Shown here: one piece after another, positions 1 through 64,000 of the stretch
Position numbering within the stretch: position 1 is the first letter of the stretch
Layout of the letters: each line of letters starts with the position of its first letter
Source of the DNA: Aplectana chamaeleonis
Taxonomy: Eukaryota > Nematoda > Chromadorea > Rhabditida > Cosmocercidae
Reading direction: 5' to 3'
Assembly: GCA_029168955.1 (NCBI GenBank)
Contig: JAPDOI010000157.1
Span: 62,001 to 126,000 of the forward strand
Length of the DNA: 64,000 nucleotides
Made by a program: the position numbers and the translations under genes
The notes under the pieces: generated by a model
Told to the model about the DNA's origin: nothing
The model's database searches: none
Seen by the model: the letters and a program-made list of their open reading frames with translations, nothing else

Positions 1-3000
1 TAAAGTGTGCAGGACCCCAGTGGGAGTGTGCAGAACGTCGGAGGAAGTGTGCAGGACGTCATAGAAAATGTGCAGGACCCCAGTGCGAGTGAGCAGGACC
101 CAAATGGGAGTGTGCAGGACCCCAGTGGGAGTGTGCAGGACCCCAGTGAGAGTGAGCAGGACGTCACAGAAAGTGTGCAGTACCCCAGTGGGAGCGAGCA
201 GGCCCCAAATGGGAGTGTGCAGGACCCCAGTGGGAGTGTGCAGGACCCTAGTGGGAGTGTGCAGGACGTCGTAGAAAGTGTGCAGGACCCCAGTGGGAGT
301 GTGCAGGACCCAAATGGGAGTGTGCAGAACGTCGTAGAAAAAGTGCAGGACCCCAGTGGGAGTGTGCAGGACGCCATAGAAAGTGTGCAGGACCCCAGTG
401 GGAATGTGCAAAACCCGAATGGGAGTGAGCAGAACGTCATATAAAGTGTGCAGGACCCCAGTGGGAGTGTGCAGGACGTCATAGAAAGTGTGCAGGACCC
501 CAGTGGGAGTGTGCAAAACCCGAAGGGAGTGTGCAGAACGTCATAAAAAGTGTGCAGGACCCCAGTGGAAGTGTGCAGGACCTTAGTGCGAGTGAGCAGG
601 ACCCAAATGGGAGTGTGCAGGACCCCAGTGGGAGTGTGCAGGACCCCAGTGGGAGTGTGCAGGACGTCATAGAAAATGTGCAGGACCCCAGTGAGAGTGA
701 GCAGGACGTCATAAAAAGTGTGCAGGACCCCAGTGAGAGTGAGCAGGACGTCATAGAAAGTGTGCAGGACCCCAGTGGGAGTGAGCAGGACGTCATAGAA
801 AGTGTGCAGGACCCCAGTGGGAGTGAGCAGGACGTCATAAAAAGTGTGCAGGACCCCAGTGGGAGTGAGCAGGACGTCATAGAAAGTGTGCAGGACCCCA
901 GTGAGAGTGAGCAGAACGTCATAGAAAGTGTGCAGGACCCCAGTGCGAGTGAGCAGGACCCAAATGGGAGTGTGCAGGACCCCAGTGGGAGTGAGCAGGA
1001 CGTCACAGAAAGTGTGCAGGACCCCAGTGAGAGTGAGCAGGACGTCACAGAAAGTGTGCAGTACCCCAGTGGGAGTGAGCAGGACCCAAATGGGAGTGTG
1101 CAGGACCCCAGTGGAAGTGTGCAGGACCTTAGTGGGAGTGTGCAGGACGTCATAGAAAGTGTGCAGGACCCCAGTGGGAGTGAGCAGGACCCAAATGGGA
1201 GTGTGCAGAACGTCGTAGAAAAAGTGCAGGACCCCAGTGGGAGTGTGCAGCACGTCATAGAAAGTGTGCAGGACCCCAGTGGGAGTGTGCAAAACCCGAA
1301 TGGGAGTGAGCAGAACGTCATATAAAGTGTGCAGGACCCCAGTGGGAGTGTGCAGAACGTCATATAAAGTGTGCAGGACCCCAGTGAGAGTGAGCAGGAC
1401 GTCACAGAAAGTGTGCAGTACCCCAGTGGAGTGGGAGCAGGACGTCATAGAAAGTGTGCAGGACCCCAGTGAGAGTGAGCAGAACGTCATAGAAAGTGTG
1501 CAGGACCCCAGTGCGAGTGAGCAGGACCCAAATGGGAGTGTGCAGGACCCCAGTGGGAGTGAGCAGGACGTCACAGAAAGTGTGCAGGACCCCAGTGAGA
1601 GTGAGCAGGACGTCATAGAAAGTGTGCAGGACCCCAGTGCGAGTGAGCAGGACCCAAATGGGAGTGTGCAGGACCCCAGTGGGAGTGAGCAGGACGTCAT
1701 AGAAAGTGTGCAGGACCCCAGTGGGAGTGAGCAGGACGTCATAGAAAGTGTGCAGGACCCCAGTGGGAGTGAGCAGGACGTCATAGAAAGTGTGCAGGAC
1801 CCCAGTGGGAGTGAGCAGGACGTCATAGAAAGTGTGCAGGACCCCAGTGCGAGTGAGCAGGACCCAAATGGGAGTGTGCAGGACCCCAGTGGGAGTGAGC
1901 AGGACGTCATAGAAAGTGTGCAGGACCCCAGTGAGAGTGAGCAGGACGTCATAGAAAGTGTGCAGGACCCCAGTGGGAGTGAGCAGGACGTCATAGAAAG
2001 TGTGCAGGACCCCAGTGGGAGTGAGCAGGACGTCATAGAAAGTGTGCAGGACCCCAGTGAGAGTGAGCAGAACGTCATAGAAAGTGTGCAGGACCCCAGT
2101 GCGAGTGAGCAGGACCCAAATGGGAGTGTGCAGGACCCCAGTGGGAGTGTGCAGGACCCCAGTGGGAGTGAGCAGGACGTCATAGAAAGTGTACAAGACC
2201 CCAGTGGGAGTGAGCAGGACGTCATAGAAAGTGTGCAGGACCCAAATGGGAGTGTGCAGAACGTCGTAGAAAAAGTGCAGGACCCCAGTGGGAATGTGCA
2301 GGACCCAAATGGGAGTGTGCAGGACGTCATAGAAAGTGTGCAGGACCCCAGTGCGAGTGAGCAGGACCCAAATGGGAGTGTGCCCCCAGTGGGAGTGTGC
2401 AGGACCCCAGTGAGAGTGAGCAGGACGTCACAGAAAGTGTGCAGTACCCCAGTGGGAGCGAGCAGGACCCAAATGGGAGTGTGCAGGACCCCAGTGGGAG
2501 TGTGCAGGACCCCAGTGGGAGTGTGCAGGACGTCATAGAAAGTGTGCAGGACCCCAGTGGGAGTGTGCAAAACCCGAATGGGAGTGAGCAGAACGTCATA
2601 TAAAGTGTGCAGGACCCCAGTGGGAGTGTGCAGAACGTCGGAGGAAGTGTGCAGGACGTCATAGAAAATGTGCAGGACCCCAGTGCGAGTGAGCAGGACC
2701 CAAATGGGAGTGTGCAGGACCCCAGTGGGAGTGTGCAGGACCCCAGTGAGAGTGAGCAGGACGTCACAGAAAGTGTGCAGTACCCCAGTGGGAGCGAGCA
2801 GGCCCCAAATGGGAGTGTGCAGGACCCCAGTGGGAGTGTGCAGGACCCTAGTGGGAGTGTGCAGGACGTCGTAGAAAGTGTGCAGGACCCCAGTGGGAGT
2901 GTGCAGGACCCAAATGGGAGTGTGCAGAACGTCATAGAAAAGTGCAGGACCCCAGTGGGAGTGTGCAGGACGCCATAGAAAGTGTGCAGGACCCCAGTGG

Positions 3001-6000
3001 GAATGTGCGAAACCCGAATGGGAGTGAGCAGAACGTCATATAAAGTGTGCAGGACCCCAGTGGGAGTGTGCAGGACGTCATAGAAAGTGTGCAGGACCCC
3101 AGTGGGAGTGTGCAAAACCCGAAGGGAGTGTGCAGAACGTCATAAAAAGTGTGCAGGACCCCAGTGGAAGTGTGCAGGACCTTAGTGCGAGTGAGCAGGA
3201 CCCAAATGGGAGTGTGCAGGACCCCAGTGGGAGTGTGCAGGACCCCAGTGGGAGTGTGCAGGACGTCATAGAAAATGTGCAGGACCCCAGTGAGAGTGAG
3301 CAGGACGTCATAGAAAGTGTGCAGGACCCCAGTGAGAGTGAGCAGGACGTCATAGAAAGTGTGCAGGACCCCAGTGGGAGTGAGCAGGACGTCATAGAAA
3401 GTGTGCAGGACCCCAGTGGGAGTGAGCAGGACGTCATAGAAAGTGTGCAGGACCCCAGTGGGAGTGAGCAGGACGTCATAGAAAGTGTGCAGGACCCCAG
3501 TGAGAGTGAGCAGAACGTCATAGAAAGTGTGCAGGACCCCAGTGCGAGTGAGCAGGACCCAAATGGGAGTGTGCAGGACCCCAGTGGGAGTGTGCAGGAC
3601 GTCATAGAAAGTGTGCAGGACCCCAGTGAGAGTGAGCAGGACGTCACAGAAAGTGTGCAGGACCCCAGTGAGAGTGAGCAGGACGTCATAAAAAGTGTGC
3701 AGGACCCCAGTGGGAGTGAGCAGGACGTCATAGAAAGTGTGCAGGACCCCAGTGAGAGTGAGCAGAACGTCATAGAAAGTGTGCAGGACCCCAGTGCGAG
3801 TGAGCAGGACCCAAATGGGAGTGTGCAGGACCCCAGTGGGAGTGAGCAGGACGTCATAGAAAGTGTGCAGGACCCCAGTGAGAGTGAGCAGAACGTCATA
3901 GAAAGTGTGCAGGACCCCAGTGCGAGTGAGCAGGACCCAAATGGGAGTGTGCAGGACCCCAGTGGGAGTGAGCAGGACGTCATAGAAAGTGTGCAGGACC
4001 CCAGTGGGAGTGAGCAGGACGTCATAGAAAGTGTGCAGGACCCCAGTGGGAGTGAGCAGGACGTCATAGAAAGTGTGCAGGACCCCAGTGAGAGTGAGCA
4101 GAACGTCATAGAAAGTGTGCAGGACCCCAGTGCGAGTGAGCAGGACCAAAATGGGAGTGTGCAGGACCCCAGTGGGAGTGTGCAGGACCCCAGTGGGAGT
4201 GAGCAGGACGTCATAGAAAGTGTACAAGACCCCAGTGGGAGTGAGCAGGACGTCATAGAAAGTGTGCAGGACCCAAATGGGAGTGTGCAGAACGTCGTAG
4301 AAAAAGTGCAGGACCCCAGTGGGAATGTGCAGGACCCAAATGGGAGTGTGCAGGACGTCATAGAAAGTGTGCAGGACCCCAGTGCGAGTGAGCAGGACCC
4401 AAATGGGAGTGTGCAGGACCCCAGTGGGAGTGTGCAGGACCCCAGTGAGAGTGAGCAGGACGTCACAGAAAGTGTGCAGTACCCCAGTGGGAGCGAGCAG
4501 GACCCAAATGGGAGTGTGCAGGACCCCAGTGGGAGTGTGCAGGACCCCAGTGGGAGTGTGCAGGACGTCATAGAAAGTGTGCAGGACCCCAGTGGGAGTG
4601 TGCAAAACCCGAATGGGAGTGAGGAGAACGTCATATAAAGTGTGCAGGACCCCAGTGGGAGTGTGCAGAACGTCGGAGGAAGTGTGCAGGACGTCATAGA
4701 AAATGTGCAGGACCCCAGTGCGAGTGAGCAGGACCCAAATGGGAGTGTGCAGGACCCCAGTGGGACTGTGCAGGACCCCAGTGAGAGTGAGCAGGACGTC
4801 ACAGAAAGTGTGCAGTACCCCAGTGGGAGCGAGCAGGACCCAAATGGGAGTGTGCAGGACCCCAGTGGGAGTGTGCAGGACCCTAGTGGGAGTGTGCAGG
4901 ACGTCGTAGAAAGTGTGCAGGACCCCAGTGGGAGTGTGCAGGACGTCGTAGAAAAAGTGCAGGACCCCTGTGGGAGTGTGCAGGACGCCATAGAAAGTGT
5001 GCAGGACCCCAGTGGGAATGTGCAAAACCCGAATGGGAGTGAGCAGAACGTCATATAAATTGTGCAGGACCCCAGTGGGAGTGTGCAGGACGTCATAGAA
5101 AGTGTGCAGGACCCCAGTGGGAGTGTGCAAAACCCGAATGGGAGTGTGCAGAACGTCATAAAAAGTGTGCAGGACCCCAGTGGAAGTGTGCAGGACCTTA
5201 GTGCGAGTGAGCAGGACCCAAATGGGAGTGTGCAGGACCCCAGTGGGAGTGTGCAGGACGTCATAGAAAATGTGCAGGACCCCAGTGAGAGTGAGCAGGA
5301 CGTCATAGAAAGTGTGCAGGACCCCAGTGAGAGTGAGCAGGACGTCATAGAAAGTGTGCAGGACCCCAGTGGGAGTGAGCAGGACGTCATAGAAAGTGTG
5401 CAGGACCCCAGTGGGAGTGAGCAGGACGTCATAGAAAGTGTGCAGGATCCCAGTGGGAGTGAGCAGGACGTCATAGAAAATGTGCAGGACCCCAGTGAGA
5501 GTGAGCAGAACGTCATGGAAAGTGTGCAGGACCCCAGTGCGAGTGAGCAGGACCCAAATGGGAGTGTGCAGGACCCCAGTGGGAGTGTGCAGGACCCCAG
5601 TGGGAGTGTGCAGGACGTCATAGAAAGTGTGCAGGACCCCAGTGAGAGTGAGCAGGACGTCACAGAAAGTGTGCAGGACCCCAGTGAGAGTGAGCAGGAC
5701 GTCATAAAAAGTGTGCAGGACCCCAGTGGGAGTGAGCAGGACGTCATAGAAAGTGTGCAGGACCCCAGTGAGAGTGAGCAGAACGTCATAGAAAGTGTGC
5801 AGGACCCCAGTGAGAGTGAGCAGGACGTCATAGAAAGTGTGCAGGACCCCAGTGGGAGTGTGCAAAACCCGAATGGGAGTGTGCAGAACGTCATATAAAG
5901 TGTGCAGGACCCCAGTGAAAGTGAGCAGAACGTCATAGAAAGTGTGCAGGACCCCAGTGCGAGTGAGCAGGACCCAAATGGGAGTGTGCAGGACCCCAGT

Positions 6001-9000
6001 GGGAGTGAGCAGGACGTCATAGAAAGTGTGCAGGACCCCAGTGGGAGTGAGCAGGACGTCACAGAAAGTGTGCAGGACCCCAGTGAGAGTGAGCAGTACG
6101 TCATAGAAAGTGTGCAGGACCCCAGTGGGAGTGAGTAGGACGTCATAGAAAGTGTGCAGGACCCCAGTGAGAGTGAGCAGGACGTCATAGAAAGTGTGCA
6201 GAACTCCAGTGAGAGTGAGCAGGACGTCATAGAAAGTGTGCAGGACCCCAGTGGGAGTGAGCAGGACGTCATAGAAAGTGTGCAGGACCCCAGTGGGAGT
6301 GAGCAGGACGTCATAGAAAGTGTGCAGGACCCCAGTGAGAGTGAGCAGGACGTCATGGAAAGTGGGCAGGACCCCAGTGGGAGTGAGCAGGACGTCATAG
6401 AAAGTGTGCAGGACCCCAGTGGGAGTGTGCAGGACGTCATAGAAAGTGTGCAGGACCCCAGTGAGAGTGAGCAGGACGTCACAGAAAGTGTGCAGGACCC
6501 CAGTGAGAGTGAGCAGGACGTCATAAAAAGTGTGCAGGACCCCAGTGGGAGTGAGCAGGACGTCATAGAAAGTGTGCAGGACCCCAGTGAGAGTGAGCAG
6601 AACGTCATAGAAAGTGTGCACGACCCCAGTGCGAGTGAGCAGGACCCAAATGGGAGTGTGCAGGACCCCAGTGGGAGTGAGCAGGACGTCATAGAAAGTG
6701 TGCAGGACCCCAGTGGGAGTGAGCAGGACGTCATAGAAAGTGTGCAGGACCCCAGTGGGAGTGAGCAGGACGTCATAGAAAGTGTGCAGGACCCCAGTGC
6801 GAGTGAGCAGGACCAAAATGGGAGTGTGCAGGACCCCAGTGGGAGTGTGCAGGACCCCAGTGGGAGTGAGCAGGACGTCATAGAAAGTGTACAAGACCCC
6901 AGTGGGAGTGAGCAGGACGTCATAGAAAGTGTGCAGGACCCAAATGGGAGTGTGCAGAACGTCGTAGAAAAAGTGCAGGACCCCAATGGGAGTGTGCAGG
7001 ACCCCAGTGGGAGTGTGCAGGACGTCATAGAAAGTGTGCAGGACCCCAGTGGGAGTGTGCAAAACCCGAATGGGAGTGAGCAGAACGTCATATAAAGTGT
7101 GCAGGACCCCAGTGAGAGTGAGCAGAACGTCATAGAAAGTGTGCAGGACCCCAGTGCGAGTGAGCAGGACCCAAATGGGAGTGTGCAGGACCCCAGTGGG
7201 AGTGAGCAGGACGTCATAGAAAGTGTGCAGGACCCCAGTGGGAGTGAGCAGGACGTCATAGAAAGTGTGCAGGACCCCAGTGGGAGTGAGCAGGACGTCA
7301 TAGAAAGTGTGCAAAACCTGAATGGGAGTGAGCAGAACGTCATATAAAGTGTGCAGGACCCCAGTGGGAGTGTGCAGAACGTCGGAGGAAGTGTGCAGGA
7401 CGTCATAGAAAATGTGCAGGACCCCAGTGCGAGTGAGCAGGACCCAAATGGGAGTGTGCAGGACCCCAGTGGGAGTGTGCAGGACCAAAGTGAGAGTGAG
7501 CAGGACGTCACAGAAAGTGTGCAGTACCCCAGTGGGAGCGAGCAGGCCCCAAATGGGAGTGTGCAGGACCCCAGTGGGAGTGTGCAGGACCCTAGTGGGA
7601 GTGTGCAGGACGTCGTAGAAAGTGTGCAGGACCCCAGTGGGAGTGTGCAGGACCCAAATGGGAGTGTGCAGAACGTCGTAGAAAAAGCGCAGGACCCCAG
7701 TGGGAGTGTGCAGGACGCCATAGAAAGTGTGCAGGACCCCAGTGGAATGTGCAAACCCGAATGGGAGTGAGCAGAACGTCATATAAAGTGTGCAGGACCC
7801 CAGTGGGAGTGTGCAGGACGTCATAGAAAGTGTGCAGGACCCCAGTGGGAGTGTGCAAAACCCGAATGGGAGTGTGCAGAACGTCATAAAAGTGTACAGG
7901 ACCCCAGTGGAAGTGTGCAGGACCTTAGTGCGAGTGAGCAGGACCCAAATGGGAGTGTGCAGGACCCCAGTGGGAGTGTGCAGGACCCCAGTGGGAGTGT
8001 GCAGGACGTCATAGAAAATGTGCAGGACCCCAGTGAGAGTGAGCAGGACGTCATAGAAAGTGTGCAGGACCCCAGTGAGAGTGAGCAGGACGTCATAGAA
8101 AGTGTGCAGGACCCCAGTGGGAGTGAGCAGGACGTCATAGAAAGTGTGCAGGACCCCAGTGGGAGTGAGCAGGACGTCATAGAAAGTGTGCAGGACCCCA
8201 GTGGGAGTGAGCAGGACGTCATAGAAAGTGTGCAGGACCCCAGTGAGAGTGAGCAGAACGTCATAGAAAGTGTGCAGGACCCCAGTGCGAGTGAGCAGGA
8301 CCCAAATGGGAGTGTGCAGGACCCCAGTGGGAGTGTGCAGGACCCCAGTGGGAGTGTGCAGGACGTCATAGAAAGTGTGCAGGACCCCAGTGAGAGTGAG
8401 CAGGACGTCACAGAAAGTGTGCAGGACCCCAGTGAGAGTGAGCAGGACGTCACAGAAAGTGTGCAGGACCCCAGTGAGAGTGAGCAGGACGTCATAAAAA
8501 GTGTGCAGGACACCAGTGGGAGTGAGCAGGACGTCATAGAAAGTGTGCATGACCCCAGTGCGAGTGAGCAGGACCCAAATGGGAGTGTGCAGGACCCCAG
8601 TGGGAGTGAGCAGGACGTCATAGAAAGTGTGCAGGACCCCAGTGAGAGTGAGCAGAACGTCATAGAAAGTGTGCAGGACCCCAGTGCGAGTGAGCAGGAC
8701 CAAAATGGGAGTGTGCAGGACCCCAGTGGGAGTGTGCAGGACCCCAGTGGGAGCGAGCAGGACGTCATAGAAAGTGTACAAGACCCCAGTGGGAGTGAGC
8801 AGGACGTCATAGAAAGTGTGCAGGACCCAAATGGGAGTGTGCAGAACGTCGTAGAAAAAGTGCAGGACCCCAGTGGGAATGTGCAGGACCCAAATGGGAG
8901 TGTGCAGGACGTCATAGAAAGTGTGCAGGACCCCAGTGCGAGTGAGCAGGACCCAAATGGGAGTGTGCAGGACCCCAGTGGGAGTGTGCAGGACCCCAGT

Positions 9001-12000
9001 GAGAGTGAGCAGGACGTCACAGGAAGTGTGCAGTACCCCAGTGGGAGCGAGCAGGACCCAAATGGGAGTGTGCAGGACCCCAGTGGGAGTGTGCAGGACG
9101 TCATAGAAAGTGTGCAGGACCCCAGTGGGAGTGTGCAAAACCCGAATGGGAGTGAGCAGAACGTCATATAAAGTGTGCAGGACCCCAGTGGGAGTGTGCA
9201 GAACGTCGGAGGAAGTGTGCAGGACGTCATAGAAAATGTGCAGGACCCCAGTGCGAGTGAGCAGGACCCAAATGGGAGTGTGCAGGACCCCAGTGGGACT
9301 GTGCAGGACCCCAGTGAGAGTGAGCAGGACGTCACAGAAAGTGTGCAGTACCCCAGTGGGAGCGAGCAGGCCCCAAATGGGAGTGTGCAGGACCCCAGTG
9401 GGAGTGTGCAGGACCCTAGTGGGAGTGTGCAGGACGTCGTAGAAAGTGTGCAGGACCCCAGTGGGAGTGTGCAGGACCCAAATGGGAGTGTGCAGAACGT
9501 CGTAGAAAAAGTGCAGGACCCCAGTGGGAGTGTGCAGGACGCCATAGAAAGTGTGCAGGACCCCAGTGGGAATGTGCAAAACCCGAATGGGAGTGAGCAG
9601 AACGTCATATAAAGTGTGCAGGACCCCAGTGGGAGTGTGCAGGACGTCATAGAAAGTGTGCAGGACCCCAGTGGGAGTGTGCAAAACCCGAATGGGAGTG
9701 TGCAGAACGTCATAAAAAGTGTACAGGACCCCAGTGGAAGTGTGCAGGACCTTAGTGCGAGTGAGCAGGACCCAAATGGGAGTGTGCAGGACCCCAGTGG
9801 GAGTGTGCAGGACCCCAGTGGGAGTGTGCAGGACGTCATAGAAAATGTGCAGGACCCCAGTGAGAGTGAGCAGGACGTCATAGAAAGTGTGCAGGACCCC
9901 AGTGAGAGTGAGCAGGACGTCATAGAAAGTGTGCAGGACCCCAGTGGGAGTGAGCAGGACGTCATAGAAAGTGTGCAGGACCCCAGTGGGAGTGAGCAGG
10001 ACGTCATAGAAAGTGTGCAGGACCCCAGTGGGAGTGAGCAGGACGTCATAGAAAGTGTGCAGGACCCCAGTGAGAGTGAGCAGAACGTCATATAAAGTGT
10101 GCAGGACCCCAGTGCGAGTGAGCAGGACCCAAATGGGAGTGTGCAGGACCCCAGTGGGAGTGTGCAGGACCCCAGTGGGAGTGTGCAGGACGTCATAGAA
10201 AGTGTGCAGGACCCCAGTGAGAGTGAGCAGGACGTCACAGAAAGTGTGCAGGACCCCAGTGAGAGTGAGCAGGACGTCATAAAAAGTGTGCAGGACCCCA
10301 GTGGGAGTGAGCAGGACGTCATAGAAAGTGTGCAGGACACCAGTGAGAGTGAGCAGAACGTCATAGAAAGTGTGCAGGACCCCAGTGCGAGTGAGCAGGA
10401 CCCAAATGGGAGTGTGCAGGACCCCAGTGGGAGTGAGCAGGACGTCATAGAAAGTGTGCAGGACCCCAGTGAGAGTGAGCAGAACGTCATAGAAAGTGTG
10501 CAGGACCCCAGTGCGAGTGAGCAGGACCCAAATGGGAGTGTGCAGGACCCCAGTGGGAGTGAGCAGGACGTCATAGAAAGTGTGCAGGACCCCAGTGGGA
10601 GTGAGCAGGACGTCATAGAAAGTGTGCAGGACCCCAGTGGGAGTGAGCAGGACGTCATAGAAAGTGTGCAGGACCCCAGTGAGAGTGAGCAGAACGTCAT
10701 AGAAAGTGTGCAGGACCCCAGTGCGAGTGAGCAGGACCAAAATGGGAGTGTGCAGGACCCCAGTGGGAGTGTGCAGGACCCCAGTGGGAGTGAGCAGGAC
10801 GTCATAGAAAGTGTACAAGACCCCAGTGGGAGTGAGCAGGACGTCATAGAAAGTGTGCAGGACCCAAATGGGAGTGTGCAGAACGTCGTAGAAAAAGTGC
10901 AGGACCCCAGTGGGAATGTGCAGGACCCAAATGGGAGTGTGCAGGACGTCATAGAAAGTGTGCAGGACCCCAGTGCGAGTGAGCAGGACCCAAATGGGAG
11001 TGTGCAGGACCCCAGTGGGAGTGTGCAGGACCCCAGTGAGAGTGAGCAGGACGTCACAGGAAGTGTGCAGTACCCCAGTGGGAGCGAGCAGGACCCAAAT
11101 GGGAGTGTTCAGGACCCCAGTGGGAGTGTGCAGGACCCCAGTGGGAGTGTGCAGGACGTCATAGAAAGTGTGCAGGACCCCAGTGGGAGTGTGCAAAACC
11201 CGAATGGGAGTGAGCAGAACGTCATATAAAGTGTGCAGGACCCCAGTGGGAGTGTGCAGAACGTCGGAGGAAGTGTGCAGGACGTCATAGAAAATGTGCA
11301 GGACCCCAGTGCGAGTGAGCAGGACCCAAATGGGAGTGTGCAGGACCCCAGTGGGACTGTGCAGGACCCCAGTGAGTGAGCAGGACGTCACAGAAAGTGT
11401 GCAGTACCCCAGTGGGAGCGAGCAGGCCCCAAATGGGAGTGTGCAGGACCCCAGTGGGAGTGTGCAGGACCCTAGTGGGAGTGTGCAGGACGTCGTAGAA
11501 AGTGTGCAGGACCCCAGTGGGAGTGTGCAGGATCCAAAAGCGAGTGTGCAGAACGTCGTAGAGGAAGTGCAGGAACCCAGTGGGAGTGTGCAGAACGTCA
11601 TAGAAGGTGTGCAGGACCCCAGTGGGAGTGTGCAAAACCCGCATGGGAGTGAGCAGAACGTCATATAAATTGTGCAGGACCCCAGTGGGAGTGTGCAGGA
11701 CGTCATAGAAAGTGTGCAGGACCCCAGTGGGAGTGTGCAAAACCCGAATGGGAGTGTGCAGAACGTCATAAAAAGTGTGCAGGACCCCAGTGGAAGTGTG
11801 CAGGACCTTAGTGCGAGTGAGCAGGACCCAAATGGGAGTGTGCAGGACCCCAGTGGGAGTGTGCAGGACCCCAGTGGGAGTGTGCAGGACGTCATAGAAA
11901 ATGTGCAGGACCCCAGTGAGAGTGAGCAGGACGTCATAGAAAGTGTGCAGGACCCCAGTGAGAGTGAGCAGGACGTCATAGAAAGTGTGCAGGACCCCAG

Positions 12001-14215
12001 TGGGAGTGAGCAGGACGTCATAGAAAGTGTGCAGGACCCCAGTGGGAGTGAGCAGGACGTCATAGAAAGTGTGCAGGACCCCAGTGGGAGTGAGCAGGAC
12101 GTCATAGAAAGTGTGCAGGACCCCAGTGAGAGTGAGCAGAACGTCATAGAAAGTGTGCAGGACCCCAGTGCGAGTGAGCAGGACCCAAATGGGAGTGTGT
12201 AGGACCCCAGTGGGAGTGTGCAGGACCCCAGTGGGAGTGTGCAGGACGTCATAGAAAGTGTGCAGGACCCCAGTGAGAGTGAGCAGGACGTCACAGAAAG
12301 TGTGCAGGACCCCAGTGAGAGTGAGCAGGACGTCATAAAAGTGTGCAGGACCCCGGTGGGAGTGAGCAGGACGTCATAGAAAGTGTGCAGGACCCCAGTG
12401 AGAGTGAGCAGAACGTCATAGAAAGTGTGCAGGACCCCAGTGCGAGTGAGCAGGACCCAAATGGGAGTGTGCAGGACCCCAGTGGGAGTGAGCAGGACGT
12501 CATAGAAAGTGTGCAGGACCCCAGTGGGAGTGAGCAGGACGTCATAGAAAGTGTGCAGGACCCCAGTGGGAGTGAGCAGGACGTCATAGAAAGTGTGCAG
12601 GACCCCAGTGAGAGTGAGCAGAACGTCATAGAAAGTGTGCAGGACCCCAGTGCGAGTGAGCAGGACCAAAATGGGAGTGTGCAGGACCCCAGTGGGAGTG
12701 AGCAGGACGTCATAGAAAGTGTACAGGACCCCAGTGGGAGTGAGCAGGACGTCATAGAAAGTGTGCAGGACCCAAATGGGAGTGTGCAGAACGTCGTAGA
12801 AAAAGTGCAGGACCCCAGTGGGAATGTGCAGGACCCAAATGGGAGTGTGCAGGACGTCATAGAAAGTGTGCAGGACCCCAGTGCGAGTGAGCAGGACCCA
12901 AATGGGAGTGTGCAGGACCCCAGTGGGAGTGTGCAGGACCCCAGTGAGAGTGAGCAGGACGTCACAGAAAGTGTGCAGTACCCCAGTGGGAGCGAGCAGG
13001 ACCCAAATGGGAGTGTGCAGGACCCCAGTGGGAGTGTGCAGGACCCTAGTGGGAGTGTGCAGGACGTCGTAGAAAGTGTGCAGGACCCCAGTGGGAGTGT
13101 GCAGGACCCAAATGGGAGTGTGCAGAACGTCGTAGAAAAAGTGCAGGACCCCAGTGGGAGTGTGCAGGACGTCATAGAAAGTGTGCAGGACCCCAGTGGG
13201 AGTGTGCAAAACCCGAATGGGAGTGAGCAGAACGTCATATAAAGTGTGCAGGACCCCAGTGGGAGTGTGCAGAACGTCGGAGGAAGTGTGCAGGACGTCA
13301 TAGAAAGTGTGCGGGACCCCAGTGCGAGTGAGCAGGACCCAAATGGGAGTGTGCAGGACCCCAGTGGGAGTGTGCAGGACCCCAGTGAGAGTGAGCAGGA
13401 CGTCACAGAAAGTGTGCAGTACCCCAGTGGGAGCGAGCAGGACCCAAATGGGAGTGTGCAGGACCCCAGTGGGAGTGTGGAGGACCCTAGTGGGAGTGTG
13501 CAGGACGTCGTAGAAAGTGTGCAGGACCCCAGTGGGAGTGTGCAGGACCCAAATGGGAGTGTGCAGAACGTCGTAGAAAAAGTGCAGGACCCCTGTGGGA
13601 GTGTGCAGGACGCCATAGAAAGTGTGCAGGACCCCAGTGGGAATGTGCAAAACCCGAATGGGAGTGAGCAGAACGTCATATAAAGTGTGCAGGACCCCAG
13701 TGGGAGTGTGCAGGACGTCATAGAAAGTGTGCAGGACCCCAGTGGGAGTGTGCAAAACCCGAATGGGAGTGTGCAGAACGTCATAAAAAGTGTGCAGGAC
13801 CCCAGTGGGAGTGTGCAGGACCCATATGGGAGTGTGCAGAACGTCGTAGAAAAAGTGCAGGACCCCAGTGGGAATGTGCAGGACCCAAATGAGAGTGTGC
13901 AGGACGTCATCGAAAGTGTGCAGGACCCCAGTGGGAGTGTGCAAAACCCGAATGGGAGTGTGCAGAACGTCATATAAAGTGTGCAGGATCCCAGTGGGAG
14001 TGTGCAGAGCGTCGGAGGGAGTGTGCAGGACCCCAGTGGGAGTGTGCAGGACCCCAATGGAAGTGTGCAGGACATCATAGAAAGTGCGCAGGTCCCAGTA
14101 AGGATGTACAGGACGTCATGGAATGGGTGCAATACCACAGTAGGGGTGTACAGGACGTCATAGAAAGTTCGCAGGGCCGCAGTGGAAGTGTGCAGGACGT
14201 CATGAAGGAAGTAGA
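1..14215. repeat. 21-bp minisatellite array with higher-order structure, about 675 units
   Basis: The stretch is built from 21-bp units. The main types on the plus strand are gtgcaggaccccagtgggag (+t; also with gag or gcg for ggg), gagcaggacgtcatagaaag (+t), gtgcaggacccaaatgggag (+t), and rarer types with cgtcggagg, cgtcgtag or cgccatag cores. Two-unit (42-bp) alternation is common. A marker pair, a plain unit followed by a cgtcggagg unit, recurs at 7, 2607, 4642, 7351, 9175, 11232 and 13246, giving higher-order repeats of 2600, 2035, 2709, 1824, 2057 and 2014 bp. Most of these lengths are not multiples of 21, so small indels exist. Units decay from about 13,980 to 14,215, which looks like the right edge; the left edge lies outside the window. 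I read it as a non-coding satellite, although three of the six frames are almost free of stops. Confidence 0.95.
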
Positions 14216-15270
14216 AGTGAAACAGAGAGATTTTGTCAATTTTTTCATGCGAAATCTTAGCCATTGTGTAGCGAAGAAAACATGGGAAATCATGTATCTT
14301 GAGAAGCGTGCAGCGCGTTTTGAGGAGTACGCAAAGCTTTGAGAAACTTCCTCGCCAGTCTGACGAAACAACCAGCAGCTCCACTGTCGCATATTCTCTG
14401 TTCGTCACACATTACAACCGCTCATTCATTTTGATTCACTAACTTCGATAAACCAGTTTTATATATGTTGAAAGTCTGAGCTTATCAAAATCTGCTTCAC
14501 AAAAACGTAAACATCAACGGACATATTTAATTTATTGAGAACAAAGGCATGGTGTTGGTCAACAAGGGAAACCACATCTAAAATGCGAATGCTCTTTTCT
14601 CAACATGACAGGGATGGTAGAGCGAGAATAATAGCTTGCGTACATTACAGAAGGAAGGGGTCGTAAATAAGATGCCGGTAACAACCGACGATCTACCGCT
14701 GGCTTCTTATGTTTTGCTTTTTTATGCCACGTTTTTTATACCCTACGCCCTGCTATGAATGTCCGGCAGCCAGTTTTGCTCAGGAAAGTCCATACGGACA
14801 GCAACTTTCGGATATACGGAAGGCAGTCAACACCGTTTTGTCAGAATAATCTGCCTCAGGAAGCTAGCGGACGTGAAAATTATTTTGAGCGAAAACTTCG
14901 CTAGGTCTCGCTAGTTGCGTTTCCTCCTCACACGGACGAGCGGAATTCTGATGAATTTCGGAATTCCGGTCTCAGGAACGCGCCCTGACATGGAATGTCG
15001 GAATCATCGAAAAGGTAACATCTTTCCCACGGTTTTTGGCAATCCGAATTCCTGAACTGAAACACCCCATTACGTTATTCCATTTTCGACTAAAAAAACC
15101 GTCCATTCCTGGCCTTCAACCAGTCAGCATTGTAAGTAGGCTTCACCTCCATGCACGAATTTTTGGCATCGACGGCAACAACCTCATGCGTTATGAAGAA
15201 TCCGCATCAAACGTGCTGACTTTCAAATCGCGTCCCAATTCGAGTAAAGAGCTCCGCACAGTCGGTCAAG
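14216..15270. other. Flank between the satellite and the transposon, no gene seen
   Basis: Mostly AT-rich single-copy-looking sequence. An open frame on the minus strand runs from 14,408 into the array, but it has no recognisable domain and is open mainly because the array lacks stops. I see no RNA gene or inverted repeat here. Confidence 0.5.
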
Positions 15271-15859
15271 GCGCATCTCAGAACTTTTTGAACAATTTGA
15301 GAACGACATAAAACACCGCGAACAATTTTAAAACAACATATTTTCGAGTGAACAATGTTCCGTTCAATTAATTCATTCAAACGTTAATTGTTGGTGGTTG
15401 CAACGGCGCACGGACAATTAACGGGCGACGAACTCCGAAAAAGTGCCGGGGGTAAGGGCACGAACAAGTAATCGGCAATAAATTTTGGGAACGGACATAT
15501 TCCGAACTACATTGGAATTCGCAAAAAAACAACGAACAAATAACGCAGGGCATTAAATTGGGCTAATGTACGGACCACTCACAAGCAGCATATTGAACAA
15601 CTATTCCACAAACTTTGGAACGCACTTGTTACGAACAACAAGGCGGATTAATTGAGCCCTAGCTTCTATTAATCGATAGCGCGATGGTGATAATGCCTCC
15701 GCTGCCCAACTTTTTTTGCCATTTATCGTTTTGCCTTCTATCTTGACTGTCTCCTGTGCTATGCCCAAATATCTCTCAATTTTAAGGCGTTGAGGAAGAT
15801 TCTTCATTCTCACAGTGTCTTTATTACGCTACTTGGTTGGACTAACTCATTGCAATATT

Positions 15860-18587
15860 ATGCCTAGACAATACCAGCGCTTCGTTAATCGTCGACTTCC
15901 AATCGTTCGTCCTCAACTTCCACGTGAGTGGAGCATCAGCCTTGAAAAAAAAGAGGGGGAGGGGTTCAAGACTTATGACCAAGCGCTACAATTTTTTTGG
16001 TGAAGTAGTTAACAGAAGTTTTTAGCTGTTCCCGCCCACGCCGAATATAACGGGCTTGCTGAAGAGCATAACGATGGAAGGGAGTGGCCACTATTATACG
16101 AGCGTGATGCGGAAGAAAGTGCACGGGACACCAGCCCCTCACTTTCGCGCATGGATGATAAGAAAATACAGAAGCTGGCCTCTATTTATGCGAATGGATG
16201 GAAGGGGAACGAACTTAGGAAGATTCCAGGGTCCGTATTCATCATTAAAATGCCGGGTAAATCTTACTTCACATTTACCCTACCCGGAGCCGATTACTTA
16301 CTCACCGCGAAACGGCATTCACCATACACTTACTTATCCGGGTTAGATCCCGCGCAAAATGTGTACAGTGTGCACTCACCGAAACACTGAATAGGCGTCG
16401 TCAATTAGAAATTCTTTCGCCGATTCACTCTTTCGTTGATTCAGGGAGGCTAGAGAGAAGTGCATGCTTTTCGTGGTTAATGAACACTTCAAAGAACATT
16501 ATAGGGGCTCCTCATATATAGAAAATAGCATCATTTAACATTACTGACTATTCCATTTCTTCTAACGAGATTTTTTCCAGAGGCACTCGTCGGTTTTTTC
16601 TAATTGTTGTTCTTCTATATGATGGAATTTTCCCCCTAAGAGTATTAGGTTGTAGATAAAGCTACCCACTTATATGTTTTGCTTTTTTTCGGTCCAGCTT
16701 TTCAACCAAATTTGATATACCGTTCAAAAGAATTATTCTGTTCACATCTAAGATTTTTTTGAGCTCTGAGTTACTCTTGGTGGGTCACGAGTTTCAGGGG
16801 GAAATTCGTAAAATTTTCTGGAAGTGATCACCGATCAGCCATTGATAAATATGCCCTTTTTTGCGTAATACAAGTCGACGAGAATAGCCAAAGGATTTTT
16901 CTATATCGAGTCGTGCTTATTTAATTGTAGAGAAGAAAAGTTAAACCCCGTAGTTCATTTGGCAGAATGAATTATAGCATTAAAAATGCAGCTCCCCTCT
17001 GTCGTATGCTACTGCAAATTTTCTTTCGAAATGCATTTCACTGCGGATTGTCAAGTATTTTTTTTTCAAAATTCGAAGAAAAATCAGAAATCGGTTGCAA
17101 AAAGTTGATTATTCGCAAGCTACATACCTTTGGTGGATGTGAATATTACGGGTACTGCGAGGTTTGAGGTCCAAACTCATTGCACAGAAGTAAACTTTAA
17201 ATGCGAAAATATCGAGTACTTTAGCCAAAAATTTAATTCGTGCTTGGGGTTCACAGGTTATTATGCTCTAGAGGGAGCGCCAAAAATATTAGATAAGGGA
17301 CCGAGTGCGCTTTCGACAGCTACATACATATTCTATTAACATGACCTGCGAAATTCAATCGGGCCAAAAAAATTGTTTTCTCACTTAAAACTATTACTTT
17401 TGCATGAGCACAATATAACCTAAGTCACCAAGAGTTCGGTGAAAAATTGCGCGAGGAGTATGAAAGAGAATCTTTAGTCGCATTTTCTGATGCATTCAAA
17501 ATTTGGTAAAGAAATCAAGTGGACGGAAGGAAAGAAAGTCTACCGCTGTCAGTCTACCGACTGGCAACAAAATCTTATGAGAACACGCATGTAAAAAATT
17601 AATAACTTTCTGTTAATGGAAAGAAACTCATTGATTGACTCATAAAAAGGCAGAATAACCTATAAGGAAAAGAGAAGTTTGCATTACCGATGAAAATATT
17701 GTGCTCCATTGCTGTTTCCGCGATGAGTGCAGCTGCAGCCGGCTGGGAGTAAAATTTACCCGGCTCCGTACGTCGGGTAAATTTCACCTGCATTTTTACT
17801 CGAAAATTCCGAGTAAGTAAGCGTGTGAATACCGGGTAAGCGTCAAATTCGAAGAAATTTACACTTACCTCGCGGGTAAATCATTGATGAATACGGCCCC
17901 AGAATTCGCTAATTTCGGGGCTTCACTGAGAAACGGGCTGACAGAATATGACGTGCTCAACATGGAAGAAGAACTTATGTCAGACATCGGTTTTAAAGAG
18001 AGTATTTTGAGCGCAGCTTAAGACGACGAACTGGAGAATCATAACTCAATTTGTACGAAAGATTCATGCAGATTGTATAGGTGCGTATGAAGTGATATTT
18101 CCCGCTTTCAAAATTTTGTTTTTGAGATCAAATTTTCAGAGGATTGCCTCGGGTTAATAGGTTCGACAAAAGAGTGACGATTATGACAACCAGCTGTTCT
18201 ATCGTAATGAGGGCGATAGTATCTGTCAATTGGGAGGAAATCTTGAAAAGCCATAAAACCTGGTACTCACAACGGAATACAAGCAAACGAGACGACCTGA
18301 GAGATTTTCCATCATTTCGAAAAAAAAAGTTGAGACGACGCAACAGTATCGCGATAAGCGCATTACGATACAGTTGCTGCTCTCATCTGACGGAGTGAAT
18401 TTCCGAGGGCATGAGCGGTGAGAAGCGGGCCGCATATGACTTGTAAATATCCACGTTTAATTCCATGGCTTTGCTTTCTGATCATACCTGCTCAGGCACT
18501 GTGCAAAGCAAATGGTAACCCAAGAGGTCATGAAAAGAATAAACAATGGTGAAGCAGGACTTCAATCGGCATGGGATACCCTAACCG
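15860..18587 (+). pseudogene. Decayed multi-exon gene inside the 4.95-kb transposon
   Basis: Exon-like blocks can be chained. Block 1 is 15860-15923, with an ATG, ending in a gtgagt donor in phase 1. Block 2 starts at 16026 after tttttag, in the matching phase, and is cut by the element 16230-17899. It resumes in frame at 17903 and runs to a donor at 18081, but carries a TAA at 18019. Block 3 (18140-18417) follows a ttttcag acceptor; its best reading frame ends in QLLLSSDGVNFRGHE but has a TAA at 18254. Block 4 (18496-18587) joins in phase after ctgctcag. The SSDGVNF-like motif resembles a segment seen in proteins carried by some transposons, but I do not recognise the family. The stops and the insertion indicate a dead copy. 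The splice choices are inference. Confidence 0.4.
16230..17899. mobile_element. 1.67-kb inverted-repeat element nested in an exon
   Basis: The left end GGTCCGTATTCATCA (16230) matches the reverse complement of the right end, which is TGATGAATACGGCCC up to 17899. The flanks are CAG at 16227-16229 and CAG at 17900-17902, a likely 3-bp target duplication. Subterminal GGGTAAAT/TTTACCC motifs recur near both ends. No transposase is visible. A 3-bp duplication and GGGCC-type ends would fit a Harbinger- or CACTA-like non-autonomous element, but this is only a suggestion. Confidence 0.6.
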
Positions 18588-18834
18588 GTAAGGGTACAGT
18601 AAGTTCAAGTAAACGTCAGGTTTCATGAGATCTTATATATCCTCTTTCGGAGTTGGGGTTATCTACTACGATCGCGTACGTGTGTGCGCGTACGTTCTCG
18701 CCCTCACAACACACACGCACGGGAAGGAACGAAGTAGATTTGCCTCCGAAATAGAGGATAAAACCATCTGATCATCATCCAACCGATCACCAAGCCTGGT
18801 CATGATCGGTCAAGATCGACTTTGTCCTTAGATT

Positions 18835-19044
18835 CACTCTCTCTCTTGCTTCTAGTGCTGGTTGGAACCCTGCCAACACCGATTTCGGCGCGATCACCAT
18901 GATTCGTTTCGTAAGTGCAATCCTGCGTCTCCAGAAACGCCCACTCTCTTGCTTGTAGTGTTGGCTGGACCCTGGCCAGCATCGATTTCGGCGCGATCAA
19001 CATGGTTAGTTTCGAAAGTGCAATCCTGCGTCTCCGAAAACGCC
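18835..19044 (+). repeat. Tandem duplication of about 105 bp, possibly a duplicated exon
   Basis: Two diverged copies, about 18835-18938 and 18942-19044, share cgatttcggcgcgatca and agtgcaatcctgcgtctcc. Each has an AG acceptor-like ending (cttctag or cttgtag) at the same place. The same frame is open in both, reading a GW-rich start then DFGAI. Copy 1 has a gtaagt where copy 2 has gaaagt, so only copy 1 would have a donor. It lies within the gene remnant of the 4.95-kb transposon. Confidence 0.45.
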
Positions 19045-19242
19045 CCAATTTTTCGCGCACAACTCTGGCCGGCGTTACCGTACACCCCTCCTCACGTGAC
19101 AATCAGTCAATCTCATGAAACTCTCGAAATCAGCGACATGCAAAGGTATTTTTGTAACCATGCACTTTGTGAGATTCTGTAAGTTATACATCTCAATTCT
19201 CAGGGGTATGTCTCACATGGATTATTGAATGTTGCTTTTCAG

Positions 19243-19632
19243 GATAAACTTCAGACGTCGTGTTCGTGAGGGCGGTGACGAGCCTGAGGACGAGACTGAA
19301 CAGCCTGCTGATGATAGCCACCTCTCTGACTCTTCTATGCAAGAGATTGATATCCACGGAGCGGAAATGGAAGTGGACAGTGACGACGCACTATCGCTGG
19401 ACGGCAACGAGGACATGAGGTGAGGAACTCAAGAAATTTTCAACCCTTCAAGATTTTTTCATTGAAAAAGATGTTTGTCACATGTTTCATTTTTTGCCAT
19501 TCATTTAAATGTGTAGTAATGAATTCTTTCAGACTTCGTGAGGTAGACGACGATGATTTCGAGACCACGGCGACTCGACATCGTACAGCGGCGGATACGG
19601 ACGGAGTTGAACTCACATTCGCGCAGCTGTGA
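19243..19632 (+). CDS. Last two exons of an unidentified acidic protein
   Basis: Exon 19243-19422 follows a gcttttcag acceptor and ends AG|gtgagg. Exon 19532-19632 follows ttctttcag and joins in phase, ending with TGA at 19630-19632. An AATAAA lies at about 19746. The joined tail is strongly acidic (SDDALSLDGNED, then EVDDDDFE) and ends ELTFAQL. I do not recognise the family. The block lies inside the 4.95-kb inverted-repeat element, so it is probably the 3' end of a transposon gene. It could belong to the same gene as the blocks upstream, or to a second one. No in-frame stop interrupts these two exons, unlike the upstream blocks. Confidence 0.45.
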
Positions 19633-20220
19633 TATGGAGATTCCGCCGTGCAAGCCGATCTCTCGTGAACTTACGGATACTATCTACCTGCTCTGCTTTA
19701 TCCATGGATACACCACTATCGGGTTATGTCTCGTATTCTGAAAGAATAAATTTGTTGAAGGCTTGATGTTTATAACATTTGTATAAGAGGGAGAGAGTGT
19801 TGTTAATGTTGTCTCACGAGTAATATAGGCAAGACTCAAATTTGTTGTCAAAATGGGATATGAAAACAATAGCGTCGATATTTTGAATGTGGGGGGCAAC
19901 TTGTCTGTGATGCTATGATCAACTATCGAACTGGGTATGAACAGGTGTAAAACTAGATGTGGAAATCATGGCGTTAATTGTTGGTGAGGTAGTGGGAAAA
20001 TTGTCCGCGGAAGTCATGGATATGTTTCGGACAAGGTTATGGACAATTACAAGACAATCATCTGATTTGTTGTTCGTTCCTACCGGTACGGACAATTTGC
20101 CACCTAGCTCAGCGCGACATTAGACCTGCCTTAGCACCAGCTACAAACATTTAACTTAGACAATTCGTTACTTGTTCAATAATTGGGGAACAAATTGTTC
20201 AAAAAGTTCTGAGATGACGC

Positions 20221-21457
20221 CGACACACCTACCATAGTGGCCCGACTCGCTTAAGTGGAAGCCTTGAGGATGCCAAAAATAACATCACATCCTCAAATAC
20301 CTTACCCATTGTTGCTGACTAGCTACTAATGAAACCAAGCCATTAAAAGAGAAGCAAAAAACTGTCCTGACAAAACAATAAGGGCTGCCTAACAAGAAGA
20401 GGCACCGCGGATGTGCCGGTGCTGCGCATCGACAACGCACACGGACGCTGCCTCAGAACATCCTTGTGTGATTGGGCACTATCACAAGGAGTTATTCACT
20501 ACTGTGAGGGCTATGCTAGAGTTCCCGCAGAGGTAAGGGCGTCGAAGCTAGACATATTTGCCGGGTGTGAGACGTTTAAGCCGAAGAGCTAGAGTGCAAA
20601 CCGGGTAAAGAGCTAGAAGTTCTGACTTAACAATATTACACACCCTCAAGTTCCAGATTCTAATTCCAACAGTTGAGAATCCAATCCGATAACAAAAAGA
20701 GAAAAATAGTTTCTTCTGCGACTCTGAATTGATTTCGGACTTAAATTCTGCCACCCATAACTGCCTTGTGAGAGTATACTATAAAACACTCCAGCGAACC
20801 CTAACATAGCACGGAGGCTAGGCCAGTAGGGAACTTTCTACGGCTCACCTTACATTTCCCTAGGGCTTTCAGAAAACCATGTGTTGACAGATGTAGGTAT
20901 GATACACAGCATTGAGTGTTTTCCCAATCCCCTGAATGCCTCAGAGATTTACAGGAGAGTTCCAAAAGTGGACATTTCCAAAACTTTGCGAAGAGAAAAG
21001 GGGTACACGAATGACAATTTTTAGGGCGTTCAAAAAAATTGTCTAGGATTGAGCTTAAGACTTATTTCTAGGGGTTGTTTTGGGTGCTGATTACGAATCT
21101 GAGGCCCGCTTGCCAATACTTGAAAAAATTCCATCTGATTTGGTCCGAAGCTTCAAATGGGGGAAATTTTCTTGGCCAAACGCGACTTTTGACGATTTCG
21201 AGAATGTCACGATCAAATCGTCTTAAAACTTCTACATAGAGGTTATTTGGGCTGCCTAACACAAACTTGTGGTCGGTTCATCGATTTCCTTGAATTACGG
21301 TAACGGTGGGTATACGGTAGCCTTGTCGAAGTTTCAGATTTGACTCAAAAGTTCACTGTGGGTGTTATTCGGGACGCTGAACACCAATTTGAGGACCATT
21401 TTACGATTGCCGAAATTTTACGTAAGTAACGTGGTTTTCCAAATCCATTCCTAGTTA
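20221..21457. repeat. No gene; three degenerate copies of a dispersed 35-bp core
   Basis: The core, of the form GGTTATTyGGGcTGCcTaACACrAAyTTGwGG, occurs near 21070, 21238 and 21357, spaced about 120-170 bp. A further relative lies near 35640 in the large 14-3-3 intron. The rest of the stretch shows nothing I can name. Confidence 0.45.
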
Positions 21458-22548
21458 GGCCCTAGTTATACACCGGCGGGACGCTGCGGAAATAGCAAGA
21501 CAACTATCACTTATGTGCGCCCTAACCCTGCTCAGGCATGCCAAAAGTAACAGTGGTCGCAGAAAGACGCGCCGGAAGCCCGTCCTGAGCAGTTTTACAC
21601 GCCGCGGCACTGTATACTGTACCGTTGCGGGACCTACCCTGTTGGAAATTTGCCAATTTCCACCAGCTGATTATCTTTCAGATTTAAAACTGTTGAAACA
21701 TCACCGAAAAGACATAACGAGCACTCTTATACCAAGAGGAATCGATTATTAGTAATATTCTGCAATTAACAAGTGATAGAAGCGAAAAAACCGATAAAAT
21801 ACAATTGAAACGCCCGAAAATTTTTAGTCTGCAATATTGCAAAGACGCAACATTGCAGACGAGTCCCTGATTCACGCAGCTAGCGGCGGCAATGTCATCG
21901 CGAGACTCCAACACTGGCAGCGGAGTCCGCTGGGAGTCCTTCTTTCCCCTGCAATAGGAGTCCTGGTTTCCTCCTGAAGGAGTCCTACTATTATCTTGTA
22001 GGAGACCGGATCTTGTGCGGTAGTTTGGAGGGAATTTCAAATCACGTTTGCAGGAATCTAGCCAAAATCGCCTAGTTTTCGGTTTGCTTATTATCGAAGC
22101 ATGAATTTCACACTTCCTCGTTGACAATATTGTCAACGGCCAAAATTAATGTAGGGCATGAAGCCCCACTATCACACCGCCCTCACTTATCATGAAGGAG
22201 GAAATCCGGCTCCTAAGGATTCCAATCAATCAATGAGAGGGGCGCCTCTGTAAACCTGCATGGGCGAATCGGCTCTCCACCCGATGCACACGCCTATCGT
22301 ACACCGCGCGGGTTCGATCAATAGTTCAACGTGCGCGTTCCAGGCCAGTTACCGGAGCTGTTTTGTCCTGTAGGACACCCAGTGGAAGCGATGCGGCAGT
22401 GTGTCCTGTAGGAGACCGCTTCGCTCTAGTTCGGTCTCCCACAGGACAAAACAGCTCCTGTAGGAGACCGAGATCGTCGCTTTCTCCTGTAGGAGACCGC
22501 TGCCAGTCTCGGAGGACGGTTTCATTCCGCTGGTGTATAACTAGGGCC
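21458..22548. mobile_element. Harbinger-like inverted-repeat element, 1.09 kb, TTA duplication
   Basis: The ends are GGCCCTAGTTATACACC (21458) and GGTGTATAACTAGGGCC (to 22548). They are flanked by TTA at 21455-21457 and TTA at 22549-22551. A 3-bp T(T/A)A duplication with GGCC-type ends is the usual signature of PIF/Harbinger elements (established knowledge). The interior contains short repeats of cctgtaggagaccg (22380-22500) and no transposase. Confidence 0.75.
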
Positions 22549-22946
22549 TTAGATGCACGAATAGCGCTGACCTACCCCTACCCCAACGAAATAGTCTCCG
22601 TTATATTGTACGCCGCACTTGATTGTTGAATCCACGCAGCTCCTAAAGCCCTCTTCAGCCTGCCGGACGGCGCTATCCGGCACGTTATGACCGGGGTCAT
22701 ACCTCCAGCGACAATCGACACAATGTTTACCATCAATATCGACCGAAAACCGATATGCCTGATGTGCACTGTCGCTGTAAGTATGATCCCGCCCTAAAGC
22801 ATAGGGCCGCGACATCGACGAGTGCGACGTGGCGTCCAGCGTCGGCACGTACTTATTTCTCCGTTGGTGCCATGATCGATACGATCGGTTGCTCTATCAC
22901 AGGTTCCTCATTATTCGTCCCAGCCTACTCTGCGCGCTGCGTCGTG

Positions 22947-23812
22947 TGTCGACTATACTTGTTATCCGAAGATAATCTTTCGGATAATGGAGCGATTCAG
23001 ATGCCATTTTTCCAATGATTCGGATACGGATATCCGATCGGATAATTTCGGATTCGGAACAAAGTTAAGGAACGGTGGAACATAAATCAGGTATTCATGG
23101 CAAGCCTTTGAAAACATCCATAATTGAGCAAACAGTACGGCCCTAGTTATACACCAGCGTTTCGCCGCCGATGGCTTCCGCGGCATGTCTGCTATTGGTC
23201 AATTTCGAAATCTGACCAATCGCAGGCGTCTCGCAAAAACCAGCGGCACCGAATCGCCGATGTATAACTAGGGCCTAATACCTCATTGCATTTGCAGCAT
23301 GTTAACATACAAAATTCAAGCTTCATATTTGTATATTAATAAAAATATGAAAACAAATCTTCAATTACTTTATCGTCGCTGGAATACACAGTATTATCCA
23401 TACACTGGTTTTTCTGGGCAACCAACAAGTAAAAAGTATGCAAAGCGACTATACAAAAAACTTCTACACTGAATAACTAGTCACTTGGTCATACCACTTG
23501 ACCACGCCCATCTTTCGGCGCCGCAACGACTCTTCCGATGTCGGGAGGAAAATCCTGGGTTGATGTACTAAACAGAAGGCGATACGGAAAATGGGCTTGG
23601 CCCCGTGCAATTTTCACCGATTCTATCCAAAAATTATCCAATTTTATCCGAATTTTTGCCCCTTCGGATAATGGTTTGATTCAGATAATGCCGATTTTAA
23701 ATTTCCCGGATATTGGTTCAATTCAGATAACGCGTTTTTTTCGAATTTTCGGATTATACGAATCTCGGATATCCGAAGAGGAGTGATTCGGATACTAAGT
23801 ATAGTGTCGACA
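22947..23812. mobile_element. Inverted-repeat element rich in CGGATAAT motifs
   Basis: The left end TGTCGACTATACTTGTTAT matches the reverse complement of the right end, AGTATAGTGTCGACA up to 23812. Many ttatccga/cggataat motifs lie inside both arms. A smaller MITE (23139-23275) is nested in it. No coding sequence is visible. Confidence 0.55.
23139..23275. mobile_element. 137-bp MITE of the GGCCCTAGTTATACACC family
   Basis: Its ends are identical in kind to those of the 1.09-kb element at 21458-22548: ggccctagttatacaccagc at the left and gatgtataactagggcc at the right. The flanks tac and taa fit a diverged TWA duplication. It is probably mobilised by the same Harbinger-type transposase. Confidence 0.75.
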
Positions 23813-24520
23813 CATCTCACGGGGGCGCGATAGCAGCTATCCACATCCGACTCCAGGAGCCTTGAATGATGGTTGTGAGTGTGCACCTGGGGGTTAGACT
23901 GCATTCAGAGCAGGGGTGGGCGGGAAATTCTTTTCGCTAAATTTTTTACCGGTCAATGTGGTAAAAACGGAAAATTCGGTAAAAACTCTGACTTTGGCGT
24001 CTATCCCATACGATAGCACAAATGACGAATAATATTTATGTATGTGTAATTTTCAATAGCGCATGAAGATAGTGACAATAATGAGTGAGTTTTACATATT
24101 AAACTGAGCTCAACGGCTCAACCTAATCAGCGGGATGTTGATTTTGAGAAAAGCAACATTTCAAAATTTTCTGTCGTCAAGGCCTCTGTAGTTAATCAAA
24201 ATCGGGCCAGCTGAGAAAACCATCATTTCCGCCTAACTGTGCCAAGGGGCGCAAAAGTACTTATTGTGGAGTCGTTCCAGAACTGCAGTGGATTCAGTGT
24301 TGCTTCCGGGGGCTCCGAAAAGAATTTTTCCAGTTCCTGAATTATCTGCTCCGGGAATCTGCTGGGTTGCAAACCTGTTGACATTTCTGAACAAAATATG
24401 TATTTTTCGAATTGGTATTTCGATAAGAAGCACGTGACACAAAAAGTGAAGGGAACGTTTGAACATTCAAAAAGTAGGCCAGAGGGTTAAAAAAGAGTTA
24501 TAGTTCATTTCCGCAATGCA
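23813..24520. other. No feature recognised
   Basis: AT-rich sequence with no open frame of recognisable family and no inverted repeat that I can pair. Confidence 0.4.
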
Positions 24521-24672
24521 GTTCAGTCTGCGAAGTGCACGCTGATTGCGAAAGCGTGCTGCGGAGATCACCCTGGCACCGAAGGCAAAAACTGCCCGGA
24601 TGATCCCACATCTGTCTGAAGATACTCGCAACCGCACGCTTTCGCAATCAGCGTACACGTAGCGGACTGAAC
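24521..24672. mobile_element. 152-bp foldback MITE
   Basis: The left arm gttcagtctgcgaagtgcac pairs with the right arm ending in agcggactgaac, and both contain gctgattgcg/cgcaatcagc. The central part (gatcaccctgg..gatcccacat) recurs at 58747-58872 inside the broken hAT transposase, so this is a dispersed family. Confidence 0.55.
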
Positions 24673-25468
24673 GCGTGTGCGGGGATGAATTCTACAAAAA
24701 GGAATAAGAAGGATATCGCGCCAAAGGCTGCCATAACAGTAGCAAATCAAAGAAATACGAGAAAGTAGGCTGATTGGGCGGAAAACACCCAAGTGTTCTT
24801 ATGGTAAGAATTTCGGCAATTTTCTAGAAAAACTCGGTTTATCGGTAAACTGAAAATGCACACCCCTGATCCAGAGTGCGATCGCTGATCGCCGTGAGGG
24901 CATGTTTTGAATGCAGATCGACGTGCGACGCGATCTCGACCTATGCTCATGGTTATCATTTCATCGCGCCACACAGCGATCGAACTCTGAAAGAGGCCGT
25001 ACGCTTCCGACCCAAGCTATTCCAGCAATCGACGCAGGGCGAAACAGGAACTAGACAGCTCTATTATGCCGGTCTGGACTTGTTTCATTTCACTTAGGAC
25101 CGACGATAGTTTTGCAAATGCACCCTGACCTGGAAGATGTTTCTCGAGGTTGGTTTTGGGTTAATGTTTCCATATATAATGACAGCAAATTTCTTGCCAT
25201 TCATCAAATCGCAATTAACAATTTTTTTCATTCATTCAAAATTTATTCAGTCAAAAAAAATCATAAAAGTTATATAGCTAGTTGAAAATTATTCGAATAA
25301 TTTCGGAATAACGAATAGTTTCAGCTTTATGAAAGAGTATACTTCTAAACTTTCATGACTTGAGAGAGCCTTGCCCCATTAAGTAATACTTGAAGCAGAA
25401 ACAATCGGAGCAAAACGTTCCGAAACCTACGTATATGAGGTATTGCTCCGAAATTGTATTGTGCTACT
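24673..25468. other. No feature recognised
   Basis: Nothing I can name on either strand. Short open frames here have no family resemblance and overlap each other in several frames. Confidence 0.4.
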
Positions 25469-26338
25469 GTGCTTATCTGGGCCAAATTCCGGTCCGCAAT
25501 TGCGTCTCGACACGCTTTGCGGCCGCACGCGCACGAGTCAGTCGAGTTTCCAGCGCTAAAGCCGACCCTATATGGCTTTTTTATACAGTTTTCTCGAATT
25601 TTGTTTACTTTCCAGTTTCTAAAACCCACCTACGCAGAAATTCGTGGGGAAGTTCCCGAGAACGACAGCAGAACTTCCCTCGAAACAACTGGGGAACTTC
25701 CCACGAATCGAGGGGAGGCGGAGGGGACCTCCGGCTAGCAGGTCTTTCCTTGTTCTCCCGATCGCCAGTCTTCCCCAAGCTGTCGCAACCCAACACCCAT
25801 TGGTCATTGATTTATCAAAAGTCGGCTGGCCGAAACTCGTCGTTTTAAAGTTTCCTGTTTCCCGAAACAGGAATAGGGCCAAAAATATTCACCTTTGTCG
25901 AAAGGTTACGGTGAAGCTTGTTATCTCCCCTGGTAATTTGGACATAGATACCTTACACCGCCCTCGAGTGGCAGTTTTGCTCCCTCAACTTGCGAAGTGC
26001 GGGACCACCTCGCGACTAGCCCGTTTGCATCATCGTATACACTGCGGCTTTGTTTTCTCGTTCATCATGCTCGGGGGGAGGCCATCGGAACAACCGTGAA
26101 GCGAACTTCCCTTGTTCTCCCCCGAGTTGACTGTTTCGAACGCCTTATCGTTGTGTATAATTCAACGAGTGATAACGACCAAATCAGGTCTATTGTCCTC
26201 GGGAACTTCCCCACAAATATCTGAGTAGAGTCAGCAGATCGGCGGCTGCGGCGCTGGAAGCTCTTCTGACTCGGGAGCGTACGGACGCAAAGCGTGTCCA
26301 GACGCAATTGCGGACCGGAATTCGGCCCAGATAAGCAC
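25469..26338. mobile_element. Foldback element with long inverted repeats, 870 bp
   Basis: The left end gtgcttatctgggccaaatt and the right end (cggcccagataagcac to 26338) are inverted copies. The similarity continues inward through gtccgcaattgcgtct/agacgcaattgcggac and cacgctttgcg/cgcaaagcgtg. Palindromic ggGAAGTTCCC-like motifs recur at about 25643, 25690 and 26199. No target duplication is visible and no real coding sequence is seen. Confidence 0.6.
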
Positions 26339-26645
26339 ATTATCTATTTGTTAATTACATCCTGCGGATTATATTCCATGGCAGTATTTCTTCGCTATTC
26401 GTACCTCGTGATCGAAGAGACCGGCTCAGTTGAATACGTAGATTTTTCGCGAGCGTGACCCAATGAGAAATGGCTCTCGCCAAGAGCTAACCGCCGCATT
26501 CGGCCGCGCACGCGGTAGTTTTCGCAGCGCAAGCCCGGGACGGATAATCAGGATCCTATCACAGGCCAGGAGGGCGCCGCGCGCGACGTTGCGAAGACTC
26601 GACCATTAAATCGTTCCTCTTTCCAGACCCTACCTACTGTTGCAC

Positions 26646-26651
26646 TTTATT
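26646..26651 (-). terminator. Candidate polyadenylation signal of the 14-3-3 gene
   Basis: AATAAA on the minus strand, about 315 nt after the 14-3-3 stop codon. I saw no nearer exact copy between 26,652 and 26,964. A variant hexamer could be used instead. Confidence 0.35.
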
Positions 26652-26964
26652 GTATCGACAAGCCAACAGCACTCACAATTGCACGAGGCATCAACACTCT
26701 CGAAACACATCCGTATCGTGAGGAAACCGGGTCATGAGATTGGGGAAACAAATGGAGAAAATAACGGATGCTCCATACGTCGGTTCCACGCACTAATATT
26801 CAAGCTTGATAGGCGTGAACAGGTATGCATGCGACCACAGCGCTACCCGACCGCACTTAGACCGGTCTAGGGGAAAACACTATCACATTTACTTCTATAC
26901 ATTTAATTGATGAAATCGGGTTAGTAGAAAATAAAAATATCAGATCACAAGTGCTCTCTCGTTC

Positions 26965-27126
26965 TTAATTAGCACCCTCTCCTTGCTCGCCAGCGTCTTG
27001 ATCATCGGCAGCCGCGTCGGAAGTCCACAACGTGAGGTTGTCCCTCAGGAGCTGCATGATTAGCGTCGAATCCTTGTAAGAGTCTTCGTTGAGGGTATCC
27101 AACTCAGCAATAGCATCATCGAACGC
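26965..27126 (-). other. 14-3-3 coding exon 5
   Basis: 53 codons and TAA after a ctattaag acceptor, beginning [17 protein letters not shown], through [12 protein letters not shown], to an acidic tail ending GEGAN. The phase is 0, compatible with either alternative exon 4. Confidence 0.95.
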
Positions 27127-30100
27127 CTTAATAGAGATAGCTGTTAAGAGCACGCCACCGATAGTTGACAAGATGAAACACCTGTTTAGCCAGTTGGCAA
27201 GCTCTATCGGGACTTGATGCAACTTCGTAGAAAAACACTGAGTAGTTCAATGCTAGGCCAAGGCGCACGGGATGAGTAGTTTCCAAGTTCTCTTTGGCAA
27301 TCTCGAGTGCTTCCGCGTAGCTGCCCTGACCCGTGCTCGCCACCGCTAGAAATTTCAAACACATCACTTCACCTGTTTCGCCAATTGACACGCCTTATCA
27401 GGGGCATTCAAAATCTCGTAGTAGAACACCGAGAAATTGAGAGCGAGGCCAAGGCGGATGGGGTGAGTGGGCTGCATCTTGTCCTTCGCGATGTCAAAAG
27501 CTTCCTGGTATGACTGCTGCGACTTCTCCACTACCGCTGTAACAAAAACAAAACGAAATTTTTACCAAGGACAATAACACTTAACAGTGACACCGTTGCT
27601 GCTCAAAATGAATTATTGCGAATACCTTATGAATATGCAAAATCTGGCCTTCGGCGGTGCTCACGAATGTGTAAAACCTTCCAGCCTTCCGGCTGAGCTG
27701 ACTACTTCAAAACACTTCCATCCCCATTGCGAAATAGAAAACAAGGTTTCACAGAAGTCAGTACTGAATTACCGCACCGTGACTGCACAAACAGCAGTCC
27801 AGCAGGCTCTCATTTACATCAACTATCTTGGTGTGGCTGCGGCCAGGCAGCTGTCGATAAACCCGCCTGACAGTGGATGTAAGTCAGTACCGTCCACCAT
27901 TATTCGGCCAGGCGCAAGAAATTGCGATCTCCTCGTACTGAGGAAATGCACTAGACGAAAAATACCGTGCGGGTACAAATTGCCACGATAGCCGTAAAAT
28001 ATAGTGTATGGTGCAATTACACAACTCACACCGGGGATCACGCCTGTAATTCCAGTGCAACGGCATTCTCAATAAATAATCACATAGGAACGGTTGTTTG
28101 GCGGTGGAAAAGGGATTGCCGGTGCAACCGCGGAAGCAAGAATAGAGAGAGATATCAGGTTGAAATCATTTGAGACCCTGGATGGACGGTGCAGCCTTCG
28201 GCTGCACCGTCAGGCAAGGGAGGTAATCCCCGGATGGAGGCTGATTTTAGTGTTCGCTGCAATTCGGAGTGGTTTAAATCATTTGAGACCCTGGATGGAC
28301 GGTGCAGCCGAAGACCGTCAGGCAAGGGAGGTAATCCCCGGGTGGAGGCTGATTTTAGTGTTGGCTACAATTCGGAGTGATTTAAATCATTTGAGACCCT
28401 GGATGGATTTGTGTAGCCTTCGGCTGCACCGTCAGGCAAGGGAGGTAATCCCCGGGTGGAGGCTGATTTTAGTGTTGGCTACAATTCAGGTGGTTTAAAT
28501 CATTTGAGACCCTGGATGGACGGTGCAGCCTTCGGCTGCACCGTCAGGCAAGGGAGGTAATCCCCGGGTGGAGGCTGATTTTAGTGTTGGCTACAATTCG
28601 GAGTGGTTTAAATCATTTGAGACCCTGGATGGACGGTGCAGCCTTCGGCTGCACCGTCAGGCAAGGGAGGTAATCCCCGGGTGGAGGCTGATTTTAGTGT
28701 TGGCTACAATTCGGAGTGGTTTAAATCATTTGAGACCCTGGATGGACGGTGCAGCCTTCGGCTGCACCGTCAGGCAAGGGAGGTAATCCCAGGTGGAGGC
28801 TGATTTTAGTGTTGGCTGCAATTCGGAGTGGTTTAAATCATTTGAAACCCTGGATGGACCGCGCAGCCTTCGGCTGCACCGGCAGGCGAGGGAGGTAATC
28901 CCCGGTGGAGGTTGATTTTAGTGTTGGCTGCGATTCGAAAAAACATTTAAAACCAAAATCGGCAAGGAAGGAAAACTTCGGGTGTGGGCCGATCTTACTG
29001 TTGGTCAAAACTCTGATTGAAGAAATGAAACCGAGCAGCCTTATAGTCAGAGTGAATAGATAACAAACGAGGTTGAAATTCTTGTCTGATTACCCAAAAT
29101 CCCTTCAATTACCAAGCCTGTACCCTTAATAACTTTCAGTCACATTTCACTGCCACTTTCATGAACATTTCTACCTGAAATTACCGCTTTCCGAAGGAGA
29201 CGTGAAAGTTTTTTCAAGATTTCCGCAGCTAATCAATAAAATAGGCGTCAATGTTACCATGGATTCTGCATCTACACCATCACACACGCCATTTTACGGC
29301 TATCGTGGCAATCGGTACCGCACGGTATTTGGAGTTTACTAGGAAATGCTACCTGCGTTTTCTAGCATGTATATTTTTTGTGTTAAAAATTTCTTGTCTG
29401 CATTGTAAATTTCGAAAACACATTTTAGCACTGGCTTGAAAACACTAAACTGTATATCTTTTTAGTTGTATGCTTTCTGTAAGGATTCATCACCACTTGT
29501 TCACTTCAAAATTCAAAACGTATTGAAAATCTTGTTGTTTCTCCAAGGGGTGGTTCCGCATGGCAGCTACGACACGGAGGCCCCCGTTACAGTTGGTGAA
29601 AATCTTGGGAGTACTTCTGATTTCGCCCTACTCCCACTCGGTTGATAATCATGCACAATTTATGACTCAAGAACGCATTCGGACGCAACGGGTGCATTTT
29701 CTTCGGCTGGGCTTGCTTGCGAAAGTTTAATATCGACCGGTGGGCTACGGACGGACTCATCAGTTGCATTTTCTGTACCCCTTTGTCCACCAATCCGGTA
29801 CATATCGACCGGTTAGGACTCGGCCAGCCCAAACCCACCTTCCAATCAAGACCGAATAAATCATCTTGTGTAGCTGTCAGTATCAGTAGGGACAAAAATC
29901 TTGTCCAGTTCGATACAGCAGAACCGCCTACGATCGAAGTGATCCCGAGTGGAAATTGAATTGCAAGAGGAGGGATAGTTCCGTTTTTGCGTACTGAAGA
30001 CAACATCTCTCAGAACCCTTCTTGAAATGGCCTGCGAGGCTACTCGCCCCCGTTAGGCTCCGTCCATAGCGGACGAAAAACGTTAAGGCATCGGAGCATC

Positions 30101-33100
30101 ATGCGCCAGCGCTCAAACGCTGGTGCATGACCCTCGACGGCTGGCGCATTCAACGTGTCCGAGGACGGCACGTGGTTAACGATGGTATCGATAATATTAA
30201 TGACAACCGTTAGGTGCCGTCCATTGCAGACGACCCAGCGCCAAGTGACGCTGGGGGTTTGTATCTTTAAACTCTGGTACCGCCGTAGTGACCTGTTGGT
30301 TTCGATCAATAACAGCAGCGGAGCGGTGGGCTTCGGTGAAATATAACTAGTGATAAGGAGGTTCCGACGAAAAAGCCACCGCTCCGCGCTGTGATAATCG
30401 AAATCAACAGGTCATTACGGCGGTACCAGAGTTTAACATTCGTTATTGATCTGACTCCCCAGCGACCACTGGGGCCGGCCTGTCGCTGACGGTGGAGTCA
30501 TAGCGGCAGTAGCGGCTGTCACCAACATTACCGATACCATCGTTAACCACGTGCCGTCCTCGGACACATTGAATGCGCCAGCCGTCGAGCGCCATGCGTC
30601 AGCGTTTCAGCGCTGGCGCATGTCGCTCCGACGCCATGAAGCTTTGCCGCTGGTCGTCTGCTATGGACGGAGCCTTACGGTCACTGTGCCTCCACCGTCA
30701 GCGACTGGCCGGCTGCAGTGGTCGCTGGGGAGTCAGATCAATAACAAATGCTGAAGATGCAAACCCCTAGCGTCACTTCGCGGTAGCTTTACGCTTGGAC
30801 GTCTATGGACGGAGCCTTAATGCGATGCGCTACGCGATTATGGATCGCGGATTGAAACCAAGGGGTGGAGGAAGATTTGAGGCATGTGACAGCCTTATGA
30901 AGCTCCTATAGCTCCGAGAGGAAAGGAATTTGAAGTTTAGGTTCGTTTTCGCACTGGCGGAAATGGAGAACGGGGGCGTGTTTTCCGTCTCCCTTTGCAA
31001 TGATCTGCTATTGTATGGCGATTTCATGACAACTCGTACCCGCCGCGATTTCAGGCGTTCCGGTGTCTGCCAAGTAAGCCCAATCGGTAGTCGGATTTCG
31101 CGCGCAATTCGAAGTCCCTAGGCCACCCACCCCTTTGCTTTCGGAAGGTAAGGAAACCGGGGGGAGGGGGTTCTTAGGTTTTGCACCGGGAAGAACACTG
31201 TTGTAACGTCACCAAGGCCTGGCGGGATTGGATTCTCCGAGAATCTCGTGAGGGTAAGAAACTGTACAAGCCCATTCTTCACACTTCTGCAAGCCTATGA
31301 TTTTGATGAAGTGCCTATAATATCCCAATCGCGACCATCCGCCGGGCTCTTTCGCTTCAAGATTTAGAACTAAGTTGCCACATGTTAGAGCATCAAACAA
31401 ACGCTCAGCAAAACTCACAGCTTCGATCTTCTCCGGATGCTACTTCAGCGAGATACCGGTAGTAGTCGCCCTTCATCTTCAAGTAGAACACCTTGGACTC
31501 TGGATTGCCAGCCTTGGGGATCAGGAATTTGTCGAGCAAGTTCTAAAGCAAAAACAGCATGTAAAAACGAGCTAAGGAAATTGTAGAACCAAAACGAAAA
31601 GCAAACGAACCAAAACGTCTTGGCAAATGTCACGGAGCTCTTTTTCGACCTTCTCGCGGTACTCTTTGGCCATCTGTTGCTTCTTCTCAGAACCCTCCGT
31701 CTTCTGTTCAATTGATGAAATGACTCTCCAGCTTGATCGGCGGGCACCAACCACGTTCTTATAGGCAACAGAAAGCAGATTTCTCTCTTCATTCGAAAGC
31801 TCCGCACCCAATTCGGTAACCTTCTTCATGGACTGCGCCATGTCATCGTATCGTTCGGCCTAAAAAGAGTACCATAACAAAAACAACGAGAGATACAACC
31901 TTAACAGAATGGATGGTCGTTCCATGGCGCCAAACAGTGAGGGCGGGCAGATCAGAGAGAAGGCCACAGCTACTGGTCAACCCCACTACGACGACGAATG
32001 ACGCTGCATAGATCCTCCATCTGATCTGCCCGCCCTCCTCTCTGTTTGGCGCCGAGAGACGACCACCCTGACAGATTGTTCTCCCAAATTCAAGCACAAC
32101 GTTTGCTAAGCTTCACTGACGTATGATCGTCCTCATCTGCTCACGCACTTAAAAACGGCAGGCGGTTTTAAACCCCTAATGCTCTTAAACACACCCCGGC
32201 CGTCTGCTTCCGTGCTCAGAGACACAGACCGCTCAGGCACTCGGGAGAACGGCCGTCGCACCATTAGCGGCCGGGGCTCCGATCAGTGAATGATATCAAA
32301 AGGTGCGCGGGCCGGTGTTCTCTACCGTAATCTGCTCATGCGAAGAAGGGCCGCGGTCTCTAAGCGGTCCACGAATCTATCCAAAACCGTTCCAAACATT
32401 CCCAGAAGTTGTTGAACCACAACCGCAACAGGGAGACCCCCACCGCCCACAACAAAGGGCTTCATCTTCATCGCCAAGGTCCGCGACGAGTACATCCTCT
32501 AAGTGGACCACGGGAACGCCCACCAGCAATCAAAAATATGCTAACCTCCGGAGTGGCTCGAAGTCCCCTTGCAGGGCTTACATCGAAATGCCGAATGAAG
32601 ACTCTGCTCGATTAAAAATAATGTGGAAGGACACAGGAGAGTTTCGCACCCACGTCAGGATTAAACCCACCCAGTGGCTCTGACCCCTTGGGAAAAATCG
32701 AGGGACTCTTCGCAACCACAAAAGCATTTAGAAAAATCTCCAGTGGGCAAAACTACGACATTTACTTAAAGACTTGCTTCGACCCCATTATGTGTTGTTC
32801 CGATGACTCGAGTGAAATGATGCGCCTTTTACGACCGGCTGCCCGCCCACGTGATAAGCACGTGATCAACTGATTCAATCAATTGATGCACTTGCGCGAG
32901 GAAGCGATCCGCGCAATTCTACCAGCCCAAAAAGTTGCGACATGTAAGCACGCGATTTGACAATTCCTAGGGCATTACTTCACCTCTTAAAGGGCTTTCA
33001 GAGTAGGTTCGCTGCGAAATTCGCTGCCACACGGATTGTACAAAACCTAGGGAGTGCTAGGTAGTACTCCGTAGCACTCCCCATCTCTTGTACAATCCCT

Positions 33101-36100
33101 GCGACAGCGAATCTCGCGGTGACGCCACTATGAAAGCCTCTTTAATATGAATTCACAGCTCCTACGAGAACTTTTAGTCTTTTATTAGGGAACCATCCGC
33201 ACGATGGTGTCTAGAGCATTCGCCGCAGGTGAGCAATACCGTGGATACTATCTATCAGCCCCAAGACACTGCTGACCGCGAGCATACGAGTCATGGCCAG
33301 GTTATACTTATGTCGTTTATACTTCACCAAGCGGGGCGGCGAAGCCCGATCCTATAACGACGGGATTATGAGATTACATTCTGCCCTCGAGTGCAAGGCA
33401 ATGCACCCTTGGTGAGCTTCACCGAGGGGTGAGGGCGCAGCTTCAAATTAAGCTCCGAGGGAGGAGGGGCCGCAGACCTTAAGCCAAGGTTTTGGCCGAT
33501 TCCGAGATATTCCCAAAGATCGGGAAGAAATGCCGTTCATAAAAGGTGAAAAATTGATTCTCTCAGATCGGTTTGCTGTGATTTCGATTTCCAAGAGAAC
33601 TGATGAGAAAAGTTCTTAGCAAACTCCAGGGTCCACTTCTGAGCGCCCCCCCCCCGAACTAGTTTTACACCGCTTTTCTAACCCCTCCATCACCACTGAA
33701 GCAGGTTTTCGAAGAAGTTCCTCGTCCTAGTCCTAACAGGTTCAAATTTCATTAATGGAAGGATTACACACACCACCAACAGGGGAAGGGCCGCGAAAAA
33801 TTTCCAGGCTCTAGGGAAGGGGGCCGCACCTCACCATGGCGCGCCTTAGGATCCGTCCATAGCGAACGACAGGCGGCAAGCATCGGAGCGTCATACGGCA
33901 GCTCTGAACGCTGGCGCATGACGCTCGAAGGCTGGCGCATGCAACGTGCCCAGGACGGCACGTGGTTAACGATGGTATTGATAATATTACTGACAGCAGC
34001 TACGCCTCCACACAATACGTTAAAACTACGACTTTTACAGGCGTCACCGTCTACCATTACAGACAATCGTTTCGGGACCACCTCGGAATTTATTGGAGCC
34101 AAGACACGAAGAGCAGCGAATCGCCGCGAAAACAAGGCAGGGTTCTTGCATACATGTTCTGTGTATAGAGAATGATGACACAGCTTGCCTTAAACTTCTC
34201 CTTGACAGGTACCTAACATGAGTTTCTTGTACTGATTTACGGGCGATTGTGTGAATAGTTAGGCCCGTGGCCTGTGTCCTCAAGGAAAAAAAAACGTTTG
34301 AATTCAAACCGCGGCTGGCGCGGCGGTTTAATTCCCAGAGATTGAGATTTAGACCGCCATGCCAACCGCGATTTGAATTTACACGTTTTTTCCTGAGGAA
34401 ACAGGCCGCGGATCCAACCATAGATGCATAAGCATGCTTACGCTTTGGACCTGAAATTGACCGAGAATTCACGTAGAAAACAGTTTTTAGACGGTGAGCA
34501 CAACTTCGACATCATTTTTTGCGGAGCAGATTTTGTTGAGCATGTGTACTTTCCGCTCGTTAACCGGATTTTTCGTCTATATCACAGCCTTATACGTGTG
34601 GTCTCTTCGATTCCACGAAATCAACAAGTAACTACTACACTGTGATGACAAAGAAAACAGGGACACAAACAGCCACATTCGCTGTCGCAGGTCATTTTCT
34701 GGAACATTTGCATCTCTCTTGGCTTGCTGCCAATAGATGGCGGAGTGGTCCCGCCACGATTGTCTGTAACGGTGGACGGTGACTCCTGTTAAAGTCCTAG
34801 CTTCAACGTCTTGTCGCCTCCACCGTCAGCGACAGGCCGGCTTCAGTGGTCGCTGGGGAGTAAGATCAATAACAAATGTTGAAGATGCAAACCCCCAGCG
34901 TCACTTGACGATGGGACGTCTGCTACTCAGAAGTGTCATCAGAGCTCGTCAGCTATTATGTTTCCAGTCTTCATCTCGGAAGGATCGTTACATTTTAGGA
35001 ATTTTTTCTCAGGAAATTTCGGTCAACGGAGAGGGGGAGTCGTAGCTCTGCCGAAAACTGCCGTAACGGCATGCTCCACCCTGCCCCTGGTTATCGAGCG
35101 ACGACCATATTGTATCATCACATGATATTAGCGATTATTTCGACGTGATCTACTGGTGTTGGTCGCCGCTCGATAACCCGGAGCAGGGTGGAGCAGGCCG
35201 TTACGGCAGTTTTTGGCGGAGCTACGACCCCCCCCCTTTCCGTTGACCAAAATTTCCTGAGAAAAAATTCCTAAAATTTTACGGCTCCATGGCATTGCTC
35301 ACCCGCGGGCGAACGCGCCACGGTCCGGTGAGTGGCGCGCTCGCGGCGAACACTGAAAACACGCCACCGTTCAGAAATGGTCAGCGCTCCACACGAGTGA
35401 ATGACTATCGATTATTACAAGAAATAAACGCAGAAAAGCTAATAACGCTCCAGGACATGTCAATTTAACTGATTTCACCTCAAAGCGGGGATGTCGCGTC
35501 TCCGCACACATCGTCGCGCGCGAAGGAGCTCGCACGGGTGAGCAATGTACGCCTCCCAGTCAAACTAGACTACGCCTCCCAGTCAAACTAGACTTTTTAC
35601 GATTTTAGGAGTGTTACGATGAAATCGCCTTGAAACCTCTCAATAGGGGTTATTCGTGCTACCTAACACGAATTTGCAACCCGTTCATCGATTTTCGACA
35701 GATTACAGTGTGTAAACGGTGACGCCATTGATGGTAGGACTTCGGCGTATTTCGGCCACTGCAATCTGGCAATCGCTTCAGGACCCAAGCCCGATTTCCC
35801 TCTACATCGAAACCGCTTCGCAGCTTCATTTAGTTCAATTGGAGCGTTTCCGGTACGATTTCGCTCTGGAGCGTACTAGGTCATCCATGTAGAGGTTCGA
35901 TCACATCAGAACTTGTCAGCGCAGCGATTTTTTCAAACTTTCAAGACCAATCTCCTCTAACTCTACGCGTGATAGCTTAGAAAGAGGCAATCAAACTGAA
36001 AACCTTACGTTGTGCTCCTTATTGACTTCATAGGCCTCCTGACTCTCTTGATTTTGCAGGGGATGGAGAACCCCGGGTTGGTGAGAACTTTGCGGAGTGT

Positions 36101-39100
36101 AAAAAACCACGGTGTATACATAGATATCGTTTGTTTCAGAACTTTATGCAATGAATTAATTCGCAAATTTTTCTTGGGTGGAGCCATGAAGGGGATACTC
36201 ACAAACAAGAAGTCCCATGATTTCTATTTTCGCGGAGAAATTTTCCAAGGGAATTTTTTTCAGTGCCTCCTTTACTCATAAGGCGCACGGTAGAATTTCT
36301 ACAAAATCAACTAGATGTACATACTCAAACTACGGAGCGTCGCTGTCAATCACACTGTTTAGGGCCTTTCAGAGTGGCGTCGCAGAAAAATTCGCTGTCG
36401 CGGCGACGTGGTGAGAGATGGGGGGTGCTACGCAGCGCAAACCGTGCCGCGCGACGGGAGCGAACGTCGCGTTTTCAGAGTGGGAGTGACGGCGCGAGCT
36501 GGGAGCGACGTTCCGCGAAGTTTTGCGAGGCGAATAGTCTCGGCCATTTTTGTCGCTGTAGTTTCTTCATATTAGTTAGTGTTCCTTCGTTACTATCTAC
36601 CCATCAACTCTCTGTAGAATCATCTTTTTGCCTATTTCACTAGCTGTTTGCCATCCAGGATAAATTTCGTCATGGCATTTGTTCTGTCATCCAGAATTCC
36701 TTTTGTCATGGTATTTAATTGGTTATCCAGGATTGATTTGTTATCCAGAATTTATTTCGTCATGGATTTATTGGTCATACAGGATTTATCTCGTCATGGG
36801 GTTAAAATTTTTTGTTGTGGACACCATTATTGTTATGCAAATCTTTTCAGTTGAAGGTGATTCTACTGGTGATAGTGTCTCTTGGTATATTATTCGAAAT
36901 CTATAACTCGTTTTTGTTGATCAATTCCAGAATGTCTGAGATTGCAGAACACGCGAGGGATGACGCGCCAATATGTTTATGCGCTCTGATCGAACTTAAA
37001 GGGCAGCGAAGAAATGAGACGCTGAGCAAGAAATATGACGCGGCGGCAATCGATAGGCCACGCCTTTTTTCACTCGCTCTGAGGAGCGATGTCGCGAATT
37101 TCGCAGCGACGCCACTCTAAAAGGCCCTATTAGGTGTGATTCACATGCCTTTGCCAATTTATTCTTCTGCCTCTACTGCCTGATTTCACTCGTTCGGCAA
37201 AGAAAACCCTGGGCTCCGAATTGTGGAAAATCAAGCATTTGCGGGAAAGCAAAAAAATGCTTAATTCAAAAAAGATTATTTTATTCACAAATATCGAGGT
37301 GCTATGTGGGAAGGGGGGGCACTATGGCGCGATGGACTTGGCCACGCCCATTTTACTGTGCCGCACTAAATTTGAGCACCTACCCGGGGTTTCCCTCCCC
37401 TGCCAAAATCAGGAGAGCCATTGCGGCACGGAAAAATGGGCGTGGCCAAGTGCGATACAACAGTGCCCCCCCCTCCCACATAGCACCAATATCGAAAAGT
37501 CGTATTCAAATAAATCGAAAAGCGATGTAGTGTTGACTGCAGTTTAGAAAATTTGAGGTAACAAAAGCTTCTCCAAGGAATATTGGAACGGCAAAGCTCT
37601 TCATCTAAAAACTTCCAGTTCAGAATGCTGTTGGTATTCTCCGAGGAACTTTTTCGAAACCCTCTTGCTTCAGTGGTGATGGAGGGGTTAGAAAAGCGGT
37701 GTAAAACTAGTTCGGGGGGGGGGCACTCCGAATCCACGTGAGAAATGGTTGATTCTGCTTTCAGAAATCGATTTCATTTCATGAAATTTCCAGGAAATTA
37801 GGTGTGATAACATTATCACATATCTGATAACGAATGAAAATTTCATTTTCATGGATGAATCTTTCCATTTCTATGGGTAAGTCTTGAGTGGCCCCCCGAA
37901 CTAGTTTTGCACCAGAAAAGCTAATCGATAGAGCGAAAGGTGATGAGTGAAACAGCAAATCCGAAGGGCGGAGGGTAAAGCCATTGATGGTAGGACTTCG
38001 GCGTATTTTGGCTACCGTGTTCTGGCAATCGCTTCAGGACCCAAAGCCCGTTTCCCTCGACATCGGAACCGCTTTGCAGCTCCATTGAGTTCAATCACGA
38101 GCGTTTCCGGTACGATTTCGCTCTGGAGCGTACTAGATCATCCATTTAGAGGTTGGATCACATCAGAACTTGTCAGCGCAGCGATTTTTTCAAACTTTCA
38201 AGCCTAATGTCTTCGAACTCTAGGCGTGATAGCTCAAAAAGGGGCACTCAAACTGAAAATCTCACATTGTGTTCACTATTGACTTCATAGGCCTCCTGGC
38301 TCTCCTGATTTTCCAATGGACGGAAAACCCGGGTTGGTGAGAACTTTGCGGAGTGTGGAGAACCACGGTGTATACACAGAAATCGCTCGTTGCAGATGCT
38401 TATGCAATGAACTACTTCGCTAATTTTTTTTGGGTGGAGCCATAAATGGTATCCTAACAAACAAGAATGCCCATGATTTCTGTTTTCGCAAAGAAATTTT
38501 CCAAAGGAATTTTTCCTCAGTGCCTGCTCTACTCATAAGGCGCACGGAAAATTTTCCACCTAATGAACTAGAAGTATTCAAACAACAGAGTGTCACCATT
38601 TAGGTGTGATTCACATGCTTTTGCCAATTTATTCTTCTGCCTCTACTGCCTGATTTCACTCATTCGGCTAAGAAAACCCTGGGCTCCGAATTACGGAAAA
38701 TCAAGCGTTTGCGGGAAAGCAGGAAAATGCGTAATTCAAAAAAGATTTCATACTTAAAAATATCGAAAAAGTCGTATCCAAATAAATCGAAGAGCAATTT
38801 AGTGGTGACCGCAGTTTGAAAAACTTGAAATAAATAAAGCTTCTCCAGGGAATATTGGAATAGTAAAGCTCTTCATCTAAGAACTCTTCCAGCCCAGTTC
38901 AGAATGCTGTTTGATTTGATTTATTACACGGTAGAACCGTGTCAAAGACAAACAACGAGAAAAAAAAACACCCAAACGGCAATTAAAGAGACTAAATATT
39001 GTCGGACAATAATAAGGCAAATGGATGAACTGGCTATTAGGCATACACCGGCACCATGAGGAATGAGGGTGCTATGTGGGAAAGGGGGGCCACTATTGCG

Positions 39101-42100
39101 CGATGGACTTGGCCACGCCCATTTTACTGTGCCGCACTAAAATAGAAAAACTTATTGACCAACCGCTTCGGACACTCAAATCCTTCGTCGGACACGGCGC
39201 GGTCCCGTCGCGCTCGCATTGGGGCGTCATATTCCTCAGCTCCACTCGCCGCATTATGTCCATACTCAGATTTGTACTTCGTGAACGGGATTTTCACTTC
39301 TATCTGCGATGTTCAATTGGTGAATAGGTTCTTCTTGAACAACAGTTGATTAGAGGACGACGAATCAGTACAGAAAGGCAGACATCTTCATTCAGTACAT
39401 AAAATGTCCGCTTCTACCATGCTTTCCATTGGATTTTTCCTGCTATTTTCTAGGAGTGTAAGTTTTCCAGCGCCTGTTCTTTCTCAATAGATAGTTACCG
39501 ACCAATCTTCTAGCGATTATTAATTTTGAATAGCCAACCTTGCGGTGTGGCTAGCACTTGTACAGTGTCCTCACTCCACAGTACTATCTCATAGTTCGAT
39601 ATAGTACACAACGACCCTCCTCGTCCCACTAGTACGCGCTTTTTATCCAGCGTTCCATTTTCTGGGTCAGTCGACTGTCTACGGTCGCGCATCTCAAAAA
39701 AATGATTATCAACGATACGGCCGTTCGTAAGGAATTATACCTCAATTCGAAGTTCTTCTATGATTGTTTCCTAATCTTATTTTGTAGCTGCTGCAAATAT
39801 TTCTGGCAAAATGCAACTTTTGGTGACTTTAAAAACGCTGGACCATTGGCTATGATGGGAATATGGTAGTTTATCAAGGCCCACTTATCGATCTTTAAAG
39901 TCTAAGTGAGATTACGCCAGCCAAATAGTACCATGTTCTATATCTGTTGTAAGATAAAGTAAGCTTCAGAATATCGAGAAACGGGTATGTTTATGTTTTA
40001 AGTAAAATCCGCAGTAACATTTTTAATGCCCCGAAAATTGCCTGATGGATAAATATCGCCTAGCTCCCTCATTCTGAGATGGTCGAAGTAAAGCTTCTCG
40101 GGCTTATCATGCCGAAATTTCCTGATTACTGTTATATTTTGCGATGGAAGACCGCTCCGTTGCTTGCTCCGACTGGTTTCATGCGAGCAAGCTAGGCTTT
40201 ACCTTATCTTTTTGCTTAACAGAAACCCCCTCTTAACCTTTCTCGGAGTTTTCTTCGGAAACTAAATAGCATCTCTTTGGAAACAATAGTAATCGCTAAA
40301 AGACCGGTCGGTAACTGTCTAGTAAAAAACAGGCTATGCAGAACTTACACTCCTAGAAATTAGCAGAAAAAGCAAATGGAAATCATGGTAGAAGCGAACA
40401 ATTTTACGTGTCTGCCTTTTTTTGAATGATTCATCGTCCTCGAATCATTTGCCGTTTCAGAAGATCTTATTGGCCAATTGAATTTTGCAGATAAACACGA
40501 AAATCTCGTCCACGAAGTACAAATCCGACTACGGACACAATTCGGCGAGTTGAGCTGAGGAAAATCGCGCCCCAATGCGAGCGGGTCGCTACCGCGTCGC
40601 GTCCGACGAAGGATTTGAGTGTCCGAACCGGTTGGCCATTAAGTTCTTCTCACTAAATTTGAGCACCTACCCGGGGTTTCCCTCCCCTGCCAAAATCAGG
40701 AGAGTCATTGCGGCACGAAAAAATGGGCGTGGCCAAGTGCGATACAACAGTGCCCCCCCCTTCCCACATAGCACCTTTCCACCTACCAAACCTGACCGAA
40801 GTAATTTGTTGAATTCAGACCCCGCCCTATTGACAAAGAAGAGCTGTCGTACATTCCGCCTGGCCCCAACGAGGCCCAATTTCACCGGCGCTCGTCTAGT
40901 GATTGATGGTCTCAGGTTGAACAGCCGGCTAGCCTTGATACCAGCACTCCCATGAATGCTCTTGTACATCATTATCATATCAATATCATTATCTGTTCTT
41001 ATTCTTCCTAGGAAATTCTTCGAAACCCTCCTGCTTCGGTTGCGTCGGAACTCGTCCGGCCAGCGCCGTCCGATCTCGTCCGCGGCGCGATGTCCGAACT
41101 CGTCCGCCTGGCGTCCGAACTCGTCCGGCACGCAAATCGCCGAAACACATTGACATCAAGGGAAGGTGCTCGAACACAGGATATGAACACTGACCTATCA
41201 CTGGTAGATAATGTATCGGGAAATACCAGTTTTCGGGTAGGCATTAGTAATTAAGGAGGCCTTCAAAATAGAATGTTTTTTTTGTAATTGCACCGGGTTT
41301 AGTTAATGAATCTCTACCGGCGCATGAAACTAACAGAATGTTTTCGTTTGCAATAGTGGGCTTCTAGTGGAATCTTATCTGGACACATACCGACCTAAAT
41401 TGTTGATGTGATGTTTTTATGACTGTCAACTCAAGGAAAAAAACTCAGCCAAAACCGCTTCGAAATCAGTCAACCCCTCGATAATCTTCGCAATCGGTTT
41501 TGTTAAATGAATTGAATCCAGTATCGGATGATACATTTTTTTAAAGGATGAATGCGGGAACCAGCGAGCTGCCTCGTAATGATCCTTCAGAAAACATAGA
41601 AAAACGAAAGTTAGGAATCTACTGTAAGAACCACCATTTAAAAAAAACCTCGGAATCGTTGTATAAGCAGCCCATGTACCTAATATCAGAAAATGAAGCG
41701 CAACCACTTCATTGCCAGATTGTTCAATAAGCTTTGTCGTTCGTTAAGAGAGGGTGTTGCTACTAGTCCAGAATTTTTTTGTTTTGCTGGTACACTCTTC
41801 ATATGACATATGTGAAGTTTCATTTTAATCTGTCAATTCATTCTTTGTTTACAAGCCATTGAGTGTCGCCATGACACAGCAATGGAAAAAAATTCATGCG
41901 TAGCAAGCGTTTCTCATCAAATGAAGAGGTCATAACGACTGTTAAAGCGTATTTTGCAGACCTTCCGGATCCTCACTTCATGGATGGGATCCACAGATTG
42001 GAGGATCGTTGGAGCAAGTTTATTAATGTTTAGTTATACTGAATAATAAAGTGTATTTGAACCACAAAATTGTGTTTTTCTTATCGAACGACAAAACTTA

Positions 42101-45100
42101 TTGAACAACCTGGTACATACATGCCGTTTCCTCACATAAATGAACCTATATATTATTGAGAACGCTGTCAAACTATTTCATTTTAGTTGCATTTTAATGC
42201 TGTGTTACCGATTCTATGAGAACTCACACCCATCGTCTCGGGAGACGGGCGACGGCAGAGGAAAAGGTTAGAGCGCAGACGGCGAGGGTCAACGCGCAGA
42301 CAGCTTGTGTTCATTATCATTGGAGCGCGATAGACAGATCGTTATCGTTCGAAGGGCTCAGTACGCATTACGAGTTGCCAGTTTGAGCTCTTTTGAAAGA
42401 TTAGAGGTAGGCATGCTGTTTTAGAGTGGTGGGCAACCTGATTTATCCAAACAAATGCAAGCATAGTGGAGTAAATATAACAACTACCTAAAAAGAACAA
42501 CTTCGAGAAGCATTTACTACATCTGTCATCTAATCTATTGGCTACCAAATCAAAATAATGACTGGGCATTGAGATCAATAGTGAAACACCGTGTTTTAAC
42601 AAGAACAGCTTTCACAAACATCCACTACATCAACGAGCTGATCTTGCGGCTATATAGTTTAGATATGGATGGCATTCTGCTTCTGTACGAGGCCTATTCA
42701 CGGTGTTAACAAACAGGTTGTACCCACGGGGCTCTTCAGTAATTTCATCCTGCCTGGTTCCTTTTCTTGGTGGGCATGTAGATAGCTCTGACCAAGTTCA
42801 TCGTTAGATAGTGGCAAAATCTTAGAAAAAATTCAGTATGGAAACGTCCTTTCGAAATACACTGGTATACAGTGATTAGTTCTATGAGTCTCATACTTTT
42901 GACGACTGGAATTATTTTGTGCAAGACTTCGTTGGTTGTTGAAGGCATGATGTAGTTGAGAGCCTGTGCATTGAAGTTAAGGAAATAACATTACAAGTAA
43001 AATAGTTATGGCCATCTTTTGACACTATAATAATCGCTCGATATCAGGCTCGTGAATGTGAACTTAACGCGAGTGACTCCCTAGAATTGAACCATGAATA
43101 TGAAAAGTTTGCGATTTCAGAGGAGGGACAATCCATTTAGAAATTATACGACATTTAATACAACGCATTTATATCCTATCGGCGGCTGTCATTTGAATTC
43201 CCGCGCCCGCCGCGCGGGGTCGCCGCACCGCCGTCGCGATGCGGCGGCTGCCGGCCTGGCGCGATGCCAAAGAGCTGGATGAACGAGGAAAAACGCAATC
43301 TAGGTGGTTCTTGACGACTAAACGTGACAGTCCGGATGTTTCCTTCCTGGATAATGCTTATCAAAGCGTCTCCCTATTATTCGACCTAATTAGGGTTTTG
43401 ATTATCGACTGGGTCGGCAGTATTAGGTCTGTTAAGTTTTCTGAGTGCACAAGGTCCACTCATCGAAACTTTAACTCGTTGTTATGAGCCATTTTGAACT
43501 TGAATCACAGCTATAGAAGTAATTTGAAGCATTTAATTGCTGTCAACCTCATGTGCACTAAATTCCTTCCTAGCATTGCTCCTAGCGAACTAGCTACGTA
43601 CCATTGTATCGGGCAAACTTCAGTATTCCGTTGTATACGTTTGCAGGAATATGATGTGCATGGTAGAGAAATGCGTCTAGTTCTTATCAAAGGATTCGGC
43701 ACACTCATATCGCACTGCGGAAAATCTTTAAGAAACCAAAAATCGCCTCTAAGTTCGAATACTTTTATCGACGACATTTTTTAATGCTACCTAACATAAT
43801 CATCCTGTTGCAGATACAGCCGCATGGCTGATTAGGAGTAAGGGTAGGGGCTGGTGTCTCCCATCAGCCAATCGGCAATGTCTCAGGGGTGTAAAGATCT
43901 CTGTCGATTGACCGATGGAAGGATTGACCCCTCCCGTACTCCTATCTACCCCTATATAGGAACATGAGTAGGTATGAGCACGACAGTGCTTCTTCATCAC
44001 GTTTGTTACTCAGCTTGAGATCAAGCATGCCTCTTTCTACACGAAGAAGTGAAGCCGAACCTTTCTTACAGCTTAACCTTCAAGGTTTGGCTTGATCCTC
44101 GTTCTCATTCCTCACGCAAGTTCAGTGGCGTGCCGCAGGCAAGGTTCGTACGCATGATACGCTCCGAAATGCTGCGCAAAAGTCACTTTGCTCCATTGCG
44201 TCCGTGCCGCGCGAACGCTGTTCTTCCCTTGATCGTTGTCTCTTCTCTTACTCCGCACACGCACTTACGCGAGACAGGAAAATTTTTCTTTAAAAAAAAT
44301 CGGGAGGAATAGCCCTACCAGCACACTCTTCCTCACTATATCATCCTTGCGTTGGCAAAGATTGGTAAGGAAGTGCCTTTGGAAGCACTGTATTCCAGCG
44401 TAACAAAATTTTGAAGAAGGGCCCTAAAGGTAATTTTGAAGAAGGGCCCTAAAGGTAATTTTGCAGTTCTCAGTTATCGGTGAGGTTGTGTGACGAACAG
44501 AGCAGTCGATGGTAGTGGTCGACATCTCGGGGTGTTAATTTCGTGCTAAAACTTGGCGGTCGTCTCGCTTTGAAAACCCATTTTCTACCACCCCTTTTAG
44601 CTGCATACAGCGAAAGAAGTTCGCATGGGAATCGAAGCGATAATTTACTCCAAAATAACGCTCACAAGTGTCGTTGAGGTCCACCAACGGGTAAAAGTTA
44701 CGGAGTGTAGACGTTGTGTACTCAGAAAATATACCAGACTTAATATTGGCGACCCAATGGATAATCAAACCTCAATTAGGTTCAATAATAAGCAGTAGCT
44801 TGTTCACTAACGTCATCCAGGTCGAAAACGGCCGAATCATGTCGATTAGCCGTCAAAAACCAACCCAAAGCGCGTTTTTCTTCGCTCATCCAGTTCTTTG
44901 GCATCGCGCCAGGCCGGCAGCCGCCGCGTCGCGACGACGGTGCGGCGACTGCGCGCGGCGGGCGCGGGAATTCAAATGACAGCCGCCGATAGGATATAAA
45001 TGCGTTGCATTTAATACACTATATATAGCTTTGATAGCATCCATATTACTCTCTCTGTCACCAGTTACATCCTGCACTTCTGATATTCACACCCTGCGAT

Positions 45101-46259
45101 GTATTCGGTGGCTCATTTCATGCCTTCCCCCGTTTGCCCTCCCGGGTGAACGGCCGCGAAGGTGAGAGAGGGAGAGTGCACGACAACGAGACGCTCGCCG
45201 CCGCCTGTGACGTCATCGCGCTGTCTCGGGTGCGCTCGGGTGTGAGTTCTTCGGCAACCCTGTGTTACCGTCATGTTTGAATGAAAATTTTTGTTCAGAC
45301 CAAAATCAAACACCGTCGTTCAAAGACCGGAATCGACTGACAGAAGTTATTTTGAGCGTAAACACATATACAGAAAAAAATATTGAATCGCACAAAGGAT
45401 ATGTTGAAAGATAAAACAATCAGGAGATAATCCCCGTTAATTTCTTTTCCATCATTTCTCAAGTATTCACGGCGGTAACCCTTACAACACGGTCGGTTAC
45501 TTGGAAGAGCCACCGATTGTAGCCTCAATTTTACCGAGGACCCCGGCGGACGAGTTCGGACGACTCGCCGCGGACGAGATCGGACAGCGCCGCGCGGACG
45601 AGTTCCGACGTAATCTCCTGCTTCAATGGTTAAGGAGGGGTTAGGGAAGCTAATCGATATATAACGAAAAGCGGTGAGTGAAACGGCCAATCTAAAGGGC
45701 GGAGGGAAATCGGGCTTTGGGTCCTGAAGCGATTGCCGGATTACGGTAGCCAAAATACGCCGAAGTACTACCATCAATGGCTTTAGGGCGGAGGGAAACC
45801 GGGCTTTGGGTTCTGAAGCGATTGCCGAATTACGGTAGCCGAAATACGTCGAAGTCCTACCATCAATGGCTTTAGTGCCCCCCCCCGAACAAGTTTGACA
45901 CCTCCGCATATAATCTACAAGGACGGACAGACGGGTGGGAGGAAATGTATGTGACGCAATCGGCCCAAGTTCAAATTGCGCGCGCGCGACGATCGCATTT
46001 CAGATTTCAATCAGACTGGTAGCAGATGGTGGAAACTGAGTCCCCTACGAAGTCACCAGACAAAATCGAATCTCTAAGACCATTTGCAAGAAATGCTCAG
46101 ATAATGATCATCTAATGAACGATATTCTGTCAGAAGTACATATGGACTCACACCGTATCATGAAAATCACCGACTTTTCTGAACATCAATACATCGAAAA
46201 TTTCTCACCTGCTCGGCAAGCTTTGCCCTCTGCACAAGTTCATCCTTATTATCAGCCAT
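26965..46259 (-). CDS. 14-3-3 protein, FTT-2/PAR-5-like, five coding positions with two alternative exon 4s
   Basis: 14-3-3 proteins are dimeric all-helical adaptors that bind phosphoserine/threonine motifs on kinases, FOXO/DAF-16, polarity proteins and others. Coding exons (minus strand) are: 46209-46259, 31611-31859, 31419-31542, then either 27373-27536 (4a) or 27182-27345 (4b), then 26965-27126 with TAA. All junctions have GT/AG ends and matching phase. Each isoform is 249 residues, the normal length. Ligand-groove residues are present: K51, R58, R62 and R129-Y130 (K49, R56, R60 and R127-Y128 in human zeta), and N175 and V178 in exon 4. The start [17 protein letters not shown] is the conserved dimer-interface helix, and the tail after TLWTSD is acidic, as in this family. 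Intron 1 is 14.3 kb, intron 2 is 68 nt, and intron 3 is 3.9 kb (to 4a). No frameshift or stop was seen. The protein is closer to C. elegans FTT-2 than PAR-5 (for example [11 protein letters not shown]); that is from memory. Confidence 0.96.
27182..27345 (-). other. 14-3-3 alternative exon 4b (divergent duplicate)
   Basis: 164 nt after a tttctag acceptor, with the same phases as 4a, ending CAG|GTGTTT. It encodes the same 54-residue segment, with 33 of 54 residues identical to 4a by my count. [20 protein letters not shown] replaces the 4a version, and [13 protein letters not shown] keeps N175 and V178. No stop or frameshift is present, so it looks functional. The intron to exon 5 is 55 nt, and the gap to 4a is only 27 nt. 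Confidence 0.92.
27373..27536 (-). other. 14-3-3 alternative exon 4a (canonical form)
   Basis: 164 nt after a gttacag acceptor, phase 1 in and phase 0 out, ending CAG|GTGAAG. It encodes residues 142-196, including [14 protein letters not shown], the [18 protein letters not shown] helix and [10 protein letters not shown]. This is the version that matches other animal 14-3-3 proteins most closely. Confidence 0.93.
27537..28170. other. 14-3-3 intron 3, part next to exon 4a
   Basis: No gene or repeat recognised. An open frame on the plus strand (27587-27991) has no family resemblance and lacks an ATG at its first codon. Confidence 0.4.
28171..28955. repeat. 113-bp tandem repeat with a hairpin in each unit, seven copies
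   Basis: Units start tgagaccctggatggac at 28171, 28284, 28392, 28505, 28618, 28731 and 28843 (spacings 113, 108, 113, 113, 113, 112). Further decayed sequence continues to about 29,010. Most units carry GACGGTGCAGCC-TTC-GGCTGCACCGTC, a 12-bp inverted repeat with a 3-nt loop; the copy at 28,284 has lost one arm. The array lies in 14-3-3 intron 3, some 0.6-1.5 kb upstream of exon 4a in the transcript. Confidence 0.9.
29010..30055. other. 14-3-3 intron 3, middle part
   Basis: A fragment at about 29303-29340 (cgtggcaatcggtaccg then cggtatttggagttta) matches the right arm of the MITE at 53151-53288. A 139-codon open frame on the minus strand (29587-30006) has no family I can name. Nothing else is seen. 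Confidence 0.4.
30056..30674. mobile_element. Foldback element, nearly full-length palindrome, TTA duplication
   Basis: The two halves are inverted copies around about 30,345. The ends GGCTCCGTCCATAG and CTATGGACGGAGCC are flanked by TTA (30053-30055 and 30675-30677). The inner arms share taaactctggtaccgccgta and cagcggagcggtgg with their complements. A second right-end copy, also ending ctatggacggagcctta, stops at 30816, so the element is compound. The TTA duplication suggests Harbinger-type mobilisation. Confidence 0.75.
30675..31418. other. 14-3-3 intron 3, part next to exon 3
   Basis: Up to 30816 it repeats the right end of the foldback family (cctccaccgtcagcgac, then ggacggagcctta). From there to exon 3 I see no further feature. 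Confidence 0.45.
31419..31542 (-). other. 14-3-3 coding exon 3
   Basis: 124 nt after gctttag, beginning NLLDKF, through [19 protein letters not shown], to a GTGAGTTTTG donor in phase 1. It carries R129-Y130 of the phosphate-binding groove. It is separated from exon 2 by a 68-nt intron. Confidence 0.95.
31611..31859 (-). other. 14-3-3 coding exon 2
   Basis: 83 codons after a ctttttag acceptor, beginning AERYDDMAQ. It contains the family signature around [20 protein letters not shown] and ends DICQDVL. The donor is GTTCGT, a weak match to consensus, but the join to exon 3 in phase 0 gives the expected DVL-NLLDKF. Confidence 0.95.
31914..32065. mobile_element. 152-bp foldback MITE next to 14-3-3 exon 2
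   Basis: The left arm (tggtcgttccatggcgcc, gggcgggcagatcagag) and right arm (ctgatctgcccgccctc, ggcgccgagagacgacca) are inverted copies. It ends about 55 nt from the exon 2 acceptor, so it borders the branch-point region of intron 1. Confidence 0.6.
32066..32989. other. 14-3-3 intron 1: GC-rich stretch, nothing recognised
   Basis: An open frame at 32303-32683 (126 codons, plus) is proline/serine-rich at its start and has no family I know. A nested gene cannot be excluded, but there is no independent support for one. Confidence 0.35.
32990..33147. mobile_element. MITE related to the 768-bp GGGCC element
   Basis: The left arm gggctttcagagtaggttcg and the right arm (gcggtgacgccactatgaaagcc) resemble the ends of the element at 36362-37129 (gggcctttcagagtggcgtc). 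A short palindrome around gtacaaaacctagggagtgc lies in its middle. Confidence 0.55.
33148..33848. other. 14-3-3 intron 1: unexplained structured stretch and poly-C MITE end
   Basis: Between 33300 and 33480 a GC-rich run can fold locally (for example cccttggtgagcttcaccga followed by ggg). I compared it from memory with U1, U2, U4, U5, U6 and 5S RNA and saw no match. At 33645-33730 there is a lone end of the ggtgyaaaactagttcgggg MITE family, followed by a ctcctgcttc-type repeat shared with 37660 and 41020. Confidence 0.35.
33849..34925. mobile_element. Diverged compound copy of the GGATCCGTCCATAG foldback family
   Basis: A left end at 33849, preceded by TTA, repeats the arm of the 30056 element (gacggcacgtggttaacgat is shared). 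Sequence at 34800-34915 repeats its other arm (cctccaccgtcagcgac, ggtcgctggggag). The right terminus is missing. A separate 139-bp foldback (34269-34407, ends ggcctgtgtcctcaagg / cctgaggaaacaggcc) sits inside. Confidence 0.5.
34993..35276. mobile_element. 284-bp palindromic MITE
   Basis: The arms ttttaggaattttttctcag and ctgagaaaaaattcctaaaa are perfect inverted copies. Inner parts also pair (gccgtaacggcatgctccac with its complement). The centre is at about 35,135. Confidence 0.75.
35277..35724. other. 14-3-3 intron 1: no gene; one copy of a dispersed 35-bp core
   Basis: The core ggggttattcgtgctacctaacacg near 35640 matches three degenerate copies at 21070-21390. A short direct repeat tacgcctcccagtcaaacta occurs twice at 35549-35590. 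Confidence 0.4.
36362..37129. mobile_element. 768-bp MITE with TTA duplication
   Basis: The left end GGGCCTTTCAGAGTGGCGTC pairs with the right end GACGCCACTCTAAAAGGCCC. The flanks are TTA (36359-36361) and TTA (37130-37132). Copy 2 of the host repeat has a single uninterrupted site (attTAGGTGTG) near 38600. The middle carries degenerate short repeats around gtcatccaggatttatttcg (36640-36800). Confidence 0.75.
37298..37487. mobile_element. 190-bp hAT-like MITE with 8-bp duplication
   Basis: The ends GGTGCTATGTGGGAAGGGGG and CCCCCTCCCACATAGCACC are inverted copies, continuing inward through ggacttggccacgcccattt. The flanks are AATATCGA at 37290-37297 and 37488-37495. Copy 2 of the host repeat shows the empty site aaaaatatcgaaaa near 38757. 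An 8-bp duplication is the hAT signature (established knowledge). Confidence 0.85.
37698..37913. mobile_element. 216-bp MITE with GGTGTAAAACTAGTTCGGGG ends
   Basis: The right end ccccccgaactagttttgcacc (22 nt in the genome, ending at 37913) is the inverted copy of the left. A second full copy is at 52579-52793, and single ends occur at about 33645 and 45875. Confidence 0.75.
37978..38909. repeat. Dispersed repeat, copy 2 (uninterrupted form)
   Basis: It aligns along its whole length with 35725-37635 but lacks both MITEs, so it preserves their empty sites. Confidence 0.85.
39068..40775. mobile_element. Second copy of the 190-bp hAT-like MITE, split by an insertion
   Basis: 39068-39141 is the left part (ggtgctatgtgggaaagggg onward) and 40651-40775 is the right part (ctaaatttgagcacctaccc, then cccacatagcacc). 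The break falls at the CACTAAA that is single in the intact copy (37298-37487) and duplicated here. Confidence 0.85.
39142..40650. mobile_element. 1.5-kb element with about 320-bp inverted repeats, 7-bp duplication
   Basis: The left arm starts atagaaaaacttattgacca and the right arm ends gttggccattaagttcttct. Pairing continues through cggacactcaaatccttcgt and gctcgcattggggcg to taggagtgtaagtt (39450) / aacttacactccta (40345). It is flanked by CACTAAA (39135-39141 and 40651-40657). The long arms recall foldback or Mutator-like elements, but 7 bp is not diagnostic. The core, about 39470-40340, has no coding sequence I recognise. Confidence 0.8.
40776..41714. other. 14-3-3 intron 1: repeat fragment and unassigned sequence
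   Basis: 41010-41125 has ccctcctgcttcggttgcgt followed by short tandem repeats of cgtccgaactcgtccg; the reverse form recurs at 45540-45640. A minus-strand open frame at 41426-41707 (93 codons) has no known family. Confidence 0.4.
41715..42113 (+). mobile_element. Internally deleted mariner element
   Basis: The left end CCAGATTGTTCAATAAGCTT and right end ACTTATTGAACAACCTGG are inverted copies, with ttgtcgttcg / cgaacgacaa just inside. A TA follows the right end. Between them lies the last part of a mariner transposase (41899-42033), so the element has lost most of its gene. Confidence 0.8.
41899..42033 (+). pseudogene. Mariner transposase C-terminal remnant
   Basis: 44 codons and a TAG read [19 protein letters not shown], then a segment ending [11 protein letters not shown]. 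This is the usual C-terminal part of mariner-family transposases (pattern KRFxSNEEVI..V..YF..L...G...LE.RW.KCI). The catalytic D,D(34)D region is missing. It is not functional alone. Confidence 0.8.
42114..43139. other. 14-3-3 intron 1: nothing recognised
   Basis: Apart from short direct repeats near 42235-42310 (gacggcgagggtcaacgcgc) there is no feature I can support. Confidence 0.4.
43140..45015. mobile_element. Large imperfect foldback element, about 1.9 kb
   Basis: The left arm (gcatttatatcctatcggcg, gtcatttgaattcccgcgcc, gccggcctggcgcgatgcca) and right arm (tggcatcgcgccaggccggc, gcgcgggaattcaaatgac, cgccgataggatataaatgc) are inverted copies, with weaker pairing further in. The outer limits are uncertain. 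A 29-bp direct repeat (ttttgaagaagggccctaaa) occurs twice at 44408-44461. No transposase is visible. Confidence 0.65.
45016..46208. repeat. 14-3-3 intron 1 start: repeat fragments
   Basis: 45540-45640 holds cggacgagttcggacg repeats, the reverse of 41040-41125. 45696-45873 holds two tandem copies, 89 bp apart, of agggcggagggaaa..gggctttggg, the reverse of the dispersed repeat at 35725/37978. A lone MITE end (gtgcccccccccgaacaagt) follows at 45873. The remainder has nothing I recognise. Confidence 0.5.
46209..46259 (-). other. 14-3-3 coding exon 1
   Basis: 17 codons from ATG (46257-46259) to CAG, then a GTGAGAAA donor. The phase is 0. It encodes the first helix of the family, ending AKLAEQ. 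Confidence 0.93.
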
Positions 46260-46285
46260 GATACCTCCGAGACGTTAGATTAGTT

Positions 46286-46299
46286 ACTGAAAAAGAAAA
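46286..46299 (-). promoter_or_regulatory. Splice or trans-splice acceptor just before the 14-3-3 start codon
   Basis: On the minus strand a TTTTTCTTTTTCAG tract ends at 46287, 27 nt upstream of the ATG. Nematode genes often receive a spliced leader at such a site, but an ordinary intron in the 5' UTR would look the same. Confidence 0.5.
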
Positions 46300-47717
46300 A
46301 TTGAGTCATTTCCGAATGAGAACAGGGAAACGCCATCTTGTGCGCAAACCAAAAAGCCGCGAAAATCTTCAAGCTGAAAGGCATCATACGCGCAGAAAAC
46401 CGTATAATACTATTGTTGTTGTGCAGCACTGCCTCCCTAGTGAACGAAAATATCAAAAGGGTCCATGAAAAACCTCCATCTGTAAAGAAGTTGGTCCGTA
46501 CCGTGTAAAATTGAATTCAAATTTCGCCCGAAAATCCCCTCAACCCTACGTTTTTGAAGCGTCAAAATTTACCAGCACGGTCTACCGGGCTCATTCATGA
46601 AATGGAGCCAGAAAAATGGTTTCTAGCACGAACGATGCCTTTAAGATATATTTCGAAACAATCATTGATGAGGACGAGAAAACGTAGGAACATGTTAGAC
46701 TGACACTGCCTTGTCAATGCTCGAATGGCAACGTCAGACTAAGAGGGGTCAATTATCGGCGAAGACGAGCGCGCACACTACTTCTACGTAAAACTCGTGA
46801 GAAACACGAAGGTGTGAAAACTTTTTATAAAGCAATTTCGATTTGAAAGAAGGCACTCATGAGAAACTTGTAAACAGTTTAACGGTGGAGTGACAAGTAA
46901 ATTTGAGGATTAGCGGCTAAATAGAGGGATCAAACGGACCAACGTCCCCGCCCCTTTGGGGCGGTCTCAGCGAGGGGCGCGCCGAGAACTGAGAGAGCGC
47001 GCACATTACGACTTGCTGAATAGCGAGATAATGTACGGGGCAACGGGGATATACTTTACAGATATAGTTTACATGCATGGTCTTCATTATAACTGCCTGT
47101 TGAATAAAAACTAAGTCGAGAACGAATAAAGTCGATACGTGGATGAATATGAGGGGCGCGGAAAGGGGCGTGCGAATAGCTTGTGCGCGAATCGATGGCT
47201 GGCCACCCGGCTGACCGTCTGCACATAAACAAGCCGCGACGCGTGTAATTAGCCGCATGCTTGTGGATCTACGCGCAGAGCGAGGATCAGGTCATCGCAG
47301 GTTACTGCCAGCTGATCGTTCTTCGGGCTCCAATCGGCCACCATCTACGCGTATCCGTGAAATTTTAAATAAATATTGAATGAGAAGTGTTCGGGATTTG
47401 CAATTTTCGGAGCTAAATCGGATATTGGGGGGGGGGGAAAAAAGTCGCACCCGCTTCAAAATTTCGCCTGCCATGGATTCCAAGCAGGGTCAAGCAATGT
47501 TGGAAATTTTCCAAAGTGGGGGGTCGCACCGCCAATTTTTTTCGATTTTAACTCAGCTACACCACAGAATGTTTCCTACACAACCACGAGCTGTTCAGAT
47601 TTGTGTGTCAACCGCTGGTGACCTAGATACTCGTCAAAATTGCAATTGTCCAAATAGCGAAAAATGGTATTTGGGGCATTCCAGTGTCATGCGCTCTGAT
47701 GGGCCGTAACTCAGTGG
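46300..47717. other. Region upstream of the 14-3-3 gene, likely promoter zone
   Basis: 46,920-47,300 is GC-richer (gtccccgcccctttggggcg, ggcgcgccgagaactgagag) than its surroundings. No TATA box or other defined element can be asserted. No other gene is recognised. Confidence 0.3.
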
Positions 47718-48252
47718 TTCGGTAAAATAGACCGGCTTAGGAACTGGAAAAAATCAAAGCTGCGCAAATAAAGGGAGAAATAAAAAAATTTCCCCATTGG
47801 AAAAAGTTGTGTTAAAAGGCCTGCTTTTCTTAATGCCTTGGTTTTCACTTTTAGATTTTCACAGCCTTGGTTTTCACTTTTAGAAGGGTGCTGTCGAGCA
47901 AAAGATGCATCTACATACTAGATGGTTATCAGAAACTACATTAGCTGGATTTTTTCTAAAAAAAATTTTCCGAGGTTTCTCACCACACTGTTTTCCTTTT
48001 CGTACGATGAGCAAACCTCAAAAAACTTTTTTTTAAGAAAAAATCTAGTTAATGTAGTTTTCGATAACCATCTAGTGGGTGCACCTTCTGTCGGCCTGCC
48101 GCCTTCTAAAAGTGAAAACCAAGGCTGTAAGGGCCGTTTGGAAAAAAAACGGCCTTTTAACATCACTTTTTCCAACGGGGAATTTTTTTCCCTCTATATG
48201 CGCAGCTTTGGTTTTTTCCAGCTAGTTCCTAAGTCGGTCTTTTTTACCGAAA
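47718..48252. mobile_element. 535-bp foldback element
   Basis: The ends ttcggtaaaatagaccggct and cggtcttttttaccgaa are inverted copies. Inner pairs include ggaactggaaaaaatcaaag, cttggttttcacttttag and ctagatggttatcagaaacta with their complements. The centre is at about 47,995. Confidence 0.75.
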
Positions 48253-48315
48253 CGCCTCCGCCAATGCGTAGCTAGGTGCCTCACACGGAAACCAGAGATG
48301 TCCAGGGTTTCGGAG

Positions 48316-50042
48316 CAGGGATGTGCGGCAATTGCGTTTGCCGTTTGTCGTTTGCCGGCCATTTTTGGGAGTTTTTTGCCGTTTGTCGTTTGTCGAAATT
48401 TTTGTTATTTTGCCGGCAAAAGTCGGCAAAACATTGAAAGGAAACGCCGCCTATGCTCGCGGCCGGGAAAGCACTATGGGTAATCCTATTATCCGTTGTT
48501 TGCGTAACCGTTATCCGGGGTTTTGACTTATCCGGGGTGGTAGTAAATGGGTTTGCAAACGCGAGGTTACTCGCGGTAAGCTTGTGGGAAACTGCAGCTA
48601 AACGCGGGCTTTATATTTGACGATTTTCACGAAAGGGACCAGGCATTGCTAAAACTACGCACTCGCATGCCACGTTATGAGCCACTAGATACGCTTAGTG
48701 TGAAAAAAAATTCCAAAAATTGTTTCGTTCTGCCTTTTTTGGAAAAAATATTGATTTAAAAAATTCTAAAGATTTTTCAAACCTTTCTCAGCTCGCGGTA
48801 AGTTCGCGTAGAACTACAACTTAACGCAAGCTGACAGAGAAATTGGAAATAATGTGTGAATGGGGAAAAAGATGGATAGCTTTTGAAGAAGTCCTCCGGA
48901 GGACGTTTTAGAAAGCTATCCATCTTTTTCCTGATTCGTATACCATTTCCATTTTCACTGTCAGCTCGCGTTGAGTTGGCAGTAGATAGTCCAACTCCAA
49001 TGTGGTGCTTTAGTTTCTGTTCCAGAATTTCGACAGATTCTGGTGTAGCTAAAAGAAGCAGGAAGCACTTGTGCGACACACGTGGGCAGGGACTCTGAGA
49101 AAGTATGCCGCGACGGTGCCAGAAAAGTACCGCGACTTTCGACTATGCCGCGATAGTTTCACTGTAGTACCGCAACAGCTCCGTGATGATTACTGTGCCG
49201 TGGAGATTCTGTTGCAGTGTCTTGAGGGTCGACAACGCCTCGACATTTAGGTGACAGTACCGCTGCAGTTCCGTGTAGGAACCGCACGAACTCCGCGAGG
49301 ATGCATCAGCGATCCTGCGTCGACTACGATTCACTGTTCTGTGTGGCAAAACGAGATTGTTGCTGGTTCAATAGCCCAATTTTGACGTACGTTCCGTATC
49401 TCCTAGGTCGCAATAACGGATATACATTCTGTCCCTATCAGACGGAGGACGCGAGCACCGCATCTGTGTATTTTTATTCGTAGGCTCACCCAGTTGCATT
49501 ATGACTCATTTCATATGAGTTATTCGCGGTCGGTCATATTTTTGTCAGAGCGTAGCCACGGACCGCCGGAGCCGCAGCCGCACCAACGCGGAGCCGTAGC
49601 GGCACTACCGCGAGACCGCAGCGACGAAACCGCGGAGCTGCAGGGGCACTAACGCGGAGCCGCAGCGGCAATACCGAGGGGCCGCCACGACATTGCCACT
49701 GCGACTCCGCGATAGTGCCGCTTCGGTGCCTGTAGGAATCCGCTCTTCCCCGCGAAGCCTCAGCGGCGATATTTTGATTTTCTTGCGGTCCCACATGTCT
49801 CGTTTTTGTTCATGTGATGCTTTGAAATGGTACTAATCCCTAGAATTGGAATTATCAGAATGTTGACAAAAGTATGGGAAAAAAGGGAAAAAAGGTAGAG
49901 CGGCACATGTGAATAACTTTTGGGTCGATCTAAGGAATGAGGTTTTTTGCCGTTTGCCGATTGCCGTTTGCCGGCCGTTTTTGGGATTTTCTTGCCGAGT
50001 GCCGTTTGCCGAAATCTGAAAATCGTTTGCCGCACATCCCTG
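48316..50042. mobile_element. 1.73-kb hAT-like non-autonomous element with 8-bp duplication
   Basis: The ends are CAGGGATGTGCGGCAA (48316) and TTGCCGCACATCCCTG region (CGCACATCCCTG to 50042). The target duplication TTTCGGAG is perfect (48308-48315 and 50043-50050). Both ends are rich in tttgccg repeats. The interior contains a palindrome (about 48,790-49,010) and degenerate GC-rich short repeats of gccgcagcggcactaacgcg (49,540-49,750). No transposase is present. Confidence 0.88.
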
Positions 50043-50050
50043 TTTCGGAG

Positions 50051-51125
50051 GCATCTAGTCTGATGTTGACACGAGAATTTACGTAAGTTACGGAAAGTTT
50101 AGCCTCAGTTGGTGGAATTTTAGCTACAGCACCCGCATATTCTACGCTTTTTCTCGTTGCAGCACTCGGTCGATCGACCTATCCAGTCCTGATCCGTGCT
50201 CGAAAGGCTACCACAGCTGCGATCGACGGCATCGCCATTTCTTCCCCAAGGCCTGCCGCATCCCAATGGTCAAAATTATCCTCACCATGGTCTCCCAGAG
50301 AGCGACACGGAGTCACCCTGCCGCACTAGTGAGATGACTGGGCCAACACTGTGCGAACGGCATTCCTGCGTTCCGCGTAGCCAGCGCGGGTTTAAGATTG
50401 CATTTCAACACAGACTTTCGCTAAATCCGTAGATTCTCGCTACAAAATTATAGCGAGAATATACGGGTTTAGCGTCAGAGAGATCAACTCTGGCACTGGG
50501 ACGCTCCTAGCCCACAAGAAAGCCGCTCCGAGCGCTCGGACAACTGGCCTAGGAGCCCCAAATCGTGATAGTCGCGGCGTTGATGTGCCACTGCTGTGGA
50601 AAAGCAGCGCTACTCCCGCCGCATAGACGCGGTTTTGTCGCGATTTCGCCATTCTATGACGTGTTTTCGTCATGCGATTAGCGCGGTTTTGTCATGCTAT
50701 TGTTGCGGTTTTGTCACGCGATTGTGGCGGTCTTGTTATGCTACTGGCGCGGATAGACGCGTTATTTTCGAGTTTTTTCACGTTGTTGAGGCGGTCTAGA
50801 TGCGTTATTTTCGCGGTTTCGGTTGCGCGGTCCTATTGCCGCACTTCTGTCGTGTTCAAACCGCACTATTGACGTACTACTATCGCGCTGAAGTGCTATA
50901 CTCGCGTTACTGCCGCAATATTTGCGAGCTATTGACGGACTGTTGTCCCGCAATTGACGTGCTGCCCTCGTGGTGTTGACGAGCTATTGACCTGGTATTG
51001 GTTGGAGTGCTGCTCATGCGCCATCACACAGTTTTTCAACTAGAATTGTACCGCTTTCTTTCAAGTTGTTCCGTGAACGTCAACAACACAGATTCATAAT
51101 GGAATTCAAGCAGTATGACACGTAG
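50051..51125. repeat. Hairpin and degenerate 26-bp-type repeats, no gene
   Basis: 50419-50474 is a 56-nt hairpin (cgctaaatccgtagattctc against gagaatatacgggtttagcg). 50,630-50,990 is a degenerate tandem region around gcggttttgtcatgcgattg. No gene is recognised. Confidence 0.55.
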
Positions 51126-51129
51126 TTAA

Positions 51130-51615
51130 AGGCAGTGTTCACGATAAAAAATAAGTTTCAATTTCCACTAGGAATAGGTAGTAGAGGGGCACACTGTAAC
51201 GTTGACGTCGAAAGAACGCATGAAAACGAGCCAGGAAGCCCTCCAAAAGAGCACGAAGTTGCCAATTCGAGCGCAAGGCAAACCCCAAAAGCGCAACACA
51301 CGCCCACCGACGCGAACCAATGAATGCTCGAGATCGTGAGATGAGCGATGATTTCCATTCACCAGCCCCGTTCTTCCCTTCATTCTCAGCTTCTCTCTTT
51401 ACTCAGATCAGCTTGCATAGATCGGCTGCAAAAGACGGAAGTTACAAGCCTCGGACAACTCGTCCACCAAGTTTCTTCAGCTCAATCTTTGAGGGACCAT
51501 AACTTCGTTCCCAGAAGGTCTTGTACGATTTCAGAAACATCATTAGAATCAGCATGGGGCCCTTTTCAAAATAGTTGGAAAAACAGAAAAACGATTTTCA
51601 TCGTGAACACTGCCT
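51130..51615. mobile_element. 486-bp piggyBac-like MITE, TTAA duplication
   Basis: The ends AGGCAGTGTTCACGAT and ATCGTGAACACTGCCT are flanked by TTAA (51126-51129 and 51616-51619). A TTAA duplication is the piggyBac signature (established knowledge). An inverted full copy lies at 54837-55323. Confidence 0.85.
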
Positions 51616-52578
51616 TTAAACGCAAAAATATTTCATACTTCACAAAAAAAGCACATGAGAATTCTTCTCGCCTAGCACCCTAATTCTCGCATAGGCACCC
51701 TAATTCACACAGTAATTTCTCATAACAAAGGCCTGGGGACCCGAAACTCACCAGATCATGTTTCAAAACAAATGCTCCAAATACAGAAGATCACGAGATG
51801 CAGAAAAGGCCTAGAGACCCTGATTCTCAAGATCTTCAAAAATAGAAATAAAAACATGCATCAAAAAGGTAAGAGTAACAACAACACAACAAGACAAGTT
51901 TGAACGCCGGTGATCACGAGCTACTATAATAAAGATCCTAAAAATTCACGAAATCATGACCTTGCAGAAGTTAAACTCTTCAACCCGGGCAGCTGATCAA
52001 CATGAAAGGGCGACGCTCCTCCAGTTAATTCATTCTTCCACTCCATCATGCAGATTCTCGTCAGGACTGCCGATGTCTCTACGTCCTTTCTTCTGAAAAT
52101 ACCATCTTCGGAGTAAACTGGGCCGGCTCAGACGCATATTCGTTAGAACCTACCGATCTTGGGGTTGGAACGTCGTTAGTTTCACTATAAAGACGAACAT
52201 CATTCCTAAAGAATCAAAATTATATGTGAGGGAAGGCTGGAGAACATCACACCAAATGTATCCTCTTCAAAAAAAAACTTACAACGCCCCTGTGATGGCG
52301 AGTCGACAGTTGGTCGACCATTCCGCGCTTTTCTCTCTTCGGTTAACAAGGGCCTGGCGTCTTTTCTCATTATCGTTTCCAAGCTGGACAAAGTACCTGA
52401 AAAGGAAATACTATTTCATTTATAGATGCCATGACCAATCATGGATGGCCTTCGCGGGGACGGGGACGTGCGGGGAGAGATGTGCATTCGGCCCCAGGAG
52501 TGTCTGTCATGTCTGCAGATGCACATTGTGCACATAATCGACTGCGCGATACGCCATTATCACAGAAGCGCAAATGAG

Positions 52579-52793
52579 GGTGCAAAACTAGTTCTGGGAG
52601 GGGGCATCCAAGACTTACTCATAGAAATGAAAAGAATCATTAATGAAAATGAATATTTTTTTGGTTATCAGATATGCGATAAGGTTATCACTCGTAATTT
52701 CCTAAAAATTTCATGAAATTTGATCGATTTCTGAAAGCAGAATCATTCATTTCTCACTTGAACTCTGAGTGCCCCCCCAACTAGTTTCGCACC
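52579..52793. mobile_element. 215-bp MITE with GGTGCAAAACTAGTT ends
   Basis: The left ggtgcaaaactagttctggg and right end ccccaactagtttcgcacc are inverted copies. The length and ends match the copy at 37698-37913. Confidence 0.75.
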
Positions 52794-53150
52794 CCGAGTT
52801 TTTCAGCGCTCCCAAATAAACGCGGTTCATTGCCACTTTGCGCACTCATTTGCACGCGAACGCGGAAATTCACCAAATAACTTATTCACTGCTACAAAAA
52901 ATACGCAAAATCCAAATAAACATAGCAGAATAAAAATAATACAACATAAGAAAATAACGATTGCAGCTAGAGATCGAGTACCAAAACCAAATACAAAAAC
53001 GAAAATGTTCCAGCTCCACTGGAGTGTCACAAGCAAATAGGAAACTCGGTTACATTAAAAATGAGATCAAAGTAATGGTACAGATCTGAAGACTCATTTC
53101 AGAGAAATTATGTATCGTGCCACTTTGTTCGGTACATTTCGATCTAGACA

Positions 53151-53288
53151 CAAAATACCGAGCGGTGCCGATTGCCACAAAGCCATAAAATGCTTTGATT
53201 TAACTTTCGTTTGAGAGCCTGATATATAGAAATGCAACTGATATCATCATTTAATGTCCTTGTGGCAATCGGCACCGCTCGGTATTTG
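53151..53288. mobile_element. 138-bp MITE
   Basis: The arms taccgagcggtgccgattgc and gcaatcggcaccgctcggta are perfect inverted copies. A truncated relative is at 29303-29340. Confidence 0.75.
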
Positions 53289-54486
53289 GAGTTTACTTGA
53301 TAATTGCAGTCAGAAGACAGCATCACAAGAACAGGAAGAAAAAAATCAAGAATGACGCCCAACCATGACGTGGCGAATTGTTTGGAGACGTTTCGATCTG
53401 CCTTGACCCGATCAGTGTCGGGCGTACGTGCCAATTTCGAAAACAGCTTTGCCGTGGGCTAGTAGCGACAGCAAATCGTCGATAAAGGACAGCCGTATAC
53501 TCGTGGGCTACTAAAAAGTTGGAAAAAAGCATTTCGCTAGTGGCTAACGAGCTTTGCCAAGGAATACCGCGACAACGTCGCTTGCGCCACTTCGCGGTAT
53601 TTTCGCCCCAATCTCCATAGTCGTGGGCTAGGAGCTCCCCAATGCCTGAGAATGTTTCGAATTTAGCCTTCGTTTTTACGTAGAATGCGCGCAGAATTTG
53701 CACCCTTGTAGCCTCAACACAAGAATATGCAAGTTTTAGCTAACGTAGCAAAGTAGCGTAGTTTACCGCTACATGGAATGGGGGCCGCGCCCTCGGAGAC
53801 ATCTAGCTACGCGTTGGCAGAGGCTGAGTTACAGCACCTCATGACAGTACCGAAAACACCCCAAGGTCCGGAAAACCTATTTTTTTTCTATACCGCAAAA
53901 ATCGATTTCGACGAGCATTTAGGTGGCAAGCGGCTCAAAAACCGGTCTGATGGGGCTGAAACTGTGTGGAAAACCGTTCGAAGTGTTTCTGAATTGATTA
54001 CAAGCAAAATTGGGCCAGACTGAAAAAAATCCCTTTTGGGCGACTTTTCCTGTTCGCAAAGGAAAAATTTTGAAAACCCTATTTTCAAATAGTATATAGT
54101 TGGGCGTTTGTTGGAAAAAGAGAATATTGTTAAATAAAATGTTTTGTTGTTATTTGCCCCGGGGGAGGAGACGTCCTGAAAAAAGTTCTTCTAAAAGTTG
54201 TGGGGGATGGATATAGTAACATTACTGTATGTTGGGTTTTACCTAAGGGCCTTCCGATATTCCAGAAAAAAAAAGAAAAAACTGTTTGAAACTACCTGTA
54301 ACTTCCTACTCGGAGCAGCGGGAGTGAGTTCATATGCTCGGCACACATTAAGTTACAACAAAATTGCCCTATACAAGGTTTGACGGTTTGATTATGGCTT
54401 ATTCGTGAGATACATAGAAGCCGTTTCTGAGCTCACTGTGCATTTCATTTCTCGTATCACTTGATTGAAGTAGGAAAAACCAAAGT

Positions 54487-54561
54487 CTAAGGATGGTCGA
54501 GAGAATAACGATGGGAATGCTAAACTACGAAGGGTTGCGGGTTCGATTCCCGCGATGCATC
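54487..54561 (+). pseudogene. tRNA-Ser-like sequence, degenerate
   Basis: It has a perfect T arm (gcggg-ttcgatt-cccgc, 54537-54553) and a B box, and an A box-like tggtcgagagaataacg. The anticodon region around atgggaatgctaaac recalls tRNA-Ser(GCT). The acceptor stem does not pair and the anticodon stem is poor. It is probably a tRNA pseudogene or a SINE head. Confidence 0.35.
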
Positions 54562-54836
54562 TTCTGGAGAAATCGCTTTGTATTTGTTCGATTGTTTATC
54601 CACGAGGTTTCTCATTCACATTTCAACTTGCTTTTTTTAAGATTACTGGATGTACAATTTCTAGCGCGTGACTCCCTGTAGTATATAAGCATTTCCTAAC
54701 CTCATTCAAAAAATTATCCTTCTCTTCTTCTTGTGCTGGCATATCGGGTTCATTGATAAATGTTGTAATGTGAGCATCTTCCAACTTTGTATAAATTTGC
54801 TTGAGTGAAAGAGAACACGTTTCTTGAACACATTAA

Positions 54837-55323
54837 AGGCAGTGTTCACGATGAAAATCGTTTTTCTGTTTTTCCGCCTATCTTGAAAACGGCCCCATGC
54901 TGATTCCAATGGTGTTTCTGAAATCGCACAAGACCTTCAGGGAACGGAGTTATGGTCCCTCAAAGACTGAGCTAAGAAAACATGGGGGACGAGTTGTCCG
55001 AGGCTTGTAACTTCCGTCTTTTGCAGCCGATGTATGCGAGCTGACTTGAGTAAGGAGAGAAGCTGAGAATGAAGGGAAGAACGGGGCTAATGATTGAAAA
55101 TCATCGCTCATCTCACGATCTCGATCATTCATTTGTTCACGTCGGTGGGCGTGTGATGCGCTTTTGGGGTTTTCAATGCGCTCGAAGTCGCAACTTCGGG
55201 CTCTTTTGGGGCTCTTCCTGGCTCGTTTTCATGCGTTCTTTCGACGTTATCGTTACAGAGTGTCCCTCCACTACCCAATCCCAGTGGAATTTCGAAAACT
55301 TTTTTTCATCGTGAACACTGCCT
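54837..55323. mobile_element. 487-bp piggyBac-like MITE, second copy
   Basis: Same ends as 51130-51615, in opposite orientation, flanked by TTAA (54833-54836 and 55324-55327). It is nested in the 54157-55840 element. Confidence 0.85.
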
Positions 55324-55840
55324 TTAAAGTCGTTCGCGAATCATCGTGGAAAAAGCATTGCCATTGTAAGAAGCAAAGCGATGAACCCTTTCTTAAAAAT
55401 TATCATCATTACCGCAGTTCTCATTTTCAGAAGGCGACAACTGGTTGCCCAATACATCTGCTGACCCTTCATCGAAATCCACTAAACTTGGCTCGATCAC
55501 GCAGAAATTTTTTTCTGATTATCTGGAGTTCGAGGGTGAGTGAGTGAGCAAATAACGAAGAAAAAGTAGAATAAAAAATTTTCTCCAAATTGATCCAAAT
55601 AAAGCATATTGAGGTAGATGGATGTTAGAAATTGTAGGCAGCCAGTTTTCTCTTCTGAAAAACCGAAAGCGCAGCCATGGTGGTCGGTTGAAGAGAATGC
55701 GCCCGCTAGTATTTCATGTTTTTCCAATTTTTCGCTCTACCGGATGGATCTTAGGTAAAACCCAACATACAGTAATGTTACTATATCCATTCCCAACAAC
55801 TTTCAGAAGAACTTTTTTCATGACGTCTCCTCCCCCGGGG

Positions 55841-56305
55841 GGTCGTCCCTTGTAAGGTCGAAACCTTTACAAATATCACTGACCTGAATAAAAAAGTAAA
55901 AAAAAAGTAAAGAAGTCGAATAATCATAATCAGCTAAAAAATTCCTTATCTAAGGAAAAAGAAAGTGGGTGGGGCAAAAAAACGGAACCAGCGAGGCCAT
56001 GGTGGAGGGGGGGGGTTGCCAATTTCGGCATCGCTGGAGGGGGGATCGCAACCAGGGCTGTGCGGAACCCTTTTTCAAAATTTTCGGAAACGGAAACGGA
56101 AGAGACCAAAAAATGCTGAATGCCTAATTGTCACGCTGTTGTTCATTGCCCGGAGCTCTCATTCAATAACCAGTGATTTCAGTCAATAAACTAATACTAA
56201 CTCAAAATAAAGTCACTACGAGGCATTCAACGATTTCGAAGTGTCGCTTCTAAATATCCGAAAAGGCAACCTCTGAAAAGTAATGTTGAGTGAGAGCAGC
56301 GCTGG
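55841..56305. other. No feature recognised
   Basis: Low-complexity A-rich and G-rich runs only. Confidence 0.4.
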
Positions 56306-56378
56306 GGCTTCGGTGGTGCAGTGCGATAAGGCGCTCCCCCGGAAAGGGAATATGCTGGTTCAATCTCGCCCGGAGCCA
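56306..56378 (+). tRNA. tRNA-like sequence, Leu/Ser-type A box, possibly a pseudogene or SINE
   Basis: 73 nt. The acceptor arms ggcttcg and cggagcc pair at all seven positions (one G-U), followed by an A discriminator. The A box-like stretch is ggtgcagtgcgataaggcgc and the B box-like stretch is ggttcaatctc. The T stem and anticodon stem are weak, and the long variable arm expected for Leu/Ser is absent. The anticodon cannot be set with confidence. Confidence 0.4.
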
Positions 56379-56461
56379 AGCGTTTTGCGATCAACTCAAC
56401 ACCTTGTGTAAACCTCTACAAAAACTCGTTATATGTAGCCGCCCTTCGAAATAGTGTACAG

Positions 56462-56556
56462 CAGGGGTGTGCGGTATTTGCCGATTGCAATTTGCTGACC
56501 TCTTGGGGGTTTGCCGTCTCCGTTTGCCGGAATTTATTTTTCGTTGCCGCACACTG
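56462..56556. mobile_element. 95-bp hAT-like MITE with 8-bp duplication
   Basis: The ends CAGGGGTGTGCGG and CCGCACACTG belong to the same family as 48316-50042 and share the tttgccg-rich interior. GTGTACAG flanks it perfectly at 56454-56461 and 56557-56564. Confidence 0.88.
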
Positions 56557-56564
56557 GTGTACAG

Positions 56565-58154
56565 CCTGTCCCGCAGAAAGCAAGCATTCCAAGCGACACC
56601 TGGTGTCCTTCAAGGCTAATCAGAAGTCAATTTTCAGATAATCAGTGACTACTTTTCTTCTTTCGAACCATATTTGCCTACTGGAGTGTTTATTAAACGA
56701 TTGAATTCGAAAAATGAAGAAAAACTCCTTGACGAGATGAGAAACTTCTCTTATGATCTTCCTCAAACGAGCCTCGCCGCTGCCCGTGGTGACCTCCACC
56801 TGTCCCCACCGCGACTCCTTTATAGAATACAGGCTGCTCGTTCAAAAAAAATATTTCGATTTTTTTTGCTTTCGTGGGGTTTAAAAAGCGAAGAAGTGGA
56901 ATCAGGAAAAGAATCTTCACGAAATCATTGAATCTCAGAGAAACAAAACTAGATATTCTCCAGAATAATTCTCAAAAGGCGTTCAGATTCCTGCCACGCC
57001 CATTTCGTGTCATCATTTTATAGAGTTCCAATCGCAGACCCCAGACTTCGTGACAGGCCCAGGCACAGCGGTGGTCCGGGTCGTCCTGAACAACGACCCC
57101 CCTTGAGAGTGACATTTTTTTTCGGCTAAAAACGTCCCTCTAGGAATGGTGCAAAATTGGTAGACTTTACTGACTCGTTTCATTTTGGAGGTTTTTTTTT
57201 CAAGCTTTGGGGCCCCACCATTCCAAAGTGGATGAATAGCGTTTCATGCGCTGCTGATTTTGAAGAACCTTAGCCAGATGAAAAGCTGAAAAGCATATCA
57301 GAAACCGAGAAAATCTTCGCCCTCCGTTTTTTGGCCACGGTGGTCCGGTGGGGCTTTCGGACCACCGCACCTTTCACCGGCCATAACTCGGCTCAAAATG
57401 GATTTCATGAGCTCATCTCCGGACGTTAACATTTTCTAACATCTGTCTGCAATTTCCACTCTTTCACTAGGTCATAAATATAGACGACCCTTTTTCGATT
57501 TTTGGGCCGATTTTTGCGATGTCCGGAGGGGGGTAGGTGAAGTTCAGTTTTTGAAGAAAGTTATTTTTTCACCTATCTAGAAATGATTTTCGGAACATTT
57601 CCAGTCGATTGGTACCCTCGTTCCGGGTACTTTTTTTTGAAACTGACATTCGGCTATTTCCAGACGCTTCCTTTCGGCTTGCACGATTTTGAACTTGTTT
57701 CGAATCTTCGATTGCTAAGGTATTAAATGATGACGGAGATGTTGTGTGCTATCTTCCCAAAGTTTCGGAGCGAGAAATGGCATTCGTGTGTTATTTTTCG
57801 GAAGATTTTTCCTCCTCTGAGAGTTTCAGCACCCAAAGGTTTGGGGTGTTATGTGAACCAAACAGAGCAATGCTCTAGATAATTCAGCTACAGTTTTAGT
57901 TTCGCTACCGACTCCGAATTTCTGGTCACGGTCTGCCCCAGAATACGGATGAAGAGCTTCGACCTGATGCAGAAAATATTTGCAGACCTTATGCAAAGGG
58001 TGAAAAAAAGGAAGTGGGAACAGTATGAGGACATTCACACAATGAGAGCTCAATTGCTGAAGCTTGCGACAACTTCTTAGGGCCTAACAGGGATAGACGA
58101 GATAGGAATTGCAATGCCGAAAATTCTGAAAGCTCCAGATAATTTTCACGAGGG
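56565..58154. other. No gene recognised
   Basis: 57,000-57,800 contains G-rich phrases (gtccggtggggctttcggac) and looks like an old dispersed repeat, but no second copy is in the window. Confidence 0.35.
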
Positions 58155-59397
58155 GTGAGGTGTTCGCGCAGAAAACCGTGGCAATCTCATGCTTTACCAC
58201 AGAATGCTGCAAATTTTCTTATCACGGACGATGACTTCATACCAAGCTTTCGATCCCACCTCGTATGTGGTATCGCTGCCAAGGAAGCTCTACCTTTCGC
58301 TAAACAATTCTCTTTAATTTTGATGACAATGAAGTCTGATGCGATGCCTGCTTAATCGCAATACGATTCCACATCTGCGAAGCGCATGGTGAAGGATTTT
58401 GCACAGCACGTGATGTTTGATTTGCTGAAATATTCAATGGAAAACAACCTCCCCATTCCTCTGTTGACCGACGGCATAACCGACACCGATCGCAAATGGA
58501 TTGTGTTTCTGATAAGGTTTATCTCCCTCCTACACACCCGTAACTTTCCACTTCTCTTTAGTAGAAACAGAAAGCGAAAGTCCGAAGACATCGCCGACGC
58601 ATTCAAGAATTTTCTAATTGAGGAGGATTCATGGGCAGACATGCAGAATGGTCTTTCTCACAAGCCCTTCGCGTTTGTCATAAGAAAGATGATGGCCCCG
58701 TCTGTCGACGGTGCATCTGTGATGACAGGGCACATACAGTTCACTTCCGCATTGCCGTTCAGTCAGCAAAGTGCACGCTGGTTCCGAAATCGTGCTGCGG
58801 CGCGGTTGCGAGTATCCTCAGACAGGGATGTGGGATCACCCAGGCGGTTTTTGCCTTTGGTACCCGGGTGATCCCAACACTATGAAAATATTTATCATTT
58901 ATTACATGAACGGGGTCATGTCATCATAACAAAAATAAACGAGAAAAAAGGATAAATTGGAATATACTCAGTAACAACCACTACATGACATCCACTATAG
59001 TCAACGTGCTGCGGCGCGGTTGCGAGTATATGAGAGCAGGTGCGAGCCCAACATGATTAAAATAAATTTTAGGCATCTAAATATGTTTTGTTTTAGAATT
59101 TTTTCTCAGCGTCTACGCAGCACATACACTGAATTCCGTCGTAACTGCTCAGAACAACTACGCGTATCGGCTCGCTCAGAACCAAACAAACTTTTCGTAC
59201 CTCGAAATGGGGGCGGTACATCGGGTCCGCTGGTCGGCCAGCGTGCAGCAAGCGCTAGCAAAGATCCTACGCAACTACCCGTTTTGATGGGGAGCCTTCA
59301 AGCCTTGGCGAACGAAGATACAACTGAAAGTATCAAAGCAAGTGCTGTGGCTGCTGCGTTGACGGGCGCACGTTTCCAGTTCTTCACCACGTGAGCC
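58155..59397 (+). pseudogene. hAT-type transposase (ZNF862-like) remnant, broken
   Basis: The first block (58190-58740) reads, in one frame, FRSHLVCGIAAKEALPFAKQ, then KRMVKDFAQHVMFDLLKYS, then PIPLLTDGITDTDRKW, and VDGASVMTG. The TDG.TD and DGASVMTG patterns are typical of the catalytic region of hAT-type and hAT-derived proteins. A 45-nt intron (58518-58562 approx.) restores the frame before NRKRKSEDIADAF. A TAA at 58353-58355 interrupts the frame. A foldback MITE fragment (58747-58872) follows VMTG. The second block (59100-59397) contains MGAVHRVRWSASVQQALAKI, then shifts frame at the TGA near 59287 to GSLQALANEDTTESIK and stops at TGA. The C-terminal dimerisation part is missing. It is a dead copy; the family call is by pattern only. 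Confidence 0.65.
58747..58872. mobile_element. Foldback MITE fragment inside the hAT remnant
   Basis: It matches 24521-24672 (gttcagtc, gaagtgcacgctg-like, cgcggttgcgagtatcctca, gatcacccagg). A further piece (gtgctgcggcgcggttgcga) recurs at about 59008-59030. Confidence 0.55.
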
Positions 59398-59761
59398 ACA
59401 CACTATTCCAGCTGACATTATTTTTAGAGGAACTACAGTAAGAAGAAGGTCTCATAGTATAATGTGTGTCTGGCTGGCGCTATTTCGACCACATGATGGG
59501 AGACAAGGGCGCCAAAATGGCGAATGTTGCACAAAGATTACAGAGAGACAATAACGTCTCAGGTCCGGGAAGTACCAGAAAATTCTGGCAGATATCCAAA
59601 ATATTTTGCCCTCTGTTATTGGTAATTTTCTCGTAATCTGTCAGAATTTTTCCGAAATCTGTCAGAACATTTTCAGGAATCTGTCAGAATTTTCTGGTAA
59701 TCTGTCAATTTTTCCGTAATCTCCCAGAATGTTTCGTTAATTTGCCAGAATCTTCAGTTTT
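59398..59761. repeat. Degenerate tandem repeat around taatctgtcagaatttt
   Basis: Six to seven imperfect copies, about 25-30 bp each, lie between 59,575 and 59,750. No gene is seen. Confidence 0.55.
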
Positions 59762-60253
59762 CACTGAAAAACAATGGTGGTAGCCCTCAGAAGCAGATCA
59801 GCTTTGAAAAAAACGTATCTGAACGCATTTTCAGAGGGAAGAAACGGCTTTGAAAAACGTTCAACTGGGCAGAGCGGCCTCCTGGGGTTCAAATGTTGCC
59901 CTCAGCACTGACATGACAGTATCACTGCGACGTCTTGATCTGCGTCTATCAGCAGTGGTTTTCACTAAAATACGCAATGATTTGTCAGCATTTTGCCTGA
60001 CGAGATTCCAGCATTTTTTTGAGAAATATTTCTCGACTATTGCATATTTCCTTCAAAACCTCTACTGATAGACGCAGATCAAGACGTGGCAGTGATACTG
60101 CCATGTCGGTGTTGAGCACAACATTTGAACCCCAGGAGGCCGTCCTGCTCAATGGAACATTTTCCGAAGCCGTTTTTCCCTCTGATAGTGCGTTCAGATT
60201 AGTTTTTTAAACGCTGTTCTGCTGCTGAGGGCTACCACCATTGTTTTTCAGTG
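59762..60253. mobile_element. 492-bp foldback MITE
   Basis: The ends cactgaaaaacaatggtggt and accaccattgtttttcagtg are perfect inverted copies. Inner arms pair (gatctgcgtctatcag with ctgatagacgcagatc; cctcctggggttcaaatgtt with aacatttgaaccccaggagg). Confidence 0.8.
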
Positions 60254-60590
60254 GAAACTCAAGGACGAAGTTTCTCGTGATCAGTGCCTTTCAGTAGAAC
60301 CTTCACGTAAATCTCTAGAATTCCCCTCCGTAATCCAGTACTCTTCGAGTGGTTATATTTCACCACTTTCACCTGCAGAATCCTTATTTATGAACCAGCA
60401 TCAACACTTTCAGTTTCATATTTTTACTACATAATAGAAAACACAACCGTTTCTAAAAGAGTTTTATTCATCAGTACTACAACTACACGAGAGTTCATAT
60501 ACACAAAAAAACAGTCTCTTATGGGAGGGACAACGAAATCAAGCTACTCACAAGAGCTCAATTCACCGTAGCATAATATTTTCATTAAAC
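60254..60590. other. No feature recognised
   Basis: AT-rich sequence next to the dynein fragment. I could not find the next dynein exon in it. Confidence 0.4.
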
Positions 60591-61071
60591 CTGTGAAACT
60601 TGCGAGTGGAGCGCTGCGGCACACAGCCTCTGAATTGTAACCGATCGCGTTGAAGCCGCGTCTTTGAGAATAGTCGCTTCACTATCTATGGAGACGTTGT
60701 AACGACGGTTAAGATAGTGCTCAAGCATCATCTCCGTGGAAACAAACTGTAATGCAAACACTTCTTCAGCGGAAATCAAAGAATTTCCCAGAAAAATCCT
60801 TACCTCCTCTCTGAACCAGACCGCACCACAACGTGATAACGGGGCCAGGGTGACGTACTTGAGATCGACAGCTTCGAATATGATACGAACCTAAAAAGGG
60901 ACCATTCGTCTTGACCTTTGACTCATTATATGAAGTTCAAACTCACATTCGCAGATATCTCAAGACGCTCTCCATGAGCAAGATGAGCACTTTGTTGTCA
61001 TCGGGGACCGAGCTCGAATTTTCAACCCAATCCGGATCCACATCTTCGTCGAATATTACCCACTGACGCTC
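60591..61071 (-). pseudogene. Cytoplasmic dynein heavy chain fragment (AAA2 region), frameshifted
   Basis: Dynein heavy chain is the AAA+ motor that moves cargo to microtubule minus ends. Three exon-like blocks on the minus strand match its AAA2 region. 60947-61071 reads [21 protein letters not shown], then [12 protein letters not shown] in another frame. 60804-60890 reads VRIIFEAVDLKYVTLAPLSR, then CGAVWFREE. 60591-60746 begins FVSTEMMLEHYLNRRYNV. Junctions have GT/AG ends and correct phase. A single-base loss near 60982 shifts the frame between DDNKVLI and LAHGER. I found no neighbouring exons on either side, so it is a fragment of a gene normally over 4,000 codons long. It is a retained or translocated pseudogene piece, unless the frameshift is a sequencing error and further exons lie outside the window. 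Confidence 0.82.
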
Positions 61072-62779
61072 TTAAAGCTCATCGCGTACAATCGATGATC
61101 CTTAACATCACGTAATCGAATGAGCCATGCCATTTGGAACATAATATGTACAGTCATGTCCAGAGAGGATCACCTAGCTGCGGACAGCGCAGGCGGTCGC
61201 GTCGTGGTAGTCACATAATATATACTGCTCAACGGCCTAGCTATTAACCCACGTCTTTCAGCAAATACCTTCGAAACTCGACCTTTCGAAGTTTTTCAAG
61301 AGCTTCTAAAACTGCGACCCCTTAGAAAAGCGTTCCATTTCAATGAGAGCGGTCGCGTCGCGGCAGTTGCTGACCAATAGCTCTGCCTCTGTGTAATCGG
61401 AGAAGGCGGAGCTTAGGGGAGGCGCGGGCGAGTTGTGAATTACGGGAAGTCGTGGAATCTGACTAATTGCGAGGTGAGAGGCCTACTGAGACAATCGGAC
61501 CAGAAAGAGCAGCGAAAAATGATGGCAAACCGCTTTTTTCTACCAAAACAGGGTTGCTTTTGTGACGCTTCATTCTTGAAATTAAAAGAATTGACCGGAA
61601 GAATGAACTTCTCAATTTGATAAACATGGTAAACCTAATCGATTATCACATTTCAGTGTTAATTTTTGAGATTTCCTCTTGCTCATTTGCCTTGAGCTCT
61701 CAAAAGAAGTACTAGTCTGTTGAGCGGGCTGCGGCACGATTTTGTCCCACTTCCGGTCCTTTTTCATCGTTCTTTATTCACTTCTAACTTTGAGAAGGAC
61801 TGAAAGCCCAGGATTGTTTCGGAAAGCCGACAATTTTTTCATCGCGAACACTGCGTTCAAAGCGATGGAGTGTATCAGCATTATTTATTTTGGGCAGAAT
61901 ACTGCGCTTTCGTGAGCCGCTAATGTAATAATCAAGTACTAAGCATAAATTTTCAATAACGTACATCTAGTGCTGAAATTATATTAAACATTTATTTTGT
62001 GAATTATTATACGTAAGGTACGATTTGTGATGATTTATAATACTCAAAAGCTCAGTACTGTATAGTACCAGAACTATATTACATATCTCTTTTGTGAATT
62101 AGCAAATGTTTTTTTTTCTATTTTTTATTTAAGTGTTACGATTTCTGAGAAGTAGTCTTCAAAGGCAGGGTTGACTATGGTTTTCGTCTCCGAGTAAAAA
62201 CTTAAAACAATGCGTTGGCAACCAAGTGTTACCAAAATTACGAAGAAACGGCAAGAAACGCACTAAATCGTCTTATTTTAGTGACATTGTTCCCTGGCCT
62301 GGACTAGTTGTCCGATTGGATGAGCATGTTCACGGTGGTTGTCACCTGTAAAAATGGGACTAATCGAGAATGGAAGATTATTTTGTGTAAAACAGTACTA
62401 GTTAGGGTCAGAAGGAAGGAACAGAGCAACACAAAACAGAGAATTGCAAAAGACGGGTTCACAAAAGCTTTCATTGTCACAACAAACAGTTCCAGTGAAA
62501 GTAAAGAAGCGGGGTGAGAGTAAAGGATTTCGTGCCCTTCTGGTGCGTTTTTCTCGGTTTCTTCGTCATTTCAGTTTTACTCGGGGGGCAAACAATCGAT
62601 TTAGGGATTAATCTCAAAATCGAAGATTAACGTTAACATTGCCTTTAAACATTTCCGCTGAAGAGCACAATAGTGATGTGTATTCCGAAGGCTACGGAAA
62701 GATGGACATCGATTAGCTGATCACAGTGCAAGATCTGACAGATAATCACCTTTCTACTTTCGGTCGCGGCATACGGAGA
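61072..62779. other. No gene recognised
   Basis: A diverged end of the TTAA MITE family may be present near 62630-62655 (ttaacattgcctttaa) and near 61842 (catcgcgaacactgcgttc). No coding feature is supported. Confidence 0.4.
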
Positions 62780-63508
62780 CTACTCTGAGAGAATCCTTCT
62801 CGCTAGTACCTTGATGCTTCCGCGATCCGCGATGGTACCCTGTTAGTCTCCCCCTCGTCCCGCGATCTGCGTCCGTTCCGCGATACTTACCCAATCAACC
62901 ATTCCGTTGACATCTTCTTGCTTGTACCGTGATGGTACCGCGATCGTTGCCAAGCTTACCGCGCTAGTACCGCGATGAACTCGCGATCCGCGATGGTACC
63001 GTGATCGTTTCCCCGCGGTTCCGCGCTCTCATGCTGTGCAGATTTGTAAAGCAGTGCGAAATACGGCACGGGCAATACCTTATAGCTTCGTGTTAATCTG
63101 ATAGGCAACACTCGCTCGGGTGAAACACCGAGAGGGCATGGATGCGGTACGATCAGGGGTGGAGGCTGGCCGAATCTCGCGATCCTCCCGCGATAGTTCC
63201 GGCCTCAGTTCATCGCTGTTCCGCAATTTATCTCCCCAAATACGTGGATATGTTGACGCGATTCACCCTTAGGTTGGAACTGGTAGAATCTCGCGATCGT
63301 TCCTCGTCAGCCCCTGGCTCGATTCCTTGTGGTTCCGCGATGGAGCATGGCTGGAGCATCGATGAACGAGCGCGGTACGCGCTCGGTTTGAGACTGGCAG
63401 AATCTCGCGATCGTCCCGCGATAGCCCCATGCTAGTGTCCTCTCGGCCCCTACCAGAAACCGAGTGGATTCTATCCGTGAACGATCGCGGGGGATTCTCT
63501 CAGAGTAG
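62780..63508. mobile_element. Inverted-repeat element rich in CGCGAT motifs
   Basis: The ends CTACTCTGAGAGAATCC and GGATTCTCTCAGAGTAG are perfect 17-bp inverted copies. The interior repeats ccgcgatggtaccgcgatc-like and agaatctcgcgatcgtcccg phrases. No duplication is visible and no coding sequence is recognised. Confidence 0.65.
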
Positions 63509-64000
63509 GTTGTTCGCCGTTTAATCCAAAACTTTTCAGAGCTCCATTACGCGGGTATTCGAAACTGTTTTAGGAATGAGTGCAAGGTTGGAAAATTTCA
63601 CATTTCCGAAACATATCAATAAGACGAGTGTCTCAAAAAGAATTTGCTTAAATTACCCTATCGAAAATTCAGAATGTACAATTTTTTGTCAAATATGTGG
63701 ACTTTCTTAGATTTCTAAAGGAATATTTTTTTGAATTCCAGACCTCAATTTTCCCGTTTGATTGAATACCTTTGAGAATCTGTAAACTACTCATTTTAAG
63801 ACAGCAATCGAACGAATATCTGAATAACTACTCCACCTTCCAGTGAAAAAAATACTAGGGTTTCCAATAAATTGTCACATACAACTAATCAAACTAAGCA
63901 ATTTTGTGAGCGAATTTCCACAAATCGAAGCTGACCGAAATACCAAATATTATGAATTTCCCGATTAACCGAATATTCACACGCAAATAATTTGGATTCC
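63509..64000. other. No feature recognised
   Basis: AT-rich sequence to the window edge. Confidence 0.4.

Follow-up and report, generated by a model that had tools for sequence, protein, structure and literature searches.

An ftt-2-type 14-3-3 gene of the nematode Aplectana chamaeleonis with two, very probably mutually exclusive, versions of exon 4 and a possible splice switch at a JNK site

Background

Mutually exclusive exons (the exon 5 cluster) have been described for Drosophila 14-3-3 zeta in the accessible portions of three reports (PMC6071210, PMC4174434, PMC3923563). In mammals, JNK phosphorylation of Ser184/186 of 14-3-3 is reported to lead to the release of Bax (PMC8455551, accessible text). 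For nematodes, the available part of a hookworm paper states that Ac-FTT-2 and Ce-FTT-2 lack the JNK site at position 186 and that this site is conserved in PAR-5 (PMC2683825), and in the corresponding part of a study on Haemonchus contortus, Hc-FTT-2 and Hc-PAR-5 belong to one assembled transcript locus, i.e., Locus_4342 (PMC4741068).

In literature searches, which had most subscription journals outside their reach, we found no report of an alternative exon 4 in a nematode 14-3-3 gene. A first-pass annotation of the DNA studied here had likewise known of no such report; the searches agree with it on the literature, but databases already contain 4b proteins from many nematodes.

Results and Discussion

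Structure of the 14-3-3 gene

The window, i.e., the whole 64-kb stretch of A. chamaeleonis DNA that was analysed, holds a complete 14-3-3 gene on the minus strand, which reads from exon 1 (46259-46209) to a stop codon in exon 5 (26965; Table 1). Introns 1 and 2 measure 14,349 and 68 nt, respectively, intron 3 measures 3,882 nt to exon 4a or 4,073 nt to exon 4b, and the intron before exon 5 measures 246 nt if it follows 4a and 55 nt if it follows 4b. Exons 1, 2, 3 and 5, joined through either 4a or 4b, give 750 nt with one terminal stop and encode an intact 14-3-3 protein of 249 amino acids; both proteins matched positions 2-223 of the 223 positions of the PF00244 profile (370.6 bits for the 4a isoform and 356.2 bits for the 4b isoform; score cut-off 33.2). 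We consider it highly probable that this gene, which is of the nematode ftt-2 type, uses its two versions of exon 4 exclusively of each other. When the 64-kb window was searched with tblastn for a third alternative exon 4, only 4a and 4b were matched.

Table 1. Exons and spacer of the 14-3-3 gene (window positions; a slash in a splice junction marks the exon border)
Feature	Length (nt)	Positions	Strand	Remarks
Exon 1		46209..46259	-	codes 17 residues; donor CAG/GTGAGA; basis, tblastn match and junction
Exon 2	249	31611..31859	-	basis, junctions; PF00244 match in genome search
Exon 3	124	31419..31542	-	ends in phase 1; donor GCT/GTGAGT; PF00244 match
Exon 4a	164	27373..27536	-	residues 143-196, Ala186; PF00244 match
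4a/4b spacer	27	27346..27372	-	contains 4a donor and 4b acceptor; in-frame stops if retained
Exon 4b	164	27182..27345	-	residues 143-196, Ser186-Pro187; PF00244 match
Exon 5 (including stop codon)		26965..27126	-	acceptor TATTAAG, not CAG or TAG; PF00244 match

The acceptor of exon 5 (window 26965-27140) serves both forms; a TTAACAG lies 14 nt upstream of it, out of frame, and its use would truncate the C-terminus. At the other end of the gene, a pyrimidine run ending TTTTTCAG (window 46287-46300) precedes the start codon by 27 nt and is a candidate spliced-leader acceptor; the 5' end of A. caninum ftt-2 was cloned using an SL primer, according to the accessible text of PMC2683825. Elsewhere in the window, positions 4-14073 are occupied by a 42-bp tandem array of approx. 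335 copies with open reading frames of up to 3,670 aa; these mechanical reading frames are probably not genes, because several frames of either strand are open throughout the array.

Similarity of exons 4a and 4b

Exons 4a and 4b agree in phase (1 in, 0 out) as well as in length, have AG/GT borders (GTTACAG/CGG...CAG/GTGAAG for 4a and TTTCTAG/CGG...CAG/GTGTTT for 4b) and share 103 of 164 nt and 33 of 54 residues. Coordinates, length, phases, splice sites and the number of matching residues are thus as the first-pass annotation had them; its exon span of residues 142-196 needs a small correction, as either version encodes residues 143-196 but supplies only two bases of codon 142. Exon 1, the spacer with its in-frame stops and the change at residue 186 are additions to that annotation. 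At the first, second and third codon positions the two exons differ in 16, 13 and 32 of 54 codons, respectively, which is a pattern of protein-level constraint, and dN for the pair is 0.32-0.33 with a dS of 1.86 (LWL85) or saturated (NG86). When 61 random changes were put into 4a (162 nt), 33 or more identical residues were retained in none of 20,000 trials (mean 18, maximum 27), and the frame was still open in 11.5% of them.

Of the 22 residues with which the exon begins (helix F) 9 are kept, as compared to 24 of the last 32, which include an intact GLALN; the first-pass annotation had likewise described the LGLALN helix as kept and the helix before it as heavily changed. Its proposal that the two proteins would differ in client contacts has partial support: GLALN is the same in both, and they differ most clearly at residue 186, which is a regulatory site in mammals.

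Distribution of the exon pair in nematodes

Two protein searches with 4b gave 246 and 155 matches, of which 120 were listed from each, and species were counted from the 48 nematode rows identified among the matches listed. Among these matches, at least 38 nematode species have a 4b-type exon (P0026, identified at genus level, may be a second count of S. ratti) and at least 23 have 4a and 4b in one gene model. The groups with 4b among the matches listed comprise filariae, ascarids, oxyurids, Strongyloides, Panagrellus, Acrobeloides, Heterorhabditis, Mesorhabditis and C. angaria, as well as hookworms, other strongyles and Pristionchus. Plectus also has two exons, the second of which is intermediate, carries Ser-Pro and was classed by the script under 4a, and the rows for Trichinella, Trichuris and Soboliphyme show a single exon. 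No Meloidogyne or Globodera row occurs among the matches listed by the 4b searches; the exon of these genera is 4a-like yet has Ser-Pro (P0218, P0221, P0222). Likewise, no row named C. elegans occurs among the matches listed (120 of 155), in which five members of the C. angaria 4b cluster are not individually listed.

From these sequence comparisons, the exon pair is almost certainly real. Expression of 4b in relatives is supported indirectly, by short contigs and database names: the full-length 4b proteins P0049 and P0055 are listed on contigs of 1,510 and 1,114 bases, as expected of cDNA, and 4b proteins are named "isoform 2" in Necator and "variant 2" in Parelaphostrongylus.

Residue 186 and a possible JNK switch

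Residue 186 corresponds to residue 184 of mammalian zeta (ungapped offset, chain 1a37_A), and Ser-Pro at the position of zeta Ser184 is present only in the 4b form of this gene. Among the matches listed, 4b has Ser186-Pro187 in 38 of 38 species, and 4a, where paired with 4b, has Ala186 in 23 of 23 (the first Plectus exon counted); the 4a of Brugia and Wuchereria has Ala-Ser here instead of Ala-Pro. Structure prediction for the Necator 4b protein gives nine helices, with residue 186 in the loop that connects helix 167-182 to helix 187-205 (pLDDT blocks of 86-95 over exon 4; mean 74.3, pTM 0.70). In P0205 and P0206, two further two-exon ORFs, a first exon with Ala-Pro is likewise paired with a second one with Ser-Pro. 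The second exon of P0024, a nematode-like ORF, carries Thr-Pro.

These residues suggest a switch by splicing: JNK, unable to phosphorylate the helix G-H loop of the 4a form, could do so in the 4b form, and one 14-3-3 would thus be insensitive to JNK and the other potentially releasable by it. Exon choice would then decide whether stress signalling makes 14-3-3 drop its clients, the obvious one being DAF-16/FOXO. The JNK part of this proposal is tentative, and we rate it as appreciably short of an even chance.

A rival to the JNK part only, which comes close to an even chance, is that exon choice is real but serves mainly client preference or protein stability via helix F, Ser186 being incidental. 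The concentration of changes in helix F would fit such a role, and many single-exon 14-3-3 proteins have Ser-Pro at this position, perhaps an old state that was kept in 4b. On the sequences compared, the link between Ala186 and the presence of 4b is not strict: P0231, without a 4b, carries Ala186 in an exon that exon 5 follows immediately, C. elegans FTT-2 is reported to lack the JNK site, and among single-hit 4a-like ORFs, 10 of 24 (Globodera and Meloidogyne among them) have Ser-Pro. An incidental Ser186 is harder to reconcile with the separation of 4a from 4b by residue 186 in the nematodes examined, and with the finding that all 73 fetched two-exon proteins (36 distinct pairs, compared from exon residue 21 onward) keep Ser-Pro or Thr-Pro in at least one exon.

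Probable basis of the mutual exclusion

Inclusion of both 4a and 4b shifts the frame and leads to a stop at codon 227, skipping of both leads to a stop at codon 145, and retention of the spacer (GTGAAG...TTTCTAG) introduces stops in frame; only one exon 4 per transcript therefore gives a full protein. The shortest other intron of the gene has 55 nt. The spacer, with the 4a donor at one end and the 4b acceptor at the other, has 27 nt and is probably too short to be removed by the nematode spliceosome, and the joining of 4a to 4b would therefore be blocked sterically.

That exclusion is instead imposed by competing long-range RNA pairings between a docking site and selectors, as the accessible portions of PMC6071210 and PMC4174434 report for Drosophila 14-3-3 zeta, appears improbable here, given the shortness of the spacer as compared to the other introns. 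Comparison with shuffles covered two pairings of the spacer, neither of which rose above chance: pairing with the 200 nt preceding 4a was reached by 107 of 500 shuffles of the spacer and 77 of 500 shuffles of the target, and pairing with intron 4 by 409 and 451 of 500 shuffles. Of 74 windows of intron 3 tried as partners of the spacer, the best was not that adjoining 4a, and a search of the window for Rfam families gave 0 matches. Seven repeats of a 113-bp unit (93% matches; window 28158-28937) also lie in the intron upstream of 4a.

Spacers in other species were inferred from read-through ORFs under the assumption of the same exon borders. Frame shifts read by eye give approx. 25-28 nt in P0024, 24 nt in the Pristionchus-like P0220 and 21 nt in P0122; the other lengths are approx. 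25 nt in P0182 and P0187 (arthropod-like by motif only) and 64 nt in filarial read-through ORFs. Given the length of the filarial spacers, steric exclusion may not be the rule everywhere.

Number of 14-3-3 genes in the genome

A PF00244 search of the 1.04-Gb assembly (1,036,593,504 bases in 2,087 contigs) gave five matches, all of them exons of the gene described here, and a divergent 14-3-3 query (P0070) found the same five exons. A separate par-5-like gene, considered as a candidate, was rejected on these two genome searches. Provided that the assembly is complete, A. chamaeleonis would have no 14-3-3 proteins other than these two forms, which would do the work that is shared by FTT-2 and PAR-5 in C. 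elegans. The weakest reading, in which 4b is a decaying duplicate (a pseudo-exon) or the locus a misassembly that fused two 14-3-3 genes, an error that the first-pass annotation had considered, is barely credible and was rejected in view of the protein-level constraint between 4a and 4b, the 23 species with both exons in one model and the single locus in the assembly.

Novelty and implications

The mutually exclusive 14-3-3 zeta exons of flies and the nematode 4b protein records in databases were already known; new here are Ser186-Pro187 of 4b as opposed to Ala186 of the paired 4a, and the single 14-3-3 gene seen in this 1.04-Gb assembly. The 27-nt spacer, the proposed Ser186 switch and the link to gene number were not found in print by the searches, most subscription journals being outside their reach. 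Should a form with the JNK site be made as well, nematode studies on 14-3-3 and DAF-16 (dauer exit, larval activation, stress) may cover half of the protein, and "ftt-2" knockdowns would affect both forms. It would also be a clean case in which exon choice creates or removes one regulatory phosphosite on a hub protein.

Comparison with known systems

Like Drosophila 14-3-3 zeta (PMC6071210, PMC4174434, PMC3923563, as far as accessible), the Aplectana gene is a zeta-type 14-3-3 gene with exons of the mutually exclusive type, as the first-pass annotation had proposed; the accessible fly reports describe three exons and competing RNA structures (PMC6071210, PMC4174434), as opposed to two exons and a 27-nt spacer here. 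In two-exon models of insects, ticks and crustaceans the exon for the same part of the protein is duplicated and ends at LAKQ. Ser-Pro or Thr-Pro has been lost from the first exon (4a) in nematodes and nematode-like pairs and from the second (exon B) in 6 of 6 mite and tick rows, whereas both exons keep Ser-Pro in 6 of 7 insect and crustacean rows.

In trees of the exons, nematode 4b is recovered as one group if Plectus is excluded (bootstrap 96), and nematode 4a groups with arthropod exon A, shrimp excepted (bootstrap 98); nematode 4b and arthropod exon B were not grouped in the best trees (54 sites). For the same 54 sites, one duplication shared by nematodes and arthropods had a p-AU of 0.13-0.16 and separate duplications a p-AU of 0.03-0.06, neither value amounting to a secure rejection. 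That the switch is old within nematodes, possibly dating from the nematode-arthropod ancestor, toggles a JNK release site and replaces FTT-2/PAR-5 in single-gene worms, tuning DAF-16/FOXO release, is, taken as a whole, less likely than not.

FTT-2 of hookworms and C. elegans represents the same gene type, and the C-terminus encoded in the window is identical to those of the Ancylostoma caninum and Necator models. The absence of the JNK site stated for hookworm FTT-2 is true here of the 4a form only; the available part of PMC2683825 describes a form without the site, and the present gene also has 4b. The 5' primer R2 of that paper matches 4a in 23 of 23 bases and 4b in 17 of 23; R2 need not have excluded 4b, because all six mismatches lie in the 5' part of the primer. 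The single transcript locus of Hc-FTT-2 and Hc-PAR-5 may be what two exon-4 forms of one gene would yield; the accessible text of PMC4741068 regards them as two genes, each with a single transcript, unlike the one-gene pair of A. chamaeleonis.
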